Shown here in pieces: positions 1-64,000 of a stretch of DNA of 64,000 nucleotides. Source of the stretch: Burkholderiales bacterium (GTDB lineage Bacteria > Pseudomonadota > Gammaproteobacteria > Burkholderiales > Burkholderiaceae_C); NCBI GenBank assembly GCA_017307865.1, contig JAFKGE010000015.1:124001-188000 (forward strand). The letters run 5' to 3'. The first letter of the stretch is position 1. Each line of letters opens with the position of its first letter. The notes under the pieces are model-generated. The model saw only the letters and a program-made list of their open reading frames with translations. It did not search any database and was not told the DNA's origin. A program made the position numbers and the translations under genes.

Positions 1-962
1 CCTGCGAGGCCGGCCACTACGCCGCCCACCGCGCTCAGCTGCAGCGCCTGGCCTTCTACAGCCGCCAGCGCCTGCACGAGGTGGCCGCGCGCATGCAGTA
101 CGAGTTCGACCGCAGCCAGGGCTACCTGGTGCTGCTGCGCGGCGAGCCCGAGCAGCGCATCGTGCAGCCCGGCCTGGCGCTGCTGCGCGAGGCCGGCGTG
201 GTGTTTCACGAAATCGACGGCGAGCACGCGCGCCGCATCGAGCCCGCGCTCAAGCCCGACACGCCGCTGGCGGGCGCCATCCACCTGCCGCAGGACGAGG
301 TGGGCAACTGCCGCCAGTTCGCCGTCATCCTGCGCGACGCGGCGCAGACGCTGGGCGCGCAGTTCCGCTTCGACACCGCCGTGCCGGCGCCCAGCGCCGC
401 CGCCCCGACCACGCTGCAGTGGGACGGCGGCAGCGCGCGCTTCGACGCCGTGGTGCTGTGCGCGGGCGTGCGCTCGGCCGCCTGGCTGGCGCCGCTGGGC
501 CTGCGCGTGCCGCTGCGGCCGGTGTACGGCTACTCGGTCAGCGCGCACATGCCCGACCCGGACCGGGGCCCGCGCAGCGGCGTGATGGACGAGCGCTACA
601 AGGTGGCCATCTCGCGCCTGGGCCAGCGCGTGCGCGTGGCCGGCTCGGCCGAGATCGGCGGCCGGCCCGACGCCGTCAGCGGGCGCGCCGTGCAGACGCT
701 CTACAAGGTGCTGGACGACTGGTTTCCCGGCGCCGCGCGCCGCACCGGCGCCGTGCAGGTGTGGAAGGGCGCGCGCCCCATGCTGCCCGACGGCCCGCCG
801 CTGATCGGCGCCAGCGGCGTGCCGGGCCTGTGGCTCAACCTGGGACACGGCTCCAGCGGCTGGGCGCTGTCCTGCGGCTCGGCCCGCGTGCTGGCCGACC
901 AGATCGCCGGCCGCGAGCCCGCCATCGACGCCCGCGGCTTCGACGTGGCGCGCTACCGCTGA
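1..962 (+). CDS. D-amino acid dehydrogenase-like FAD oxidoreductase (3' part)
   Basis: The reading frame is open from the window edge (codons begin at base 3), so the 5' end and the N-terminal FAD-binding Rossmann motif lie outside the window. The visible 319 residues match the DadA/glycine oxidase fold. The C-terminal stretch WKGARPMLPDGPPLIG followed by LNLGHGSSGWALSCGS is the typical DadA ending that closes the flavin site. The family oxidises D-amino acids to 2-oxo acids and passes electrons to the respiratory chain at the inner membrane. The next gene starts 57 bases downstream on the same strand. Sarcosine or other amine oxidases of the same fold cannot be excluded. Confidence 0.8.
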   Translation, partial: CEAGHYAAHRAQLQRLAFYSRQRLHEVAARMQYEFDRSQGYLVLLRGEPEQRIVQPGLALLREAGVVFHEIDGEHARRIEPALKPDTPLAGAIHLPQDEVGNCRQFAVILRDAAQTLGAQFRFDTAVPAPSAAAPTTLQWDGGSARFDAVVLCAGVRSAAWLAPLGLRVPLRPVYGYSVSAHMPDPDRGPRSGVMDERYKVAISRLGQRVRVAGSAEIGGRPDAVSGRAVQTLYKVLDDWFPGAARRTGAVQVWKGARPMLPDGPPLIGASGVPGLWLNLGHGSSGWALSCGSARVLADQIAGREPAIDARGFDVARYR

Positions 963-1018
963 CGGCGTGCCCGCCGTGGCTGACGGCGCGCCCGCCGCGC
1001 GGGCACAATGGCTGCGCC

Positions 1019-2632
1019 ATGCCCACCCTGGTTCGCAGCACGCACCCGCTGGCGCTGCACGACAGCGCCGCCACCCGCCGCATCGAGCACGCCGCGGCCA
1101 GCGCCCTGCCCCCGCACACCCTGATGCAGCGCGCCGGCCTGGCCACCGCGCGCCTGGCGCTGGCGCTGGCGCCGCACGCGCGCCGCGTCTGGATCGCCGC
1201 CGGCCCCGGCAACAACGGCGGCGACGGGCTGGAAGCGGCTGTGCACCTGTACGCCTGGGGCCTGAACCCCGTCGTCACCTGGCTGGGCAGGTCCGACACG
1301 GCGCCACCCGATGCGCGCGCCTCGTGGCAGCGCGCCGTGCAGGCCGGCGTGACCTTGGCCGAGCAGCCGCCGGCCGACCTGGGCCCGCAGGACCTGGCCA
1401 TCGACGCGCTGCTGGGCATCGGCGCCACGCGCGCGCCCGGCGGCCGCATGGCCGACTGGCTGCGGCGCCTGCACGCCGGCCCCGCGCCCGTGCTGGCGGT
1501 CGATGTGCCCACCGGGCTGAATACCGACACAGGCTGGATGCGGACGCCGGAAACTACTGAAATAATAGCTGCCCGCGCTGATTCAGCAAGCGCTGCAGGC
1601 CAATTTGGCTTGAAGCCGTTGCCACCGCCACACCACACCCTGAGCCTGCTCACGCTCAAGCCCGGCCTGTTCACCGCCCACGGCCGCGACGCGAGCGGCG
1701 CGATCTGGTTCGACGACCTGGGCCTGCCCGCCACCCTGCGCGACGCCGAGGCGCCCAGCGCCTGGCTGAACGCCGCGCCCACCGCCGCGCCGCGCCCGCA
1801 CGCCAGCCACAAGGGCAGCTTCGGCGACGTCGCCATCGTCGGCGGCGAGGGCCTGGCCGCGCGCGGCCTGGGCATGACCGGCGCCGCCCTGCTGGCCGCC
1901 AGCGCCGCGCTGCACGGGGGCGCCGGCCGCGTGCTGCTCAGCCTGCTGGACGATGGCCAAATGACCCACATCGCCAGCCAGCCCGAGCTGATGCTGCGCC
2001 GCTTCGAGCGGTTGGAACTGCCAGCGCTCACGGTGGTGTGCGGCTGCGGCGGCGGCGACGCGGTCTCCGCCGTGCTGCCCGCCGTGCTGCACGCCGCGCC
2101 GCGTGCGGTGCTGGACGCCGACGCGCTCAACGTCATCGCCGCCGACGCCGCGCTGCAAGCCGCCCTGCGCCAACGCGCCCCCGCCGGCCAGGCCACCGTG
2201 CTGACGCCCCACCCGCTCGAAGCCGCGCGCCTGCTGGGCAGCACCTCTGCCCAGGTGCAACAAGGCCGCCTGCAGGCCGCCACGCAACTGGCCGAGCGCT
2301 TTGCCTGCACCGTGGTGCTCAAGGGCTCGGGCAGCGTCATCGCCACGCCAGGGCAGCCGCCGGTCATCAACCCCACCGGCAACGCCCGCCTGGCCACCGC
2401 CGGCACCGGCGACGTGCTGGCCGGGCTGATCGGCGCGCACCTGGCCGCCGGGCAAAGCGCGCCCCAGGCGGCGGCCGATGCGGTCTATCGGCATGGCTGG
2501 GTCGCCGATCATTGGGCGGCCGAGCAGCCCTTCACGGCGGGGGCGCTGGCGCGGCATGTGGGTGCATTCGACACATCGCCGCGCGCCGACATACGCCTGC
2601 GCGATCAATCCCTCCTGGCACCCGGCGGATAG
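1019..2632 (+). CDS. nnr: Bifunctional NAD(P)H-hydrate epimerase / ADP-dependent dehydratase
   Basis: This 537-residue enzyme repairs hydrated NADH and NADPH. The N-terminal YjeF_N (epimerase) domain shows GPGNNGGDG near residue 62 and AVDVPTGLNTDTG near 160. The C-terminal ribokinase-like dehydratase domain runs from about 240 to the end, with DADALN and the anion-hole/catalytic motif GTGDVLAG. The start at 1019 is chosen because homology begins there; the frame is open further upstream but overlaps the previous gene. A copy of the dispersed repeat (1553-1612) is read in frame as about 20 extra residues, including IIAARADSASAAG. It falls between the TGLNTDTG loop and the HTLSLLTLKPGL strand of the epimerase domain, so it enlarges a loop without breaking the gene. 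Confidence 0.92.
   Translation: MPTLVRSTHPLALHDSAATRRIEHAAASALPPHTLMQRAGLATARLALALAPHARRVWIAAGPGNNGGDGLEAAVHLYAWGLNPVVTWLGRSDTAPPDARASWQRAVQAGVTLAEQPPADLGPQDLAIDALLGIGATRAPGGRMADWLRRLHAGPAPVLAVDVPTGLNTDTGWMRTPETTEIIAARADSASAAGQFGLKPLPPPHHTLSLLTLKPGLFTAHGRDASGAIWFDDLGLPATLRDAEAPSAWLNAAPTAAPRPHASHKGSFGDVAIVGGEGLAARGLGMTGAALLAASAALHGGAGRVLLSLLDDGQMTHIASQPELMLRRFERLELPALTVVCGCGGGDAVSAVLPAVLHAAPRAVLDADALNVIAADAALQAALRQRAPAGQATVLTPHPLEAARLLGSTSAQVQQGRLQAATQLAERFACTVVLKGSGSVIATPGQPPVINPTGNARLATAGTGDVLAGLIGAHLAAGQSAPQAAADAVYRHGWVADHWAAEQPFTAGALARHVGAFDTSPRADIRLRDQSLLAPGG
1553..1612 (+). repeat. Dispersed Comamonadaceae-type repeat, copy 1 (in nnr)
   Basis: This copy contains the core ATAGCTGCCCGCGCT and, after a short spacer, AAGCGCTGCAGGC, the same two halves seen in the other copies. 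It is translated in frame inside nnr as a loop insertion. Confidence 0.75.
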
Positions 2633-2689
2633 ACCCCAGCCAGCCGCGCACGGCCGCATCAGATGCGCCGGAGCCTTGGCGTGCGGGCC

Positions 2690-3637
2690 TCAGCGCCCGC
2701 CTGTCGCCAGCGCTCGCCCACGTCGAGGCCGACGCAGGCTCGGCCCATCCTGCTGCTGCGCGAACTCGTGGACCACGTCCAGAAACGCGGCCAGCACCGG
2801 CGACGCATCGCCCCGGCGATACAGGCAGGCCAGTTCGAGGTCGCGCAGCGCATCGCTGTCGAGCGGGCGATAGACCACGCCGGGCAGGCGCAGGCTGGTG
2901 CTCGCCGCGGCGGCCAGGCACAGGCCGAAACCACCGGCCACCAGCGCCATGGCCGTCAGCACGCCCTCGACCTCCTGCTCGACGTGCAGGGGCACGCCCT
3001 CGTGCGCAAAGGCGGCCGCCACGCGCTGCGCCATGCCGGGCAGCGGCTGGCTGAGGTAGAGGATGATCGGCTCCCCGGCCAGGTCGGCCAGGGTCAGGCG
3101 CTTGCGCTTGGCCAAGTTGTGGCGCCTGGGCAACGCGACGACCACGCTCTCGCGCAGCACGGTTTCAATCACCAGGTCGCTGGCCGGCGGCACCAGGCGG
3201 TTGAAGCCGACGGCGATGCGCCGCTCGCGCAGCGCGTCGATCTGCTCGTCCTTGGTCTGGCTGTGCAGCACGATGCGCACGCCGGGCCGCAGCGCGTGAA
3301 AGCGCGCCAGCAGGCGCGGGATCACCTCGAGCACGCCCGAGCCGAACACGCCGACGTCGAGCCGCCCGCTGCGCCCCTGGCCGGCCAGTTGCGTGCGTTC
3401 GCGCGCGCGTTGCGCCAGCGCCAGCAGGTTGGGCGCCTCCTCCAGCAGCGCTGCGCCGGCCTCGGTCAGCTCCGCGCCCCGGGGCATGCGCAGGAACAGC
3501 GCGGTGCCCAACTCGTCCTCCAGCGCGCGGATCTGCCGCGTCAGCGGCGGCTGGGCCATGTGCAGCCGCTCGGCGGCGCGCGTGAAGTTGCGCTCCTCGG
3601 CCACCGCCAGAAACTGGCGCATCTGCTTGAGCTCCAT
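2690..3637 (-). CDS. LysR-type regulator, CatR/BenM/CbnR-like
   Basis: This 315-residue protein starts MELKQMRQFLAVAEERNFTR, the N-terminal winged helix-turn-helix typical of the CatM/BenM/CbnR branch of LysR regulators. The inducer-binding domain fills the rest. The start at 3637 matches the family; the frame continues upstream into the intergenic region without homology. It is divergent from the MFS carrier gene at 3790. The intergenic region holds an ATAC-N7-GTAT site of the kind this branch binds, so the likely target is the carrier gene and perhaps the oxidoreductase beyond it. The inducer is unknown; aromatic-acid metabolites such as muconate are usual for this branch. Confidence 0.9.
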   Translation of the reverse strand: MELKQMRQFLAVAEERNFTRAAERLHMAQPPLTRQIRALEDELGTALFLRMPRGAELTEAGAALLEEAPNLLALAQRARERTQLAGQGRSGRLDVGVFGSGVLEVIPRLLARFHALRPGVRIVLHSQTKDEQIDALRERRIAVGFNRLVPPASDLVIETVLRESVVVALPRRHNLAKRKRLTLADLAGEPIILYLSQPLPGMAQRVAAAFAHEGVPLHVEQEVEGVLTAMALVAGGFGLCLAAAASTSLRLPGVVYRPLDSDALRDLELACLYRRGDASPVLAAFLDVVHEFAQQQDGPSLRRPRRGRALATGGR

Positions 3638-3670
3638 CGGCCGGCTCTCCTGGTTGGCTTCTTGCTCGCC

Positions 3671-3716
3671 ATACTCATTCGGTATCGAGCACGCATCGAT
3701 CGGTATTAGACAGTAT
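3671..3716. promoter_or_regulatory. Putative LysR operator (two ATAC-N7-GTAT-type sites)
   Basis: ATAC-TCATTCG-GTAT at 3671-3685 is a perfect match to the ATAC-N7-GTAT recognition site of CatR/CbnR-type regulators. A second, imperfect site GGTA-N7-GTAT lies at 3702-3716, 31 bases centre to centre, or about three helical turns on the same DNA face. This is the usual arrangement of a recognition site and an activation site in a divergent LysR promoter. Confidence 0.6.
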
Positions 3717-3789
3717 CCGGGCGCCCCGCCTATCGTTGCGGCTGCCTGCACCGCTCGCCCTCCTCCCGCCCCTTTCCCCGGAGTTCTCC

Positions 3790-5067
3790 ATGTCATCCAT
3801 CGCGGCCACCTCGGCCACCACCGCCCGACCCACGCGCGCCCGCGTGGGGCTGGCCGTCATCCTTTTCGTCACCCTGTTGATCTCGTACTTCGATCGCGTC
3901 AACGTCTCGGTGCTGGTGGCCGATCCAACCTTCCTGGACAGCATGGGCATTGCCGGCCAGCCGGTGAAGATGGGCATGTTGATGTCGCTTTTCCTGTTTG
4001 CCTACGGCATCGGCAACATCGTGCTCACGCCCATCGGCAACTGGCTGGGGCCGCGCAAGGCCATGGCCCTGTCCATCCTGCTGTGGGCCGTGTCGGTGGC
4101 GCTGGGCGGCCTGGCCGGCAGTTTCGGCATGCTGCTGGCCACCCGCGTGCTGCTGGGCCTGGGCGAGGGCCTGCACTGGCCGATGCAAAGCACCTTCGTG
4201 AAAAACTGGTTTCCGCCCAGCGAGCGCGCGCGCGCCAACTCGGCCTGGCTGCTGGGCATCACGGTCGGGCCGATGATCGCCATCCCCCTGATCACCGCCG
4301 TGGTGGCGGGCGCGGGCTGGCGCGCCAGCTTTTTCGTGCTGGTGCTGCTGAGCCTGATTCCGCTGACCCTGGTGTGGTTCTTCACCAGCGACGAGCCGCG
4401 CGGCAGCCGCTTCGCCAACGCCGCCGAGGTCGAATACATCGAGGCCGGCCTGCGCGCCGAGCAGCAGGCCAGCACGCCGGGCCAGTCCTCGTTCGCCTTC
4501 CTGCGCGACATGCGCTACTGGCTGATCGTGGTGGCCTTCCTGTGCTCGGCGGGCATGTTCTGGGGCGTGCTGGCCTGGCTGCCGGCCTACCTGAAGACCG
4601 CGCGCGGCTTCTCGTGGGCGCAGATGGGTTCGCTCGCCACGCTGCCCTACGTGGCGGGCGTGGTCACCATCATCATCGCCGGCATCGTGGCCGACCGCAT
4701 GCAGCGCAACAAGGCCATCCTGCCGGTGATTGCGCTGTTCGGCGCCGCGGCTGGCATCTGGGCCAGCGTGCACGCCGCCGACAACACCACCAGCGCGTTG
4801 GCCATGACGGCCGCCATCGCTTCGCTGGGCATCGGCCTGGCAACCTACTGGACCATGATGCAGGCCATCGTCGCCAAGGCCTCCGTCGGCGTGGCCGCCG
4901 GCGTGATGAACGGCGTGGCCAGCCTGGGTTCGGCCGGCATCCCGGCCCTGGTGGGTTACCTGATCGCCAGCAACGGCGGCAGCTTCACGGCGGGCCTCAG
5001 CTTCCTGGTCGCCCTGGGCGTCGTCGGGGGCCTGTGCATGCTGGTGCTGTTCGTCACCCGGCGCTGA
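3790..5067 (+). CDS. MFS transporter, anion:cation symporter (ACS) type
   Basis: This 425-residue inner-membrane carrier has about twelve hydrophobic helices. Helix 1 is followed by SYFDRVNVSV, the DR-(V/I)N signature of the phthalate/glucarate/hexuronate (ACS) family of proton-coupled organic anion importers. LATRVLLGLGEGLHWP is the family's helix 4 motif. The start at 3790 is preceded by a GGAG ribosome-binding site; an upstream in-frame ATG at 3736 has none. It is divergent from the CatR-like regulator, which probably controls it. The substrate is probably a carboxylate but cannot be read from the sequence. Confidence 0.88.
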   Translation: MSSIAATSATTARPTRARVGLAVILFVTLLISYFDRVNVSVLVADPTFLDSMGIAGQPVKMGMLMSLFLFAYGIGNIVLTPIGNWLGPRKAMALSILLWAVSVALGGLAGSFGMLLATRVLLGLGEGLHWPMQSTFVKNWFPPSERARANSAWLLGITVGPMIAIPLITAVVAGAGWRASFFVLVLLSLIPLTLVWFFTSDEPRGSRFANAAEVEYIEAGLRAEQQASTPGQSSFAFLRDMRYWLIVVAFLCSAGMFWGVLAWLPAYLKTARGFSWAQMGSLATLPYVAGVVTIIIAGIVADRMQRNKAILPVIALFGAAAGIWASVHAADNTTSALAMTAAIASLGIGLATYWTMMQAIVAKASVGVAAGVMNGVASLGSAGIPALVGYLIASNGGSFTAGLSFLVALGVVGGLCMLVLFVTRR

Positions 5068-5154
5068 GAACTTTCGCGCCTGGAGACGGCGCGCTGGCAC
5101 CGTCAGCGCCGTGCGGTTATCGTGCGAGGTTTGAACACGTCCGGATAGCCCGGC

Positions 5155-7530
5155 GTGCATAACACCCCTTCGCCCGAATCACCCATGACGGAAGACCCCA
5201 ACACCATCCGCATCGACCGCAGCAACCACCCCGCCGGCGGCTGGGGCGCGGTCAAGAGCACCTTCAAGGTGTTTCGCCTGCAGGAGATCGCCGGCAAGGT
5301 CGGCACCGGCCTGCTGCGCACCAACCAGCCCGGCGCCTTCGACTGCCCGGGCTGCGCCTTTCCGGACAAGCCGGGCAAGGCCGTGGTCGACACCTGCGAG
5401 CAGGGCCAGAAGGCCGTGGCCTGGGAGATGACGCGCAAGGCACCGGGGCCGGATTTTTTTGCCGGCCATTCGCTGGAACAGCTGCGCGCGCTCAGCGACT
5501 ACGAGCTGGAATCGCAGGGGCGGCTGACGGTGCCCTTGCTGTACACGACCGAGAGCGGGCACTACACGCCCATCGGCTGGGACCAGGTGTTCGAGATCAC
5601 GGGCCGCGAGCTGGGCGCGCTGGGACCCGATCAGGCCGCCTTCTACGCCTCAGGACGCAGCAGCAACGAGGCGGCGTTCTTGTGGCAGCTGGTGGCGCGC
5701 GCCTGGGGCTGCTCCAACCTGCCGGACTCGTCCAACTTCTGCCACGAGCCCTCGGGCTACGCGCTCAAGGCCGCCATCGGCGTGGGCAAGGGCACCTGCC
5801 AGCTGGATGACTTCGAGCGCGCCGACCTGATCCTGGTGATCGGCCAGAACCCGGCCACCAACCACCCGCGCATGATGGCGGCGCTGCACGACGCGGCGCG
5901 GCGCGGCGCCAAGGTGGTGGCCATCAACCCGCTGCGCGAGCGCGGCTTCACCAATTTTTCCGACCCCAAGGCGGTGGGCGAGATGCTGACGGGCCGCGGC
6001 ATGGCGGTGGCGCACCGCATCATCCAGGTGCGCATCGGCGGCGACTTGGCGCTGTTCAAGGGCGTGATGAAGCGCCTGCTGGAGCTGGACGAGCAGGCCC
6101 GCGCCAGCGGCGCGCCGCGCCCGATCGACGAGGCCTTCATCGCCCAGCACACCACCGGCTTCGAGGCCGTGGCGGCCGACCTGGCGGCCGAGTCGTGGGA
6201 CCTGCTGGTGGCCGAGTCGGGCGTGCGGCGCGAGCAGATCGACGAGCTGGCGCAGCTGTACGCCGAGGCGCCGGCCACCATGGCCACCTGGTGCATGGGC
6301 CTGACGCACCACGAGCACAGCGTGGCCACCATCCAGACCCTGGCCAACCTGCTGCTGCTGCGCGGCAACATCGGCCGCCCCGGTGCCGGCGCCATGCCGG
6401 TGCGCGGCCACAGCAACGTGCAGGGCGACCGCACCATGGGCGCCACCTCGACCATGCCGGCGCGCTGGCTCGACAACCTGACGGGCGAGTTTCCGCAGGC
6501 CGCCATCACCCGCCAGGCGGGCCTGGACGCCGCCGGCGTGACCGAGCGCCTGCTGCGCGGCGACCTGGGCGCGCTGCTGAGCCTGGGCGGCAACTTCGCC
6601 GTCGCCGGGCCCGACTCCACTCGCGTGCTGGCGGCGCTGTCGGGCTGCCGCTTCACGCTGCACATCGCCACCAAGCTCAACCGCACGCACTGCCATCCGG
6701 GGCAGGTCGGCCTGCTGCTGCCCACGCTGGGGCGCACCGACCTGGACCTGCAGCAGGGCCGCCCGCAGGTGGTGAGCGTGGAAGACTCGACCAGCACGGT
6801 GCGCAGCTCGCGCGGCATCCAGGCCCCGCTGGCCGCCACCATGATGAGCGAGCCGGCCATCGTCTGCGGCCTGGGTCAGGCGCTGGTGCCGGCCGGCGGC
6901 ATCGACTGGGCCGCCATGGCCGCCGACTACGGCCAGATCCGCGAGCACATCGAGCGCGTGCAGCGTGGCATCAACGACGACTTCGCCGACTTCAACCGCA
7001 AGCTGGCCGAGCGCGGCCGCCTGACGCTGACCAACAGCGCGCGCGAGCGCCAGTGGAAGACCGCCAGCGGCAAGGCCGAGTTCAACGTGCACCCGGTGCC
7101 GACGGCGGGCGCGGTGGCACGCGCGCGCCAGCGCCACGGCGAGGCCGTGCTGGCACTGATGACGGTGCGCTCGCACGATCAGTTCAACACCACCGTCTAC
7201 GGCCCCGACGACCGCTACCGCGGCGTGTTCGGCGGCCGGCGCGTGGTGTTCCTAAGCGCGGCCGACCTGCAGGCGCGTGGCCTGCGCGACGGCCAGCTGG
7301 TGGACTTGCACGGCTGCGGCGACGAGGACGAGCACGAGCGCGTGGTGCGCGGCTTCAAGGCCGTGCGCTACGACATCCCCGCCGGCTGCGCGGCGGCGTA
7401 CTTTCCCGAGGCCACGCCGCTGCTGGCGGCCAGCAACCTGTCGCTGCACACGCGCACGCCGGCGTACAAGGACATTCCGGTGCTGGTGCGCGCGGCGCGA
7501 CAAGAGCAAGACACCGCCGGGGCCTCGTGA
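5155..7530 (+). CDS. FdhF/YdeP-like molybdopterin oxidoreductase
   Basis: This 791-residue protein belongs to the formate dehydrogenase alpha-like family that includes Escherichia coli YdeP. The N-terminus carries CPGCAFPD, which replaces the usual four-cysteine iron-sulfur motif of true formate dehydrogenases. A molybdopterin-binding core follows, with NFCHEPSGYALK and LVIGQNPATNHPRM, then a C-terminal molydopterin dinucleotide-binding domain starting near SHDQFNTTVYG. No twin-arginine signal is visible, so it is probably cytoplasmic. An alternative start, ATG 5185, removes ten residues. It lies about 90 bases after the MFS gene on the same strand, so the two may share a promoter. The substrate is unknown; YdeP relatives have been linked to acid resistance. 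Confidence 0.85.
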   Translation: MHNTPSPESPMTEDPNTIRIDRSNHPAGGWGAVKSTFKVFRLQEIAGKVGTGLLRTNQPGAFDCPGCAFPDKPGKAVVDTCEQGQKAVAWEMTRKAPGPDFFAGHSLEQLRALSDYELESQGRLTVPLLYTTESGHYTPIGWDQVFEITGRELGALGPDQAAFYASGRSSNEAAFLWQLVARAWGCSNLPDSSNFCHEPSGYALKAAIGVGKGTCQLDDFERADLILVIGQNPATNHPRMMAALHDAARRGAKVVAINPLRERGFTNFSDPKAVGEMLTGRGMAVAHRIIQVRIGGDLALFKGVMKRLLELDEQARASGAPRPIDEAFIAQHTTGFEAVAADLAAESWDLLVAESGVRREQIDELAQLYAEAPATMATWCMGLTHHEHSVATIQTLANLLLLRGNIGRPGAGAMPVRGHSNVQGDRTMGATSTMPARWLDNLTGEFPQAAITRQAGLDAAGVTERLLRGDLGALLSLGGNFAVAGPDSTRVLAALSGCRFTLHIATKLNRTHCHPGQVGLLLPTLGRTDLDLQQGRPQVVSVEDSTSTVRSSRGIQAPLAATMMSEPAIVCGLGQALVPAGGIDWAAMAADYGQIREHIERVQRGINDDFADFNRKLAERGRLTLTNSARERQWKTASGKAEFNVHPVPTAGAVARARQRHGEAVLALMTVRSHDQFNTTVYGPDDRYRGVFGGRRVVFLSAADLQARGLRDGQLVDLHGCGDEDEHERVVRGFKAVRYDIPAGCAAAYFPEATPLLAASNLSLHTRTPAYKDIPVLVRAARQEQDTAGAS

Positions 7531-7574
7531 TCAACCCCTGCCCCGGCCCTCGGATCCCGTACATTTTTCAAGCC

Positions 7575-7958
7575 ATGACCCCGTCCCGCTCCAGCCCCTT
7601 TCAACTCGCCCAGACCCTCAGCAGCCTGGCCTGGCACTCGCCCCTGGTCATCGCCAGCCGCACGCTGCAGCTCACCCAACCGGGCGCCCTGCTGTCGGCC
7701 AACGGCCAGGTCGAGTTTTTTCGCATGTTTGCCGAAAAGCAGGCGGCGGCAACCGAGTCGTACTTCGCCATGCTGGCGAGCGCGGTCACGTTGTCGCAGC
7801 AACTGTTCTTCGGCGCCTGGTCATCCTGGGCCCGCGGCCAGGCGCCGCAGTGGTCCACCCATGCCATGGCGAGCACGGCCAACAACGCCCTGAGGCCCTT
7901 TCAGCGGCGCGCCCGCGCCAATGCGCGCCGGCTGAGCCGATCGCGCAAGCCGGGTTGA
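7575..7958 (+). CDS. Phasin-like / PHA granule-associated small protein
   Basis: This 127-residue protein has an amphipathic middle (FFRMFAEKQAAATESYFAMLASAVTLSQQLFFGAW) and a basic tail (RRARANARRLSRSRKPG). It resembles the short polyhydroxyalkanoate granule-associated proteins of Comamonadaceae. In such proteins the amphipathic part coats the granule and a basic tail may bind DNA. There is no signal peptide. The frame is open far upstream, but that part overlaps the oxidoreductase gene in another frame. The match is by overall character, not by a diagnostic motif, so the function is tentative. Confidence 0.5.
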   Translation: MTPSRSSPFQLAQTLSSLAWHSPLVIASRTLQLTQPGALLSANGQVEFFRMFAEKQAAATESYFAMLASAVTLSQQLFFGAWSSWARGQAPQWSTHAMASTANNALRPFQRRARANARRLSRSRKPG

Positions 7959-8000
7959 CGGCGCACCGACCCGCACATCGGCCGCTACGGCAGACCATTG

Positions 8001-8060
8001 ATTAAAATCACCTGTAGCGCCCGTCCATCAAGCGCGGGCAGCTATGTTTTATATAGTTAA
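8001..8060 (-). repeat. Dispersed Comamonadaceae-type repeat, copy 2 (intergenic)
   Basis: Read on the minus strand it gives CATAGCTGCCCGCGCTTGAT, a short loop, then GGGCGCTACAGG. This is the same architecture as the other copies, here between the phasin-like gene and the membrane-protein gene. It accounts for most of this gap. Confidence 0.75.
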
Positions 8061-8175
8061 CGGTTAGCGCGGGAGCATGAGATTCGGATGACGTTTTGCG
8101 CATTCTGAAGCGCTGCCCGACTCGGTCAAACGGCGTACCATGGCCTTCGCCCGGCCATTGCCTGCGAGGTGCACC

Positions 8176-8757
8176 ATGACCACCGCCCTTGCCACCGCAG
8201 CCCCCCCCGTCTCGCTGATCCGCCTGCACTACCTGTGGTATGTGGCCGCGGCGCTGGCCGTCATGGTGGCGGCCATCGTCATCGGCAACCTGTGGTTCCT
8301 CAACTGGGTGCACGTGATGAGCGGCGTGCTGTGGACCGGCATCGACCTGTTCATGGGCTTCGTCATCGGGCCGATCCTGCGGCGCGTGGACGTGCCGGTG
8401 CGCAAGGCCATCCTGACGCGGCTGACGCCGGTGACGCTGTTTCTGCTGCCCACGCTGTCCATCATCACCGGCACCGCCGGCTGGTTCCTGGCCGTGCAGA
8501 TGGGCCTGACACAACTGCCCTGGCCGCAGTTCGGCTGGATCGCGGCGGCGCTGGTGCTGGTGACGCTGATGACCCTCCAGGGCATCGGCTACCTGCTGCC
8601 CACCAGCCTGCGCATCTGCCTGGAGCTGCAAAAGGAGCGTCCCGACGGCGCCTGGATCGGCCGCACCATGAGCCGCTTCTACTACGTGGTGGCCAGCCAG
8701 GGCGCGATGCAGGTGGCCATCATCGTGGTGATGGCGCGGCTCGTCACAGGCGTATGA
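8176..8757 (+). CDS. Integral membrane protein of unknown function
   Basis: This 193-residue protein has about five hydrophobic helices (roughly residues 15-40, 44-62, 78-98, 106-130 and 168-190). NWVHVMSGVLWTGIDLFMGFVIGP has the His-plus-WxG pattern seen in DUF2269/CopD-like membrane proteins, in which such histidines can sit near haem or copper. The start at 8176 follows a GAGG ribosome-binding site; a further in-frame ATG at 8140 has none. I do not recognise a specific family, and the resemblance to DUF2269/CopD proteins is weak. Confidence 0.75.
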   Translation: MTTALATAAPPVSLIRLHYLWYVAAALAVMVAAIVIGNLWFLNWVHVMSGVLWTGIDLFMGFVIGPILRRVDVPVRKAILTRLTPVTLFLLPTLSIITGTAGWFLAVQMGLTQLPWPQFGWIAAALVLVTLMTLQGIGYLLPTSLRICLELQKERPDGAWIGRTMSRFYYVVASQGAMQVAIIVVMARLVTGV

Positions 8758-8850
8758 GCGCGCCTCGGCGCCCGCGGGCCGACTGCTAAGCTGCCGGCTG
8801 CGCAGCCGGCACAGGGCCGGACCAGCGCCCCGACTTTCAGGATCTCGCTC

Positions 8851-9546
8851 ATGATCGACGTTCATTCCTGGCCCACGCCCAACGGCCACAAGGTGCACAT
8901 CATGCTGGAGGAATGCGGCCTGCCTTACCGCGTGCACCCGGTAGACATCGGCGCGGGCGACCAGTTCAAGCCGGCGTTCTTGGCCATCAGCCCCAACAAC
9001 AAGATTCCGGCCATCGTCGACTCCGACGGCCCCGATGGACAGCCCATTTCGGTATTCGAGTCGGGCGCCATCCTGCTGTACCTGGCCGGCAAGACGGGCC
9101 AATTCTTGCCGCCCGACACGCGCGGCAAATTCGAGGTGCTGCAGTGGCTGATGTTCCAGATGGGCGGCGTCGGCCCCATGCTGGGCCAGGCGCATCACTT
9201 TCGCATCTACGCGCCCGAGCCCATCGAGTACGCCGTCCACCGCTACACCAACGAGGCGCGGCGCCTGTACGGCGTGATGGACCGGCAGATCGAGCGCACC
9301 GGCGCCTACATCGCCGGCGCCGACTACAGCATCGCCGACATCGCCATCTTTCCGTGGCTGCGCTCGTGGCAAAACCAGGGCATAGCCTGGGCCGACTACC
9401 CGGCGCTCAAGGCCTGGTTCGACCGCATCGCGGCACGCCCCGCCGTGCAGCGCGGCGTGCAGGTGCTGGCCGATCGCCGCAAGGCAACCCGCAGCGCCGC
9501 CGAAATGGAAGTGCTGTTCGGCGCCACCCAATACCAGCGGCACTGA
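8851..9546 (+). CDS. Glutathione S-transferase, YfcG/YghU-like
   Basis: This 231-residue protein starts IDVHSWPTPNGHKV, a thioredoxin-fold beginning that uses Thr/Asn near the glutathione thiol, as in the disulfide-reductase Nu-class enzymes YfcG and YghU. SPNNKIPAIVD supplies the cis-proline and FESGAILLYLA the glutathione-binding ES pair. The C-terminal all-helical domain includes ADYSIADIAIFPW. It is probably a cytosolic glutathione-dependent disulfide reductase or transferase. It stands alone, with the tRNA-Pro gene 29 bases downstream. Confidence 0.9.
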   Translation: MIDVHSWPTPNGHKVHIMLEECGLPYRVHPVDIGAGDQFKPAFLAISPNNKIPAIVDSDGPDGQPISVFESGAILLYLAGKTGQFLPPDTRGKFEVLQWLMFQMGGVGPMLGQAHHFRIYAPEPIEYAVHRYTNEARRLYGVMDRQIERTGAYIAGADYSIADIAIFPWLRSWQNQGIAWADYPALKAWFDRIAARPAVQRGVQVLADRRKATRSAAEMEVLFGATQYQRH

Positions 9547-9575
9547 GCCGCCGCACGGTAGAATGCGCCCCTTGT

Positions 9576-9652
<77 letters not shown>

Positions 9653-9660
9653 TCGAACAC

Positions 9661-9688
9661 ACAGGCCCGCATCCGTCGGGCCTGTTTT
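9661..9688 (+). terminator. Rho-independent terminator after tRNA-Pro
   Basis: The stem CAGGCCCG/CGGGCCTG with a seven-base loop is followed by TTTT, nine bases after the tRNA. Confidence 0.8.
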
Positions 9689-9693
9689 CGTTG

Positions 9694-9931
9694 AACCTGG
9701 AAACCGCAGTTGGATGCGCTTGCCAGTGCCGCTATCGGCGGGCCAGGCAAGACGCGAGGACGCGGCAGGCTCAGGCCTGCAAGGACGAGCAACGCCGCAT
9801 GGCACACCGAGAGTGGTGCTGGCGAGTGCATAGCGCGGCCCCGCAACCGATGCGTGCGATCGAAGCAGCCAAGTTCGCTGTCCGTTCCGGTTTATCGGAG
9901 AATGAAAGCGATCAACTGCGGTTTCCAGGTT
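9694..9931. repeat. Segment bounded by perfect 19-bp inverted repeats
   Basis: AACCTGGAAACCGCAGTTG at 9694-9712 recurs inverted at 9913-9931. The 200 bases between hold no convincing gene. The right arm ends four bases before tRNA-Arg, so the segment must also carry or adjoin that tRNA's promoter. It could be a MITE-like element or a decayed duplication. Confidence 0.6.
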
Positions 9932-9934
9932 TTT

Positions 9935-10011
9935 CTGCCCGTAGCTCAACTGGATAGAGCAGCTGCCTTCTAAGCAGCAGGTCGGGGGTTCGAGTCCCTC
10001 CGGGCAGGCCA
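9935..10011 (+). tRNA. tRNA-Arg (anticodon TCT)
   Basis: This 77-base tRNA has acceptor CTGCCCG pairing with CGGGCAG, anticodon stem GCTGC/GCAGC around loop CTTCTAA (TCT), T loop TTCGAGT, and an encoded CCA. Confidence 0.96.
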
Positions 10012-10133
10012 CGTCGGCTAAAATGCGCGGTTCTCCCAACCCATCCCTTCGGAGAATTCGCGCGCCCAAGATCTGCGGATGCCAAGCGCTTTTTCCTGCC
10101 CCTTCATAGGGGGAGTCTCTAGGTCGGAACTCG

Positions 10134-11270
10134 ATGTCTGATTTAAGTCTTCAACACCAGCAGGCGGCAACTCAACTTCCCGTCCATTCCTATTTCGATC
10201 CGGCGCTGTTCGCGCGTGAAAAGAAGCTGCTCTTCGATGGCGGCCCCCGCTACGTCGGGCATGCGCTGGCGGTGCCCCACCCGGGCGACTACAGCACCCT
10301 CAGGCAAGAGCAGGACGGCCGCGCGCTGGTTCGCAACGCGCAGGGCCAGGTCGAGCTGATCTCCAACTGCTGCCGCCACCGACAGGCCATCATGCTGGGT
10401 GGGCGCGGCAACCTGCAGGGCCAGGGCAAGGGCCACGCGGGTGGCAACATCGTGTGCCCCATCCACCGCTGGACGTATGCGCCCGGCGGCGAGCTGCTGG
10501 GCGCGCCGCACTTCGCGCACGATCCGGGCCTCGACCTGAACAACTACGCGCTGCGCGAGTGGAACGGCCTCTTGTTCGAGGACAACGGCCGCGACATCGG
10601 CGCCGACCTGGCCGGCATGAAGGTGGCCGCCGAGCTCTCGTTCGACGGCTACGCGCTGGACCACGTCGAGCTGCACGAGTGCAACTACAACTGGAAGACC
10701 TTCATCGAGGTCTATCTGGAGGACTACCACGTCGGGCCCTTTCACCCCGGCCTGGGCAACTTCGTGTCCTGCGAAGACCTGAGCTGGCAGTTCGGCCGCG
10801 ACTACTCGGTGCAGACCGTGGGCGTGGCACCCAGCTTCGGCCGGCCGGGCAGCGACGCCTACAAGCTGTGGCACGAGGTGCTGCTGCGCTACCAGGGCGG
10901 CGCGCTGCCCACGCGCGGCGCCATCTGGCTGACGTATTACCCGCACATCATGGTCGAGTGGTATCCGCACGTGCTGACGGTGTCGACGCTGCACCCGATC
11001 GGCCCCGAGAAGACGCTCAACATGGTCGAGTTCTTCTACCCCGAGGAGATCGCCTGCTTCGAGCGCGAGTTCGTCGAGGCGCAGCGCGCCGCCTACATGG
11101 AAACCGCGGTCGAGGACGACGAGATCGGCGAGCGCATGGATGCCGGCCGCAAGGCCCTGATGCGGCGCGGCGACAACGAGGTGGGCCCCTACCAAAGCCC
11201 GATGGAAGACGGCATGCAGCACTTTCATGAGTGGTACCGGCGTGCCATGGGCCTCGTCACCACCACCTGA
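10134..11270 (+). CDS. Rieske non-haem iron oxygenase, alpha-subunit-like
   Basis: This 378-residue protein has an N-terminal Rieske [2Fe-2S] domain with ligands C80-R-H82 and C108-P-I-H111. The spacing between the pairs is longer than usual because of a Gly-rich insert (GGRGNLQGQGKGHAGG). The catalytic domain shows DYHVGPFH (D197, H199, H204), the mononuclear iron ligands and bridging aspartate. Such enzymes hydroxylate or demethylate aromatic or quaternary amine substrates and need a separate reductase. No reductase or beta subunit is nearby, so the partner must be elsewhere. It follows tRNA-Arg by 122 bases. The substrate is unknown. Confidence 0.85.
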   Translation: MSDLSLQHQQAATQLPVHSYFDPALFAREKKLLFDGGPRYVGHALAVPHPGDYSTLRQEQDGRALVRNAQGQVELISNCCRHRQAIMLGGRGNLQGQGKGHAGGNIVCPIHRWTYAPGGELLGAPHFAHDPGLDLNNYALREWNGLLFEDNGRDIGADLAGMKVAAELSFDGYALDHVELHECNYNWKTFIEVYLEDYHVGPFHPGLGNFVSCEDLSWQFGRDYSVQTVGVAPSFGRPGSDAYKLWHEVLLRYQGGALPTRGAIWLTYYPHIMVEWYPHVLTVSTLHPIGPEKTLNMVEFFYPEEIACFEREFVEAQRAAYMETAVEDDEIGERMDAGRKALMRRGDNEVGPYQSPMEDGMQHFHEWYRRAMGLVTTT

Positions 11271-11283
11271 CGAATTCAGAAAC

Positions 11284-11461
11284 AACATCAAACCGCGCCT
11301 GCCCCGCATTGCATGAGCGCCCAAGAGCCCCGCGGCCGCGGAGCAGGCCATGCCAGCAATCGCCGTGGCCGGGGTCTCCCCGGCCACGGGCGATGCCCCC
11401 TTGAGAGGGGATGCCGAAACATCGCGCAGCGAGTGGAGCAACGGGGGTAGTCCGTCTCATC
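11284..11461. repeat. Intergenic palindromic repeat region
   Basis: A perfect 12-bp stem (CCGTGGCCGGGG, 11363-11374, with its complement at 11378-11389, 3-base loop) is followed by CCCCC-TTGAG-AGGGG. The stretch around 11395-11450 resembles the CCCCCTTG-rich repeat seen again at 36455. No U-run follows, so it looks more like a repeat than a terminator, though a hairpin could still affect readthrough. Confidence 0.5.
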
Positions 11462-12349
11462 ATGCAAGCCGCCTGGATGGTCGCCGCCTCGCTGTTCTTC
11501 GCCGGCATGGGCGCGTGCATCAAGTTCGCCTCCGACACCTACACGCCGCTGGAGGTGGTGTTCTATCGCGGCCTCATCAGCGTGCTCGTCGTCGGCGTGC
11601 TGGCGCGCTCGCGCGGCGTCAGCCTGCGCACCCACGTGCCCATGATGCACGTGTGGCGCAACGTGGTGGGCGTGGCCTCGCTGCTGGCCTGGTTCTACGC
11701 CATCGCGCACCTGCCGCTGTCCACCGCCATCACGCTCAACTACATGAGCGGCATCTGGATCGCCGCCTTCGTCATCGGCGGCACGCTGGCGCTGGGCAAG
11801 CTGGCCGACGTGCGCCGCCAGGGCCCGTTGATCGGGACGGTGATGCTGGGCTTTGGCGGCGTGGTGCTGCTGCTGCGCCCCACGCTGGACCAGAACCAGC
11901 TGTTCGCCGGCCTGGTCGGCCTGCTGGGCAGCCTGATGGCGGCGCTGGCCTACATGCAGGTGGCCGCGCTGGGCCGCGTGGGCGAACCCGAGACGCGCAC
12001 GGTGTTTTATTTCTCGCTGGCCGCGCTGGTGGCCGGCGCCGGCGGCATGCTGGTCTTCGGCGCGCACAGCCTGGCCACGCCGCAGGCGCTGTGGCTGCTG
12101 CCCATGGGCCTGCTGGGCGCCCTGGGCCAGTTGTGCATGACGCGCGCCTACACCCACGGCTCGACCATCGTGGTGGCCAACCTGCAATACTCGGGCATCG
12201 TGTTCGGCGCGCTGCTGGGCATGACGCTGTTCGGCGACCACATCCCGCCGCTGGGCTGGCTGGGCATGGCGCTGATCATCGCCTGCGGCATGGCCGCCAC
12301 CGTGCTGCGCGCCCGCGCCCTGCCCCAACTGCCCGCCGAGGAGTTCTGA
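11462..12349 (+). CDS. EamA/DMT-family transporter
   Basis: This 295-residue inner-membrane protein has ten hydrophobic helices in two EamA repeats (about residues 1-135 and 145-290), as in RhaT/RarD-type metabolite exporters. The start at 11462 (MQAAWMVAASLFFAGMG) begins directly with helix 1 and has GGGGG about 12 bases upstream; a longer frame from 11411 would add a polar leader made of repeat DNA. Its stop overlaps the next start (TGATG), so it is translationally coupled to the sulfurtransferase. The substrate is unknown. Confidence 0.85.
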   Translation: MQAAWMVAASLFFAGMGACIKFASDTYTPLEVVFYRGLISVLVVGVLARSRGVSLRTHVPMMHVWRNVVGVASLLAWFYAIAHLPLSTAITLNYMSGIWIAAFVIGGTLALGKLADVRRQGPLIGTVMLGFGGVVLLLRPTLDQNQLFAGLVGLLGSLMAALAYMQVAALGRVGEPETRTVFYFSLAALVAGAGGMLVFGAHSLATPQALWLLPMGLLGALGQLCMTRAYTHGSTIVVANLQYSGIVFGALLGMTLFGDHIPPLGWLGMALIIACGMAATVLRARALPQLPAEEF

Positions 12350-13206
12350 TGTTCACCCACCTGATTTCGGTCGATCAACTCCAGGCCTTGCAGGCCAGCG
12401 GCGCGCCGCTGATGGTGTTCGACTGCAGCTTCGACCTGGCCGACCCGGCCAAGGCCGACGCGATGTTTGCCCAGCAGCACATCGCCGGCAGCGTGCAGGC
12501 CCATCTGGACCGCGACCTGAGCGCGCACGCGCCGCAAGACGCCGCCAACGGCGGCCGTCACCCGCTACCCAAACGAGAGCTGTTCGCGCAGACCCTGCGC
12601 CGACTGGGCTTTGAAAACATCATGCAGGCCGTGGTGGTCGACCGCAACGGCGCCAACTACTGCGGGCGCCTGTGGTGGATGCTGAAATGGGCCGGCCACG
12701 AGGCCGTGGCCGTGCTCGACGGCGGCCTGCAAGCCTGGCTGGCCGCCGGCGGCGCCACCGCCAGCGGGCCGGCGCCGGCGCGCGCGCCGGGCCACTTCGA
12801 GCTCAAGCCCGAGTTGCGCCACTGGGTCGGCACGCAAGAGGTCGCCCAGCACCTGGGCCAGCCCACGCAAACGCTGATCGACGCGCGCGGCGCGCCACGC
12901 TACCGCGGTGAGGTCGAGCCGCTGGACCCGATTGCCGGCCACATCCCCGGCGCGCTCAACCGCCCCTTCGGCGACAACCTGGGGCCCGACGGGCGCTTCA
13001 AGTCGCCCGCGCAGCTCAAGACCGAGTTCGACGCCCTGCTGGCCGGGCGCGACGCCGCCGGCGTGGTGCACCACTGCGGCAGCGGCGTCAGCACCGTGCC
13101 CAACATCATCGCGATGGAGCTGGCCGGCTACCCGCCGGTGGCGCTGTACGCCGGCAGCTGGAGCGAATGGAGCCGCACGCCGGGCTTGCCGGTGGCCAAG
13201 GGCTGA
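12349..13206 (+). CDS. sseA: 3-mercaptopyruvate/thiosulfate sulfurtransferase (tandem rhodanese)
   Basis: This 285-residue protein has two rhodanese domains. The N-terminal one is inactive (DRNGANYCGRLWWMLKWAGH...LDGGLQAW). The C-terminal one carries the persulfide cysteine C243 in HHCGSGVSTVPN. Mercaptopyruvate transferases have CG(S/T)G(V/I)TA at this loop, so the CGSGVS loop supports that specificity. The enzyme moves sulfur from 3-mercaptopyruvate or thiosulfate to thiols or cyanide in the cytosol. It overlaps the upstream EamA gene by one base, suggesting a two-gene operon. Confidence 0.85.
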   Translation: MFTHLISVDQLQALQASGAPLMVFDCSFDLADPAKADAMFAQQHIAGSVQAHLDRDLSAHAPQDAANGGRHPLPKRELFAQTLRRLGFENIMQAVVVDRNGANYCGRLWWMLKWAGHEAVAVLDGGLQAWLAAGGATASGPAPARAPGHFELKPELRHWVGTQEVAQHLGQPTQTLIDARGAPRYRGEVEPLDPIAGHIPGALNRPFGDNLGPDGRFKSPAQLKTEFDALLAGRDAAGVVHHCGSGVSTVPNIIAMELAGYPPVALYAGSWSEWSRTPGLPVAKG

Positions 13207-13223
13207 AACCGGGTCGGACGAGC

Positions 13224-14276
13224 ATGACGCTGGACGACTTCCTCGCCCGCATTCCCAAGGTGGAGTTGCACTGCCACCTGTTGGGCACCGTGCGCCGCGG
13301 CACCTTCACCGACCTGGTGCGGCGCGCCCAGGCGCCCATCAGCGACGAAGACATCGCCGCCTTCTACACCCGCGGCGAAAAGCCCGTGGGCGTGCTGCGC
13401 GTGCTGAGGGCGCTGGATGCCTGGCTGCTGCGCACGCCCGACGACTTTCACCGCCTGACCTACGAATACCTGCAGGACGCCGCAGCGCACCAAGTGCGCC
13501 ACGCCGAGTTCTTCTGGAACCCCACCGGCACCGCGCAACTAGGCGGCCTGTCCTATGCCCAGGCGCTGGCCGGCATTCGCCGTGCCATCGCGGACGCGCG
13601 AGCCGACTTCGGCATCAGCGGCCGCCTTATCGCCGCCATCGACCGCGAGGCCGCGCCCGAGGCCGCGCTGGAAATGGTGCAATGGGTGATCGCCCAGCCT
13701 TGCGAGGAGGTGGTGGGCATCGGCATCGACTACCGCGAAAACGACCGCCCGCCCGAGCTGTTTGCCGCCGCCTACCGCACCGCGCGCCAGGCCGGCCTGA
13801 AAACCACCGCGCACGCTGGCGAATTCGGCATGCCCTGGACCAACGTGCGCACCGCGGTGGAGCTGCTCAAGGTCGATCGCATCGACCACGGCTACACGGT
13901 GGTGGATGCGCCCGACTTCGCGCGCCAGTGCGCCGACGCCGGCATCGTCTTCACCGTGGTGCCCACCAACTCCTACTACCTGCGCACGCTGGCGCCCGAG
14001 CGCTGGGCGCTCGACCACCCCATCCGCCGCATGCCCGCCTTGGGCCTGCGCGTGCACCCCAACACCGACGACCCGACACTGCACCACGTCACACCCACCG
14101 GCGCCTGGCGCATGATGACGCGCGATTTCGGTTTCGGGCTGGATGACTTGCGCGCCTTTACCGACAACGGCCTGCGGGCGGCCTGGATCGACGCGGACAC
14201 GCGCCGCGCTTGGCAGCGCGAGCACTTGGCCGAGTTCGATGCACTGCGCGCCCACCTCGATGCAGCCAGTCCCTGA
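13224..14276 (+). CDS. Adenosine deaminase-family protein
   Basis: This 350-residue metal-dependent TIM-barrel hydrolase has HCH (H16, H18) as the first zinc ligands, then TAHAGE near residue 195 with the catalytic Glu, DHG near 222, and NTDDPT near 280 with the Asp ligands. The usual HxHLxGS(L) around the first motif is here HCHLLGTVRR, and the SDDP motif is TDDP, so it is divergent. It may act on a purine other than adenosine. The start at 13224 is chosen by homology, 17 bases after the sulfurtransferase stop; an in-frame ATG at 13167 would overlap that gene. Likely cotranscribed with the two upstream genes. Confidence 0.82.
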   Translation: MTLDDFLARIPKVELHCHLLGTVRRGTFTDLVRRAQAPISDEDIAAFYTRGEKPVGVLRVLRALDAWLLRTPDDFHRLTYEYLQDAAAHQVRHAEFFWNPTGTAQLGGLSYAQALAGIRRAIADARADFGISGRLIAAIDREAAPEAALEMVQWVIAQPCEEVVGIGIDYRENDRPPELFAAAYRTARQAGLKTTAHAGEFGMPWTNVRTAVELLKVDRIDHGYTVVDAPDFARQCADAGIVFTVVPTNSYYLRTLAPERWALDHPIRRMPALGLRVHPNTDDPTLHHVTPTGAWRMMTRDFGFGLDDLRAFTDNGLRAAWIDADTRRAWQREHLAEFDALRAHLDAASP

Positions 14277-14313
14277 TTCAAGACCCACGGCCCACCCGGC
14301 CATTCGAGCCATC

Positions 14314-15285
14314 ATGAACAAACGCCTCTTCCTCGCCAGTGCCGTGCTGCTGGCCGCCCCCACCGTCTTCGCACAGGCGGCCTGGCCGACGGCCAAGCCC
14401 ATCAGCATCATCGTGCCCTTTGGCGCCGGCGGCAGCGTGGATGCCACGGCGCGCCTGCTGGCCGACAAGCTGGGCGAGCGCCTGAAGCAGTCCGTGGTGG
14501 TGGACAACGTCTCCGGCGCTGGCGGCGTCATCGGCCTGACCAAGGCCGCGCAGGCCGCGCCCGACGGCTACACGCTGGTGATGGGCGCCGACAGCCCGGT
14601 GGCCATCGCCCCCTACGCCAACCCCAAAGCCGTGCGCTACGACGTGGCGCGCGATCTGGCGCCCATCGGCCTGGTCAACACCGCGCCCATGGTGCTGGTG
14701 GCGCGCAAGGACCTTCCGGCGGGCAACCTCGCCGAATTGGTGCAACTGGCCAAAAAGGAACCTGGCAAGCTCAGTTACGCCACTTCGGGTGTGGGCACCG
14801 TGCTGCATCTGGCGATGGAGTTGATCAAGCAGCAGGGCCAGTTCTTTGCCACCCACGTGCCCTACCGCGGCGGCGCGCAGATTGCCACCGACGTGATCGG
14901 CGGCCAGGTGGACCTGGCCATGCTGGTCAGCGTGTCGGCCGCACCCTTCGTGCAGAGCGGCAAGCTCAAGGCCATCGCCGTGACCGGCGCCAAGCGCCTG
15001 GACATCCTGCCGAATGTGCCCACCGTGGCCGAAACACCCGGCTTCAAGGGTTATGACGTGGTCGCCTGGACGGGCCTGTTCGCCCCCGCCAAAACCCCGA
15101 CGCCGGTGATCGAGCAGCTCAACCACGAACTGAACGCCGTGCTGTCTCTGCCCGAGGTACGCGCCACCTTGCAAAAGCAGGGCGCCGTTGCCGGCAGCGG
15201 CAGCGCGCAGGACTTTGGGCGCTTCGGGAAAGCCGAGCAGCAGCGCTATGAAAAGGCGGTGAAGACCGCCGGCATCAAGGAATAG
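14314..15285 (+). CDS. Tripartite tricarboxylate transporter receptor (Bug/TctC family)
   Basis: This 323-residue periplasmic solute-binding protein has a Sec signal peptide (MNKRLFLASAVLLAAPTVFAQA). The mature part begins WPTAKPISIIVPFGAGGSVDATAR, the standard Bug start. VPYRGGAQIATDVIGGQVDL and TVAETPGFKGYDV are also family landmarks. No TctA/TctB membrane genes lie nearby, which is normal for the many orphan Bug genes of Burkholderiales. The ligand, usually a small carboxylate, is unknown. Start 14314 is fixed by the signal peptide. Confidence 0.9.
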   Translation: MNKRLFLASAVLLAAPTVFAQAAWPTAKPISIIVPFGAGGSVDATARLLADKLGERLKQSVVVDNVSGAGGVIGLTKAAQAAPDGYTLVMGADSPVAIAPYANPKAVRYDVARDLAPIGLVNTAPMVLVARKDLPAGNLAELVQLAKKEPGKLSYATSGVGTVLHLAMELIKQQGQFFATHVPYRGGAQIATDVIGGQVDLAMLVSVSAAPFVQSGKLKAIAVTGAKRLDILPNVPTVAETPGFKGYDVVAWTGLFAPAKTPTPVIEQLNHELNAVLSLPEVRATLQKQGAVAGSGSAQDFGRFGKAEQQRYEKAVKTAGIKE

Positions 15286-15318
15286 CACAGGCGGCCGCGG
15301 CGGCGACCACGGTCGCCG

Positions 15319-16185
15319 TCAATGCGCATGCTCCGGCCCCGCCAGGCCGACGGCAATCACCAGCCCCATGCCGACCAGCAGCCACAGAATCTGCGCCGCC
15401 GTCTGGCGCGCGTTCAGGCGCTTTTGCAACTGCGGAATCAAGTCGGCCAGCGCCACGTAGATGAAGCTGCTGGCCGCCAGCATCAGCAAATAGGGCAGCA
15501 GCCCGTTCAGGCTTTCGATCAGCGCCCAGCCGGCCAGCCCGCCCAGCGCGGTCACCGCGCCGGCCAGCGACACCTTGACCAGCGCCGTGCGCCACCGGCG
15601 CCGGCTGCCCTGGTGCAGCACGGCCAGATCGCCCATGTGGTGCGGCACCTCGTGCACCAGCACCGCCAGCGTGGCGGCCCAGCCCAGCGCGGGGCTGGCC
15701 AGGAAGGCCGAGGCGATCAGCACGCCGTCGCCGAAGCAGTGCACGGCGTCGCCCGTCAGCACGGCCCAGCCGCCACCGCCTTGCGGCGCGGCGTGGGTGT
15801 GCCCGGCACGGTCGTGGCGATGGGCGTCGGCCTGCGCATGGGCGTGGGCGTGCTCGTGCATCACGTCGGCGTCGACCATGGCCTCGTCCAGCGTCGGCAG
15901 GCTGGGGTGGTGCTCATGACCGTGGTGCCACAGCTCGGCCTTGTCGAGCAAGAAGAAAAACAGCAGGCCGGCCAGCAGCGTGGCCGACAGCACGTGCACC
16001 TCCACCCCGCTCTCGAAGCCCTCGGGCAGCAGCCGGATGAAGGCCGTGGCCAGCAGCGCGCCGGCCGCCAGGCTGAGCATGTGCTGGGTGTAGCGCGCCA
16101 GCACGCCGAAGGACAGGGTGGCGGCGATCCACACGCTGCCCACGCCGGCGATCAGGGTGCCGGTCAGGATTGAAATCAAATTCAT
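15319..16185 (-). CDS. ZIP-family metal transporter
   Basis: This 288-residue inner-membrane protein has eight hydrophobic helices and a His-rich cytoplasmic loop (HEHAHAHAQADAHRHDRAGHTH, about residues 110-140). HCFGDGVLIASAF and LAVLVHEVPHHMGDLAVL are the paired His/Asp/Glu metal-site helices of ZIP transporters, which import Zn2+ or related divalent metals. The start codon at 16185 lies within a dispersed repeat (16172-16220): a C-to-G change in the repeat's ATCAA core gives the ATG. A longer in-frame start at 16221 would read the whole repeat as MNLALARQARAA. It is convergent with the Bug gene. Confidence 0.88.
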   Translation of the reverse strand: MNLISILTGTLIAGVGSVWIAATLSFGVLARYTQHMLSLAAGALLATAFIRLLPEGFESGVEVHVLSATLLAGLLFFFLLDKAELWHHGHEHHPSLPTLDEAMVDADVMHEHAHAHAQADAHRHDRAGHTHAAPQGGGGWAVLTGDAVHCFGDGVLIASAFLASPALGWAATLAVLVHEVPHHMGDLAVLHQGSRRRWRTALVKVSLAGAVTALGGLAGWALIESLNGLLPYLLMLAASSFIYVALADLIPQLQKRLNARQTAAQILWLLVGMGLVIAVGLAGPEHAH

Positions 16186-16220
16186 AGCTGCTCGCGCTTG
16201 TCTGGCAAGGGCCAGATTCA
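16172..16220 (+). repeat. Dispersed Comamonadaceae-type repeat, copy 3 (at ZIP start)
   Basis: It contains ATAGCTGCTCGCGCTTG then GGCAAGGGCCAG, the two-half architecture of the family with a degraded right half. It overlaps the start of the ZIP gene on the other strand. Confidence 0.7.
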
Positions 16221-16227
16221 TAAAACA

Positions 16228-16254
16228 TCAAAAAAGCCGCCTCGCGGGCGGCTT
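16228..16254 (-). terminator. Rho-independent terminator of the dienelactone hydrolase gene
   Basis: On the minus strand the stem GCCGCC/GGCGGC extended by AA/TT is followed by a run of six T. It lies 26 bases after the hydrolase stop. Confidence 0.85.
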
Positions 16255-16279
16255 GCGTCCAACCAGCGTACCCGACTTG

Positions 16280-17191
16280 TCAAGCCACCCCGTGCGCCTT
16301 GAACCAGGCCAGCGCGCGCTTGTAGCCATCCTCGGCCGCGTCCTTGCGGTAGCTGGGACGGTAGTCGGCATGAAAGGCGTGCGGCGCATCGGGGTAGACC
16401 ACGAACTCGCAGGCCTTGGCGGCGGCATTGCCCTTGGCGGCGGCCTCGGCCAAGGCTTTTTTCATCGTATCAATCGTGTCAAGCGGAATGCCGGTGTCGG
16501 CGCCGCCGTACAGGCCCAGCACTGGCGCCTTCAGCTGCGCCGCGCCGTCCAGCGGGTTGGTGGGCGCCAGCGGCGTGGGCTGGCCCACCAGCCGCCCGTA
16601 CCAGGCCACGGCGGCCTTCAGCTTCGGGTTGTGCTCGGCATACAGCCACACCTGGCGCCCGCCCCAGCAAAAGCCGGTCACGCCCAGCTTGTCGGTGTTG
16701 CCGCCGTTGGCCGCCGCCCAGGCCACGGTGGCGTCCAGATCGCCCATCACCTGCGCGTCGGGCACCTTGGCGATCACCTCGCTCATCAGCTTGGACAGCT
16801 CGCCATAGCTTTGCGCGTCGCCCTGGCGCACGAACAGCTCGGGCGCGATGGCCAGATAGCCCGCATGCGCGAAGCGGCGCGCGACGTCGGCGATGTACTC
16901 GTGCACGCCGAAGATCTCCGACAGCACCAGCACCACCGGCAGGCCGGTCTTGCCCGCCGGCTGGGCGCGAAACGCCGGCATCTTGAAGCCGGCCACGTCG
17001 ATCGTCACCTCGCCGGTGGTCAGGCCGTCCGACGAGGTCTTGATGGCCGACTGCGCCAGCGCCGGCAGCGTGGCCGCCGCATAGCCCACGCCCAGCGCCA
17101 GCCCCAGCGCCTGGCGGCGCGAGGGCACGCCGCGCTCGGGCGCCACATCCAGCAGCGCACGGGTATCGGTCAGGTGATCGGTCTTCAGCAT
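16280..17191 (-). CDS. Dienelactone hydrolase-family protein with a twin-arginine-type leader
   Basis: This 303-residue alpha/beta hydrolase carries the dienelactone hydrolase triad C175 (GFCWGG), D232 (GGADTGIP) and H271 (DAPHAFH), plus the regulatory E92 (SEIFG). The N-terminal 50 residues contain SRRQALGLALGVGYAAATLPALAQ, a twin-arginine-like signal, so the enzyme is probably exported, unlike cytosolic ClcD. The family hydrolyses lactones or esters; the natural substrate here is unknown. A terminator follows it and tRNA-Thr is divergent upstream, so it is monocistronic. Confidence 0.85.
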   Translation of the reverse strand: MLKTDHLTDTRALLDVAPERGVPSRRQALGLALGVGYAAATLPALAQSAIKTSSDGLTTGEVTIDVAGFKMPAFRAQPAGKTGLPVVLVLSEIFGVHEYIADVARRFAHAGYLAIAPELFVRQGDAQSYGELSKLMSEVIAKVPDAQVMGDLDATVAWAAANGGNTDKLGVTGFCWGGRQVWLYAEHNPKLKAAVAWYGRLVGQPTPLAPTNPLDGAAQLKAPVLGLYGGADTGIPLDTIDTMKKALAEAAAKGNAAAKACEFVVYPDAPHAFHADYRPSYRKDAAEDGYKRALAWFKAHGVA

Positions 17192-17259
17192 CTTCAGGGG
17201 CCTCCTGGGCGGTTGGTTGAGGGGGTCGATGACGGGCCAATAACGAGCAAGTGGCCAGC

Positions 17260-17265
17260 TATAAT
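17260..17265 (+). promoter_or_regulatory. -10 box of tRNA-Thr promoter
   Basis: TATAAT lies 19 bases before the tRNA 5' end. No clear -35 hexamer is visible at the right distance. Confidence 0.5.
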
Positions 17266-17284
17266 CGTAGACTTTACGAGAAAA

Positions 17285-17360
17285 GCCGGCTTAGCTCAGT
17301 TGGTAGAGCAACGCACTCGTAACGCGTAGGTCGCCAGTTCGATTCCGGCAGCCGGCACCA
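17285..17360 (+). tRNA. tRNA-Thr (anticodon CGT), integration target
   Basis: This 76-base tRNA has acceptor GCCGGCT/AGCCGGC, anticodon loop CTCGTAA (CGT) and encoded CCA. Two stem pairs are A-C mismatches: 31-39 in the anticodon stem (ACGCA/CGCGT) and 52-62 in the T stem (GCCAG/CCGGC), where family members have A-U. The 3' end from TTCGATTCCGGCAG onward is repeated twice downstream, which marks it as the attachment site of the islands. Confidence 0.93.
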
Positions 17361-17405
17361 GTTCAAGGTCTCACGAAGTCCAAGAACCTCCCGAAACCCG
17401 CATGC
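17338..17405 (+). repeat. Attachment site copy 1 (attL of island 1)
   Basis: These 68 bases run from the T loop of tRNA-Thr through CCA and the start of its terminator. They recur at 26287-26353 with one base missing (GCCGGCACCA becomes GCCGCACCA). Confidence 0.9.
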
Positions 17406-17425
17406 TTCCTAGCAATGCGGGTTTT
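17394..17425 (+). terminator. tRNA-Thr terminator within the att site
   Basis: AACCCGCAT and ATGCGGGTT form a stem over a ten-base loop, followed by TTTT. The same hairpin is carried by both downstream att copies, so each copy is a tRNA 3' end plus terminator. Confidence 0.85.
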
Positions 17426-17468
17426 TTCTTGTCTGCCGTAATCGCAGGATGTAGCATTGAAGCGCGCA

Positions 17469-17537
17469 TTTTTGACGGTATTTTTGACGGTAGTTTTTTG
17501 CCTTCACCGATTTCGGTCCAAAAAATACCGTCAACGG
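17469..17537. promoter_or_regulatory. Putative integrase arm-type sites, island 1 left end
   Basis: TTTTTGACGGTA occurs twice in tandem (17469-17492), and an inverted ATACCGTCAA lies at 17526-17535, just before the integrase start. The same motif pair recurs near the right end of the island at 26214-26232. Confidence 0.6.
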
Positions 17538-17545
17538 GAGACGCA

Positions 17546-18781
17546 ATGGCACTCACAGACACCTTCATCCGGCAGGTCAAGCACCGCGGCAGGCAGGCCG
17601 GCGACAAGCACGCCGACGGCGCCGGCCTGTACCTGCTGGTGACGGCCAGCGGCAAATACTGGCGCCTGGACTACCGCCACGCCGGCAAGCGCCGCACCAT
17701 GGCCCTGGGCGTCTATCCCAAGGTCACCCTCGCCAAGGCCCGCAAACGCCGCGAGGAGGCCCGCGAGTTGCTGGCCGATGGCGTAGACCCCGCCGAGGAG
17801 AAACGCGCCCGCAAGGCCGCCGATGCGGCCGCCGTGGACAGCATCGTCGAGGCCGTCGGCCTGGACTGGCTGGCAACGCACCGCAGCGCATGGAGTCAGG
17901 CGCACTTCACCCGCGAGGAGCGCAACCTCAAGAAGGACGTGTTCCCCTACCTTGGCAAGCGCCGCATCGGCGATATCGAGCCGCCCGAGTTGCTGCAGGT
18001 GATCCGCAAGGTCGAGGCCCGTGGCGCCCTCGACGTGGCGCACCGCGTGCTGATTACCGCGCGGGGCGTTTGGCAACACGCCGTCGCCCACGGCCACGCC
18101 ACGCGCGACGTCACGCAGGACATCAAGAAGGCCCTCAGGCCGCACATCAAGCGCAACCTGCCCGCCATCGTCGAACCGATCGCCTTTGGCGAGCTGCTGC
18201 GCGCGAGTGACGCCTATCAGGGCGGGCCGGTGGTGCGCGCCGCGCTGGCGCTGGCCCCGCTGCTGTTCCAACGTCCCGGCAACCTGCGCACGATGCGATG
18301 GGCCGACCTGGACCTGGACGGCGCGCGCTGGTCCATCCCCAGCGAGGACATGAAGCGCACCCTGACGCAAAAGATCAACGGGCAGGCCCACATCGTCCCG
18401 CTGCCGCGCCAGGCCGTCGCCATCCTGCGCGAGCTGCAGCCCCTGACCGGCGCGCGTGAATACGTGTTCCCCGGCTTTCGTGATCCGACCGCGCCCATGA
18501 GCGAGGCCGGCATCAGCGCCGCCTTGCACGCCATGGGCTACAAGGGCCGCCATTCGTGGCACGGCTACCGCGCCAGCGGGCGCACGATGCTGCGCGAGGT
18601 GCTGGGCTATGACGCCGACGTGATCGAAACCCAGTTGGCGCACAAGGGCCAGGTCACGCACGGCGGCGCCTACGACCGCGCCCAGTTCATCGATGAACGC
18701 GTCGGCATGTTGCAGTCGTGGGCGGACTACCTGGACAAGCTGCGCATGGGGGCGGACGTGATCCAGTTGCGGCATGGGTGA
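17546..18781 (+). CDS. int: P4-type tyrosine site-specific integrase
   Basis: This 411-residue recombinase has an N-terminal DUF4102-type arm-binding domain (MALTDTFIRQVKHRGRQAGDKHADGAGLYL), a central core-binding domain and a C-terminal catalytic domain. Catalytic residues are visible as R in FQRPGNLRTMRWADL, H-x-x-R in HGYRASGRTML, and the nucleophile Tyr in THGGAYDRAQF. It integrates the island into the tRNA-Thr 3' end. The start at 17546 follows CGGGAG; the frame is open upstream to 17402 but that part is arm-site repeat DNA. The tRNA-integrase gap of 185 bases is typical. Confidence 0.95.
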   Translation: MALTDTFIRQVKHRGRQAGDKHADGAGLYLLVTASGKYWRLDYRHAGKRRTMALGVYPKVTLAKARKRREEARELLADGVDPAEEKRARKAADAAAVDSIVEAVGLDWLATHRSAWSQAHFTREERNLKKDVFPYLGKRRIGDIEPPELLQVIRKVEARGALDVAHRVLITARGVWQHAVAHGHATRDVTQDIKKALRPHIKRNLPAIVEPIAFGELLRASDAYQGGPVVRAALALAPLLFQRPGNLRTMRWADLDLDGARWSIPSEDMKRTLTQKINGQAHIVPLPRQAVAILRELQPLTGAREYVFPGFRDPTAPMSEAGISAALHAMGYKGRHSWHGYRASGRTMLREVLGYDADVIETQLAHKGQVTHGGAYDRAQFIDERVGMLQSWADYLDKLRMGADVIQLRHG

Positions 18782-19589
18782 GGCGCGGGTGATGACAAAG
18801 AGGAAGCCAGATTTTGAAGGGGAGCGCCGCGTGGCAATCTGGTACGGCGCGGGGAACCTAAACGAACATGAGCGGGTCGCCTGTTCCAACCATGTGCCGG
18901 CGAGCTGGTTCAAAGACGCTACGCGCAATCGTCGCGGACAGACAGATGCCGAACGGCTGCTGATCGGTGTTGACCACGCGATCGGATATTTCGATACCCA
19001 AGGTGGCCGTGTCTCAGTTGCGGGTAACGCTCTCGCGTCCGATGTTCAGACGATCGTCAGCGCGGCCCAGCGACTGCTGCTTGCAATTCAGACTGCCGAC
19101 AAAGCCGCGCGCGTTGCAATCGATTTACACGCTTCAGCCAGTATCCCGCCCGACCCCGATCAGCTTCAATTGAGTGACGCCGGCTTGATGGCGGTGCACC
19201 CGTTCCAAGCGTTGCGGCACATGGGGCACTTGGATGTCGCGTACGTCGTCCTTGAGGCGGGAATTTTTGAGGATTGCTCAAGCTCGTTCTTGGCTGCGCT
19301 ATGGGACGTTACATCAGACGTCGTGAACCTTGGGCAGCAAGTGATCGCGAGCACTAACAAAGGGCCGCAGGTTCGCCCTGATCGCTTGACTGCTGAAGCG
19401 ATGGCCAAATCCATTGTTGCACATGCATCCTCGGAGCTTGGCCGACCACTGCCTGTTTCACCATGGATTGCGGAGCTGATCGGCGAGGCCGCATCATTTC
19501 GCGGCGTAACCATCGGCAAGCAGGTGGCATTGCGCGCAGTGCGCACCTATGCCAGTCGCCACAAGGATCAATCGAGGCGACTGGCATAG
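18774..19589 (+). CDS. Island cargo protein of unknown function
   Basis: This 271-residue soluble protein has no signal peptide or membrane helix. I recognise no family. Its base composition is visibly less GC-rich than that of its neighbours, and it sits directly behind the integrase (start overlaps its stop by eight bases; ATG 18792 is an alternative). That slot is where satellites often carry accessory genes such as defence or superinfection-exclusion factors. C-terminal helices (LTAEAMAKSIVAHASSELG, IAELIGEAASF) suggest an all-alpha fold. Any function is inference from position. Confidence 0.75.
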   Translation: MGEARVMTKRKPDFEGERRVAIWYGAGNLNEHERVACSNHVPASWFKDATRNRRGQTDAERLLIGVDHAIGYFDTQGGRVSVAGNALASDVQTIVSAAQRLLLAIQTADKAARVAIDLHASASIPPDPDQLQLSDAGLMAVHPFQALRHMGHLDVAYVVLEAGIFEDCSSSFLAALWDVTSDVVNLGQQVIASTNKGPQVRPDRLTAEAMAKSIVAHASSELGRPLPVSPWIAELIGEAASFRGVTIGKQVALRAVRTYASRHKDQSRRLA

Positions 19590-19620
19590 CGTCCGCGTGC
19601 GCTTGACGTTGAAATCCCTA

Positions 19621-19642
19621 CGTCCCGCAACAAAGCGGGACG
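19621..19642 (+). promoter_or_regulatory. Hairpin before the AlpA-like gene
   Basis: CGTCCCGC/GCGGGACG is a perfect 8-bp stem with a six-base loop, ending a few bases before a GAAAGGGG ribosome-binding site. It could be an operator or a translational control element. It lacks a T-run, so it is not a standard terminator. Confidence 0.45.
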
Positions 19643-19654
19643 AAAGGGGTTCAA

Positions 19655-19858
19655 TTGATTCAATCCAACACTTCAAGCCGCCCCCGGCAAGCTGCTGAGC
19701 TGCTGGGCATCAGCCGCGCGACCCTGTGGCGCTGGGCCGCAACCCGCCATGATTTCCCACGCGCCCGGCGCCTGTCGGCACGCTGCACGGTTTTCGACAC
19801 CGGCGAAATCCTGGCTTGGCGCGACGCCCAGGCCCGGACCATCAAGGTGGAGGGCTGA
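19655..19858 (+). CDS. AlpA/MerR-like excisionase-regulator
   Basis: This 67-residue winged-helix protein starts at TTG with a strong GGGG ribosome-binding site. QAAELLGISRATLWRWAATRHDFPRARRLSARCTVFDTGEILAWRDAQ is the AlpA/excisionase layout: a DNA-reading helix, a wing, and the closing W(R/L) helix. In P4-like elements such proteins act as excisionase and as activator of the integrase or primase operon. It heads the replication operon here. The TTG start may keep its dosage low. Confidence 0.85.
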   Translation: MIQSNTSSRPRQAAELLGISRATLWRWAATRHDFPRARRLSARCTVFDTGEILAWRDAQARTIKVEG

Positions 19859-19861
19859 GCG

Positions 19862-20200
19862 ATGGCCGACCCGCAAATCCTCACCCGTCGCGCGCCGCCT
19901 GCCGACTACAAATCCACGGCCGCCACGCTCTACGCCTTGAGCGCCGACGCGCTGAGTGCAATCGAGATGCTCGCCAACCTGGCGTTGAGAGAAATCGACC
20001 ACGGCCCCGGCCGGATGGATGGCGCCCTGATCGTCCGCGCGCTTACCGAAATCGTTTACCGGGCGTCCGACGCGGAAAACGGTGTCAGCTACGCCGCCGA
20101 GTGCGCCGGCCTTGCGTCCGCTGGCGACCACCTGCGCCACCTGACGCGCGCCGCCGCCCTTGAGGGCCGCACCTGGCCGCCGGAGGGCAGCGCGAAATGA
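19862..20200 (+). CDS. Small conserved satellite/phage protein
   Basis: This 112-residue protein has no recognised domain. It contains a helical stretch (YALSADALSAIEMLANLALREID) and begins three bases after the AlpA-like gene. Its end overlaps the next start (ATGA), so it is embedded in the replication operon. A role in DNA replication or copy control is inferred only from its place. Confidence 0.7.
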   Translation: MADPQILTRRAPPADYKSTAATLYALSADALSAIEMLANLALREIDHGPGRMDGALIVRALTEIVYRASDAENGVSYAAECAGLASAGDHLRHLTRAAALEGRTWPPEGSAK

Positions 20201-20544
20201 AATCCTCAAACGATAAGGCCGCTGGGGTGGTGCAAACACCCGCAGCGGCCAAAAAGATTCTCAAACCCGAATCAGGCCCAAGTGTAGCAATCCGCCCCAC
20301 TCGACGCAACCCGGCGCGCTCGCTGCTGGGTATCGCCAGCAAGCCCCTTGTCCGCGCCGCCTGGACGTCGCTTGCTGATCGCTTCGAGCCCGACCGCCCG
20401 CTGCGCAAGGGGCGCATCGCGCTGGATGGCCGCAGCTACGACTTCGAGCTGCGCGTCGACCTGTCCATTCTGGTTCTTGACCCGGCCGACGGCGCCATCG
20501 TGGCCGAATCGCCGCCGCTGATCGTGCGGGAGGTGACGCGATGA
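20197..20544 (+). CDS. Small conserved satellite/phage protein
   Basis: This 115-residue protein is basic in its first half (KKILKPESGPSVAIRPTRRNPARS) and has a beta-rich second half (RIALDGRSYDFELRVDLSILVLDP). It overlaps its neighbours by four bases at both ends, so all are translationally coupled. I recognise no family; the basic part could contact nucleic acid. Confidence 0.68.
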   Translation: MKSSNDKAAGVVQTPAAAKKILKPESGPSVAIRPTRRNPARSLLGIASKPLVRAAWTSLADRFEPDRPLRKGRIALDGRSYDFELRVDLSILVLDPADGAIVAESPPLIVREVTR

Positions 20545-21362
20545 GCAGCATGATCGATGCCATGCGCCTGGCCGGCCTGGCGCCGCACAAGGAGCTGATC
20601 CTGACCGCCGATGGCCGCCTGCGCCGCTACCGCGTGGAGGGCGACAAGCCCGGCAGTGCCAACGGCTGGGCCGTGCTGCACGAAGGCGCCATCCAGTCCG
20701 GCGCCTTCGGCTCTTGGAAGACCGGCGCCGTGCACACCTGGCGCCAGAACAGTGACCGTCGTCTGAGCGCGGCCGAACGCCAGGCGCTGCGCCAGCAACA
20801 AGCCGCCGCACAGCAGGCGCGCGCCGCTGAACAGCGCCAGGTGCAGGCGCAGGCCGCCCAGCGTGCCGAACGGCTGTGGCAGCGCGCCCGGCCGGCGACG
20901 GATGCACATCCTTACCTGGCAAAAAAGCGCGTGCGCGCCATCGGCCTGCGCCAGTTGCGCGACATGCTGATGGTGCCGGCGCGCGACACGTCCGGGCGGC
21001 TGTCGACGCTGCAATTCATCGGCCCGGATGGCACCAAGCGATTCCTGACGGGCGGGCGCATTCAGGGCTGTTACTGCGCCATGGGCCGGCCGTCCGACTG
21101 CTTGCTGGTGTGCGAGGGCTACGCCACGGGCGCCACCATCTTTGCGGCCACCGGCCAGGCCGTTGCCGTGTGCTTCAACTGCGGCAACATGCTGCCGGTT
21201 GCGCAGGCGCTGCGGCGCAAGTTCCCCGCGCTGCGCCTGATCGTCTGCGCCGACAACGACGCCGGCACGCCCGGCAATCCTGGCCTGACCCATGCACGCG
21301 CCGCCGCGCGCGCCGTGGGCGGCGAGGTGGTGGCGCCCGACTTTGCGGGGGTGCCGGCATGA
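20541..21362 (+). CDS. TOPRIM-domain primase-like protein
   Basis: This 273-residue protein has a C-terminal TOPRIM domain: LLVCEGYATGATIF supplies the catalytic Glu and LRLIVCADNDAG the DxD-type metal motif. The middle (LSAAERQALRQQQAAAQQARAAEQRQVQAQAAQ, about residues 75-110) is a Gln/Ala-rich coiled coil. The N-terminal part resembles the DUF5906/DUF3854-associated zinc-less primase leader found in phages. With the downstream DUF3987 protein it probably primes replication of the island. Its stop overlaps the next start (ATGA). Confidence 0.85.
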   Translation: MSSMIDAMRLAGLAPHKELILTADGRLRRYRVEGDKPGSANGWAVLHEGAIQSGAFGSWKTGAVHTWRQNSDRRLSAAERQALRQQQAAAQQARAAEQRQVQAQAAQRAERLWQRARPATDAHPYLAKKRVRAIGLRQLRDMLMVPARDTSGRLSTLQFIGPDGTKRFLTGGRIQGCYCAMGRPSDCLLVCEGYATGATIFAATGQAVAVCFNCGNMLPVAQALRRKFPALRLIVCADNDAGTPGNPGLTHARAAARAVGGEVVAPDFAGVPA

Positions 21363-22918
21363 GCGCGCAGCCGAGCGATTTCAACGACCTGGCCGCCGCG
21401 CGCGGACTGGCCGCCGTGCGCCAGCAGATCGAGCCCGCCGTCCAAGGCGTGACCGATTGGCCGGTGCCCATCGTGTCCGCCGCCCTGCCGCCCGCCATTG
21501 GTGCCGACCTGCTGCCGGCCTGGCTGGGCCGCTACGTGGCCGCCCTGGCCGCCAGCACGCAGACGCCGGTCACCATGAGCGCGCTGTTTGCGCTGTCGGT
21601 GGTGAGCGCCTGCGCGCAACGCCGCTACGTGGTGGCGCCGCTGGGGGTTGATGCCGGCTACACCGAACCGGCGACGTTTTGGTCGCTGTCCGTGGCCGCC
21701 AGCGGCAGCCGCAAGAGCGCCATCGTCGACCCCCTCACCCGGCCGCTGGCCGCATGGGAAAAGCGCGCCAGCGACCGCATGCGGCGCGAGATCAACACCA
21801 ACGCCTCCCGGCGCATCGTGGCCGAATCCGTCATCAAGCGCCTGCAGGGGCAGGCCGGCAAGACTGACGATCCGCAAGAGCGCGAGCGCCTGCGCCAGCA
21901 GATCGAGGACGAGCAAAACGCCATGCCCGAGCCGCTGTTCGCGCCGCGCGTGTTCCTTGATGACAGCACCGTCGAGCGGCTGCAGGGCGTGCTGTCCGAG
22001 CAGGGCGGGCGCGTGGCCGTGTTGTCCGACGAGGGTGGACTGTTCAACACCATCGCCGGCTCCTACGGCGGGGGCGCCGGCCCGGCGTTGGATGTGCTGC
22101 TGAAAGGTCACCACGGCGGGTCGGTGCGTGTGGAGCGCGCCACCCGTACCGCCTACGTCGACCGGGCCGCGCTGGTGCTGGGCTTGATGCTGCAGCCCGA
22201 CCTGTTGAACGACGCGGCCGGCAGCAACCGCTTTCGCGCCAGCGGCTTGATGGCCCGCTTCGCCTACGCCATCCCCGGCCAGGTGGTGGGCGGGCGCGAC
22301 GTGCGGGCGTACACGGCCATCCCGGCCGACCTGCAAAAAGAGTACGAGCACGAGGTCGACGCGCTGCTGGGCGATCCGATGGAAGGTCCACACCTGCCGC
22401 CGCGCATGCTGCCGCTGGCCGACGATGCGCGCGAGGCTTGGCTGGACTACGCGCAGGAGATCGAGCACGCCCTGGCGCCCGATGGCGAGCTGGCCGCGAT
22501 TGCCGACTGGGGCGCCAAGCTGGCCGGCCTGGCCGCGCGCATCGCGCTGCTGTTCGAGCTGGTCACCAGCGGGCCAGGTGCCGAGCTGGTGTGCGCCGAC
22601 AGCACCCAGCGCGCCATCGCCTTGTGCCGCCTGCTGGTGCCGCACGCGAAGGCGGCCTTCCGCCTGCTGGCTGCCGACGAAGCCGACCGCGACGCCGATG
22701 CCGTGCTGGCGTGGGCGGTGCGCACGGGCCTGCGCGACGAGTTCAAGCAGTCCGAGGTTCACCTCGCCCTGCGCAGCCGCTTCACCAAGAAGGAGCGCCT
22801 GATCGCTGCGCTGCAGCGGCTGCAGGCCAATGGCGCGCTGCGCCATGAGCAGCGTAAGAACCAAGGGGCGCGTCCGTCCGACGTGTGGCACATCAACCCG
22901 CGCCTGTTCCTGCAGTGA
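21359..22918 (+). CDS. DUF3987 (YfjI-like) replication protein
   Basis: This 519-residue protein matches the DUF3987 family: ASGSRKSA near residue 120 is a Walker A-like loop with Ser in place of Gly, and LSDEGGLFNTIAGSYGGG is the conserved Asp/Glu-Gly segment after it. A helical C-terminus holds a possible winged helix (RLIAALQRLQANGALRHEQRKNQG). Family members sit next to TOPRIM or primase genes in phages and satellites and are taken to be helicase or loader-like. It ends the coupled operon 19862-22918. Confidence 0.82.
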   Translation: MSAQPSDFNDLAAARGLAAVRQQIEPAVQGVTDWPVPIVSAALPPAIGADLLPAWLGRYVAALAASTQTPVTMSALFALSVVSACAQRRYVVAPLGVDAGYTEPATFWSLSVAASGSRKSAIVDPLTRPLAAWEKRASDRMRREINTNASRRIVAESVIKRLQGQAGKTDDPQERERLRQQIEDEQNAMPEPLFAPRVFLDDSTVERLQGVLSEQGGRVAVLSDEGGLFNTIAGSYGGGAGPALDVLLKGHHGGSVRVERATRTAYVDRAALVLGLMLQPDLLNDAAGSNRFRASGLMARFAYAIPGQVVGGRDVRAYTAIPADLQKEYEHEVDALLGDPMEGPHLPPRMLPLADDAREAWLDYAQEIEHALAPDGELAAIADWGAKLAGLAARIALLFELVTSGPGAELVCADSTQRAIALCRLLVPHAKAAFRLLAADEADRDADAVLAWAVRTGLRDEFKQSEVHLALRSRFTKKERLIAALQRLQANGALRHEQRKNQGARPSDVWHINPRLFLQ

Positions 22919-22995
22919 ATCACGTTTCTCCATATAGAGGAATAAATGAATTCATCTTTATCTACATACACATACGCATGCACGCGGCTGGGAGG

Positions 22996-23065
22996 CATGA
23001 AAAACGTGAAAAACGTGAAGAAGCCAAAGCCGCTCAGGTCTTTCACGTTCTTCATGTTTTTCACC
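22996..23065. repeat. Iteron-like direct and inverted 9-bp repeats
   Basis: Three tandem units of C(A/G)TGAA(A/G)AA at 22996-23022 face three inverted units at 23041-23065, across an 18-base spacer. The gap 22919-23223 otherwise holds no credible gene; open frames through it read only the repeats (FFTFF or NVKNV strings). The place right after the primase/DUF3987 genes suggests a replication origin. Confidence 0.6.
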
Positions 23066-23223
23066 CTGTCGGGGCGCACGCATGCATGTGGACCACGGGG
23101 CGTCAGGCTGGCAGCCAGCGGGCGCGCGGGTCCTCCCCAGCCCTCCCCATCGAGGGTAATCGCGACGCGCGATCTCTCGCTAGTGGGTGCGCTTTCCAAT
23201 AGCTTGACAGTGCCCTTGACACC

Positions 23224-23434
23224 ATGACATTGTTTGACTTCGACCCCACCGAAGTCGCCGCCATCGCGCAGGCCCAGGAGCGCGACAAAGACCAGGCCGG
23301 CCACGCTCGCGCCCGAGCTGGTGGGAAAGGCGGAGGACGTCATCGCATCAACCATCGCGCAATTTGTGGAAAACACACTGCGCACGACCTCCCAACACCT
23401 TCAAAAGATTTCCACCATGGAGGCTGCCCGATGA
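23224..23434 (+). pseudogene. Small gene with an apparent 1-base frameshift
   Basis: The frame from ATG 23224 gives a natural-looking start (MTLFDFDPTEVAAIAQAQERD) that turns into Arg/Gly-rich text after about residue 26. The neighbouring frame then gives PELVGKAEDVIASTIAQFVEN and a helical end, stopping at 23434 in an ATGA overlap with the next start. Joining the two frames near 23300 gives a plausible 70-residue protein. It may be a decayed gene or a sequencing error. Confidence 0.4.
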
Positions 23435-23498
23435 GCTTTGACCACCTGAGCCTTGGCTCCGCCGGGACGAGGTTCTGGTGGTGGAGGTCAAACCGTGA
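23431..23498 (+). pseudogene. Very small ORF with an apparent 1-base frameshift
   Basis: MSFDHLSLGSAG runs from ATG 23431. A shift of one base near 23465 continues as DEVLVVEVKP and stops at 23498, overlapping the next start as GTGA. Without the shift the frame ends at 23505 with a Trp/Arg-rich tail. The coupled start and stop support the shifted reading, but a product of about 22 residues is too short to judge. Confidence 0.3.
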
Positions 23499-23887
23499 CC
23501 GTTGATCCGCTACTGCTGCTGGCATGCGCCGCCAGAGGTGAAGCAGTGACGATGCCCGCCGACCTGGCCGCCACGCTGCTGCAGGCCAACCCCGCCGACC
23601 TACCTGCTCTGCTGGGCCTGGACCGCGCAAGCCGCACGCGCCGGCGCAACGCAGCCTTGGGGCGTGCGGCCGAGCTGCTGTCTGGCGACGGTTGCGGCGC
23701 ATGGATTACTGCCGGGCGCCTGGCAGCCGCGATCGAGCGGTTCGAGCGCGCCCTATGGCCGGCGCTGCTGGGCGGCGCGCGACTGGAGCTGTCGGAGATC
23801 GAGCAAGCCCTGTACGAGGCTTTTTTGACTGGTGCAACGCCGGTTACCTGCCAGCGCCGCCTGTTCGAGCTGCTGCGCGCCGACTGA
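23495..23887 (+). CDS. Small phage/satellite protein of unknown function
   Basis: This 130-residue protein begins at GTG 23495, placed 8 bases after GGAGG. The sequence is alpha-helical, with LGRAAELLSGDGCGAWITAGRLAAAIERFERALWP and ELSEIEQALYEAFLTG. I recognise no family. It lies between the replication genes and the capsid gene, where head-related or DNA-modification accessory proteins are common. An upstream in-frame ATG at 23453 adds a Gly-rich leader that looks like out-of-frame DNA. Confidence 0.65.
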   Translation: MTVDPLLLLACAARGEAVTMPADLAATLLQANPADLPALLGLDRASRTRRRNAALGRAAELLSGDGCGAWITAGRLAAAIERFERALWPALLGGARLELSEIEQALYEAFLTGATPVTCQRRLFELLRAD

Positions 23888-23933
23888 CCAAAGAGCCGCC
23901 CCGCGTCAGTGCAATGGCCGTGATCATCGCAAC

Positions 23934-24284
23934 ATGGCCCAGCAAAACACCCCCCAAACCATCGTCGGTATCGAGCCCGACGGCCCGTTCGTTCGCCTGG
24001 CGCTGCGCGCTGGCGACACCGAACTGATTGCCACCCTGGACCCGCGCCGCACCGCGCTGCTGGCCGCACGCCTGAGCTACGCCATCGGCGAGGCCATCCT
24101 GGCCGCCGAACAAATTGGTAAGGCGCTCGCTGGCGCCCAGGCCGACACCCTGCTCTACCACCGTCGCCACGACGTCGAGAACCTCGCCGCGCCAGCCATC
24201 GACGCCGCTGCCGCGCTGGAATTGGCCGGTGCCGTGCTCAGCCGCGCCGCTGCGCATGACAACCGCCAAACGGGGGCGCGCTGA
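23934..24284 (+). CDS. Small phage/satellite protein before the capsid gene
   Basis: This 116-residue protein has the start MAQQNTPQTIVGIEPDG chosen by composition; upstream in-frame codons are Cys/Ala-rich shadow text. Its stop overlaps the protease-capsid start at 24284, so it is cotranslated with the head gene. The C-terminal half is helical (ARLSYAIGEAILAAEQIGKALAG). I recognise no family; an assembly-related role is inferred only from coupling. Confidence 0.65.
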   Translation: MAQQNTPQTIVGIEPDGPFVRLALRAGDTELIATLDPRRTALLAARLSYAIGEAILAAEQIGKALAGAQADTLLYHRRHDVENLAAPAIDAAAALELAGAVLSRAAAHDNRQTGAR

Positions 24285-26014
24285 TGCTGACCCGTCAAAT
24301 CGAGCTGCGCGCCGACGCTGCCGGCGATGTCGAGGCAATCCCCTGCACCATCGCCACCAATGCGCCCGTGCCGCGATCCATGGGTGCCGAAATCCTCGAT
24401 TGCACGCCCGCCGGTGTAGACCTCACGCGCGCGCCGTTGCCGCTGTTGATCGCCCATGATGCCGGTAGCCTGGCCGTGGGTCACGTTGACGCATTGGCAG
24501 CCGACGGCAACCGCGTGACCGGCCGGGCGCGCTTCGCCACCTCGCCCGAGGCTCAGCAGATTTTGGCCGACGTGAAAGCCGGCATTCACCGATCGCTCAG
24601 CGTCGGCTATCAGCACATCGGCGAGGGCGTGCCCACCGACGCCGGCACCGTGTACCGCTGGCAGCCGCATGAAGTCTCCATCGTCCCCGTTCCCGCCGAC
24701 GTCGCCGCCGGTTTTTTCCGCTCATTGCACGACACGAACATGAACACCACCGCGCCCGCCACCACCGCACCCGCCACCACCGCGCCCGCCATCAACCGCG
24801 CCGGACTGCAAGCCGAGATCATGGAGCTGGGCAAGCGCCACGGCCTGACCGACTTTGCGCGCGGCCTGGCGCAAAGCGCCACCGACATCGGCGCGGCCCG
24901 AACCGCCATCGCGAACGAGCTAGGCGCCCGTGACCTGGCCGCAGGCGGTCACATCAACGTGAGCCCGATGGACTACTCCGGTGGGCGCAACGAGCGCGAA
25001 GTCCTGATTGCTAGCCTGGCGCACCGCATGGGCGCGCGCCAGAAGGATCAGCCCATCCTGCGCGGCCTCGACGCCGTGGGCCTGGCGCTGCGCTCGCTGG
25101 AGCTGGCTGGCGAGCGTGTCTACTCCGACATGAGCCGCACGCAGATCATTGAGCGCGCCATGCACGGCACGGGCGACTTCCCGAACCTGCTGGGCGCTGC
25201 GGCTGGCCGTGTGCTTCATGATGCCTACGCCGCCGCGCCGGCCGCGCTGAAAGCGGTTGCACGCGAAACCCTGCTGCCCGACTTTCGCGACCGCACTGCG
25301 GTTCGCTTGGGCAGCGCGCCGTCGCTGGAGAAGGTCAACGAGCACGGCGAGTTCCACTACGGCACCATCGAAGAGGGCGCCGCCGTCTGGCGCCTGGCGA
25401 CCTACGGCCGCATTTTCTCCATCACGCGCCAAGCCCTGGTCAATGACGATCTGGGCGCCTTCGGCGACCTGGTGCGCATGTTTGCCGAGGCCGCTGCGCG
25501 CCGTGAGGCCGACGAGCTGGTCAAGGCCCTGACGAGCCCCGGTCAGGTCGACGGCGCCGCCCTGTTCAGCAGCGCGCGCAGCACGCAGACCGCGCGCAAG
25601 CTGACGCTGGCCGGACTGGGCGTTGCCGTGCAGGCGCTGCGCAGTCAAAAGCATTTCGGCGAGCTGGTCGCCCAAGAGCCCGGCGCCATCGTGGTGCCCG
25701 CCGCGCTGGAAATGACCGCGCGCCAATTGGTGGCCAGCATCAGCGCCACCAAGACCAGCGACGTGCAGCCCTTCGGCCCGCTGGGCGTGGTGGTCGAGCC
25801 GCGCCTGACCGATGCCGATGGATGGTATTTGGTGGCCGTCAATCAGCGCGCCCTCGAATACGGCTACCTGGACGGCGAGGCCGGCCCGCAGATCAGCCAG
25901 CGCGAGGGCTTCGAGGTCGACGGCCTGGAGGTCAAGGCCCGCCTGGACTTCGGTTGCGGCTGGGTCTCGCCCGTTGGCTGGGTGCAGAACACCGGCGCCA
26001 CTGGCGACGTATAA
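24284..26014 (+). CDS. Fused HK97 prohead protease and major capsid protein
   Basis: This 576-residue polyprotein has an S78-type prohead protease in residues 1-150: DLTRAPLPLLIAHDA carries the catalytic His, and GIHRSLSVGY carries the catalytic Ser. A linker made of three TTAPA units (24746-24790) follows, then a scaffold-like helix and an HK97-fold capsid domain from about 220 to the end, including EHGEFHYGTIEEGAAVWRLATYGRIFSITRQALVNDDLGAF. The protease would cleave the linker during prohead maturation. An in-frame ATG at 24740 could give the capsid part alone, but no ribosome-binding site is visible. It is the only structural gene of the island. Confidence 0.9.
   Translation: MLTRQIELRADAAGDVEAIPCTIATNAPVPRSMGAEILDCTPAGVDLTRAPLPLLIAHDAGSLAVGHVDALAADGNRVTGRARFATSPEAQQILADVKAGIHRSLSVGYQHIGEGVPTDAGTVYRWQPHEVSIVPVPADVAAGFFRSLHDTNMNTTAPATTAPATTAPAINRAGLQAEIMELGKRHGLTDFARGLAQSATDIGAARTAIANELGARDLAAGGHINVSPMDYSGGRNEREVLIASLAHRMGARQKDQPILRGLDAVGLALRSLELAGERVYSDMSRTQIIERAMHGTGDFPNLLGAAAGRVLHDAYAAAPAALKAVARETLLPDFRDRTAVRLGSAPSLEKVNEHGEFHYGTIEEGAAVWRLATYGRIFSITRQALVNDDLGAFGDLVRMFAEAAARREADELVKALTSPGQVDGAALFSSARSTQTARKLTLAGLGVAVQALRSQKHFGELVAQEPGAIVVPAALEMTARQLVASISATKTSDVQPFGPLGVVVEPRLTDADGWYLVAVNQRALEYGYLDGEAGPQISQREGFEVDGLEVKARLDFGCGWVSPVGWVQNTGATGDV
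24746..24790 (+). repeat. 15-bp tandem repeat (x3) in the capsid linker
   Basis: ACCACCGC(G/A)CCCGCC is repeated three times and encodes TTAPA each time, between the protease and capsid domains. Confidence 0.9.
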
Positions 26015-26121
26015 CGAACACCGCGTTTCGGCGGTTACCGCGCCCGCTTGTCTGGCATTGCAAGCGGCACGCCTCCCCTGCGGACGTACCCACCGGCGGC
26101 GAGGGAAGGCACCTACACCAC

Positions 26122-26150
26122 AAGCCCGGCCGCGTGCCGGGCTTTTCTTT
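26122..26150 (+). terminator. Rho-independent terminator after the capsid gene
   Basis: The stem AAGCCCGGC/GCCGGGCTT with a five-base loop is followed by TTCTTT, about 110 bases after the capsid stop. It probably ends the island 1 late operon. Confidence 0.85.
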
Positions 26151-26213
26151 GCGGCATGGACGCAGCCGACTGGTGGTCGCATCCGCGCCACAAGATGGGT
26201 CACGCGACGATTT

Positions 26214-26232
26214 GTCGGTATTTTTGACGGTA
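26214..26232. promoter_or_regulatory. Putative integrase arm-type site, island 1 right end
   Basis: GTCGGTA-TTTTTGACGGTA lies 55 bases before att copy 2. The motif is of the same GACGGTA variant as at the left end of island 1. Confidence 0.55.
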
Positions 26233-26286
26233 TGTCAGGATGACGATTGGTGAAAACCTAGCATCCATGCGGTCTACACAGTGATA

Positions 26287-26353
26287 TTCGATTCCGGCAG
26301 CCGCACCAGTTCAAGGTCTCACGAAGTCCAAGAACCTCCCGAAACCCGCATGC
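26287..26353 (+). repeat. Attachment site copy 2 (between islands 1 and 2)
   Basis: These 67 bases are identical to 17338-17405 except for one missing G in the acceptor end (GCCG-CACCA), followed by a variant of the same terminator hairpin. It is a tRNA 3' end without a 5' half. Confidence 0.9.
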
Positions 26354-26484
26354 AGCCTAGCATCGCGGGTTTTTTTGTTATCCCCGTTAGTCCCGATTGA
26401 TACCATGACATACCAGCAAATTGATGGCACTTTTGTTGGTATGGAGCCAAACCAGCCAAATCGGATACCAACACGGGAGCACGG

Positions 26485-27492
26485 ATGCCTGAACTTGGCA
26501 TTGCGTGTCTGTTGTCAGCAGTCGCAGATGTGCAAGCCAAAAGACAACGAAACATGACCACCTTCCACCCACGCGCCGACGATAACGGCAAGCACCGTCA
26601 AATCCTGAAACCGAGCCAACCCACCGATCTGGGCACATGGAGCGACCCATCCGCGATAGCACGTGCGGTGCCCGACAGCACCATGCCTGATTTGATTGGC
26701 GACGTGTCTGTGGCTGCATGGAACGACGCACCTGCCACTTCAGAGGACTGGGAACTGCTCGTTAAAGGCCTGACGTTCAGTGAGCCGCCGATGCCCAGCG
26801 CGTTAGGCAAGAAGCCGGCCGCAGGCGTGGTGACGATCGAGCCAGACGGCAGGGTGTGGGCAGTCGCGCCGACCGACGGGTATGGCGGCTACGCGACGAC
26901 CTTTCCCAAGGGAAAGCTCGATGGTTTGAGCCCACGCGCCACGGCCATCAAGGAAGCTTTCGAGGAATCCGGCTTGCGTGTCGAGCTGACTGGTTATCTG
27001 TGCGACATTGTCCGCACCACCAGCGTGACGCGCTACTACACCGCGCGGCGCGTTGGCGGCAACCCGGCGGCGATGGGTTGGGAATCGCAGGCGGTCATGC
27101 TGGTGCCGATCAATGAACTGCGCAGCGTGACGACGCACCCCAACGACGCCCCGATCATCTCTGCTCTGCCCCACCGCGCAATCATTGCCTACGAGTGGGG
27201 GCTGGCATCCGGGCATAGGGTTCTCGATACGCTAGCGGGATACTTCGCGCGCTATGGCGAGTGGCCGACAGAAATTTCCATTGAGATAGACATGCACGAT
27301 GGACTCCGTGACACCATCTTCACCCCGTATGGATGGCGACTGTTGAATGAACGACTGAAGGTGCATGCAACCGACACACCACGGCTGGAAGCCGAAGGAG
27401 GTCACGGACAGAAGCACAGCTATGACACGAATGGCCCCGTCGATCTACGCAAACGGGCCAGCGAATGGATTTGGAACGTCGACCTGACTTGA
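26485..27492 (+). CDS. Nudix hydrolase with N- and C-terminal extensions
   Basis: This protein is 335 residues from ATG 26485 (ACGGGAG ribosome-binding site) or 312 from ATG 26554, where conserved-looking sequence begins. The Nudix box is GKLDGLSPRATAIKEAFEESGL: KEAFEESG keeps the metal-binding Glu pair, but the first half is one residue short and lacks the first Glu of GX5E. LPKG-type context (TFPKGKLD) resembles ADP-ribose or diphosphoinositol-type Nudix enzymes. About 110 N-terminal and 110 C-terminal residues are unassigned. Together with the neighbouring genes an ADP-ribose or nucleotide substrate is a reasonable guess. Confidence 0.78.
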   Translation: MPELGIACLLSAVADVQAKRQRNMTTFHPRADDNGKHRQILKPSQPTDLGTWSDPSAIARAVPDSTMPDLIGDVSVAAWNDAPATSEDWELLVKGLTFSEPPMPSALGKKPAAGVVTIEPDGRVWAVAPTDGYGGYATTFPKGKLDGLSPRATAIKEAFEESGLRVELTGYLCDIVRTTSVTRYYTARRVGGNPAAMGWESQAVMLVPINELRSVTTHPNDAPIISALPHRAIIAYEWGLASGHRVLDTLAGYFARYGEWPTEISIEIDMHDGLRDTIFTPYGWRLLNERLKVHATDTPRLEAEGGHGQKHSYDTNGPVDLRKRASEWIWNVDLT

Positions 27493-27507
27493 CAGAGGAG
27501 TGAACCC

Positions 27508-27843
27508 ATGTGGCTGTGCCTGAACAATGCATTCCTGTCCATCGTGGACAAGGACTGCGCCCCCGACGAACTGCTGGTTCGCGCGCGCCGTGATGGCGAC
27601 ATCGAGCGCGTCTTTCCGGGGGCCGAGGTCGAAGTGACGCTGGGCAACGACTACCGCTGCCGGGCACGCATCAAGCGCGCCGAGGTGGCCGCTGCGATCA
27701 CCCAGCGCGTGATGGACATCGACTACAGCAACTTCAAGGGTTCGACCAAGGACAAGCCCTTGCACGATGCGTACATGGGCGTGTGGAGCGCCATCGGCAA
27801 GCTGCAGCCGGGTGGGCCCTACAGCAGCGGAATGCGCCGGTAA
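27508..27843 (+). CDS. Small conserved protein of unknown function
   Basis: This 111-residue protein starts MWLCLNNAFLSIVDKD, a beta-rich opening typical of a small conserved family I have seen in mobile islands but cannot name. RVFPGAEVEVTLGNDYRCRARIKRAEVAAAI looks like a beta-strand pair followed by a helix. GAGGAG precedes the start, 15 bases after the Nudix stop, so both form an operon. It may be a partner of the Nudix enzyme. Confidence 0.72.
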   Translation: MWLCLNNAFLSIVDKDCAPDELLVRARRDGDIERVFPGAEVEVTLGNDYRCRARIKRAEVAAAITQRVMDIDYSNFKGSTKDKPLHDAYMGVWSAIGKLQPGGPYSSGMRR

Positions 27844-27872
27844 CCCAAAGCCATGCTGGGCGGCCGGCGCCG

Positions 27873-28316
27873 TCAGCCTGCCCGCTCCCGCTCGCGTGCC
27901 TCGGCGGCCTGCTCGGCATCATCGTGGGGATCGCAGGAGGCACACAGCACGGCCAATTGCCGGTCGCCGATGCACTGGGCAACCTCCCCGCTTTCATCCA
28001 GCTGCAGCGTGACCTGCGCAAAGGCCGTGTGCGGCTGGGTGCCATCGACCGGCCCGCCGCATTGGCCACAGGGCATGATCGGCTCCGCCTTGGGGCTGAG
28101 GAACTTCAACCCCAGCGCGGCGATGACCTGCGGCTCCTGGCTGTCGCGGCACTGCGCGCTGCAGTAGTTGCGCAGGGTGTCGGCATCCTCGATATGAAGC
28201 ATGCTCTGGATCGCTTCCCCCACCCGCTGAAATTCCAGTCGCTGCCGGCGCCAGTCGAGGGTGCGCAGCGGCGAGGCAAACTCCTGCTGGCAGACCGAAC
28301 AGAGGAAGCGCATCAA
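27873..28316 (-). CDS. Cys-rich zinc-ribbon protein
   Basis: This 147-residue protein has several Cys pairs: C-x2-C near residue 6 (CSVC), YCSAQC near 51, CGQCGG near 82 and CASC near 125. They suggest two zinc ribbons. The C-terminus is an acidic/basic helix (DDAEQAAEARERERAG). It overlaps the upstream gene by four bases (ATGA) and follows it in the same operon. I recognise no named family; zinc ribbons of this type bind nucleic acid or protein. Confidence 0.7.
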   Translation of the reverse strand: MMRFLCSVCQQEFASPLRTLDWRRQRLEFQRVGEAIQSMLHIEDADTLRNYCSAQCRDSQEPQVIAALGLKFLSPKAEPIMPCGQCGGPVDGTQPHTAFAQVTLQLDESGEVAQCIGDRQLAVLCASCDPHDDAEQAAEARERERAG

Positions 28317-29350
28317 CGGGCTCCAGAAGGGTTCGAGCTGGGCACATACCGGCCCACCAGCTCGCGCGTGGCACGCGACGGCGCGCCGTAGCAGACGATG
28401 CGCACATCCAGCGCCCAGCCGCGCGCCAGATCCAGCGCCCGGGCCATGGCGTCATGGATCCAGTCGTCGTCGTTGCCGAACGCCCCGCCGCCCAGGTGCG
28501 TCAGCAGCACCACGTTGGTGCCGCCGGCCTGCGCATTCTCGGCAGCGGCCAGCAGGGTGGCCTCGTAGGCGGCCTCGAGCACCAGGCGGGCAAACGGCGC
28601 CCATTGCGCGGCCGGCACGCGGGTGTAGGCCACGGGCAGGGCCGAGCAGAACGCCTGGGAAACGATGGGCCGAGGTTCGCCCTCGGCATCGGTGACCTCC
28701 ACCCCGGCATGAACCCCGATGCGCAGGTGGCCACGCAAGCCGTCGATCAGGGCCGGATCAGCGGATTTCAGGGCTTGGGCGATGGCCTGCAACCCGTCCG
28801 ATCTGGCCAGGGCGTAGCCGTTTTGCATGCGCCAGAGTTCGGGCACAGAGCGGCCGGTCAGCTCGCCCAAGGCAGCGCCCAAGTCGGCCAGGCCATCCAA
28901 CTGCCGGTCGCGGGTCTGGCCGATGGCACCGCCACACGGCGTGAAGTAGTTGCGGTAGATGGTGGCTGCACCGGCGGCCATGGCGCAGGCCGGGCCCTGG
29001 GTGCGGTCATGGGCGTAGCGCGTGACACCGTCCTCGGGCGAGACGTTGGGGCCGACCATCTCCAGCAGGTTGAACTGGCTGGCGACCTGGAGCAGCGCGC
29101 CAGCGAATTCCGGCTGGCGGTGCAGCGCACGCACGTCGCCGGTGACGATGCTCACCTTGAGCGATCCGGGGGAAGCGCCCACGCGACGGCGCAACTCGGC
29201 CAAGGAGGGCAGCTCCAGCCGCCCGATGCCATAGCTCTGGCCGTTGACCATGGAGCGCAGACGATCACCCTCGACCACCAACTGCCGGCGCGTTTCGTCG
29301 CTGCCCGATTCCCGAAAGCCCGTCAGACGCTCAAACCAGTCCATGTCCAT
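28313..29350 (-). CDS. Possible macrodomain-like (ADP-ribose-binding) protein
   Basis: This 345-residue soluble protein has landmarks that recall macrodomain-like proteins: LKVSIVTGDVRALHRQPEFAGALLQVASQFNLLEMV (strand, GD, helix), then the conserved GVTRYAHDRTQGPACAMAAGA, and near the C-terminus NVVLLTHLGGGAFGND, which resembles the glycine-rich phosphate loop that binds ADP-ribose. This assignment is by motif and I cannot confirm it. It is the first gene of a two-gene minus-strand operon with the zinc-ribbon protein, facing the Nudix operon. If right, the island encodes two ADP-ribose-related proteins. Confidence 0.6.
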   Translation of the reverse strand: MDMDWFERLTGFRESGSDETRRQLVVEGDRLRSMVNGQSYGIGRLELPSLAELRRRVGASPGSLKVSIVTGDVRALHRQPEFAGALLQVASQFNLLEMVGPNVSPEDGVTRYAHDRTQGPACAMAAGAATIYRNYFTPCGGAIGQTRDRQLDGLADLGAALGELTGRSVPELWRMQNGYALARSDGLQAIAQALKSADPALIDGLRGHLRIGVHAGVEVTDAEGEPRPIVSQAFCSALPVAYTRVPAAQWAPFARLVLEAAYEATLLAAAENAQAGGTNVVLLTHLGGGAFGNDDDWIHDAMARALDLARGWALDVRIVCYGAPSRATRELVGRYVPSSNPSGAR

Positions 29351-29436
29351 CCCTCACACGGCCATGATCGGCCGCTCGGGTGATGTTGCCATCTCCTGAT
29401 GACCTCGGGGTCAAAAAATGGGACACGGCGCGAATT

Positions 29437-29455
29437 GTTGGTATTTTTGTTGGTA
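29437..29455. promoter_or_regulatory. Putative integrase arm-type site, island 2 right end
   Basis: GTTGGTA-TTTTTGTTGGTA lies about 55 bases before att copy 3, the same distance as in island 1 but with the GTTGGTA variant. Confidence 0.55.
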
Positions 29456-29509
29456 TGTTGAACATTTAATTTCTGAAAACCGCCTGTTCATACGGGTATC
29501 CGGATCAAA

Positions 29510-29665
29510 TTCGATTCCCGCAGCCGCACCATTCGATAGTCTCAAGATACCGTCAGATTGCCTCACAAACCCGCATGCTTCCTGGCAATGCGGGTTTTTT
29601 CTTGTCTGCCGCAATCGCAGGATGCAGCATTGAAGCGCGCATTTTTGACGGTATTTTTGACGGTA
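29510..29665 (+). repeat. Attachment site copy 3 with integrase-leader scar
   Basis: TTCGATTCCCGCAGCCGCACC begins the copy. Bases 29567-29665 match 17394-17492 (tRNA terminator plus the tandem TTTTTGACGGTA arm sites) at 96 of 99 positions, yet no integrase follows: the 5'-nucleotidase gene ends 11 bases on. This looks like the left end of a third, deleted element. The gap 29351-29675 holds nothing else. Confidence 0.85.
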
Positions 29666-29675
29666 CTTTCGACCT

Positions 29676-31457
29676 TCACCGGTGCCACCCCACAATCCGC
29701 GGCGCCAGCGGTAGTGTCATCGGTCCGTTGGCGCTTTGCGCGCTGATGTAGTCGGCCAGCGCGTCCACGTCCAACCCGCCGCCGATGATGTCGCGCCCCT
29801 GGGTGAAGACGCTGAAGTTGTCGCCGCCCGCGCCCAGGTAGCTTTGCACGCCGACGCGGTAGGCGCGCTGCGGCTCGATGGGCTGGCCGTGCAGGCGCAT
29901 CGCGCCGATGCGCTGGCCGGCGGGGGCGCTGCGGTCGACGGCGTAGTCGAAGCCTTGCGATACCTGCAGGATGCGCGGGCTGGCGACGGTGTTGGTGCCG
30001 CTGTCGAACTGCTGCTCCAGCAGCTGGCGGATCTGCGCGCCACTGAGCGTGAGCGTCATCAGCGTGTTGCCGAAGGGCTGCGCCGCGTACAGCTGCCCAT
30101 ACGTGACGCGGCCGTCGGCGGCCGGCAGCAGGTCGGCGCGCACGCCGCCCGGGTTCATGAAGGCCAGCTGCGCGCCGCCGGCCGCCGGGCCTTGCGTGGC
30201 GGCCAGGATGGCGTCGGCGACGATGCGGCCCAGCACGGATTCGCCGTGGGCGCCCGGCTGCCGCGTGGCGGGCGCGGCCAGGCGGCCGGCCGGGGCAGCG
30301 GCCAGTGGCGCGGCGGCGGCCTCGTAGCGCGCCACCAGCGCGGCCACCGCCGGGTCGGGCGCAAGCACGGGCCAAGCCGGCTGCAGCGGCACCACGCCCC
30401 GCGGCCCGGTGAAGGCCTGGCCTTGCGCGATGTGCTGGCGCGCCGCGCGTCGCACCACGCGGCGCGTGCGCACGTCCACCGTCAGCTGCACCTCGGTCAG
30501 CAGGGTGCCGTACAGGCCGGAGCTGGTCAGCCAGAACGGCTTGGCGGGGTTGACGCGCGCGTAGTCGCACACATAGGCGCGATGCGTGTGGCCGGAGACG
30601 ACCAGGTCGACCTGATCGGACAGGCGGTCGAGGATGGGCACGATGTCGCCCGACAGGCCGGCGCAGCTGGCGTCCTGCAAGCCGCTGCGGGTACGGCCGC
30701 CTTCGTGGATCAGCACCACGATGACATCGGCGCCCTGCGCGCGCAGCGGCGCGATTTGCGCGTTGACGGTGGCGGCCTCGTCGGCAAAGCTGAGGCCCGC
30801 CACGCCGCTGGGGCGCACCATGTGCGGCGTGTTCTTCAGCGTCAGGCCGATGAAGCCGACGCCGATGCGCACGCCGTCCTGCTCGAAGAACCGGATGCCG
30901 GTGGCGGGCAGCAGCGGCTGGCCGTCGGCGCGCACGGTGTTGGCCGCCAGGTACTGAAAGTGCGCGCCGGCAAACGGCTGGCTGAGCTGGCACGGTACCT
31001 TGGCCGTGAAGCGCTCGCAGCCGCCGTGCTGCAGGCGCAGCAGCTCGTGCCAGCCCTGGTCGTACTCGTGGTTGCCGGTGGCGGCAAAGTCCAGTTGCAT
31101 CAGGTTCAGCGCCTCGATGGTGGGCTCGTCCAGAAACAGCGAGGACACCATGGGCGAGGCGCCGATCAGGTCGCCTGCCGCCACCAGCACGCTGTGCGGG
31201 TGCGCCGCGCGCTGCTGGGCGACGAGCGTGGCCAGGTAGGCCGCGCCGCCAGCGGGCACCGGCACCGGCGCTTCGTCCGGCGCGGCGGCGTTGACCGCCA
31301 GGCCCGGCGGCGCCAGGTTGCCGTGCAGGTCGTTGAAGCCCAGCACGGTGATGTCCATCGTGCGCGGGCGCGCCAGCTCGCCCGTGCCGCCGCACGCGGC
31401 CAGGGCGGCGGCCAGGGCCAGGCCGGCGACGGTGCACGCCCAGCGATGCCATGACAT
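29676..31457 (-). CDS. 5'-nucleotidase/UshA-like metallophosphatase lipoprotein
   Basis: This 593-residue protein has a lipoprotein signal (GLALAAALAAC, Cys near residue 22). Its N-terminal calcineurin-like domain has FNDLHG, AAGDLIGASP, ATGNHEYDQG, LIHEGG and SGHTHRAYVC as metal ligands. A C-terminal 5'-nucleotidase domain follows (GGVRADLLP, GQLYAAQPFGNTL, YLGAGGDNF). It hydrolyses extracellular nucleotides or related phosphoesters in the periplasm. Start 31457 gives the lipobox; ATG 31520 would add a non-signal leader. Its stop is 11 bases from the scar of the tRNA-Thr elements, so insertion stopped just short of the gene. Confidence 0.88.
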   Translation of the reverse strand: MSWHRWACTVAGLALAAALAACGGTGELARPRTMDITVLGFNDLHGNLAPPGLAVNAAAPDEAPVPVPAGGAAYLATLVAQQRAAHPHSVLVAAGDLIGASPMVSSLFLDEPTIEALNLMQLDFAATGNHEYDQGWHELLRLQHGGCERFTAKVPCQLSQPFAGAHFQYLAANTVRADGQPLLPATGIRFFEQDGVRIGVGFIGLTLKNTPHMVRPSGVAGLSFADEAATVNAQIAPLRAQGADVIVVLIHEGGRTRSGLQDASCAGLSGDIVPILDRLSDQVDLVVSGHTHRAYVCDYARVNPAKPFWLTSSGLYGTLLTEVQLTVDVRTRRVVRRAARQHIAQGQAFTGPRGVVPLQPAWPVLAPDPAVAALVARYEAAAAPLAAAPAGRLAAPATRQPGAHGESVLGRIVADAILAATQGPAAGGAQLAFMNPGGVRADLLPAADGRVTYGQLYAAQPFGNTLMTLTLSGAQIRQLLEQQFDSGTNTVASPRILQVSQGFDYAVDRSAPAGQRIGAMRLHGQPIEPQRAYRVGVQSYLGAGGDNFSVFTQGRDIIGGGLDVDALADYISAQSANGPMTLPLAPRIVGWHR

Positions 31458-31553
31458 CGCGGCAGCTTGCGGGCACGTGGCACCCGCGGTCTTTTGCGTC
31501 ACCTCAGCACTCCTTGACAAGGGCGGCGCGCGCCCTCAGCAACTTTCGCGTGG

Positions 31554-31567
31554 TTGATATGCATCAA
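31554..31567. promoter_or_regulatory. FNR/Anr-type operator
   Basis: TTGAT-ATGC-ATCAA is a perfect palindrome matching the FNR/Dnr consensus TTGAT-N4-ATCAA. It lies 34 bases before the Crp/Fnr-family gene and about 100 bases before the divergent nucleotidase gene. Confidence 0.7.
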
Positions 31568-31601
31568 TGCCCCGGCCGCGGGCCAAAGGCACAGTGCGCC
31601 C

Positions 31602-32231
31602 ATGCTCACCGTTCCCCTGCCCGACCCGACCCATCAGGCCGTCCTGTTGCCGGCCGGCGCGGTGCTGCTGCGCCGAGCCCGCCCCCACGACGCCATCTAC
31701 CACATTGCCCGTGGCCGCCTGGCCATGGGCCTGCTGGGCCCCGACGGCCTGGCGCATCAGCTGGGCTGGATCGAAGGCCCATGCTGGCTCGACCCCGGCA
31801 GCGCCGTGCTGGGGCAAGCCCCCCTGATGGACGTGGTGGCCGACACCCCGGTCGAGGCGCGCGCCGTGCCGCTGGCCGAGTTCTCGGCCGACCTGGGCAC
31901 CCTGCCCGCGCCCACGCTGGCGCTGGTGCGCGACCTGGCTCAGGCGCATCGCCAGCAGGCCGAGCTGGCCGTCAGCCGGCTGGGCAAGGACGCCGAGGCG
32001 CGCTGCGCCGAATGGCTGCTGCGCCACGTCGAGCCCGCGCCCGACGCATCGCCGCAGCCGGCCGTCACGCTGCGCCAGCGCAAGCGCTCCATCGCCGCGC
32101 AACTGGGCATCGCGCCCGAGACCTTCTCGCGCGTGCTGCGCCAGCTGCGCGAGCGCGGGCTGATCGCCGGCCGCGGGCGCCAGCTGCGCCTGCTCAACGT
32201 GAACGGCCTGCGTTCGCTGGCCGGCGCGTAA
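31602..32231 (+). CDS. Crp/Fnr-family transcription regulator
   Basis: This 209-residue protein has an N-terminal cyclic-nucleotide-binding-like beta barrel (residues 5-110) and a C-terminal HTH_Crp domain with RKRSIAAQLGIAPETFSRVLRQLRERGLIAG, where the reading helix carries E-x-x-S-R as in FNR and Crp proteins. It lacks the N-terminal Cys cluster of oxygen-sensing FNR, so it more closely resembles Dnr-type nitric-oxide or other effector sensors. The perfect FNR-type box just upstream suggests autoregulation or control by FNR/Anr. An upstream ATG at 31554 lies in the box itself. Confidence 0.88.
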   Translation: MLTVPLPDPTHQAVLLPAGAVLLRRARPHDAIYHIARGRLAMGLLGPDGLAHQLGWIEGPCWLDPGSAVLGQAPLMDVVADTPVEARAVPLAEFSADLGTLPAPTLALVRDLAQAHRQQAELAVSRLGKDAEARCAEWLLRHVEPAPDASPQPAVTLRQRKRSIAAQLGIAPETFSRVLRQLRERGLIAGRGRQLRLLNVNGLRSLAGA

Positions 32232-32254
32232 GCCCAGGGCACGTACGCCCATCG

Positions 32255-33385
32255 TCAACGCAGGCGCCGCGGCGCCACGACCCGCGGGTCGACTCCGTGA
32301 CGGATCAACTCGTCCGTCAGCGGCGCGCCGGTGACCAGGCAGGCCGCCAGCGCACTGGCCCCGGCCGCGCTTTGAATGCCATAGCCGCCCTGCCCGGCCA
32401 GCCAGAAAAAGCCCGCGCACGCATCGTCGAAGCCGATCACGATCTCGCCGTCGTCGACAAAGCTGCGCAGCCCGGCCCAGGTGGCGGTGGGCCGCTCGAT
32501 GCGCAGCGTGGTGGCCTCTTCGATGCGGTGGATGCCCAGCGCGATGTCCAGCTCCTCGGGCTGCACGTCGTGCGGCGCCACCGCATCGGCATTGGCCGGC
32601 GAGCCCAGCAACTGGCCGGCGTCGGGCTTGAAGTACCAGGCCTCGTCGACGTCGGCCACCATCGGCCAGTCCGACACGTCCACGCCTGCCGGCGGACGAA
32701 AGGTGAAGGCGCTGCGCCGGCGCGGCGTGAGGCCGATCGGCGCGGCGCCGAACAGCGGCGCCAGCTCGTCGGCCCAGGCGCCCGTCGCGTTGACCACCAC
32801 GCGCGCCTGCACGCTTTGTCCGTCGGACAGCTGCACCCGCCAGCCGCCTGCGGTGCGCTCGGCCGCCTGCGGCTGCGTGCCGGTCACCAGCTGCGCGCCG
32901 GCCTGGCGCGCGCCGCGCAAGAAGCCCTGCAGCAGCGCGTTGACGTCGATGTCGAAGCCGTTTTCGTCCAGCAGCGCGATTTGAAACAAATCGGCCCGCA
33001 GCGCAGGCGCCGCCTGCGCGAGCAGCTGCGAATTCAATAGCGTCAAGACGGTGCCGCTGGCCGCCAGCTCGGCCTGCATGCGCTCCAGCGCGGCGCGTTG
33101 CCCAGCAGTCGCCACGAACAGCGCGCGGCGCGGCGTGAGCAGGGGCACGTCGGCAAAACCGGCGGGCGGATGCAGGTAGAAATCGCGGCTGGCGCGCGTC
33201 AGCGCCCGTACGCCAGGCGGCCCGTAGCTTTCCATGAACATGGCGGCCGAGCGGCCGGTGCTGTGCATGCCGGGCTGGCTCTCGCGCTCCAGCAGCCGCA
33301 CGCGCTGGCCGCCGCGCGCCAGGCGCCAGGCCAGCGACGCGCCGGCCATGCCGGCGCCGATGATGAGCACGTCTGCGTCTTGCAT
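32255..33385 (-). CDS. FAD-dependent glycine/D-amino-acid oxidase-like protein
   Basis: This 376-residue flavoprotein of the DAO family starts DVLIIGAGMAGASLAWRLARGGQRVRLLER, the Rossmann FAD motif, and ends with GFFWLAGQGGYGIQSAAGAS, the C-terminal flavin contact. It probably oxidises an amino or hydroxy acid in the cytosol. A degenerate copy of the dispersed repeat (32998-33040) is read in frame as LLNSQLLAQAAPALRADL in the middle domain. The gene is single and divergent from the LIV operon at 33614. The substrate is unknown. Confidence 0.85.
   Translation of the reverse strand: MQDADVLIIGAGMAGASLAWRLARGGQRVRLLERESQPGMHSTGRSAAMFMESYGPPGVRALTRASRDFYLHPPAGFADVPLLTPRRALFVATAGQRAALERMQAELAASGTVLTLLNSQLLAQAAPALRADLFQIALLDENGFDIDVNALLQGFLRGARQAGAQLVTGTQPQAAERTAGGWRVQLSDGQSVQARVVVNATGAWADELAPLFGAAPIGLTPRRRSAFTFRPPAGVDVSDWPMVADVDEAWYFKPDAGQLLGSPANADAVAPHDVQPEELDIALGIHRIEEATTLRIERPTATWAGLRSFVDDGEIVIGFDDACAGFFWLAGQGGYGIQSAAGASALAACLVTGAPLTDELIRHGVDPRVVAPRRLR
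32998..33040 (-). repeat. Dispersed Comamonadaceae-type repeat, degenerate copy 4
   Basis: Read on the minus strand, CTATTGAATT..GCAGCTGCTCGCGCA then CGCCTGCGCTGCGGGCC lines up with copy 5 at 48161 over most positions. It is more diverged than the others and could be chance in a GC-rich gene. Confidence 0.45.
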
Positions 33386-33613
33386 GGCGGCATTCTTTCA
33401 TACGCCAGGCAGGCCGAGCGCTTCCCTGCAAAGTCAGTCGATGCGATGTAAAGTGTTCGGTGCCCGGCGACCGGATCGTCAACACCAGATGACTTTCCCC
33501 GCTGTTTTTCGGATTGCCATCCGATGCTGGGCAGATGCCTCGAATCCTTCATTCCTTCGGGACAGGTCCGTTGCCGCCGTTTGTGGCGTGTTGACCTTGT
33601 GGAGGTTTTCGAC

Positions 33614-34879
33614 ATGAAACATCCGTCTCTGAAACTGGCCGCCATCGGCCTTGCGCTGGCAACCTTGGGCATGACGCCCGCCGAAGCCGCCTGCAGCACC
33701 ACGGTGGGCGCCGTGATGTCGCTCACCGGCTCGCTGGGCGTGCTGGGCCAACAGATCGCCAAGGGCAGCGAGCTGGCCATCAGCGACCTGAACGCCGCGC
33801 GCAGCGGCAACACCTGCGAGCTGAAGCTGTCGCTGCTGGACGACCAGACCAGCCCCTCGGTGGGCGTGGACGCGGCCAAGAAGCTGGTGGACGTGCAGCA
33901 GGTGCCGGCCATCATCGGCGCGCTGTCCAGCGGCGTCAGTGCCGCCATCCTGACCTCGGTGACCGCGCCCAGCCAGGTGGTGCAGATTTCGCCGGCATCG
34001 ACCTCGCCGACCTTCAGCGACCTGGCCAAGCAGGGCAAGACCGGCGGCTTCTGGTTCCGCACCTGCCCGTCGGACGCGCTGCAGGGCCTGGCCATGGCCA
34101 AGGTGGCGCATGACGCGGGCCTGAAGAAGGTCGCGGTGATGTACCTGAACAACCCGTACGGCCAGGGCCTGAGCCAGGAGTTCACGGCCGGCTTCAAGCA
34201 GCTGGGCGGCACGGTGACCGAGAACGTGGTCTACAACCCCAGCCAGCCGTCGTACCGCGCCGAGGTCGGCAAGGCCCTCGGCCCGACGCCCGACGCGCTG
34301 TTCCTGATCGGCTATCCGGGCGACGGCACCACCATCACGCGCGAATGGATCGCCGCCGGCGGGCCGCAGAAGTTCCTGTTTCCCGACGGGCTGGAGTCGC
34401 AGGACTTCGTCAACGACGTCGGCGCGCAGTACATGAAGGACGTGCACGGCACCGCGCCGGGCACCGACACCACGCCTTCGCTGGCCACCTTCCAGGGCGA
34501 GTTCAAGACCAAGTTCGGCACCCTGCCGACGCAGGCCTACATCCCCAACGCCTACGACGCCACGGTGCTGATCGGGCTGGCGATGGAGCAGGCCAAGAGC
34601 AGCAAGGGCCCGGCCATTCGCGACGCCATCCGCAAGGTGACCGACCCGAAGGGCGAGAAGGTCTACGCCGGCGTGGCCGAGCTGAAGAAGGCCGCGCAGC
34701 TGCTGGCCGAAGGCAAGAGCATCCAGTACGTCGGTGCCACCGGGCCGCTGCAGTTCGACGCCAACGGCGACATCGCCGCGCCCATGCAGGTGTGGAACGT
34801 TTCGGCCCAAGGCAAGGTCGAAGGAACGGGCATGGTGACCGTGGCCCAGATCGACGCGATGCGCACGGCCAGGAAGTAG
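33614..34879 (+). CDS. LIV-type ABC substrate-binding protein (operon A)
   Basis: This 421-residue periplasmic protein has a signal peptide (MKHPSLKLAAIGLALATLGMTPAEA) and a Peripla_BP_6 fold: STTVGAVMSLTGSLGVLGQQIAKGSELAISDLN at the start of the mature part, SSGVSAAILTSVTAP and FWFRTCPSDALQG further on. It delivers an amino acid or carboxylate to the ABC transporter encoded by the next four genes. The start at 33614 follows GGAGG; the 228-base gap upstream should hold the promoter. The ligand is unknown. Confidence 0.9.
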   Translation: MKHPSLKLAAIGLALATLGMTPAEAACSTTVGAVMSLTGSLGVLGQQIAKGSELAISDLNAARSGNTCELKLSLLDDQTSPSVGVDAAKKLVDVQQVPAIIGALSSGVSAAILTSVTAPSQVVQISPASTSPTFSDLAKQGKTGGFWFRTCPSDALQGLAMAKVAHDAGLKKVAVMYLNNPYGQGLSQEFTAGFKQLGGTVTENVVYNPSQPSYRAEVGKALGPTPDALFLIGYPGDGTTITREWIAAGGPQKFLFPDGLESQDFVNDVGAQYMKDVHGTAPGTDTTPSLATFQGEFKTKFGTLPTQAYIPNAYDATVLIGLAMEQAKSSKGPAIRDAIRKVTDPKGEKVYAGVAELKKAAQLLAEGKSIQYVGATGPLQFDANGDIAAPMQVWNVSAQGKVEGTGMVTVAQIDAMRTARK

Positions 34880-34895
34880 CCGCCTGAAAGCCCCG

Positions 34896-34924
34896 CGTGG
34901 GCGGCGCTGGATCGGCCGCCCACG
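34896..34924 (+). terminator. Hairpin between binding-protein and ATPase genes
   Basis: CGTGGGCGGC/GCCGCCCACG is a perfect 10-bp stem with a nine-base loop and no T-run. Such a hairpin after a binding-protein gene can stabilise its mRNA and lower downstream expression. Confidence 0.5.
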
Positions 34925-34948
34925 TGACAACAACAAAGGGGGACAGCG

Positions 34949-35703
<755 letters not shown>

Positions 35704-35707
<4 letters not shown>

Positions 35708-36447
35708 GCCAGCAGTCCGAACTCGCGCTGTCGATCCGCGACCTGGTGGCCGGCTACACGCCCGAGGTCGACATCCTGCGCGGCGCCAACCTGCAGGTGG
35801 CGCGCGGCGAGATCGTCACCGTGCTGGGGCCCAACGGCGCCGGCAAGTCCACGCTGATCAAGACCATCGCCGGCCTGGTGCCGGTGCGCAGCGGCGAGGT
35901 GCAGCTGTTCGGCCACAGCCTGGTGGGCGAAGCCGCGCACCGCATGGTCGGGCGCGGCCTGGCCTACGTGCCGCAGACCGCCAACGTGTTCGCGCGCCTG
36001 ACGATCCAGGACAACCTGGAGCTGGGCGCCTGCGCGCGCCACGACCGCGCCGGCATCGCCGAAGACCTGGCACGCATGTACCAGCTGTTTCCGCGCCTGG
36101 CCGAGCGGCGCCGGCAGGCCGCCGGCACGCTGTCGGGCGGCGAGCGGCAGATGGTGGCGGTGGCGCGCGCGCTGATGGCGCGCCCGACGATGCTGATGCT
36201 GGACGAGCCCTCGGCCGGCCTGTCGCCCAAGCTGGTGGGCGTGGTGTTCGCCAAGGTGCGCGAGGTGCGCGACTTGGGCGTGACGCTGCTGATCGTGGAG
36301 CAGAACGCGCGCGCCGCGCTGGCCATCTCCGACCGCGGCTACGTGTTGGCGCAAGGGCGCGAGCAGGTCAGCGGCGCGGCCGCCGAACTGCTGGCCAACC
36401 CCGAGGTCGGCGCGCTGTACCTGGGTGCAAAAAGGGGACTGACATGA
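35704..36447 (+). CDS. LivF-type ABC ATPase (operon A)
   Basis: This 247-residue ATPase has Walker A GPNGAGKS, signature LSGGERQ, Walker B MLMLDEPSAG, and IVEQNAR ending with the H-loop replaced by Gln, as is usual for LivF. It forms a heterodimer with LivG. It overlaps livG by four bases. The next gene begins 70 bases on, after a dispersed repeat that separates the ATPases from the permeases. Confidence 0.93.
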
Positions 36448-36454
36448 AATCCCG

Positions 36455-36517
36455 CTCACTTTGTTCGCTGCCACCCAAGGGGGCTTCAGCGCCTTCGGGC
36501 GGCTGGGCGACACTGAC
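36455..36517 (+). repeat. Intergenic Comamonadaceae-type repeat (CCCAAGGGGG type)
   Basis: CGCTGCCACCCAAGGGGGC and GCGCCTTCGGGCGGC fill the gap between two operon genes. I recall this GC-rich pattern as frequent between genes in Comamonadaceae. It ends directly at the permease start codon. Confidence 0.6.
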
Positions 36518-37411
36518 ATGATTGCCCAATACCTGGCCGACGGCGTCGTGCTGGGCGCCACCCTGGCGCTGGGCGCGATCGGCCTGACGCTGACCTACAA
36601 CATCCTGCGCTTCGCCAACTTCGCGCATGGCGAATTTCTGACCTTCGGCGCCTACTTCGCGCTGCTGTTCGTCGGCGCCTTCAGCGGCGGCGCCACGCTG
36701 GGCCCGTTCACCTTCGGCTGGAGCTTTCTGGGCGGGCTGCTGCTGGCGCTGGTGCTGACGGCCGTGCTGGCGCTGGTGCTGGACTGGGTGCTGTACCGAC
36801 CGCTGCGCAAGAGCGACGTGGCGGTGGCGCTGGTGATCGCCTCCTTCGGCGCCTCGCTGATGCTGCGCAACGTGGTGGTGTTCGTGTGGGGCTCGCAGCC
36901 CGAGTACTACACGCGCAGCATCGCCATCGCGCAGGAGGTGCTGCCGGGCGTGCGCCTGTCGGCCAACGAAGTGTTCGTGGTCGTGCTGACCGCCGTGCTG
37001 ATGGTGGCGCTGCACCTGTTCTTGACGCGCACGCGCCTGGGCCAGCAGATGCGCGCCGTGTCGGACAACCCGGCGCTGGCGCAGGTGACCGGCATCGACG
37101 TGCGGCGCATCATCCGCTGGGTGTGGATCATCGGCGGCGGCCTGGCGGCGGTGGGCGGCGCGATGTTCGGCCTGACGGTGCAGATCTCGCCCGAGATGGG
37201 CTTCACCCTGATCCTGCCGATGTTCGCCGCCGCCATCCTGGGCGGCATCGGCAGCATCTACGGCGCGGTGCTGGGCGGCCTGGTCATCGGCGTGGCGCAG
37301 TCGCTGTCGGTGGCCTTCATCGACCCGGGCTACAAGCCGGCGGTGGCGTTTGCGCTGATGTTCCTGATCCTGCTGGTCCACCCGACGGGGATCCTGGGAG
37401 AGAAGACATGA
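36518..37411 (+). CDS. LivH-type ABC permease (operon A)
   Basis: This 297-residue inner-membrane protein has about eight helices. LTYNILRFANFAHGEFLTFGAYFALL is the LivH N-terminal signature, and AAILGGIGSIYGAVLGGLVIGV is the EAA-like coupling loop that docks on the ATPase. The start at 36518 (MIAQYLADGV) is where family homology begins; an open frame upstream reads the repeat. Its stop overlaps the next start (ATGA). Confidence 0.92.
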   Translation: MIAQYLADGVVLGATLALGAIGLTLTYNILRFANFAHGEFLTFGAYFALLFVGAFSGGATLGPFTFGWSFLGGLLLALVLTAVLALVLDWVLYRPLRKSDVAVALVIASFGASLMLRNVVVFVWGSQPEYYTRSIAIAQEVLPGVRLSANEVFVVVLTAVLMVALHLFLTRTRLGQQMRAVSDNPALAQVTGIDVRRIIRWVWIIGGGLAAVGGAMFGLTVQISPEMGFTLILPMFAAAILGGIGSIYGAVLGGLVIGVAQSLSVAFIDPGYKPAVAFALMFLILLVHPTGILGEKT

Positions 37412-38376
37412 GCGGCTTGATCTCCTACCTCGTGTTCTTCCTGATCCAGGCGCTGGTGTTCGCGGTGGTGTGCCTGGGGCTCAATTTGCAATGGGGCTAC
37501 ACCGGCCTGTTCAACATCGGCGTGTCGGGCTTCTACCTGGTGGGGGCGTACGCCTTCGCCCTGCTGTGCGGGCCGGCGCATGTGGGCATCGTGGCGGGCT
37601 GGGGCTTGCCCTTCGTGGTCGGCCTGGTCGGCGCCATGCTGGCCGCGGGCGTGGTGGCCTTCATCGTCGGCATCCCGACGCTGCGGCTGCGCGAGGACTA
37701 CCTGGCCATCGTCACCATCGGCATCGGCATCACCTTGCAGCTGATCGCGCTGAACACCGCGTGGCTCACCGGCGGCAGCCGCGGCATCACCGACATTCCG
37801 CGCCCGCTGCCGGGGCTGATCGCCAGCGTGTCGGGGCGCAACGGGCTGCTGCTGGGGCTGCTGGTCGTCATCGTCATCGTGCTGTACGCCGCCCTGGAGG
37901 CCATGGTGCGCTCGCCCTGGGGCCGCGTGCTGAAGGCCATCCGCGAGGACGAGGCGGCGGCCGAGTCGCTGGGCAAGAACGCCTTCAGCTACCGGCTGCA
38001 GTCCTTCGTCATCGGCTCGGCGGTGATGGGCCTGGGCGGCGCGCTCAACGCCAGCTTCATCGGCTACATCAGCCCGGAAGACTTCATGCCGATCCTGACC
38101 TTCCAGATCTGGAGCATGCTGATCGTCGGCGGCAGCGGCAACAACAAGGGTGCGGTGCTGGGCGCCGTGCTGATGTGGGCGGTGTGGACGCTCAGCGGCA
38201 GCGCGGCGCAGGTCTTGCTGCCCGCCACCATGCAGGTCAAGGGCGGCGCGGCGCAGATCATCCTGATCGGCCTGGTGCTGATGGCGGTGCTGGTGCTGCG
38301 CCCGCGCGGGCTGATCGGCGAGGAGGCCACCGTGTCGAAGGCGGCGCGGGTCGAGGCCGGCAAGGCGGCACCGTAG
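37408..38376 (+). CDS. LivM-type ABC permease (operon A)
   Basis: This 322-residue inner-membrane protein has LNLQWGYTGLFNIGVSGFYLVGAYAFALL near the N-terminus and VLKAIREDEAAAESLGKNAFSYRL as the cytoplasmic segment of LivM, followed by a GGSGNNKGAVLGAV coupling loop. It completes the five-gene operon (binding protein, LivG, LivF, LivH, LivM). A LysR gene is convergent 33 bases downstream. Confidence 0.92.
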   Translation: MSGLISYLVFFLIQALVFAVVCLGLNLQWGYTGLFNIGVSGFYLVGAYAFALLCGPAHVGIVAGWGLPFVVGLVGAMLAAGVVAFIVGIPTLRLREDYLAIVTIGIGITLQLIALNTAWLTGGSRGITDIPRPLPGLIASVSGRNGLLLGLLVVIVIVLYAALEAMVRSPWGRVLKAIREDEAAAESLGKNAFSYRLQSFVIGSAVMGLGGALNASFIGYISPEDFMPILTFQIWSMLIVGGSGNNKGAVLGAVLMWAVWTLSGSAAQVLLPATMQVKGGAAQIILIGLVLMAVLVLRPRGLIGEEATVSKAARVEAGKAAP

Positions 38377-38409
38377 TGGGGCTTGCGCGTGTGCCGGCTG
38401 CGGCAGCGT

Positions 38410-39309
38410 TCAGCCCTGGCTCAGGTGGTCGACCAGCAGCCGCGCCGCCGGTGACAGGCGCTCGTAGTCGCGAAAGCAGATCGCAAAGCGCCGCCTGGCC
38501 CAGGCGTCCTTGAGCGGCACGATCTTCATGCGCGATGCATCGCCCGCGCGGCGCACGATCTCGCGCGGCACCACGGCCACGCCGAGGCCGGCCTGCACGC
38601 AGCGCAGGGCGGCGTCGAAGGTCGAGACCACGGCGCGGTAGGCGATCGGCTGGCCGATGATGGCGGCGGCCCGGCCCAGCATGGTGTGCACCGCCGTGTG
38701 CGTGGGCAGGCCCACATGGTCGTGCGCCAGCGTTTGCGCGAAGTGGCAGGCACGCAGCCGGGCCAGCGCATGGCCCGGGTGCACCACCAGCACCAGCTCG
38801 TCGCTGCGGTAGGGCCGCGTCTGCAGGCCTTCGAGATCGGCCGCATCCCAGCACACCCCCACCGGCGCCAGCCCCTCGCGCAGCGCCTGCACGATGGCCG
38901 AGCTGGTGCGCTCCTCGATGTCGACCCGGATCTGCGCGTGCTCCGGCTTGGCCAGGAACGCGGCGATGTCGTCGGGCAGCGATTCGGTGATCGAGGACAT
39001 CGAGGCCAGCACCCGCACCTGCCCCTTCACGCCATGGCGATACGCCGTCATGTCGCGCGCCACGCGGTCGGACGTGGCCAGCAGCGCGCGCGCGTGCTCC
39101 AGCAGGATTTCGCCCGCCGCCGTCGGCACCACGCCGCGCCGATGGCGCTCCAGCAGCGGCGCGCCGACCTGCTCCTCCAGCAATGCCAGGCGCTTGCTGA
39201 TGGCCGAGGCGCCGATGTGCTCCTGCTCGCCCGCGCGCGCCATGTTGCGCAGCTCGCAGGCGGCGACGAACAGGCGCAGCGTGGTCAGGTCGAGGTCGCG
39301 GATAGCCAT
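38410..39309 (-). CDS. LysR-type transcription regulator
   Basis: This 299-residue protein starts LDLTTLRLFVAACELRNMARAGEQEHIGASAISKRLALLEEQVG, a standard LysR winged helix-turn-helix. An effector-binding domain with FDAALRCVQAGLGVAVVPREIVRR follows. It is divergent from the HMG-CoA-lyase-like gene at 39408, with 98 bases between them, so it probably controls the lyase/CoA-transferase/receptor cluster and itself. The effector is unknown. Confidence 0.9.
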   Translation of the reverse strand: MAIRDLDLTTLRLFVAACELRNMARAGEQEHIGASAISKRLALLEEQVGAPLLERHRRGVVPTAAGEILLEHARALLATSDRVARDMTAYRHGVKGQVRVLASMSSITESLPDDIAAFLAKPEHAQIRVDIEERTSSAIVQALREGLAPVGVCWDAADLEGLQTRPYRSDELVLVVHPGHALARLRACHFAQTLAHDHVGLPTHTAVHTMLGRAAAIIGQPIAYRAVVSTFDAALRCVQAGLGVAVVPREIVRRAGDASRMKIVPLKDAWARRRFAICFRDYERLSPAARLLVDHLSQG

Positions 39310-39407
39310 GCCGAAATGGAAACTTCAGGCGGAAAAATCATCGCTTTACCCGTTGATTAGGAAATTCTACATTCCGTTCGCCATCGCTCCGACTGCGCCA
39401 CACCCCC

Positions 39408-40352
39408 ATGACCGCTGCCACTTCGTCCCTGCCCCGTCACGCCATCGTCCGCGAGGTCGGCCTGCGCGACGGCCTGCAAAGCATCGCCACCGTGGTGCCC
39501 ACGGCGCACAAGCTCGAATGGCTGCGCGCGGCGGTGGCGGCCGGCCAGACCGAGATCGAGGTCGGCTCCTTCGTGCCGGCGCGGCTGCTGCCGCAAATGG
39601 CCGACACCGCGCAGGTGCTGGCCCAGGCCAAGACGCTGCCGGGCCTGTTCGCCTCGGTGCTGGTGCCCAACCTGCGCGGCGCCGAGCAGGCGCTGGCGGG
39701 CGACGCGGACTTGATGATCCTGCCGCTGTCGGCCAGCCACGCGCACAGCCTGGCCAACCTGCGCAAGACGCCGGACGAGGTGGTGGCCGAACTGGGCCGC
39801 ATCCGCGCGGCGCGCGACGCCTCGGGCCGCAAGACCCTGATCGAGGGCGGCGTCGGCACCGCCTTCGGCTGCACCCTCCAGGGCCGTGTCGAGCCGGCCG
39901 AGGTGCTGCGCCTGATGCAGGCGCTGCTGGACGCCGGCGCCGACCGCGTGAGCCTGGCCGACACCGTGGGCTACGCCGACCCGGCCTCGGTCAGCCGACT
40001 GCTCGAGCAGGCGCTGAAAATCGCCGGCGAGCGCCTGTCCTGCGGCCACTTTCACGACACGCGCGGCCTGGCGCTGGCCAATGTCCACGCCGCCCTGCTG
40101 CTGGGCATCGCCCGCTTCGACGCCTCGCTGGCCGGCATCGGCGGTTGCCCCTACGCGCCCGGCGCCAGCGGCAACGCGGCGACCGAGGACCTGGCCTTCA
40201 TGCTGGAAGCCATGGGCATCCACACGGGCCTGGACATCCCTGCGCTGCTGGCGCTGCGCGCTCGGGTGGCCGGCTGGATCGCCGGCGAACCCACGCACGG
40301 CACGCTGTGGCGCGCCGGCCTGCCCAAGACCTTTGCCGCGACCGCCGCCTGA
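39408..40352 (+). CDS. Hydroxymethylglutaryl-CoA lyase-like enzyme
   Basis: This 314-residue TIM-barrel enzyme of the HMGL family has REVGLRDGLQ at the N-terminus with the metal-binding Asp, GHFHDTRGLALAN with the two His ligands, and GIGGCPYAPGASGNAATEDL containing the catalytic Cys. Such lyases split HMG-CoA to acetyl-CoA and acetoacetate, or citramalyl-CoA and other 3-hydroxy-3-methyl acyl-CoAs. The pairing with a CaiB/BaiF CoA-transferase 51 bases downstream suggests a pathway in which an acid is first charged with CoA and then cleaved. Confidence 0.88.
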   Translation: MTAATSSLPRHAIVREVGLRDGLQSIATVVPTAHKLEWLRAAVAAGQTEIEVGSFVPARLLPQMADTAQVLAQAKTLPGLFASVLVPNLRGAEQALAGDADLMILPLSASHAHSLANLRKTPDEVVAELGRIRAARDASGRKTLIEGGVGTAFGCTLQGRVEPAEVLRLMQALLDAGADRVSLADTVGYADPASVSRLLEQALKIAGERLSCGHFHDTRGLALANVHAALLLGIARFDASLAGIGGCPYAPGASGNAATEDLAFMLEAMGIHTGLDIPALLALRARVAGWIAGEPTHGTLWRAGLPKTFAATAA

Positions 40353-40403
40353 CGCATCACGGTGCCGCCAAAGACCCAACCGACTTCATCGCATTCATCC
40401 GTC

Positions 40404-41549
40404 ATGAGCACCGAAAACACTCTGCCGCTGGCCGGCATCCGTGTCCTTGAATTCACCCACATGGTGATGGGCCCGACCTGCGGCATGATCCTGGCCGACC
40501 TGGGCGCCGAGGTCATCAAGGTCGAGCCGCCCGGCGGCGACAAGACGCGCAAGCTGCCGGGCCTGGGCATCGGCTTTTTCCGCAGCTTCAACCGCAACAA
40601 GAAAAGCGTGGTGCTGGACATCACCAGCGCGGCCGGACGCGAGACGGCGGTCGAGCTGATCGGCACCTGCGACGTGGTGCTGGAGAACTTTCGCCCCGGC
40701 CTGATGCAGGAGCTGGGGCTGGACTACGACGCGTTGTCCGCGCGCCATCCGCGCCTGATCTACGTCAGCCACAAGGGCTTTCTGCCCGGCCCCTACGAAA
40801 AGCGCCTGGCGCTGGACGAGGTGGTGCAAATGATGGGCGGGCTGTCGTACATGACCGGGCCGGTGGGCCGCCCGCTGCGCGCCGGCACCAGCGTCAACGA
40901 CATCATGGGCGGCATGTTCGGCGCCATCGGCGTGCTGGCCGCGCTGCGCGAACGCGATCGCACCGGCCACGGCCAGGAGGTGCAGAGCGCGCTGTTCGAG
41001 AACTGCGTGTTCCTGTCGTCGCAGCACATGCAGCAGTACCTGATGACCGGCGAGGCGCCGCCGCCCATGCCGGCACGCGTGTCGGCCTGGAGCGTGTACG
41101 ACATCTTCACGCTGGCCGAGGGCGAGCAACTGTTCATCGGCGCCGTCAGCGACAAGCAGTTCAACGCGCTGTGCCGCGTGCTGGGGAGGCCCGAGCTGAT
41201 GGAGCGCCGGGAATACGCCGACAACGCCGCGCGCGTGGCGGTGCGCCCGCAGCTGCTGGCCGAGCTGGGCGGCATCCTGGCTTCGCACCGCGTCGCGGAT
41301 CTGACGCCGCGGCTGGAGGCGGCGGGCATTCCCTACGCCCCGGTGTCGCGCCCCGAGCAGCTGGTCGACGACCCGCATCTGCGGCAAAGCGGCGGCCTGG
41401 TGCCCATGCAGACCGACGACGGCGACAGCACCGACGTGGTGCTGCTGCCCCTGACCATGGGTGGGCGCCGCCCCGGCGTGCGCATGCCCCTGCCCAAGGT
41501 GGGCGAGCACACCGACGAAATCCTCTCGTCCCTCAAGACCACCGCCTAA
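40404..41549 (+). CDS. Class III CoA-transferase (CaiB/BaiF family)
   Basis: This 381-residue enzyme starts LPLAGIRVLEFTHMVMGPTCGMILADLGAEVIKVEPPGGDKTR, the family's signature, and contains TSVNDIMGGMFGAIGVLAAL, which includes the probable catalytic Asp. It moves CoA between an acyl-CoA and a free acid. The start at 40404 is taken from homology; GTG at 40362 is an alternative. It follows the HMGL-like lyase in an operon, and a 159-bp inverted-repeat element begins directly after its stop codon. Confidence 0.9.
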   Translation: MSTENTLPLAGIRVLEFTHMVMGPTCGMILADLGAEVIKVEPPGGDKTRKLPGLGIGFFRSFNRNKKSVVLDITSAAGRETAVELIGTCDVVLENFRPGLMQELGLDYDALSARHPRLIYVSHKGFLPGPYEKRLALDEVVQMMGGLSYMTGPVGRPLRAGTSVNDIMGGMFGAIGVLAALRERDRTGHGQEVQSALFENCVFLSSQHMQQYLMTGEAPPPMPARVSAWSVYDIFTLAEGEQLFIGAVSDKQFNALCRVLGRPELMERREYADNAARVAVRPQLLAELGGILASHRVADLTPRLEAAGIPYAPVSRPEQLVDDPHLRQSGGLVPMQTDDGDSTDVVLLPLTMGGRRPGVRMPLPKVGEHTDEILSSLKTTA

Positions 41550-41708
41550 GAAGGTGTGAACGAAGCCTTCATGCCCGCCTTGACCGCCAAAAGACGCCCG
41601 CTCGGCGTTGCAAATGCTCGCCGTAGCTCGGGCTACGGCTGCGCTTTGCGCCTTGATCGGCCGGCTTTTGACGATCCTTTCGGGCACTCTGGATTCATTC
41701 ACACCTTC
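41550..41708. mobile_element. MITE-like element with terminal inverted repeats
   Basis: GAAGGTGTGAACGAA at the left faces TTCATTCACACCTTC at the right (14 of 15 positions inverted). The centre holds GCCGTAGCTCGGGCTACGGC, a perfect palindrome. The element is non-coding, 159 bp, and lies between the CoA-transferase and Bug genes. I recall related sequences in Acidovorax-type genomes. Confidence 0.65.
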
Positions 41709-41755
41709 TGAACCGTCTGGCACCTTTCTTTCTCAACCCCCATCAGGAGACACAC

Positions 41756-42736
41756 ATGACCCCTTCCACCCTGGCACGCCGCGGCCTGCTGAGCCTGGCC
41801 GTCGCCGCGCTGGCGACCGCGCTGGCCCCCAGCGCCGCCACCGCCGCGCCGCCGCTGCGCGTCATCCTGCCGGTCAGCGCCGGCTCGGGCGTGGACGTGA
41901 TCGTGCGCTCGGCGCAGGTGGCGCTGACCAAGGCGCTGGACGGCCAGGCGGTGGTGATCGAGAACATGCCCGGCGCGGGCGGCATCACCGGCACGCAGGC
42001 GCTGGTCAAGGCCGCGCCCGACGGCAACACCATCGCCATCGTTTCCAACAACCACTCGGTCAACCCCAGCGTGTTCAAGAAGCTGCCCTACGACAGCCTG
42101 GGCGACATCACGCCCATCACCGTCATCGGCGGCTCGCCCTTCGTGTTCGTGGTCAACCCCAAGCTGCCGGCCACCAACGCGAAAGAGCTGCAGGCGCTGC
42201 TCAAGTCCAAGCCCGGCGAACTCAACTTCGCCTCGTCCGGCAACGGCACCATCATTCACCTGGCCGGCGAAATGATGATCGAGGCCGTCGGCGGCAACGC
42301 GCGCCACATTCCGTACAAGGGCATGGGCCCGATGATCACCGACCTGATGGGCGGCCAGGTGGAGATGGGCGCCTCGGCCGTGGCCGCCGTGCAGGGCCAG
42401 ATCAAGCAGGGCAGCCTGCGTCCCATCGGCGTGATGGGCAAGCAGCGCGTGAAATCGCTGCCCGACGTGCCGACCATCGCCGAGCAGGGCTTTCCGGACG
42501 TGGACGTCGCCGGCTGGTTCGCCGCCGTCGGCCCCAAGGGTCTGCCGCCGGCCCAGGTCAAGCGCCTGCACGACGCGCTGGTCGCCGCCTTCAACGACCC
42601 CGAGGTCAAGGCCGGCTTTGCCCAGCGCGACGACTTCTTGATCCTGGACACGCCCGAGCACAGCGCGCAGTTTCTGAAGTCCGAGCAGGAGCGGTACGCG
42701 CGCCTGGTCGAGAAGGCCAAGGTGGCCATCAACTGA
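41756..42736 (+). CDS. Bug-family solute-binding receptor
   Basis: This 326-residue periplasmic receptor has a signal peptide (RRGLLSLAVAALATALAPSAATAA) and the mature start PPLRVILPVSAGSGVDVIVRSAQ, then NMPGAGGITGTQALVKAAPDG and PYKGMGPMITDLMGGQVEM. This is the TctC layout. It lies in the lyase/CoA-transferase cluster and may deliver the acid that the cluster degrades. TctA/TctB are absent here. Start 41756 is set by the signal peptide and GGAG ten bases before. Confidence 0.9.
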   Translation: MTPSTLARRGLLSLAVAALATALAPSAATAAPPLRVILPVSAGSGVDVIVRSAQVALTKALDGQAVVIENMPGAGGITGTQALVKAAPDGNTIAIVSNNHSVNPSVFKKLPYDSLGDITPITVIGGSPFVFVVNPKLPATNAKELQALLKSKPGELNFASSGNGTIIHLAGEMMIEAVGGNARHIPYKGMGPMITDLMGGQVEMGASAVAAVQGQIKQGSLRPIGVMGKQRVKSLPDVPTIAEQGFPDVDVAGWFAAVGPKGLPPAQVKRLHDALVAAFNDPEVKAGFAQRDDFLILDTPEHSAQFLKSEQERYARLVEKAKVAIN

Positions 42737-42798
42737 AACCAAAGCGCCGGACCGGCGCGGTGGCGTAGGTGGGACGCACGGACGGCCCAGGCTCCGTG

Positions 42799-43521
42799 TC
42801 AACCGCCGAGATAGGCCTGCCGCACCCGCGGGTTGTCCAACAGCTCGCGTCCGCTGCCTTGCAGCACGATGCGCCCGGTCTCGATGACGTAGGCGCGCTG
42901 CGCGATCTTCAAGGCCTGGCGCACGTTCTGCTCGACCAGGAAGATCGTCAGGCCCGCGCGGTTGATCTCGCGCAGCGTGCGGAAAATGCCTTGCACGATG
43001 ATGGGCGCCAGGCCCATCGAGGGCTCGTCCAGCAGCAGCAGGCGCGGCCTGGCCATCAGCGCCCGGCCGATCGCCAGCATCTGTTGCTCGCCGCCCGACA
43101 GGTTGCCCGCCAGACCGTCGGCGCGCTCGGCCAGCACCGGAAACAGCGCGTGGACCCGCGCCATGTCGGCCGCGCGCTCGCCGCGATCGCGCCGCGTGTA
43201 GGCGCCCAGCTCCAGGTTCTCGCGCACCGTCAGCGTGCTCAAGATGGCGCGTCCCTCGGCCACCTGCACCACGCCGCTGGCGACGATGCGGTGCGGCGCC
43301 AGGTGCGTCAAATCCTGCCCGTCGAACAGCACGCGCCCGCCGGCCTTCCTGACCAGCCCCGACAGCGCCAGCAGGGTGCTCGACTTGCCGGCGCCATTGG
43401 CGCCCACCAGCGTGGTGATCTCGCCCGCGCGCAGCTCCAGGTCGATGCCGCGCACGGCCTCGACCTTGCCGTACGACACCGTCAGGCCCTGCACCTGAAG
43501 CACTGGCCGTGGATCGCTCAT
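42799..43521 (-). CDS. LivF-type ABC ATPase (operon B)
   Basis: This 240-residue ATPase has Walker A GANGAGKS, signature LSGGEQQ, Walker B LLLLDEPSMG, and FLVEQNVR with Gln at the H-loop. It is last in the minus-strand operon running from 47318 to 42799 (binding protein, LivH, LivM, LivG, LivF), and overlaps the LivG stop by four bases. It energises uptake through the LivHM permease of this operon. Confidence 0.93.
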   Translation of the reverse strand: MSDPRPVLQVQGLTVSYGKVEAVRGIDLELRAGEITTLVGANGAGKSSTLLALSGLVRKAGGRVLFDGQDLTHLAPHRIVASGVVQVAEGRAILSTLTVRENLELGAYTRRDRGERAADMARVHALFPVLAERADGLAGNLSGGEQQMLAIGRALMARPRLLLLDEPSMGLAPIIVQGIFRTLREINRAGLTIFLVEQNVRQALKIAQRAYVIETGRIVLQGSGRELLDNPRVRQAYLGG

Positions 43522-44345
43522 GGACGAGCCTCCGGCAACGACGCATGGTCTTCTTCGTCCTCACGCCCCAGGTAGGCCTCGATCACCTCGGGGTTGTTGC
43601 GAATGGCCTCGGGCGTGCCGCGCGCGATGATGCGGCCGAAGTTGAGCACCGCGATGTCCTGGCACAGGTTCATGACGAAGTGCATGTCGTGCTCGATCAT
43701 GAAGATGGTGTAGCCGCGTGCGCTGATGCGCCGCACCTCGTCCATCAGCTCGTCTTTCTCGCCGCCGTTCATGCCGGCGACCGGCTCGTCGAGCAGCAGC
43801 AGCTTGGGCTCGCTCGCCAGCGCGCGCGCCAGTTCCAACTTGCGCTGATCGCCGTACGACAGGTTGTCCGCGCGATCGTCCAGCCGCGCGTCCAGCCCCA
43901 CCCAGGACAGCAGCTCGCGCGCGCGCTCGCGCGCCTGGCGCTCCTGGCCGCGAAAACGCGGCGTACCGAAGACCAGGTCATGCATGCGGTAGTGCAGCCG
44001 CGCGTGCAGCCCCGCCATCACGTTGTCCAGCAGCGTCATCTCCTTGAACAGGCGGATGTTCTGGAAGGTACGCGCCAAGCCCAGGCGCGTGATCTGGTGC
44101 GGCGCCAGGCCGGCCAATGGCCGGCCCTCGAACTCGATGCGCCCGCCGGTGGGCTCCAGCAGGCCGGTGATCAGGTTGAACACCGTGGTCTTGCCCGCGC
44201 CATTGGGGCCGATCAGGCCGAAGATGCCGCCGCGCGGAATGTCCAGGTTGACCTCCTGCAGCACCTTCAGGCCGCCGAAGGCGCGCGACAGTCCGGCCAG
44301 GCGCAGCAGCGGCGCCGGCTGCGACGCGCGGACCGCCTCGCTCAT
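43518..44345 (-). CDS. LivG-type ABC ATPase (operon B)
   Basis: This 275-residue ATPase has Walker A GPNGAGKT, LARTFQNIRLFKEMTLLDNVMAG (LivG-specific insertion), signature LSYGDQRK, Walker B LLLLDEPVAGM, and MIEHDMH. The start at 44345 follows the LivM stop with a four-base overlap; the frame is open upstream through LivM without homology. Confidence 0.93.
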   Translation of the reverse strand: MSEAVRASQPAPLLRLAGLSRAFGGLKVLQEVNLDIPRGGIFGLIGPNGAGKTTVFNLITGLLEPTGGRIEFEGRPLAGLAPHQITRLGLARTFQNIRLFKEMTLLDNVMAGLHARLHYRMHDLVFGTPRFRGQERQARERARELLSWVGLDARLDDRADNLSYGDQRKLELARALASEPKLLLLDEPVAGMNGGEKDELMDEVRRISARGYTIFMIEHDMHFVMNLCQDIAVLNFGRIIARGTPEAIRNNPEVIEAYLGREDEEDHASLPEARP

Positions 44346-45211
44346 GGCCGCCTCCGCGCCGCGGCATCGCGCCACTGCCGAAAGCGCGCCACGTCCCAGA
44401 TGCCGCGCGGCAGAAACAGCACGATCAGCACCAGGATGAGGCCATTGATCACCAGCCGGAACTGCTGCAGCACGCGCAGCAGCTCGGGCAGCACGGTCAG
44501 GATCACGGCGCCCAGCACCGGCCCGGTGAGGCTGCCGATACCGCCCAGAATGGCCATGGTCAGAATCTCGACCGCGCGGTCGAAGCCGTATTCGTCCGGG
44601 CCGATGAAAAAGGTCAGGTGTGCATTGAGCGCACCGGCCAGGCCGGCGATGGCCGCGCCCAGCACGAAGGCCAGCATCTTGCAGCCGTCCACGTCCATGC
44701 CCATCAGGCCGGCCGCGACTTCGTCCTCGCGGATCGCCTCGAACGCGCGGCCGATGCGCGACACGCGCAGGCGCCACAGCAGCAGCAGCACCGCCACCAG
44801 GGCCAGCGCCACGTGCCACCACTGGGTCAGCTGCGGAATGCCGTTGAGGCCCAGGGCGCCGCCGGTGATCGCGTCGGCGTTGAGCAGCACGATGCGCACC
44901 ACCTCGCCAAAGGCCAGCGTGGCCATGGCCAGATAGACGCCCGACAGGCGCAGCGTCGGCTTGCCGATCAGGAACGCCATCAGCGCCGGCACGGCCATGC
45001 CGGCGGCCAGCACCACCGGAAACGGCCAGCCCAGATCGACGGTCAGCAGGGCCGAGGCGTAGGCACCCAGGGCCATGAAGCCGGCGTTGGCGATCGACAA
45101 CATGCCGCAGGCCAGGGTAAGCCAGATGGACAGCGCCAGCAGCGCGTTGGTGCCCACCGACAGCACCAGGTTGCTGTAGACGTCCCAGAAGGTGCCCAGC
45201 CAGGCCGCCAT
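44342..45211 (-). CDS. LivM-type ABC permease (operon B)
   Basis: This 289-residue inner-membrane protein has LACGMLSIANAGFMALGAYASALL, the cytoplasmic FEAIREDEVAAGLMGMDVDGCKML loop of LivM, and AILGGIGSLTGPVLGAVIL for ATPase coupling. It overlaps livG by four bases and starts two bases after the LivH stop, so the operon is tightly coupled. Confidence 0.92.
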   Translation of the reverse strand: MAAWLGTFWDVYSNLVLSVGTNALLALSIWLTLACGMLSIANAGFMALGAYASALLTVDLGWPFPVVLAAGMAVPALMAFLIGKPTLRLSGVYLAMATLAFGEVVRIVLLNADAITGGALGLNGIPQLTQWWHVALALVAVLLLLWRLRVSRIGRAFEAIREDEVAAGLMGMDVDGCKMLAFVLGAAIAGLAGALNAHLTFFIGPDEYGFDRAVEILTMAILGGIGSLTGPVLGAVILTVLPELLRVLQQFRLVINGLILVLIVLFLPRGIWDVARFRQWRDAAARRRP

Positions 45212-45213
45212 GT

Positions 45214-46095
45214 CTATACCTTGCGCTCCATCACACGGCCGAACAGGCCCTTGGGCCGCACCAGCAGGATCACGAACAGCAGGCCGAACGCCACCGCGTC
45301 GCGCATGCTCGAGCCCACGTAGGCCACCGACAACACCTCGGCCAGGCCCAGGAACAGGCCGCCGATCAGCGCGCCACGCATGTCGCCCATGCCGCCCAGG
45401 ATGATGACCGCGATGCCCTTTTCAAGCATGGACTTGCCCATCAGCGGATACAGCGCGTTGGAGTACAGCCCGATCAGCACGCCGGCCACCCCGCCCAGCC
45501 CGGCGGCGACGAACGAGGTGAGCATGAACAGGCCCTCGACGTTGATGCCCAGCAGCCAGGCGGCGCGCGGCGATTCGGCAATGGCCCGCAGCGCGCGGCC
45601 GAGCTGGGTTTTTTGCAGCGCCAGCAGCAGCACCGCCATCAGCGCGAAGGACAGGAAGATGATGCCGAGTTCGAGCGCGGTGATGTCCACCCCACCCAGC
45701 GACAGGCTGCGCTGCGACACCAGTCCCGCCGGAAAGCGGATGTTCTGCGCGCCAAAAACGCCCTGCACCACGTTGGTCAGGATCATGCCGACGCCGATGG
45801 TCGCGATCATCGGGATCAGGTGCGGCGCGCCGCGCGCGCGCAAGGGGCGCAGCACCAGCACGTCGATCAGCAGGCCCACGGCGCCGGCAAAGCCGAAGGC
45901 CACCAACAAGGCCGTCCACAGCGGCAAGGCCCAGTGGGCCACGGCCTGCTCGGCGGCGTAGGCGCCCACCATGAACACCGCGCCGTGCGACAGGTTGATG
46001 ACGCCCAGCACGCCGAAGATCAGCGTGAAGCCCAGCGCGAACAGCGCGTACACGCAGCCGAGCGACAGGGCATTGACGAGCTGCTGGGCCAGCAC
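45214..46095 (-). CDS. LivH-type ABC permease (operon B)
   Basis: This 293-residue inner-membrane protein starts LAQQLVNALSLGCVYALFALGFTLIFGVLGVINLSHGAVFMVGAY, the classic LivH N-terminus, and ends with VILGGMGDMRGALIGGLFLG and RPKGLFGR. It lies between the binding-protein gene (65 bases upstream) and LivM. Substrates of such systems are amino acids or small aromatic or aliphatic acids. Confidence 0.93.
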   Translation of the reverse strand: MLAQQLVNALSLGCVYALFALGFTLIFGVLGVINLSHGAVFMVGAYAAEQAVAHWALPLWTALLVAFGFAGAVGLLIDVLVLRPLRARGAPHLIPMIATIGVGMILTNVVQGVFGAQNIRFPAGLVSQRSLSLGGVDITALELGIIFLSFALMAVLLLALQKTQLGRALRAIAESPRAAWLLGINVEGLFMLTSFVAAGLGGVAGVLIGLYSNALYPLMGKSMLEKGIAVIILGGMGDMRGALIGGLFLGLAEVLSVAYVGSSMRDAVAFGLLFVILLVRPKGLFGRVMERKV

Positions 46096-46160
46096 GGCCA
46101 GGGTCCTCCCCGTTCGTCAGGCGCGCGGCGGCGGCACCCGGCCACCGGCGCGCGCCGGGC

Positions 46161-47318
46161 TCATTTCTCGATGACGAACTGTTCGCCCTTGGTCACGCTG
46201 ACGATGGCGGTCTGCTGGGCGTCGTAGCCGGCGGGCTTGCCGGCCTTGTTCATGGCGCGGTGAAACTGGAAGGCGCCGGTCGCACCCGTCCATTTGACCT
46301 TGGGCAGGGCATCGCGCAGCGCCGTGCGCTCGGTGGCCAGGTCGCCGCTCAGCTTGATGGTCTTGAGCGCCTGCACCATGATGTGCATGGCGTCGTAGGA
46401 CTGGGCCGCGAACTGGTCGGGCGGGGTGTTGAACTTGGCCTCGAAGGCCTTGATGAAGGCGACGTTCTCCGCGCTGTCGTTGCTGGCCGACCAGGGGCTG
46501 CCCACGTACAGGTCATCCGAGGCGCCCTTGGCCAGGGTGAAGACCTTGACCGAGTTCATGCCGTTGCCGCCGATGAAGGGCACGTTGATGCCCAGCTGGC
46601 GCGCCTGCACCATGATGGGCGCGCCCTCGGCCAGCAGGGCCGACAGCACGATCGCGTCCGGATGCGTGGCCTTGATCTTGGTGAGCTGGGCCTTGAAGTC
46701 CACGTCACCCTTGGCGAAAGTCTCGGTGGTGGTCACCGGGATGTGCGCGGCCTCCAGCGCCTTCTTGAAGTTGTCATAGCCGCTCTTGGTAAACACGTCG
46801 TCGTTGCCGTACATCACGGCGACCTTCTTGATGTGGGCGTGCTTGACGGCCACGCGCAGGGTCTCGGGCAGCACATCGGCCTCGGTGACCGAATTGCGAA
46901 ACACGTAGTCGCCGATGGAGGTGATGCCGTCGGCGGTGTTGGACGTGCCGAAAGCCACCGTCCTGGCGCCCTGCGCGATCGGGTCGGCGGCCTGCGCCGA
47001 GTTGGACAGCGTGGGGCCGAACACCATCAGCACCTTGTCCTGGAAGATCAGTTTCTTGAAGACGTTGATCGCCTCTTCCTTCTTGCCCTGGTCGTCGTCG
47101 ACGATCAGCTTGAGCTGGTTGCCGTCGACGCCGCCCGCGGCGTTGATCTCGCCGGCGGCCAGCTCGAAGCCGTGGCGGATCGAAATGCCGTACTGCGCGG
47201 CGCCGCCGGTCAGCGCCTCGGCCATGCCGATCTTGATGTCGGCCGCCTGGGCATTGGCGCCCAAGGTCATCAACAGGGTTAGCGCACCCAATGAATGCGC
47301 AAGAGTACTTCGTCTCAT
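46161..47318 (-). CDS. LIV-type ABC substrate-binding protein (operon B)
   Basis: This 385-residue periplasmic protein has a signal peptide (MRRSTLAHSLGALTLLMTLGANAQA) and a mature part starting ADIKIGMAEALTGGAAQYGISIRHGFELAAGEINAAGGV. The start at 47318 has GAGG seven bases upstream; an ATG four codons earlier has none. It heads operon B. The ligand cannot be read from the sequence. The 97-base gap to rsmB holds its promoter. Confidence 0.9.
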   Translation of the reverse strand: MRRSTLAHSLGALTLLMTLGANAQAADIKIGMAEALTGGAAQYGISIRHGFELAAGEINAAGGVDGNQLKLIVDDDQGKKEEAINVFKKLIFQDKVLMVFGPTLSNSAQAADPIAQGARTVAFGTSNTADGITSIGDYVFRNSVTEADVLPETLRVAVKHAHIKKVAVMYGNDDVFTKSGYDNFKKALEAAHIPVTTTETFAKGDVDFKAQLTKIKATHPDAIVLSALLAEGAPIMVQARQLGINVPFIGGNGMNSVKVFTLAKGASDDLYVGSPWSASNDSAENVAFIKAFEAKFNTPPDQFAAQSYDAMHIMVQALKTIKLSGDLATERTALRDALPKVKWTGATGAFQFHRAMNKAGKPAGYDAQQTAIVSVTKGEQFVIEK

Positions 47319-47415
47319 GGCACACCTCATGTCGAAACAACAGGTGCCAAAATTTTAGGACTCGATTCAATTGCCTGCAGGCGGACGCCAGCGCCGCTGA
47401 CTTGGCCGCCGCGCT

Positions 47416-48681
47416 TCAAGCCTTGCGCTGCCACACCGCGGCAAAAAAGCCGTCGGTGCCATGCCGGTGCGGCCACAGGCGCAGAAAGCGCCCCTCACCC
47501 ACGCACAGGCGGGCGGCCTGCGGCACCTTCAGTCCGCTCAGAATGTCGGCCACGGCGCATGGCTCGAAGTCGGCGTGCGCGGCGCGGAAGGCCTCGGCCA
47601 CCTGCTCGTTCTCGTCGGGCAGCACGCTGCAGGTGGCGTACACCAGCCGCCCACCGGGCTTGAGCAGGCGCGCCGCGCTTTGCAAGATGGCCTGCTGCTT
47701 GACCACCAGCTCGGCCACGTCCTTGGGCGACTGGCGCCACTTCAGGTCCGGGTTGCGCCGCAACGTGCCCAGGCCCGAGCAGGGCGCGTCGACCAGCACG
47801 CGGTCCAGCTTGCCGGCCAGGCGCTTGATGCGCTCGTCGCGCTCGTGCGCGATGGCCACCGGGTGCACGTTGCTGAGGCCGCTGCGCGCCAGCCGCGGCT
47901 TGAGCGCGTCCAGCCGGTGCGCCGACACGTCGAAGGCGTACAGCCGCCCGGTGCTGCGCATGGTGGCGCCGATGGCCAGCGTCTTGCCGCCGGCGCCGGC
48001 ACAAAAGTCGGCCACCATCTCGCCGCGCCGCGCATCCAGCAGCAGCGCCAGCAGCTGCGAGCCCTCGTCCTGCACCTCGACCGCGCCGCGCGTGAACACA
48101 TCCAGCTTTTGCAGCGCCGGCTTGCCGTCGATGCGCAGGCCCCAGGGCGAGTACGGAGTTTCTACTGATTTGATAGCTGCTTGCGCAAGCTCCGCCTGCG
48201 CTGCAGGCCTTTTTTCCTTCAAGATGTTGACGCGCAGATCGAGCGGCGCCGGCGTCAGCAGCGCGGCGGCCAGGGCGTCGAACTCATCCCCCAGCTGCGC
48301 GCGCAGCGGCGCCACCAGCCAGGCCGGCAGATTGTGGTGGTACTCGGGTGCCAGCTCGGCCGGCGGCACGGCGTCGCAGGCGTCGAGCCAGGCCTTCTCG
48401 GGCTCGGTCAGCGCCTGCTTCAGAAAGTCGCGCGGGGCGTGAAAGCCCAGGATGGCCAGCCGCCGCTCGCGCGAGCCCGTGCCCGCGCGAGCCAGGTGCT
48501 CGAACAGCGGCTTGCGGCGCAGCACGGCGTAGGCGGTTTCGGCCAGCGTGGCCCGCTCGCGCGGACCGAGCGCGCGCTGCTCGCGGAAAAAGCGCGACAC
48601 CACGGCGTCGGCCGGGTGCTCGAGTTGCAGAACGCGCCGCACCAGTTCGGTGGCGGCGTCGAGCAGGGCTTTGGGATGCAT
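47416..48681 (-). CDS. rsmB: 16S rRNA (cytosine-C5) methyltransferase, RsmB-like
   Basis: This 421-residue SAM-dependent enzyme has an N-terminal NusB-like helical domain and a C-terminal Rossmann methyltransferase: VADFCAGAGGKTLAIG binds SAM, DAPCSGLGTLRRNPDLKWR carries the release Cys, and VYATCSVLPDEN carries the catalytic Cys of the TCS motif. It methylates C967 of 16S rRNA in E. coli. The start at 48681 begins with family homology. A dispersed repeat (48161-48213) is read in antisense but in frame as about 18 residues (KRPAAQAELAQAAIKSVE) between RVNILK and the next conserved strand. Confidence 0.88.
   Translation of the reverse strand: MHPKALLDAATELVRRVLQLEHPADAVVSRFFREQRALGPRERATLAETAYAVLRRKPLFEHLARAGTGSRERRLAILGFHAPRDFLKQALTEPEKAWLDACDAVPPAELAPEYHHNLPAWLVAPLRAQLGDEFDALAAALLTPAPLDLRVNILKEKRPAAQAELAQAAIKSVETPYSPWGLRIDGKPALQKLDVFTRGAVEVQDEGSQLLALLLDARRGEMVADFCAGAGGKTLAIGATMRSTGRLYAFDVSAHRLDALKPRLARSGLSNVHPVAIAHERDERIKRLAGKLDRVLVDAPCSGLGTLRRNPDLKWRQSPKDVAELVVKQQAILQSAARLLKPGGRLVYATCSVLPDENEQVAEAFRAAHADFEPCAVADILSGLKVPQAARLCVGEGRFLRLWPHRHGTDGFFAAVWQRKA
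48161..48213 (+). repeat. Dispersed Comamonadaceae-type repeat, copy 5 (in rsmB)
   Basis: CTACTGATTTGATAGCTGCT then GCGCAAGC and CTGCGCTGCAGGCC make this one of the best preserved copies. It sits antisense to rsmB and leaves the reading frame open. Confidence 0.8.
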
Positions 48682-48713
48682 GGCGGGATTGTCGCACCGC
48701 GGCGGTGCCTTAT

Positions 48714-48769
48714 GAATCGAATCGGGCTCCAGCGCTTGCACAACAAGCGCGAGCAGCTATATTTTTTGC
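48714..48769 (-). repeat. Dispersed Comamonadaceae-type repeat, copy 6 (purN end)
   Basis: On the minus strand it reads AAAATATAGCTGCTCGCGCTT, then a loop and AAGCGCTGGAGCCCG, with a perfect GCGCTTG/CAAGCGC stem. It fills the gap between purN and rsmB, and its ATATAG supplies the purN stop codon. Confidence 0.8.
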
Positions 48770-49338
48770 AGTAATTCGGCTACGGCACGCGGGTAGATCA
48801 AGTGCTCCTGCGTCAGCACGCGCGCCGCCAGCGCGTCGGCCGTGTCGCCCGCCAGCACCGGCACCACGGCCTGCGCCAGGATGTGGCCGTGGTCCAGTTC
48901 GGCCGTCACCTGGTGCACGGTGGCGCCCGCCACGCGGCAGCCCTCGTCGATGGCGCGCTGGTGCGTGTGCAGGCCCGGAAAGGCGGGCAGCAGGCTGGGG
49001 TGGATGTTGATCAGGCGCCCGGCGTAATGCGCCACGAAGCCGGGCGTGAGGATGCGCATGAAGCCGGCCAGCACCACCAGCGCGGGGGCGTGGCGGTCGA
49101 TCTCGGCCTGCAGCGCGGCGTCGAAAGTCTCGCGGTCGGCAAAACCCTTGTGATCGACCACGGCGGTGGCGATGCCCGCCTCGCGCGCGGTCTGCAGGCC
49201 CCTGGCGTCCGGCCGGTTGGCGATGACGGCGGCCACCCGCGCGTCCAGCCGCCGCGTCCAGTCCTGCCGCTGTGCCGCGCGCACGATGGCGGCCATGTTG
49301 CTGCCGGTGCCGGAGATCAGGATGACGATGTTTTTCAT
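48757..49338 (-). CDS. purN: Phosphoribosylglycinamide formyltransferase
   Basis: This 193-residue enzyme starts [19 protein letters not shown] with the GAR-phosphate loop. [11 protein letters not shown], then [21 protein letters not shown] with the catalytic Asn-His pair, and [12 protein letters not shown] with the catalytic Asp follow. It uses 10-formyl-THF to formylate GAR in purine synthesis. The final residues LLQKI and the TAG stop are at the edge of a dispersed repeat, so the C-terminus was reshaped when the repeat arrived. It is divergent from yceH, 24 bases away. Confidence 0.95.
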
Positions 49339-49362
49339 GCCGAGGCGATTATCCTTGCCGGC

Positions 49363-50067
49363 ATGACCGACCTGCGCCCCCTCACCCCGATCGAAGCGCG
49401 CGTGCTGGGCACGCTGATGGAAAAGGCCCGCACGGTGCCGGACACCTATCCGCTGTCGCTGAACCTCGTCGTCACCGGCTGCAACCAGAAGACCAGCCGC
49501 GACCCGGTGATGAATGTCAGCGACGCGCAGGCGCAGGAGGCGCTGGATGAGCTGCGGCGCCTGGCTCTGGTGAACGAGTCGCAGGGTGGGCGGGTGACCA
49601 AGTACGAGCACAACCTGCAGCGCCGCCTGGGCGTGCCCGAGCAGTCGGCGGTGCTGCTGGGCCTGCTGATGCTGCGCGGGCCGCAGACCGCCGCCGAACT
49701 GCGCCTGAACGCCGAGCGCTGGTACCGCTTTGCCGACATCTCCTCGGTCGAGGGCTTTCTGAACGAGCTGGCCGAACGCGCCGAGGACAAGGGCGGGCCG
49801 CTGGCGCGGCTGCTGCCGCGCGCGCCGGGCGAGCGCGAGGCGCGCTGGGTGCAGCTGCTGTGCGGGCCGGTTATTATCGAATTGATAGCTGCCGGCGCAC
49901 ATCCAACAAGCGCTGGAGGCACATTCGACGCTCAATCCGAGCGCATTGCCCGGCTCGAAGCGGAGCTGGCGGCCCTGAGCGCGACGGTGGCCCGCCTGTG
50001 CGCCGAGCTGGGCGTGTCGCCTGACGGACCGACCAACCCGCCGGCGCATGCTACAACCGAGCGCTGA
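49363..50067 (+). CDS. yceH: YceH-like protein (DUF480)
   Basis: This 234-residue protein has two winged-helix domains typical of Yce[52 protein letters not shown] and [26 protein letters not shown]. The C-terminal part is a coiled coil ([21 protein letters not shown]). The molecular role is not known. A repeat copy (49871-49923) is read in frame as [15 protein letters not shown], in the linker before the coiled coil; the encoded peptide resembles that from copy 1 in nnr. The start has no strong ribosome-binding site. Confidence 0.9.
49871..49923 (+). repeat. Dispersed Comamonadaceae-type repeat, copy 7 (in yceH)
   Basis: TTATTATCGAATTGATAGCTG, then CAACAAGCGCTGGAGGCAC, is close to the inferred consensus. 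It is read in frame in yceH, in the same frame as copy 1 in nnr. Confidence 0.85.
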
Positions 50068-50082
50068 CAAGGAGATCTCCCC

Positions 50083-51291
50083 ATGGATTTGGCATTCACC
50101 CCCGACGAGTTGAAGTTTCGCGACGAGATTCGCGCCTGGGTCAAGGCAAACCTGCCACCGGCGATTGCCGCCAAGGTGCACAAGGCGCAGAACCTGACGC
50201 GCGACGACATGCAAACCTGGGCCAAGATTCTGGGCAAGAAGGGCTGGCTGGGCTACGGCTGGCCCAAGCCATTCGGCGGCCCCGGCTGGACCGCCGTGCA
50301 AAAGCACCTGTTCGAAGAGGAATGCGCCATGGCCGGCGCGCCACGCATCGTGCCCTTCGGCCCGGTGATGGTGGCGCCGGTCATCATGGCCTATGGCACG
50401 CCCGAGCAGCAAAAGCGCTTTCTGCCCGGCATCGCCAGCGGCGAGGTGTGGTGGAGCCAGGGCTACAGCGAGCCGGGCTCGGGCTCGGACCTGGCGTCGC
50501 TGCGCACCAAGGCCGAGCGCAAGGGCGACAAGTACATCGTCAACGGCCAGAAGACTTGGACCACGCTGGGCCAGTACGGCGAGTGGATGTTCAACCTGGT
50601 GCGCACCAGCAGCGAGGGCAAGCCGCAGACCGGCATTTCATTCCTCTTGATCGACATGAAGTCGCCCGGCGTGAGCGTGCGCCCGATCAAGCTGCTGGAG
50701 GGCGGGCACGAGGTCAACGACGTGTTCTTCGACAACGTCGAGGTGCCGGCCGACCAGCTGATCGGCGAGGAGAACAAGGGCTGGACCTACGCCAAGCTGC
50801 TGCTGTCGCACGAGCGCACCAACATCGCCGACGTCAACCGCGCCAAGCGCGAGCTGGAGCGGCTCAAGCGCATCGCCAAGGCCGAGGGCGTGTACGACGA
50901 CCTGCGCTTTCGCGACCAGATCGCCCTGCTGGAGGTGGACATCGTGGCGCTGGAGATGCTGGTGCTGCGCGTGCTGTCGGCCGAAAAATCGGGCCGCAAC
51001 GCGCTGGACATCGCCGGCCTGCTGAAGATCAAGGGCAGCGAGATCCAGCAGCGCTACAGCGAGCTGATGATGCTGGCCGCCGGGCCCTACGCCCTGCCCT
51101 ACATCTTCGAGGCCATGGAAGCCGGCTGGCAGGGCGACCAGGCCGCCGCGGCCGGCCTGCAGGGCTTTCCGGGCGGCAACGTCGACAACGCGCCGCTGGC
51201 GCCCACCTACTTCAACATGCGCAAGACCACCATCTACGGCGGCAGCAACGAGGTGCAGCGCAACATCGTCGCGCAGACGGTGCTGGGCTGA
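50083..51291 (+). CDS. Acyl-CoA dehydrogenase (PimC-like)
   Basis: This 402-residue FAD enzyme starts MDLAFTPDELKFRDEIRAWVKANLP. WWSQGYSEPGSGSDLASLRTKAER is the flavin/substrate loop of the family, and MRKTTIYGGSNEVQRNIVAQTVLG closes the active site. It abstracts a hydride from an acyl-CoA beta carbon and passes electrons to ETF. With the next gene it resembles the PimC/PimD pair that oxidises dicarboxylic acyl-CoAs such as pimeloyl-CoA, but the sequence does not fix the substrate. AAGGAG precedes the start. Confidence 0.9.
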   Translation: MDLAFTPDELKFRDEIRAWVKANLPPAIAAKVHKAQNLTRDDMQTWAKILGKKGWLGYGWPKPFGGPGWTAVQKHLFEEECAMAGAPRIVPFGPVMVAPVIMAYGTPEQQKRFLPGIASGEVWWSQGYSEPGSGSDLASLRTKAERKGDKYIVNGQKTWTTLGQYGEWMFNLVRTSSEGKPQTGISFLLIDMKSPGVSVRPIKLLEGGHEVNDVFFDNVEVPADQLIGEENKGWTYAKLLLSHERTNIADVNRAKRELERLKRIAKAEGVYDDLRFRDQIALLEVDIVALEMLVLRVLSAEKSGRNALDIAGLLKIKGSEIQQRYSELMMLAAGPYALPYIFEAMEAGWQGDQAAAAGLQGFPGGNVDNAPLAPTYFNMRKTTIYGGSNEVQRNIVAQTVLG

Positions 51292-51318
51292 GAGGCGCTA
51301 TTGACCTGACGCCAGAAA

Positions 51319-51433
51319 CAGCCGAACGCAGAGGACGCAAAGGATTCGCAGAGGACGCAAAAGAAAAACCAAAACATGTTTTTGAATTCTTCTGCGCCCT
51401 CTGCGTCATCTTTGCGCTCTCTGCGTTCGGCTG
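51319..51433. repeat. 115-bp palindromic repeat element
   Basis: CAGCCGAACGCAGAG at 51319 is perfectly inverted at 51419-51433, and GCAGAGGACGCAAA-type blocks are mirrored inside. It lies between two acyl-CoA dehydrogenase genes. Hairpins of this GCAGAGGACGCA type are common in many proteobacteria. Confidence 0.75.
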
Positions 51434-51465
51434 TTCTGCCTTGACAGACTCCAAGGAAGACCATC

Positions 51466-52581
51466 ATGGATTTCGATTTTTCCGACGACCAACTGGCCTT
51501 GCGCGACGCCGTCGCCAAGTGGGTTGAAAAAAGCTATGACGTCGAGCGCCGCAAGGCCATCGTGGCGGCCGGCGGCTTCGACCGCGGCGCCTACGACGCG
51601 CTGGCCGAGCTGGGCCTGACCGGCATCTGCATCGGCGAGGACCACGGCGGCCTGGGCATGGGCCCGGTGGAGGCCATGGTGGTGCTGGAGGAGCTGGGGC
51701 GCGGCATCGTGTGCGAGCCGCTGGCGCAGGCTTTCGTCACCAGCACCGTCATCCAGACCCATGGCAGCAACGAGGTCAAGAACAGCTGGCTGCCCAAAAT
51801 TGCCAGCGGGCAGGCCCTGGTGGTGCTGGCGCAGCAGGAGCGCCCCGCGCGCTACCGGCTCGACGTTTGCGAAGCAAAAGCCACCAAAGCGGGCGCCGGA
51901 TATGCGCTGACAGCTCTCAAAAACATAGTTCCCGCCGGCGATCAGGCCGACGCCTTCGTGGTGTCCGCCATGCTGGACGGCCAGCTGGCGCTGTTTCTGG
52001 TCGAGCGCTCGGCCCAGGGCGTCGCCACCCGCGGCTACCCGACGCAGGACGAGGCGCGCGCGGCCGACCTCAAGCTGGACGGCGCCCCCGCGCAGCTCAT
52101 CACCACCGACGGCTTGGCGGCGCTGCAGCTCGCGTCGGATGTCGGCGTCGCCTGCACCTGCGCCCTGGGCGTGGGCGCGATGGACCAGACGCTGAAGCTG
52201 ACGGTCGAGTACATGAACCAGCGCAAGCAGTTCGGCGTGCTCATCGCCAGCTTCCAGGCGCTGCGCCATCGCGTGGCCGACATGAAGATGCAGCTGGAGC
52301 TGGCGCGCTCGATGAGCTACTACGCCACGCTCAAGCTGGGCGCGCCCGCGGCCGAGCGCGGCCAGGCGCTGTCGCGCGCCAAGGTGCAGTTGGGCCAGTC
52401 GATGCGCTTTGTCGGCCAGCAGTCGGTGCAGTTGCACGGCGGCATCGGCGTGACCGACGAGTACATCGGCAGCCACTACTTCAAGTACCTGACGCAGCTG
52501 GAGCTGAGCTGGGGCGACACCCTGCACCACCTGGGCCAGGTGAGCGAGCGCATGACCGAGACCGCCGGCGTGTTTGCCTGA
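51466..52581 (+). CDS. Acyl-CoA dehydrogenase (PimD-like)
   Basis: This 371-residue enzyme starts MDFDFSDDQLALRDAVAKWVEKSYDVERRKAI. The middle beta domain lacks the SEP loop of the upstream paralogue and has LVVLAQQERPARYRL instead, a weak match typical of the smaller PimD-like partner. C-terminal YMNQRKQFGVLIASFQALRHRVADM and QLHGGIGVTDEYIGSHYFKYL contain the conserved helices of the four-helix domain. A degraded repeat copy (51875-51930) is read antisense but in frame as part of AKATKAGAGYALTALKNI. A good terminator lies 45 bases after the stop. Confidence 0.88.
   Translation: MDFDFSDDQLALRDAVAKWVEKSYDVERRKAIVAAGGFDRGAYDALAELGLTGICIGEDHGGLGMGPVEAMVVLEELGRGIVCEPLAQAFVTSTVIQTHGSNEVKNSWLPKIASGQALVVLAQQERPARYRLDVCEAKATKAGAGYALTALKNIVPAGDQADAFVVSAMLDGQLALFLVERSAQGVATRGYPTQDEARAADLKLDGAPAQLITTDGLAALQLASDVGVACTCALGVGAMDQTLKLTVEYMNQRKQFGVLIASFQALRHRVADMKMQLELARSMSYYATLKLGAPAAERGQALSRAKVQLGQSMRFVGQQSVQLHGGIGVTDEYIGSHYFKYLTQLELSWGDTLHHLGQVSERMTETAGVFA
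51875..51930 (-). repeat. Dispersed Comamonadaceae-type repeat, degenerate copy 8
   Basis: On the minus strand it reads TTTTTGAGAGCTGTCAGCGC, then ATATCC and GCTTTGGTGGC, alignable with copy 7 with scattered substitutions. It lies in the coding region of the PimD-like gene. Confidence 0.55.
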
Positions 52582-52625
52582 CCCCGGCGCCCGCACGCCC
52601 CCCGGGGCGCGGGCTTATCATGCCG

Positions 52626-52660
52626 AACGGCGCTGCGCATGTGCAGCGCCGTTTTTGTTT
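52626..52660 (+). terminator. Rho-independent terminator after the acyl-CoA dehydrogenases
   Basis: The stem AACGGCGCTGC/GCAGCGCCGTT with a six-base loop is followed by TTTTGTTTTT. It ends seven bases before the next start codon, so the MFS gene needs promoter activity inside or next to it. Confidence 0.9.
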
Positions 52661-52666
52661 TTGCCC

Positions 52667-54097
52667 ATGCCGACGCCCGCCGACGCCCCCCGAGGCCCCG
52701 CCAATCCGCGCCTGGTGCTGTGGATCATCGCCATCGGCATGTTCATGCAGCTGCTGGACTCGACCATCGTCAACACCGCGCTGCCGGCGATGGCGCGCAG
52801 TCTGGGCGAGCAGCCGCTGCGCATGCAGGCGGTGGTGGTGTCCTACGCGCTCACCATGGCGGTGGTCATCCCGGCCACCGGCTGGCTGGCCGACCGCTTC
52901 GGCACGCAGCGCATCTTCTCGCTGGCGATCGCCCTGTTCACCGCCGGCTCGATCGCCTGCGCGGCCTCGGCCACGCTCAACCAGCTGATCGCCGCGCGCG
53001 TGCTGCAGGGCGTGGGCGGCGCCATGCTGATGCCCGTGGGGCGCCTGGTGGTGCTGCGCGCCTTTCCCAAGGAGCAGTTCCTGGAGGCGATCAGCTTCGT
53101 CGCCATCCCGGCGCTGGTCGGCCCGCTGATCGGCCCCACGCTGGGCGGCTGGCTGGTCGAGGTGGCCAGCTGGCACTGGATTTTTCTCATCAACGTGCCG
53201 GTCGGGTTGATCGGCATCATGGCCTCGCAGCGCTACATCCCCAACTTTCTGGCCACCAAGCCCGGCCGCTTCGATCTGGCCGGCTACCTGCTGCTGGCGG
53301 TCGCCATGGTGGCGACCTCGCTGGCGCTCGATGGCCTGTCGGGCCTGGGCTGGGCGCACACGCTGCTGGTGCTGCTGATGGTGCTGGGCCTGGCCGCGCT
53401 GGCCGCCTACTGGCTGCACGCGCTGCGCAGCCCGGCGCCGATCTTCTCGCCGGCGTTGTTCACCATGCAGAGCTACCGCGTGGGCCTGCTGGGCAACCTG
53501 TTCGCGCGCATCGGCTCGGGCGCCATGCCCTATCTGCTGCCGCTGCTGCTGCAGCTGGCGCTGGGTTATTCGCCCGCGCAGGCCGGCATGCTGATGCTGC
53601 CGGTGGCCATTGCCGGCATGCTCAGCAAGCGCGCGGCCACGGGCATCATCACCCAGTGGGGCTACCAGCCGGTGCTGGTCAGCAACACGCTGCTGCTGGG
53701 CGCGATGATCGCCTCCTTCGCTCTGATGGGCCCCGATCAGCCGCTGTGGGCGCGCATCGTGCAGCTGGCGTTGTTCGGCGCCATCAACTCGTTTCAGTTC
53801 ACCGCCATGAACGCGGTCACGCTGAAAGACCTGGCGCCGCAACAGGCGGCCAGCGGCAACAGCCTGTTTTCCATGGTGCAGATGCTGGGCATGAGCCTGG
53901 GCGTGACCTGCGCGGCGGCCCTGCTGGTGGCCTTCAGCAACTGGTTTTCGGACGGTGGCGGCCACGGGCTGCCGGTGTTTCGCGCCGCCTTCATCGCCAT
54001 CGGCGTGATGACCATGGGCTCGGCCGCCATCTTCTGGCAGCTGGAGCAGGGCCGCCACGCGGTGCCGACGCGCAGCCACGCGGTCGACGACGTGTGA
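52667..54097 (+). CDS. DHA2-family MFS multidrug efflux transporter
   Basis: This 476-residue inner-membrane carrier has fourteen hydrophobic helices. QLLDSTIVNTALPAMARSLG is the DHA2 motif D1 and GWLADRFGTQRIF motif A. IGPTLGGWLVEVASWHWIFLINVPVG is motif C, typical of drug:proton antiporters such as EmrB. No EmrA-type adaptor is nearby. The start at 52667 begins with family homology directly after the terminator; an open upstream frame reads Cys-rich text. It is convergent with nicB: the stop codons abut as TGATCA. Confidence 0.88.
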   Translation: MPTPADAPRGPANPRLVLWIIAIGMFMQLLDSTIVNTALPAMARSLGEQPLRMQAVVVSYALTMAVVIPATGWLADRFGTQRIFSLAIALFTAGSIACAASATLNQLIAARVLQGVGGAMLMPVGRLVVLRAFPKEQFLEAISFVAIPALVGPLIGPTLGGWLVEVASWHWIFLINVPVGLIGIMASQRYIPNFLATKPGRFDLAGYLLLAVAMVATSLALDGLSGLGWAHTLLVLLMVLGLAALAAYWLHALRSPAPIFSPALFTMQSYRVGLLGNLFARIGSGAMPYLLPLLLQLALGYSPAQAGMLMLPVAIAGMLSKRAATGIITQWGYQPVLVSNTLLLGAMIASFALMGPDQPLWARIVQLALFGAINSFQFTAMNAVTLKDLAPQQAASGNSLFSMVQMLGMSLGVTCAAALLVAFSNWFSDGGGHGLPVFRAAFIAIGVMTMGSAAIFWQLEQGRHAVPTRSHAVDDV

Positions 54098-57000
54098 TCA
54101 GGGCGCGGCCTGCGCCCGCGCCCGTGCCACCGCCTCGGGCAGGTCGCGCCAGGCCGGGCGCTGCGGTGCAAAGCGCGCGCGCATATAGCCGGCCAGCTCG
54201 GCCAACTGCGCATCGTCGAACGCCTGGCTGAACGCCGGCATGAAGCCGATGTCGCGCGTGGCCGGCTCCTGCACGCCCTCCAGGATGGTGCGCAGCAGGT
54301 TGTCGGGGCGGTCGCTGTGCAGGTTGCCGTTGAGCGCCAGCGGCACGTTCAGGCCCAGCACGCCCGGGCCGTTGCCGTCGTGGTGGCAGGCGCCGCAGGC
54401 CTGCTCGAACAGGCGCTGCGCCGGCCCCAGCAGCGCGGGCGCGGCCTGCGCGCCCCGGGCAATGGCGGCAGCCGCCGCCTGCTCGGCCTGCTGCGGCGTG
54501 GCCCCGGTGCCGAACGAAGCCAGGTAGTGCGCCATGGCGCGCACGTCGGCCTCGGGCACGTCCTGCAGGTTGCGCACCACCTCGGCCATGGGGCCGCCCA
54601 CCGCGCCGTGCTGCGGGCTGTGGCCCTGGCGCAGGTAGTCGTAAAGGGCCTGCTCGGTCCAAGGCACGGGGCCGGGCTGGCGTGCCGTCAGCGACGGCGC
54701 CTCCCAGCCCTTGACCAAGGCGCCGCTCAGAAAGGCCGTGCCGCCCTGCTCCGCGCCCAGCGCGTTGCGCGGCGTGTGGCAGGCGCCGCAGTGGCCCACG
54801 CCATTGACGAGGTATTCGCCACGCTGCCACTGCGCCGAGCGCGTGGTCTCGCCGCTTGGGCGCGGGCCGGCGTCCAGGTACAGCGCGTTCCAGCCGACCA
54901 GCAGCAGGCGCAGGCTGAAGGGAAACTTCAGCTGCGTGGACGAGGCTTCGGCGCGCACCGGCGGCTGGCTCATCAGCCAGGCGTAGAGGGCCGTCAAGTC
55001 CTCGTCCGTCATCCGCGTGTACGCCGTGTAGGGGAAGGCCGGGTACAGGCGATGGCCGTCGCGCGCAACGCCCTCGCGCATGGCGCGCTGAAAGGCGCTG
55101 AAGGACCAGGCGCCGATGCCCGTCGCCACATCGGGCGTGATGTTGGTGCTGTAGACGGTGCCGAAAGGCGTGTCCATGGCCAGCCCGCCGGCCAGCGCGG
55201 GGCCATCGGGCGCGCTGTGGCATTGCGCGCAATTGCCCAGCGCGGCGAGCTGGCGGCCTTTCTCGATGGTCTGCGCCGTGTAGACCGTGGCCGACGCTGG
55301 CGCCACCGGTGCGATGGCAGAGCGCCAGCCCAGCAGGCCCAGCACCACGCCGAGCGCGCCCGCAAGCAACCCACCCACTTTGAGCTTGCGCCGGCGCGGC
55401 CAAGGCGCATCGGCGGGCGGCCGCGGCAGGGCCGGCGCCGCGCCCGCAGGCGCGCCGGGAGCGGCGGGCAAGGGCGTGGGGTTCAGCGCCGCGCGCACCA
55501 CCTCGGGCGTGAAGGGTGGCTGGCGCAGGCGCACGCCGGTGGCGTCGAAGATGGCGTTGGCGATGGCCGCCGTGCCCGGCACCGAGGACGACTCGCCCAC
55601 GCCCAGCGGGGGTTCGCCCGGCCGTGGCATCTGCATCACCTCGATGACCGGCACCTCACGAAAGCTCAGGATGGGGTAGCTGCCCCATTCGCGGCTGGCG
55701 GGCAGCTGGGTGGCGCTGTCGATGCGCAGCTGCTCCTTGAGCGCGCGGCTGGTGGTCTGCAGCACGTTGCCGTGCACCTGGTGCTCCACCCCCGCCGGGT
55801 TGACGACCAGGCCCGCATCGTGCCCCACCACCACGCGCCTGACGTGCACCTCGCCGGTGGAGCGGTTGACATCCACGTCGGCCACCCAGGCCGACCAGGC
55901 CGCGCCGAAGCCCGGCCACTTGCTGTGCACATAGCGCGCATAGGCCACGCCCTGGCCTTGCAGCCAGTCGCCGCGGGCGCCCTGCTGCTGCGGCGTGGTG
56001 TGGGGCTGCCAGCCGGCGCGCGTGGCGGTGGCCTGCAGCAGCTCGTGGGCACGTGGGTCTTTCAGGTATTGCAGGCGAAAGGCCACCGGGTCGGCGCCCG
56101 CGGCGTGGGCCAATTCGTCGATGTAGCTCTCGTGCGCAAAGCTGTTGGGCAGGGCCGACACGCCGCGCAGCCAGGCCGCGCGCAGGATGGGCGCCATGTC
56201 GTTGATGGTGACGCGCAGATCGGCGATGTCATACGGCGGGCGCGCGGTGCGATCGCCCATGGCGAAGGCGTGCGCACCGGGTTCCACCGCGCGCGTCAGC
56301 AGCAGGGCCAGCGTGGGCGCGGCATTGGACGGGTAGCTGCTGCGAAAGTCGTAGCCGGCGATGCCGCCCTCGGCCGTCACGCCGCCGCGCACTTCCATCA
56401 GCTGCGCGGCGCCCTTGGGCTCCCACAGGTTTTCCTGTTCGCGCGTGAGCTGCACGCGCACCGGCGCGCCCACGGCGCGGGCGAGCAACGCCGCATCGGC
56501 CGCCACGTCGTCTGCGCCGTTGCGGCCGTAGCAGCCCGAGGCCTCCAGCCGCACCACGTCGATGGCCACGTCGGGCAGGCCCAGCAGGCGCGACAAATCG
56601 GCGCGCAGCGCATGCGGGTGCTGGCTGCCGGCGTACACGCGCAGCGTGGGCGCCTCGCCTTCACCACGCCAGTCGGCCACCGCACACGAGGGGCCGATGG
56701 ACGCGTGCAGCTGGTACGGCCACACATAGGTGCGCTCCAGCACCTGGCTGGCACCGGCCAGCGCCGCGTCGACGTCGCCCTCGTCGACCACCTGGCGCGC
56801 GGTGGCGGGGTTGTCGCGCAGGGCCTGGGCCACGTCGCCCAGCGGTGGCATGCCGGGCCAGGGCTTCCAGCGCACGACGAGCTGGGCGGCGGCCTGCTCG
56901 GCCTGCTCCTCGCGCTCGGCCACCACGCCGACGAAGTCGCGGATCACCACCACGGCGCGAAGACCCGGGATGTGCGCGATCGAGCGTTCGTCCACCGATT

Positions 57001-57745
57001 CGAGCGTGTTGCCGATGAACTCGCCGTGGTCGGCCCCGGCATACGGCGGGCGCAACACGCGGCCATGCAGCATGCCGGGCAGGCGCACGTCGTGCACGAA
57101 CACCGCCTCGCCGAAGGCCTTGGCGGCGATGTCCACGCGCGGCGCACTCTGGCCGACCACCCGGTGCTCGGCCACGGGCTTGACGGGAACGTCGGCATCC
57201 AGCGTCAGCACCACGCGCCGGCCTTGCAGCAGCTCGCCATAGCCCACGCCGCGCGCGGCATCGCCGCTGACACTGACGTGGCCCGCATCGGCGCGCAGTT
57301 GATCGGGCGCCACCTGCAGCCGCTCGGCCGCCTGCGCCAGCAGCCAGGCACGCGCCTGCGCCGCCGCCTGGCGCAGCGGCACGGCGCTGATCTGGATGGA
57401 AGCGCTGGCAATGGTGGGGCCCTGGTTGGGCGCGCGGCCGGTGTCGCCCAACACCATGTCCACCTGGTCCATCCGCAGGTCCAGCTCCTCGGCCACGATC
57501 TGCCCCAGCGCGGTGCGGATGCCGGTGCCCAGATCGACGTGACCGTTCAGCCCCAACGCGGTGCCATCGTCCCACACCGCCAGCAGGATCTCGACCCCCT
57601 CGGCGGGGTTGCTGGCGATGAACGGGGGTTGCCCTGGCGTGGGTGGCGGGGGCGGCGGCGGCTCGCGTGTGACCAGCAGCACGCCCTGGGCGCGCAGGAA
57701 GTCGCCGCGCGTGCGCAGGCGGCTCAGGCGCTCGTGGCCTTGCAT
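54098..57745 (-). CDS. NicB-like molybdenum hydroxylase fused to tri-haem cytochrome c
   Basis: This 1215-residue protein has a xanthine-dehydrogenase-family molybdopterin domain in residues 1-770, with GVGESSSVPGTAAIANAIFDATGVRLR carrying the catalytic Glu. One transmembrane helix lies near 790-812 (GGLLAGALGVVLGLLGW). Three cytochrome c domains follow, with haem sites CAQCH near 838 and CGACH near 985 and 1116. This is the layout of NicB of Pseudomonas putida nicotinate dehydrogenase. It hydroxylates an N-heterocycle and sends electrons through the haems to the respiratory chain. The start at 57745 overlaps the 2Fe-2S gene by 22 bases. Isoquinoline or another substrate is possible. Confidence 0.85.
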   Translation of the reverse strand: MQGHERLSRLRTRGDFLRAQGVLLVTREPPPPPPPTPGQPPFIASNPAEGVEILLAVWDDGTALGLNGHVDLGTGIRTALGQIVAEELDLRMDQVDMVLGDTGRAPNQGPTIASASIQISAVPLRQAAAQARAWLLAQAAERLQVAPDQLRADAGHVSVSGDAARGVGYGELLQGRRVVLTLDADVPVKPVAEHRVVGQSAPRVDIAAKAFGEAVFVHDVRLPGMLHGRVLRPPYAGADHGEFIGNTLESVDERSIAHIPGLRAVVVIRDFVGVVAEREEQAEQAAAQLVVRWKPWPGMPPLGDVAQALRDNPATARQVVDEGDVDAALAGASQVLERTYVWPYQLHASIGPSCAVADWRGEGEAPTLRVYAGSQHPHALRADLSRLLGLPDVAIDVVRLEASGCYGRNGADDVAADAALLARAVGAPVRVQLTREQENLWEPKGAAQLMEVRGGVTAEGGIAGYDFRSSYPSNAAPTLALLLTRAVEPGAHAFAMGDRTARPPYDIADLRVTINDMAPILRAAWLRGVSALPNSFAHESYIDELAHAAGADPVAFRLQYLKDPRAHELLQATATRAGWQPHTTPQQQGARGDWLQGQGVAYARYVHSKWPGFGAAWSAWVADVDVNRSTGEVHVRRVVVGHDAGLVVNPAGVEHQVHGNVLQTTSRALKEQLRIDSATQLPASREWGSYPILSFREVPVIEVMQMPRPGEPPLGVGESSSVPGTAAIANAIFDATGVRLRQPPFTPEVVRAALNPTPLPAAPGAPAGAAPALPRPPADAPWPRRRKLKVGGLLAGALGVVLGLLGWRSAIAPVAPASATVYTAQTIEKGRQLAALGNCAQCHSAPDGPALAGGLAMDTPFGTVYSTNITPDVATGIGAWSFSAFQRAMREGVARDGHRLYPAFPYTAYTRMTDEDLTALYAWLMSQPPVRAEASSTQLKFPFSLRLLLVGWNALYLDAGPRPSGETTRSAQWQRGEYLVNGVGHCGACHTPRNALGAEQGGTAFLSGALVKGWEAPSLTARQPGPVPWTEQALYDYLRQGHSPQHGAVGGPMAEVVRNLQDVPEADVRAMAHYLASFGTGATPQQAEQAAAAAIARGAQAAPALLGPAQRLFEQACGACHHDGNGPGVLGLNVPLALNGNLHSDRPDNLLRTILEGVQEPATRDIGFMPAFSQAFDDAQLAELAGYMRARFAPQRPAWRDLPEAVARARAQAAP

Positions 57746-58206
57746 GGCATGGCTGCGACGGCGCGCTCGACCGCCGCGAGGATTTCCACGTGCGTGCCGC
57801 AGCGGCACAGGTTGCCGGCCAGCGCATCGCGCACCGCCTGCGCGCTGGGCCGGGGCTCGTGCGCCAGCAGCGCCGCGGTGGTCATGATCATGCCGTTCAG
57901 GCAGTAGCCGCACTGCGCTGCCTGCGCCTGGATGAAGGCGCTTTGCACCGGGTGCGGCCGCGCGCGATCGCCCAAGCCCTCCAGCGTGGTGACGCGCCGC
58001 CCTTGCACCTGCGCCGCCGGAATCACGCAGGCGCGCGCCGCCATGCCGTCCACATGCACCGTGCAGGCGCCGCACTGGCCCAGGCCGCAGCCGTACTTGG
58101 GGCCGTTGAGGTGCAGGTCGTGCCGCAGCACCTGCAGCAGCGTGGCCGAGCGGTCGACGGTGAGCGCGTGCCGCGCTCCGTTGACATCCACGACGATGTC
58201 CCGCAT
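57724..58206 (-). CDS. NicA-like [2Fe-2S] subunit of molybdenum hydroxylase
   Basis: This 160-residue protein (ATG 58227 gives seven more residues) has two [2Fe-2S] clusters: CGLGQCGACTVHVDG in the plant-ferredoxin domain, and QCGYCLNGMIM with CRCGTH in the helical domain. It carries electrons from the molybdenum site to the fused haems of NicB. It overlaps the large-subunit start and lies 17 bases downstream of a MarR gene, so the three form an operon. In P. putida the nic genes are under NicR, also MarR-family. Confidence 0.88.
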   Translation of the reverse strand: MRDIVVDVNGARHALTVDRSATLLQVLRHDLHLNGPKYGCGLGQCGACTVHVDGMAARACVIPAAQVQGRRVTTLEGLGDRARPHPVQSAFIQAQAAQCGYCLNGMIMTTAALLAHEPRPSAQAVRDALAGNLCRCGTHVEILAAVERAVAAMPCKATSA

Positions 58207-58243
58207 CGGGCCGCGGCCGCTCGCCATGGCAGGCGCCCGCCCC

Positions 58244-58702
58244 TCAGGCCGCGGCGGCGCCGCTGATGCGCCGCAGCAGGCGGATGAGCTGCTGGCGCTC
58301 CTCGGCGCTCAGGTCGCCGAAGGTCAGCTCGGTGATCTGCTGCGCGTGCGGCAAGGTTTCGCCCAGCGTGCGCTGGCCCTGCTCGGTCAGCGTCACGGTG
58401 GCGTGGCGCTTGTCGCCCGGCTCGTGCGCCACGCTCACCCAGTCGGTCCACTTGAGCCGCTCGACCAGGCCGCGCACCGAGGGCTCGTCCATGGCGCTCG
58501 CCTGCGCGATCTCGGCGATGGTGGCGCCGGGCCTCTCGCGCACCACGCACAGCACGACGAACTGCGCCGCGCTGAGCTGGCTGGCCGGCACCACCGACTG
58601 GAAAATGGCGGTGTGACGCTGATAGGCGCGCCGCAGCAGGTGGCCGACCTGGTCGGTCACGTGGTAGTCGGCGGATGCGTTGACGGGGCTCGCAGGGTTC
58701 AT
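58244..58702 (-). CDS. MarR-family transcription regulator
   Basis: This 152-residue winged-helix protein has the dimer helices at both ends and SAAQFVVLCVVRERPGATIAEIAQASAMDEPSVRGLVERLKWTDWVS as the reading head, followed by DKRHATVTLTEQGQ, the MarR wing with its DxR. It is first in the nicAB-like operon and probably represses it until the substrate is present. A LIV transporter operon lies just downstream of it on the same strand side. Confidence 0.88.
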   Translation of the reverse strand: MNPASPVNASADYHVTDQVGHLLRRAYQRHTAIFQSVVPASQLSAAQFVVLCVVRERPGATIAEIAQASAMDEPSVRGLVERLKWTDWVSVAHEPGDKRHATVTLTEQGQRTLGETLPHAQQITELTFGDLSAEERQQLIRLLRRISGAAAA

Positions 58703-58723
58703 GGTCGGCTCCAGTCGGCGGGT

Positions 58724-59473
58724 TCAGACACTCAGGTAGGTTCGACGCACGAGTTCGGCCTGGGCCAGTTCGTCCATCGTTCCCTCGAAACGGATCTGGC
58801 CCTTTTCGAGCACGTAGGCGCGATCCGACACCAGTTCGGCGAAATGCAGGTTCTGCTCCGACAGCAGGATGCTCACGCCCTTGGCCTTGAGCTCCGAGAT
58901 CATGTTCGCCATCTGCTCGACGATGACCGGCGCCACGCCCTCCGACGGTTCGTCGAGCAGCACCAGGAAGGGGTTGCCCATCAGCGTGCGGCCGACGGTC
59001 AGCATCTGCTGCTCGCCGCCGCTCATGCGCCCGCCGGGACGGTCGGGCATTTCGCCCAGATTGGGAAAGAGCTGATAGAGCTCCTGCGGCGTCCACCGGG
59101 GCGCGGCCGAGCCGTCGGGCCAGCGGCGCGGCGGCTGGCGGCCGACCTCGAGGTTCTCGGTCACCGTCAGGTCGACGAAGATGCGCCGGTCCTCGGGCAC
59201 GAAGCCCATGCCCAGCGCGGCGATCTGGTAAGGCTGGCGCGCGGAGATGTCGCGCTGCATGAACTGCACCGTGCCCTTGCGCTTGTCCATCAGGCCCATC
59301 AGGGTCTTGAGCGTGGTGGACTTGCCGGCGCCGTTGCGCCCCATCAGGGCCACCACCTCGCCACGGCGCACCTGCAGGTTCAGGTCGAACAGGATTTGCG
59401 CCGCGCCATACCAGGCGCACAGGCCGTGCGCGTCCAGCAGCACGTCGGCGGGATCGGGGTGCGCCGCCGTCAT
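58724..59473 (-). CDS. LivF-type ABC ATPase (operon C)
   Basis: This 249-residue ATPase has Walker A GRNGAGKS, signature MSGGEQQ (Met instead of Leu at the first position), Walker B LVLLDEPSEG, and LLSEQNLHF. It is last in the operon running from 63425 to 58724 (binding protein, fused LivHM, LivG, LivF). It overlaps LivG by four bases. Being next to the nicAB-like genes it may import their substrate. Confidence 0.92.
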   Translation of the reverse strand: MTAAHPDPADVLLDAHGLCAWYGAAQILFDLNLQVRRGEVVALMGRNGAGKSTTLKTLMGLMDKRKGTVQFMQRDISARQPYQIAALGMGFVPEDRRIFVDLTVTENLEVGRQPPRRWPDGSAAPRWTPQELYQLFPNLGEMPDRPGGRMSGGEQQMLTVGRTLMGNPFLVLLDEPSEGVAPVIVEQMANMISELKAKGVSILLSEQNLHFAELVSDRAYVLEKGQIRFEGTMDELAQAELVRRTYLSV

Positions 59474-60258
59474 GCCGCCTGCTCCTGCGCGGCCCGCGCG
59501 CCGCGCCGCTCGAAGGTCTTGCCACTGCCGAAGTACACCTCCTGCACCTTGGGGTCGTTGCGGATGGCCTCGGCCCGACCTTCGGCGATCAGGCGCCCGC
59601 GCGCCAGCACCACCATGCGGTCGGCGTAGGCGAACACCACGTCCATGCTGTGCTCGGTGAACAGCACGGCGATGCCGCGCTCCACCACCAGCTTCTTGGT
59701 CAGCGCCATCAGTTCGTTGCGCTCCTTGGGCGCCATGCCGGCGGTGGGCTCGTCCATCAGCAACAGCTTGGGATTGTTGGCCATGGCCACGGCCAGCTCC
59801 ACGCGCTTGACGTCGCCATAGGCCAGCACGCTGCACGGCCGATCGGCCTGCGCGGCCATGCCCACCCGGTCCAGCAGGTCCAGCGCGTCGCTGCGCCGAT
59901 GCCGCGCGGCCGGCGCCCACAGCGAAAACAGCTTGCGGTCTTGCGACAGCAGCGCCATCTGAACGTTCTCGACCACGGTGAGCGAGGAGAACGTGGCGGC
60001 GATCTGGAAGGTGCGCCCCACCCCCAGGCGCCAGATCTGGCGCGGCTGCAGGCCCACCAGCTCGGTGCCGTCCAGCCGGATCGAGCCGCGGTCGGCGCGC
60101 AACTGGCCGTTGACCATGTTGAAGGTGGTGGACTTGCCCGCGCCGTTGGGCCCGATCAGCGCCAGCAGTTCGCCGGCCTGCAGCTGGAAGTTGATGCCGT
60201 CCACGGCCTTGACGCCGCCGAAGGACTTGCCCAGGTTCTCGACTTGCAGCAGGCTCAT
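59470..60258 (-). CDS. LivG-type ABC ATPase (operon C)
   Basis: This 262-residue ATPase has Walker A GPNGAGKS, VGRTFQIAATFSSLTVVENVQM (LivG insertion), signature LAYGDVKR, Walker B LLLMDEPTAGM, and FTEHSMD. The start at 60258 overlaps the permease stop by four bases; the upstream open frame is antisense text without homology. Confidence 0.92.
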   Translation of the reverse strand: MSLLQVENLGKSFGGVKAVDGINFQLQAGELLALIGPNGAGKSTTFNMVNGQLRADRGSIRLDGTELVGLQPRQIWRLGVGRTFQIAATFSSLTVVENVQMALLSQDRKLFSLWAPAARHRRSDALDLLDRVGMAAQADRPCSVLAYGDVKRVELAVAMANNPKLLLMDEPTAGMAPKERNELMALTKKLVVERGIAVLFTEHSMDVVFAYADRMVVLARGRLIAEGRAEAIRNDPKVQEVYFGSGKTFERRGARAAQEQAA

Positions 60259-62150
60259 CGCGCGCCCCCGGCCGGCAGCCGCCGCGCCTGCCACAGCTGG
60301 CCGAAAAAGCCCGCGATGCCCTGCGGAAACAGCAGCACCAGGATCAGGATCACCGCGCCCAGCAGCGCATGCCAGTAGTCGGTGCTGCGCGCCATCACGT
60401 CCTGCAGCCAGGTGTAGCTGACGGCGCCCACCACCGGGCCGACGAGGGTCTGGATGCCGCCCAGCAGCACCATCACCAGGCCGTCGACCGACTTGCCCAC
60501 GCCCAGCGTCTCGGGCGAGATGCTGCCCTTGGAAAACGCGAACAGCGCCCCCGCCACGCCGGCAAAGCCGCCGGCGATGGCAAAGGCCGCCCATTGCTGG
60601 CGCTTGACATCGATGCCGATGGCGTCGGCGCGCAGCGGCGAGTCGCGCCCGGCCCGCATGGCGTAACCGAAGGGCGAAAACAGGAAGCGGCGCAGCAGCC
60701 ACAGCGCCAGCAGCACCAGCGCCAGGGTGAGGTAGTAGTAGGCCTGCTTGCCCGCCAGCCAAGGCGCAGGCCACACGCCCGTCAGGCCGTTGCTGCCGCC
60801 GGTGACGGCGTCCCACTGATAGACGCCCGCCCACACGATCTGCGCGAACGCCAGCGTCAGCATCGCCAGATAGACACCGGTCAGGCGCACGCAGAACCAG
60901 CCCACGATCAACGCGCCCACGGCAGCCACCAGCGGGCCCACCACCAGCGCCACCTCCATCGGCAGGCCCAGCCTGCGCACCGCCAGCGCCGCACCGTAGG
61001 CCCCCAGGCCGAAATAGGCCGCATGGCCGAAGGAATGCATGCCGGCCGGCCCCATGATGAAGTGCAGGCTGGCGGCAAACAGCGCGGCCACCAGCAGGTC
61101 GATGGCGAGCACCACGGCATAGGCGTCGCTGCTGGACACGGCCGGCAGGCTGATCAGCGCCAGCACCACGAAGGCAGCCACGCCCAGCGCCGTCCGGTCG
61201 GCCGGGCGAATCGGCAACTCGGCCTCGCCCATCACGCGCGGCGCGGCCTGCGGCTTGCCCATCAGGCCCCAGGGGCGCACCACCAGCACCACGGCCATGA
61301 CCGCGAACTCGGCCACCAGCGTCAGTTTGGAAAACGAAATTTCAAGGTCGAAGACATCGACCAGCCCCAGCCAGATGCACACGGCCTTGATCTCCGACAC
61401 CAGCAGCGCCGCCACGAAGGCGCCCGGAATGGAGCCCATGCCGCCCACCACCACCACCACGAAGGCCGAGCCGATGATGTTCAGGTCCATCTCCAGGTTG
61501 GCCGGCTCGCGCGGCAGCTGCAGCGCGCCGCCCAGACCCGCCAGCGCCGCGCCCAGCGCGAACACCGCCGTGAACAGCCACACCTGGTTGACGCCCAGCG
61601 CGCCCACCATCTCGCGGTCTTGCGTGGCCGCGCGCACCAGCGTGCCCCAGCGCGTGCGCGTGAACAGCAGCCACAGCGCGCCCAGCACGATGGGGCCGAC
61701 CACGATCAGGAACAGGTCGTAGGTGGGAAAGTTGCGCCCCAGGATGGCCACCGCGCCCTTCATGCCGGGCGCGCGCGGGCCCAGCAGCTCCTCGGGGCCG
61801 AACAGCCACAGCATGGCGTCCTTGATCACCAGCACCAGGGCGAAGGTGGCCAGCAGTTGGAACAGCTCGGGCGCGCGGTAGATGCGCCGCAGCACCGTCA
61901 TCTCCACCACCACGCCCAGCAGCCCCACCACCAGCGCGGCGACCGGCACCGCGACCCAGAAGCCCAGCCAGTCCAGCCGCTCGACCAGCGCGTAGGCCAC
62001 GTAGATGCCGACCATGTAGAACGAGCCGTGGGCGAAGTTGACGATGCGGGTGACGCCGAAGATCAGCGACAGCCCCGCCGACACCAGAAACAGCGACGAA
62101 GCTCCGGCCAGGCCGTTGAGCAGCTGGACCGCCAGGCCGGACAGGTTCAT
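60255..62150 (-). CDS. Fused LivH-LivM ABC permease (operon C)
   Basis: This 631-residue inner-membrane protein has two permease modules. Residues 1-295 are LivH-like (LSLIFGVTRIVNFAHGSFYMVGIYVAYAL; VVVVVGGMGSIPGAFVAALLV). Residues 325-615 are LivM-like (LHFIMGPAGMHSFGHAAYFGLGAYGAAL; YAMRAGRDSPLRADAIGIDVKRQQ; MVLLGGIQTLVGPVVGA). Normally these are separate proteins, so a single chain gives the full channel. It overlaps LivG by four bases. Confidence 0.92.
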   Translation of the reverse strand: MNLSGLAVQLLNGLAGASSLFLVSAGLSLIFGVTRIVNFAHGSFYMVGIYVAYALVERLDWLGFWVAVPVAALVVGLLGVVVEMTVLRRIYRAPELFQLLATFALVLVIKDAMLWLFGPEELLGPRAPGMKGAVAILGRNFPTYDLFLIVVGPIVLGALWLLFTRTRWGTLVRAATQDREMVGALGVNQVWLFTAVFALGAALAGLGGALQLPREPANLEMDLNIIGSAFVVVVVGGMGSIPGAFVAALLVSEIKAVCIWLGLVDVFDLEISFSKLTLVAEFAVMAVVLVVRPWGLMGKPQAAPRVMGEAELPIRPADRTALGVAAFVVLALISLPAVSSSDAYAVVLAIDLLVAALFAASLHFIMGPAGMHSFGHAAYFGLGAYGAALAVRRLGLPMEVALVVGPLVAAVGALIVGWFCVRLTGVYLAMLTLAFAQIVWAGVYQWDAVTGGSNGLTGVWPAPWLAGKQAYYYLTLALVLLALWLLRRFLFSPFGYAMRAGRDSPLRADAIGIDVKRQQWAAFAIAGGFAGVAGALFAFSKGSISPETLGVGKSVDGLVMVLLGGIQTLVGPVVGAVSYTWLQDVMARSTDYWHALLGAVILILVLLFPQGIAGFFGQLWQARRLPAGGAR

Positions 62151-62210
62151 GCGCCGGGCCCCGTGCCAAAGCAGCGCCCAGCCGGGTGCTTCATCGCCGT
62201 CGTCATCAGA

Positions 62211-63425
62211 TCAATCCGCCGGACGCAGCTTCTTGACTTCGGCGGCCGAGGGCAAGAACTTGGCGCCGTCCATGTAGCGGAAGTCCACCATCACGCCCTT
62301 GCCATCCACGTTCTTGGTGCGGCCCACGTAGGCGCCCATGGTCGACTGGTGGTCTTCGGGGCGGTACACGATGGGACCGAAGGGCGTCACCACATTCAGT
62401 CCGCTGAAGGCGACGACCAATTTCTCGGAATCGGTGGAGCCGGCCTTTTTCACGCCCGCCTCGATCGACTTGACGGCCGAGTAGCCCACCACCGAGCCCA
62501 GGCGCGGGTAGTCCTTGAACTTGGCCTGGTAGGCCTTCAGGAAGGCCTCGTGCTCGGGCGTCTTGATGCCGTACCACGGGTAGCCCGTCACCAGCCAGCC
62601 ATTGGGCGCGTCGTCCTTGAGCGGGTCGAGGTAGTCGGGCTCGCCGGTCAGCAGGCTGGCCACCTCGATGCCCTTGAACAGGCCGCGCGTGTTGCCTTCG
62701 CGCACGAACTTGGTCAGGTCGGCGCCGAACAGCACGTTGAAGATGGCGTCGGGCTTGGCGTCGGCCAGCGCCTGCACCACGCTGCCAGCGTCCACCTTGC
62801 CCAGCGGCGGGGCCTGCTCGGCCACGAACTCGACATCGGGCTGCGCCGCCTTCAGCAAGGTCTTGAAGCTGGCCGCGGCCGACTGGCCGTATTCGTAGTT
62901 GGGGTAGACCAGCGCCCAGCGCTTTTTCTTCATCGCCACCACGTCGGGGATCAGCATGGCCACCTGCATGTAGGTGGAGGCGCGCAGGCGGTAGGTGTAG
63001 CGGTTGCCGTCGGCCCAGACGATCTTGTCCGTCAGCGGCTCGCCGGCCAGAAAAAAGGTCTTCTTCTGCTTGGCAAAATCCGTCAGCGCCAGACCGATGT
63101 TGGACAGGAAGCCGCCCATCAGCACGTCCACCTTCTCGCGCGAGAGCAGTTCCTCGGCGGCGCGCACGGCCTCGCCGGGGTTGGCGTTGTCGTCGCGAAT
63201 CACCAGCTCGACCTTGCGCCCCAGCAGGCCACCGGAGGCGTTGATCTCGTCCACCGCCAGTTCCATGCCCTTCTTGTAGGGCTCCAGGAAAGCGGGTTGC
63301 GCCTTGTAGCTGTTGATCTCGCCGATCTTGAGCGTGCCCTGCGCCTGGACGCCCGCCGCCAGCATCAGGCCCGCGGCGGCGGCCAACAGGGCGCGGCGCG
63401 GGGCGTTCATCTTGAATTTGGACAT
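62211..63425 (-). CDS. LIV-type ABC substrate-binding protein (operon C)
   Basis: This 404-residue periplasmic protein has a signal peptide (MNAPRRALLAAAAGLMLAAGVQA) and a mature part starting GTLKIGEINSYKAQPAFLEPYKKGMELAVDEINASGGLLGRKVEL. FSGLNVVTPFGPIVYRPEDHQSTMGAYVG is the C-terminal hinge typical of this branch, whose members bind amides or aromatic acids. The start at 63425 is preferred; ATG 63464 adds 13 polar residues before the signal. It heads operon C. Confidence 0.88.
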   Translation of the reverse strand: MSKFKMNAPRRALLAAAAGLMLAAGVQAQGTLKIGEINSYKAQPAFLEPYKKGMELAVDEINASGGLLGRKVELVIRDDNANPGEAVRAAEELLSREKVDVLMGGFLSNIGLALTDFAKQKKTFFLAGEPLTDKIVWADGNRYTYRLRASTYMQVAMLIPDVVAMKKKRWALVYPNYEYGQSAAASFKTLLKAAQPDVEFVAEQAPPLGKVDAGSVVQALADAKPDAIFNVLFGADLTKFVREGNTRGLFKGIEVASLLTGEPDYLDPLKDDAPNGWLVTGYPWYGIKTPEHEAFLKAYQAKFKDYPRLGSVVGYSAVKSIEAGVKKAGSTDSEKLVVAFSGLNVVTPFGPIVYRPEDHQSTMGAYVGRTKNVDGKGVMVDFRYMDGAKFLPSAAEVKKLRPAD

Positions 63426-63477
63426 GATCGTTCCTTCCTTGATTGAATCAGTCGTCGAACACATTTTCAGAGGCCGC

Positions 63478-64000
63478 TTACCTCAATCCGTCTTCACCCT
63501 TGATCTCGGCGACCTGCAGGCCGCCGATGCGCGGCAGCGGGCGCCCGCTGTCGGTAACGGCCACGGCCACCACGATTTCATTGGCGCGCGGCGCATCGGA
63601 CACGCGCGCCTCGATGGCGTCGAAGTGGCTGCGCACGAAGGCGGCGTCCTTGTGACCCAGGGGCACGTCCACGGCCGTGCCCAGGCCACCGCGCTTCTTG
63701 GCCGAGGGCACCAGCGCGGCGCCCTTCTCGACCGCCTGGCGCAGCGGCGCGCCCAGCTTGGGATGCAGCACGGCGGCGGCGTGCTCCAGCTCGCCGGCCT
63801 CGCCGACGATGGCGGCCTTGCCGTAGCTCTGCGCCTGGCCGGGCGCAATGCCCAGCGCGGCCACGCATTTTCGGCCCAGTAGCGCGCCCAGCTCCTCGCC
63901 AATGTCGATCAGGGCGTCCAGCTTGGGTTCGTAGCGGCCGGCGTAGGGGTTCTCGATCACCGCCATCGCCAGTGCGCGGCGCGTGGGCGGGTCGACGGCC
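63478..64000 (-). CDS. Amino acid synthesis family protein (DUF1185), 5' truncated
   Basis: The frame is open to the window edge, so at least 174 residues are visible and the N-terminus is missing. IENPYAGRYEPKLDALIDIGEELGALLGRKC and GELEHAAAVLHPKLGAPLRQAVEKG..SAKKRGGLGTAVDVPLGHKDAAFVRSHFDAIEARVSDAPRANEIVVAVAV match DUF1185 (named AA_synth), a small family found near amide- or amino-acid-degradation genes. Its enzymatic role is not established. It precedes operon C on the same strand, 52 bases away, and may be part of it. Confidence 0.82.
   Translation of the reverse strand, partial: AVDPPTRRALAMAVIENPYAGRYEPKLDALIDIGEELGALLGRKCVAALGIAPGQAQSYGKAAIVGEAGELEHAAAVLHPKLGAPLRQAVEKGAALVPSAKKRGGLGTAVDVPLGHKDAAFVRSHFDAIEARVSDAPRANEIVVAVAVTDSGRPLPRIGGLQVAEIKGEDGLR

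What the first reader, a model, noticed from the sequence alone, without database searches (positions are those of the whole stretch)
17546..26014. Very small island with its own HK97 protease-capsid fusion but no other virion genes
Seen: integrase, AlpA-like regulator, TOPRIM and DUF3987 replication genes and one fused prohead protease/capsid gene ending in a terminator. Missing: portal, terminase, connectors, tail, lysis. Known capsid-forming satellites (cf-PICI) carry more head genes. A satellite that brings only a capsid could force small heads on a helper phage while borrowing its portal and terminase, or it may be a prophage remnant kept by selection. The gene is intact and codon use is normal, which argues against simple decay.
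Basis: partly seen in the sequence, partly recalled or inferred. Interest (0 to 1): 0.75.

Follow-up and report, generated by a model that had tools for sequence, protein, structure and literature searches.

The report
Satellite island carrying only its capsid
A 9 kb island in a bacterial chromosome looks like a phage parasite that brings its own shell protein and DNA-packaging signal but must borrow the rest of the virus particle from a helper phage; relatives with the same layout exist in other bacteria, so it is probably a real element and not a broken virus.

Summary
An 8.95 kb island lies between att repeats at tRNA-Thr(CGT). It carries integrase, AlpA, Toprim primase, DUF3987 helicase and one intact prohead-protease/HK97-capsid fusion; no portal, large terminase or tail gene was detected. 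Two features were missed: inverted iterons directly 3' of DUF3987 (origin-like) and a lambda cosQ-cosN-like sequence at 23128-23162. Six further loci share the order Toprim-DUF3987-iterons-cos-small genes-capsid without detected portal or TerL; three of the seven have a small terminase. The four with both ends placed span 8.9-10.0 kb. Two members show purifying selection on the capsid. The seven capsids form a 100/100 clade, on the satellite-like side of a 100/99 split from phages. None of the seven genomes has a GpA-type TerL or Portal_2 hit. Best reading: a Burkholderiales lineage of Gram-negative PICI-type satellites. Satellites with a capsid gene but a borrowed packaging machine are published (SaPIbov5 Ccm; EcCICFT073, PmCI172), so this is a new variant of a known kind. 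That the capsid builds small heads on a helper's portal is inferred; deleting the capsid gene of EcCICFT073 had no effect. Present-day prophage decay is unlikely.

The parts
17285..17360 (+). tRNA-Thr(CGT), integration site
   Evidence: ARAGORN
17338..17427 (+). attL: tRNA 3' end plus following terminator, repeated at the far end
   Evidence: direct repeats D3/D5, sequence
17469..17492 (+). arm-type direct repeats TTTTTGACGGTA next to int (role inferred)
   Evidence: read from sequence; similar repeat at 26207-26234
17546..18781 (+). tyrosine integrase, 411 aa (frame open from 17402)
   Evidence: Pfam/PHROGs
18774..19589 (+). unknown, 271 aa, low GC3 (0.63)
   Evidence: no Pfam, PHROG, NCBIfam or PADLOC hit; GC3
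19655..19858 (+). AlpA-like regulator, 67 aa
   Evidence: PF05930 2.6e-8
19862..20200 (+). unknown, 112 aa
   Evidence: no confident hit
20197..20544 (+). unknown, 115 aa; homologue before Toprim in G011 (34%)
   Evidence: blastp
20541..21362 (+). Toprim primase, 273 aa
   Evidence: phrog_2249 4.2e-72; 79% to G011
21359..22918 (+). DUF3987 helicase, 519 aa
   Evidence: PF13148 2.9e-90; 82% to G011
22998..23063 (.). origin-like inverted iteron arrays (20/22 complementary arms)
   Evidence: exceeds 20 of 20 dinucleotide shuffles, as in all 7 members
23128..23162 (+). lambda cosQ-cosN-like site GGGTCCT-N19-GGGTAATCG
   Evidence: lambda ends read; motif was written from the islands, so the window match itself is no test
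23495..23887 (+). unknown, 130 aa (144 aa if started at 23453), in the place of the ~160-aa gene of the other members; homology not shown
23934..24284 (+). unknown, 116 aa, directly before the capsid; 39% to the 75-aa gene of L185
24284..26014 (+). prohead protease (S78-like) fused to HK97-fold major capsid, 576 aa
   Evidence: model pLDDT 84.9; Foldseek to HK97-fold capsids
26122..26144 (+). intrinsic terminator after the capsid
26207..26234 (+). arm-type repeats at the right end (role inferred)
   Evidence: (D6)
26286..26375 (+). attR
   Evidence: D3/D5

Best explanation
This is an intact phage satellite of the Gram-negative PICI type, of a lineage seen here only in Burkholderiales. Shown by sequence: integrase at a tRNA with att repeats at both ends; AlpA; a primase-helicase pair followed by inverted iterons; a lambda-like cos sequence; one protease-capsid fusion as the only virion gene recognised. 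Inferred: a lambda-like cos phage (GpA-type TerL, Portal_2 portal, related protease-capsid head) enters or is induced, AlpA switches the island on, it excises and replicates from its own origin, and helper TerL (guided by the satellite's own TerS in members that have one) cuts concatemers at the island's cos. The island's capsid, matured by its own fused protease, forms or co-forms the shell around the helper's portal, probably sized for about 9-10 kb, and helper connectors and tail complete the particle.
For: Same order, no portal or TerL detected, in 7 loci: window, G011, Acidovorax sp. NB1 (L033), Burkholderiaceae MAG (L034), Polaromonas MAG (L035, contig starts inside Toprim), G779, G681 (lowest E for TerL or portal in them 0.077). 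Of 399 genomes sampled from the family, 5 carry a member. Lengths 8,948, 9,976, 9,643 and 9,590 bp where both ends are found, at tRNA-Thr, -Thr, -Met, -Ser. Inverted iterons exceed all 20 dinucleotide shuffles in 7 of 7. cos motif by pattern in 6 of 7, a variant read by eye in the 7th. Outside the window, L015, L033, L034 and L035 the motif occurs 15 times in 135 sequences; 11 lie 18-102 bp upstream of a TerS-profile ORF, 3 lie 561-570 bp upstream of TerL, one (L048) 3.8 kb away. TerS in 3 of 7. Capsid dN/dS 0.093 between L034 and L035, capsid domain 0.057. The 7 capsids are one clade (100/100) on the satellite-like side of a 100/99 branch. HK97 fold. Codon fit 0.966.
Against: No helper is known: 0 of the 7 member genomes has a PF05876 TerL or PF05136 portal hit. 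Deleting the capsid gene c1499 of EcCICFT073 changed neither transfer nor interference (PMC6092414), so such a capsid may be dispensable. Ccm of SaPIbov5 cannot build a shell alone (PMC8569155), so a complete shell is not a given. Window and L033-L035 show no TerS. The cos call rests on motif and position only, and the pattern is missing from most relatives: 13 of 69 sequences with a TerS hit and 14 of 81 with a TerL hit have it, and none of the 6 named phages does. The AT-rich stretch lies beside the iterons, not between them. G011's att core is short (9 bp exact). The selection test uses one pair of members. No induction or particle data.
Confidence: 0.7

Rival explanations
1. Interference rather than construction: the capsid co-assembles with the helper's capsid (as Ccm pentamers do in SaPIbov5) and redirects head size or poisons helper heads, without building a whole shell itself.
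For: Direct precedent in PMC8569155 (24% identity to helper capsid, mixed T=4 shell; passages). Capsid diverges faster than replication genes between window and G011 (dN 0.448 against 0.136 for DUF3987), as expected if it tracks helpers.
Against: The fused protease is kept; in SaPIbov5 no protease has been identified. The capsids group with elements most of which carry portal and TerL too, i.e. possibly self-built heads.
Confidence: 0.3
2. The capsid gene is cargo with no present role in transfer; the island uses full-size helper heads and packages multimers, as an E. coli Gram-negative PICI does.
For: c1499 deletion has no phenotype (PMC6092414); [quoted passage not shown] coli model is packaged as phage-length concatemers.
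Against: Purifying selection between L034 and L035 (dN/dS 0.057 in the capsid domain) and the 8.9-10.0 kb size of 4 of 4 measurable members. That 7 of 7 keep the capsid is no evidence, since they were found by it.
Confidence: 0.2
3. Remnant of a prophage or of a cf-PICI whose other head genes were deleted.
For: Related small elements carry TerS, TerL, portal and the same capsid type, so reduction of such an element is a plausible origin. Capsid-only states arise several times (8 parsimony changes, with loci of only one marker counted as having both).
Against: Both ends, iterons, cos-like site and frames are intact; the same content recurs in 7 diverged members; no full prophage in the clade; capsid under selection in the pair tested.
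Confidence: 0.08
4. Encapsulin-like or defence use of an HK97 shell by the host.
For: HK97-fold shells serve as encapsulins; encapsulins are among the structural hits.
Against: Protease fusion, cos-like site, integrase and att sites point to packaging; no PADLOC hit for the six island proteins tested, capsid included; no cargo gene recognised.
Confidence: 0.03

Closest known systems
Gram-negative PICIs (EcCICFT073, PmCI172; PMC6092414)
   Same: One-way gene order from int, AlpA, primase-replicon with iterons 3' of the Rep gene, cos packaging by lambda-like helpers (EcCICFT073), a capsid gene on a small island that depends on helper packaging proteins
   Different: Burkholderiales host (all PICIs of that study are in Gammaproteobacteria); capsid fused to its own protease; Toprim and DUF3987 as two genes; EcCICFT073 also has a head decoration gene and no TerS, while 3 of 7 members here have TerS
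SaPIbov5 with Ccm (PMC8569155)
   Same: Satellite with a homologue of a phage capsid protein as its only protein found in the particle; cos type
   Different: Gram-positive; [quoted passage not shown]
cf-PICIs
   Same: Own HK97-type capsid and protease; tail surely borrowed
   Different: Published description includes portal, connectors, TerS and TerL (PMC10690885); portal, connectors and TerL not detected here. PMC11389934 reports that cf-PICI capsids form three separate clades among phage capsids (passage); whether the present clade belongs to one of them was not tested. The host carries a separate element of the classical layout on contig C44
Small portal-TerL-capsid elements of Alphaproteobacteria (e.g. 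L040, L042, L046)
   Same: Same fusion architecture (34-35% identity over the protein), TerS of the same profile family
   Different: They carry TerL, portal and a small decoration-like gene; different replication genes
P4-like satellites
   Same: Integrase at tRNA, AlpA-like regulator, primase-helicase replication (P4 features recalled or from passages)
   Different: No Sid, Psu or delta family among the hits; own capsid instead

Membership tests
Gram-negative PICI | Specific att site with integrase, element bounded by repeats | tested here: met
   also L034 and G779
Gram-negative PICI | att sites never used by prophages in the species | not tested
   no survey of prophage att sites was made
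Gram-negative PICI | AlpA or MerR-type regulator, genes transcribed one way, rightward from int | tested here: met
   AlpA PF05930; the ten genes scanned are all on +
Gram-negative PICI | Replication gene followed by an origin with two iteron sets flanking an AT-rich region | tested here: inconclusive
   two inverted iteron sets 3' of DUF3987 in 7 of 7, but the AT-rich stretch lies beside, not between, the arms; origin function untested
Gram-negative PICI | cos or TerS for packaging | tested here: inconclusive
   cos-like motif at the place where relatives have it before TerS; no TerS in the window; function untested
Gram-negative PICI | Genes exclusive to PICIs (KEGG orthology) | not tested
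   the published analysis was not repeated
Gram-negative PICI | Phage-dependent induction, interference, high transfer | not testable with these tools
   needs helper phage experiments
cf-PICI | Capsid and head maturation protease | tested here: met
cf-PICI | Portal, connectors, large terminase encoded | tested here: not met
   no TerL or portal profile hit below E 1 in the island, none for PF05876/PF05136 in the genome; no connector family among hits of the ten island proteins
P4-like | Sid/Psu/delta helper-exploitation genes | tested here: not met
   no such family among the hits
Defective prophage | Random truncation, broken genes, close full-length relatives | tested here: not met
   7 members with open capsid frames, no full prophage found in the clade

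The most novel reading that the evidence does not exclude
There is a class of shell-only satellites: elements with a capsid lineage of their own, separate from phage capsids, that keep capsid plus protease (plus TerS or, in some Alphaproteobacteria, a tape-measure protein) and little or nothing else of the virion, so that they set particle size while the other parts come from helpers; the seven-member family is its cleanest case and builds complete small shells on a borrowed portal.
Probability: 0.35. Interest if true: 0.75.

Novelty: new variant of a known kind. Interest (0 to 1): 0.52.

Why it matters
The role of capsid genes in Gram-negative satellites is open: they are common (21 of 29 reference PICIs, PMC10111431, passage), yet the deletion test in EcCICFT073 gave no phenotype. 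Here is a family in which the gene is selected (one pair tested), has its protease attached, and points to a helper type (lambda-like cos phage), with one member in an isolated strain, Acidovorax sp. NB1, so the question can be tested directly. If the shell is complete, it is an intermediate between PICIs that use helper heads and cf-PICIs that take only tails.

Tried and rejected
DUF3987 in viral contigs: nothing. Resident helper: not found for PF05876/PF05136 in the 7 member genomes; PMC11389934 (passage) notes that some genomes have satellites without any possible helper. A second S78 locus in the host genome first looked like a helper prophage; it reads as a cf-PICI with another TerL/portal type. 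That the ~160-aa gene before the capsid is a diverged TerS: rejected, since G011, G779 and G681 carry both; the window's 130-aa gene could not be shown to be its homologue. The tape-measure profile was insensitive (7 loci), so absence of tails in the small portal-TerL elements rests on gene lists read by eye for seven of them. Classes: 132 loci with a capsid hit, L003 dropped as partial, 52 PT_split, 30 PT_contig, 28 with one of the two, 16 capsid-only, 5 too short. L051 is counted capsid-only, but its capsid is nearly identical to that of L058, which has a portal 9.2 kb away, so it is probably a cut prophage. For L044, TerL and portal on contig C7 of the same genome could not be placed relative to the capsid. 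L077 and L124 (classed contiguous) fell on the satellite side of the second tree, L017 and L047 (classed split) on the phage side; its bootstrap had not settled (0.963). Ends of L033 and L035 and the second end of L185 were not resolved. The first tree had 131 rows; the second used 58 of those plus L184 and L185. My gene caller (onward) often chose the wrong strand in the GC-rich window, so window genes rest. The cos pattern was written after seeing the islands, so its shuffle counts are no test for the window; a looser form gave 20 hits against a mean of 1.65 in 20 shuffled sets.
Full report
Observation. The island at 17546-26014 is real. hmmscan names an integrase, an AlpA regulator, a Toprim primase, a DUF3987 helicase and a prohead protease fused to an HK97-type capsid. 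The borders are set by a repeat of the tRNA-Thr(CGT) 3' end and its following terminator, 73 nt at 95% identity, 8,948 bp apart. The capsid gene is last, followed by a terminator (26122-26144), arm-type repeats (26207-26234) and attR. Profiles for portal, TerL and tape measure listed nothing below E 1 for the window island among ORFs of 30 aa or more.

What was missed. Directly 3' of DUF3987 lie inverted iteron arrays (22998-23063, 20 of 22 complementary). The best 22-base inverted repeat exceeds all 20 dinucleotide shuffles in each of the seven members (window 20 against at most 16; G011, the weakest, 18 against 16). Then comes GGGTCCT-N19-GGGTAATCG at 23128-23162. I wrote this motif from the islands, so its absence from 100 shuffles of the window is no independent test. 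The test is its place elsewhere: of 15 matches outside window, L015, L033, L034 and L035, 11 lie 18-102 bp upstream of a TerS-profile ORF, 3 lie 561-570 bp upstream of TerL where no TerS was detected, and one (L048) lies 3.8 kb away; 20 shuffled sets gave 1.65 matches on average against 20 in all. Against it: only 13 of 69 sequences with a TerS hit and 14 of 81 with a TerL hit have the motif in this form, and none of the 6 named phages. Lambda ends with GGGTCCTTTCC and starts with GGGCGGCGACC, so the arrangement resembles cosQ-cosN; their roles are as given in PMC6092414 section 12 (read). I take it as a cos site used by a lambda-like terminase (inference).

Relatives. Close capsid relatives occur in G011 (same genus, 51%), Acidovorax sp. 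NB1 (60%), a Burkholderiaceae MAG (56%), a Polaromonas MAG (56%), G779 (54%) and G681 (55%). All seven keep Toprim, DUF3987, inverted iterons, a cos-like site (6 of 7 by pattern; G779 has a variant read by eye), small genes and capsid, in that order (L035 is cut inside Toprim). None shows portal or TerL: the lowest E among them is 0.077. Three of seven (G011, G779, G681) add a small terminase (phrog_57, 6.5e-28 for G011). Of 399 genomes drawn from the family, 5 carry a member (9 match at E 1e-80, the other four at 478 bits or less). In 398 genomes drawn from the phylum no match besides the window's own exceeds 362 bits. All members were found through the capsid, so how many such islands lack it is unknown.

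Mobility. Four members have both ends placed: window 8,948 bp and G011 9,976 bp at tRNA-Thr, L034 9,643 bp at tRNA-Met with a 46-bp exact repeat, G779 9,590 bp at tRNA-Ser with a 13-bp repeat. G681's integrase lies beside another tRNA-Ser. The G011 core is only 9 bp exact but is backed by 20-bp arm repeats at both ends; its element lies in the opposite orientation at the same tRNA. The narrow size is what a size-limited head would impose, though four members are few (inference).

Selection. L034 and L035 lie in different surroundings and are 96% identical in the capsid; dN/dS (Nei-Gojobori) is 0.093 for the gene and 0.057 for the capsid domain. Between window and G011 the capsid has dN 0.448 against 0.136 for DUF3987 (dS 1.17 against 0.74, near saturation), so the capsid changes faster or was exchanged. 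In one further contig (L024) a protease half 51% identical over 152 residues is joined to a capsid of another Pfam family, PF05065, which fits exchange of shells to follow helpers (inference).

Where the capsid belongs. A survey of 132 capsid loci, one dropped, gave 52 with separated TerL and portal, 30 with TerL-portal-capsid contiguous, 28 with only one of the two found (many on short contigs), 16 with neither and 5 too short. In the careful tree of 60 rows the seven capsids form one clade (100/100) among the small elements with separated TerL and portal, which I take for satellites; a branch with 100/99 support parts them from phages such as S1, mEp460, JBD68 and LPPA33. The root is the midpoint, and the bootstrap had not fully settled. 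Four capsid-only loci (L021, L022, L055, L061) fall on the phage side, so the capsid-only state arose more than once (8 parsimony changes). PMC11389934 reports three separate clades of cf-PICI capsids (passage), so satellite capsid lineages as such are known; whether this is one of them was not tested. The predicted structure (pLDDT 84.9) matches HK97-fold capsids, among them entries for SaPI1 and the cf-PICI EcCI2. Residues His58, Ser106 and Glu130 of the protease half are at least 90% conserved in 35 sequences; that they are the catalytic residues of family S78 is recalled, not tested.

Helper. None of the seven member genomes has a GpA-type TerL or a Portal_2 portal (in, 4 of 17 genomes had hits, none of them a member's). 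So a helper of this type, if any, comes from outside. Loci with this head type and motif, contiguous as in prophages, exist in Burkholderiales, for instance Rhodoferax (L068) and Caldimonas (L054).

Mechanism. Shown by sequence: att-bounded element, regulator, replication module with iterons, cos-like site, intact shell gene, selection in one pair. Inferred: excision, replication to concatemers, cutting at the cos-like site by helper TerL, and a shell of the satellite's own protein around a borrowed portal with borrowed tail. The main rivals are a Ccm-like mixed shell and a capsid gene with no role in transfer; published work supports each in other satellites (PMC8569155, passages; PMC6092414, abstract, passages and sections 5, 6, 12; PMC10111431, passages).

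Known or new. PMC6092414 describes EcCICFT073, cos-packaged and AlpA-controlled, with a capsid and a head decoration gene whose deletions had no effect on transfer or interference, and PmCI172, which makes small heads and encodes a capsid homologue. PMC10111431 counts a capsid gene in 21 of 29 reference Gram-negative PICIs. cf-PICIs as described carry portal, connectors and terminase (PMC10690885, passages); that test is failed here. I found no description of this Burkholderiales family or of satellites with only a protease-capsid fusion in the listings, which cover only open-licence papers and show only the top of long lists; the original cf-PICI paper was not read. The verdict is a new variant of a known kind.

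Noticed in passing
G000 contig C44, about 17810-29000 (L019:7810-19000): The host genome also holds an element with the classical cf-PICI layout beside tRNA-Arg(CCT): int, AlpA, HK97 capsid (PF05065), S78 protease, PF04860 portal, TerL (PF03354/PF20441), two connectors (PF05135, PF05521), then a host-like gene with no tail gene recognised. Two satellites of different packaging type share one host.
   Followed up: partly
window 26376-29669: A second block of about 3.2 kb without a recognised integrase follows attR: a NUDIX gene (PF00293) and unknown genes, with a third att copy at 29509 and different arm repeats (GTTGGTATG) near both of its ends (26416-26443 and 29430-29457); 29567-29669 repeats the int-side flank of the first island (17394-17496) at 96%. 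It looks like a tandem passenger or decayed element.
   Followed up: partly
L038, L055, L059, L061 (Alphaproteobacteria by record title): Loci with this capsid type and no portal or TerL profile hit nearby, but a tape-measure protein (PF10145); L038 also has a tail chaperone (PF10109), L059 a weak baseplate-hub hit (PF05954, below its cut-off), L061 a DUF4815 protein. Satellites setting both head size and tail length, or prophage fragments.
   Followed up: partly
L024:1474-3288: A protease domain 51% identical over 152 residues to the window's is fused to a capsid of another family (PF05065) on a 3.4 kb contig with an integrase fragment: a capsid exchange under one protease.
   Followed up: no
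L040, L041, L042, L046 and IMG/VR contigs such as L069, L075, L108: Small elements with TerS-TerL, a gap, portal-capsid and often a small decoration-like gene, then integrase or host genes; likely an alphaproteobacterial cf-PICI-like family, in part catalogued as viruses.
   Followed up: partly
L185:5337-5371 and 5924-5959: The G681 member has two cos-like sites flanking its TerS gene, recalling the two cos sites of EcCICFT073 (PMC6092414 section 12).
   Followed up: no
window 22998-23063 and L015, L033, L034, L035, L184, L185: Iteron sequences differ between members while the inverted architecture is kept (L033 and L185 share GTCGACA), suggesting separate replicon specificities.
   Followed up: no
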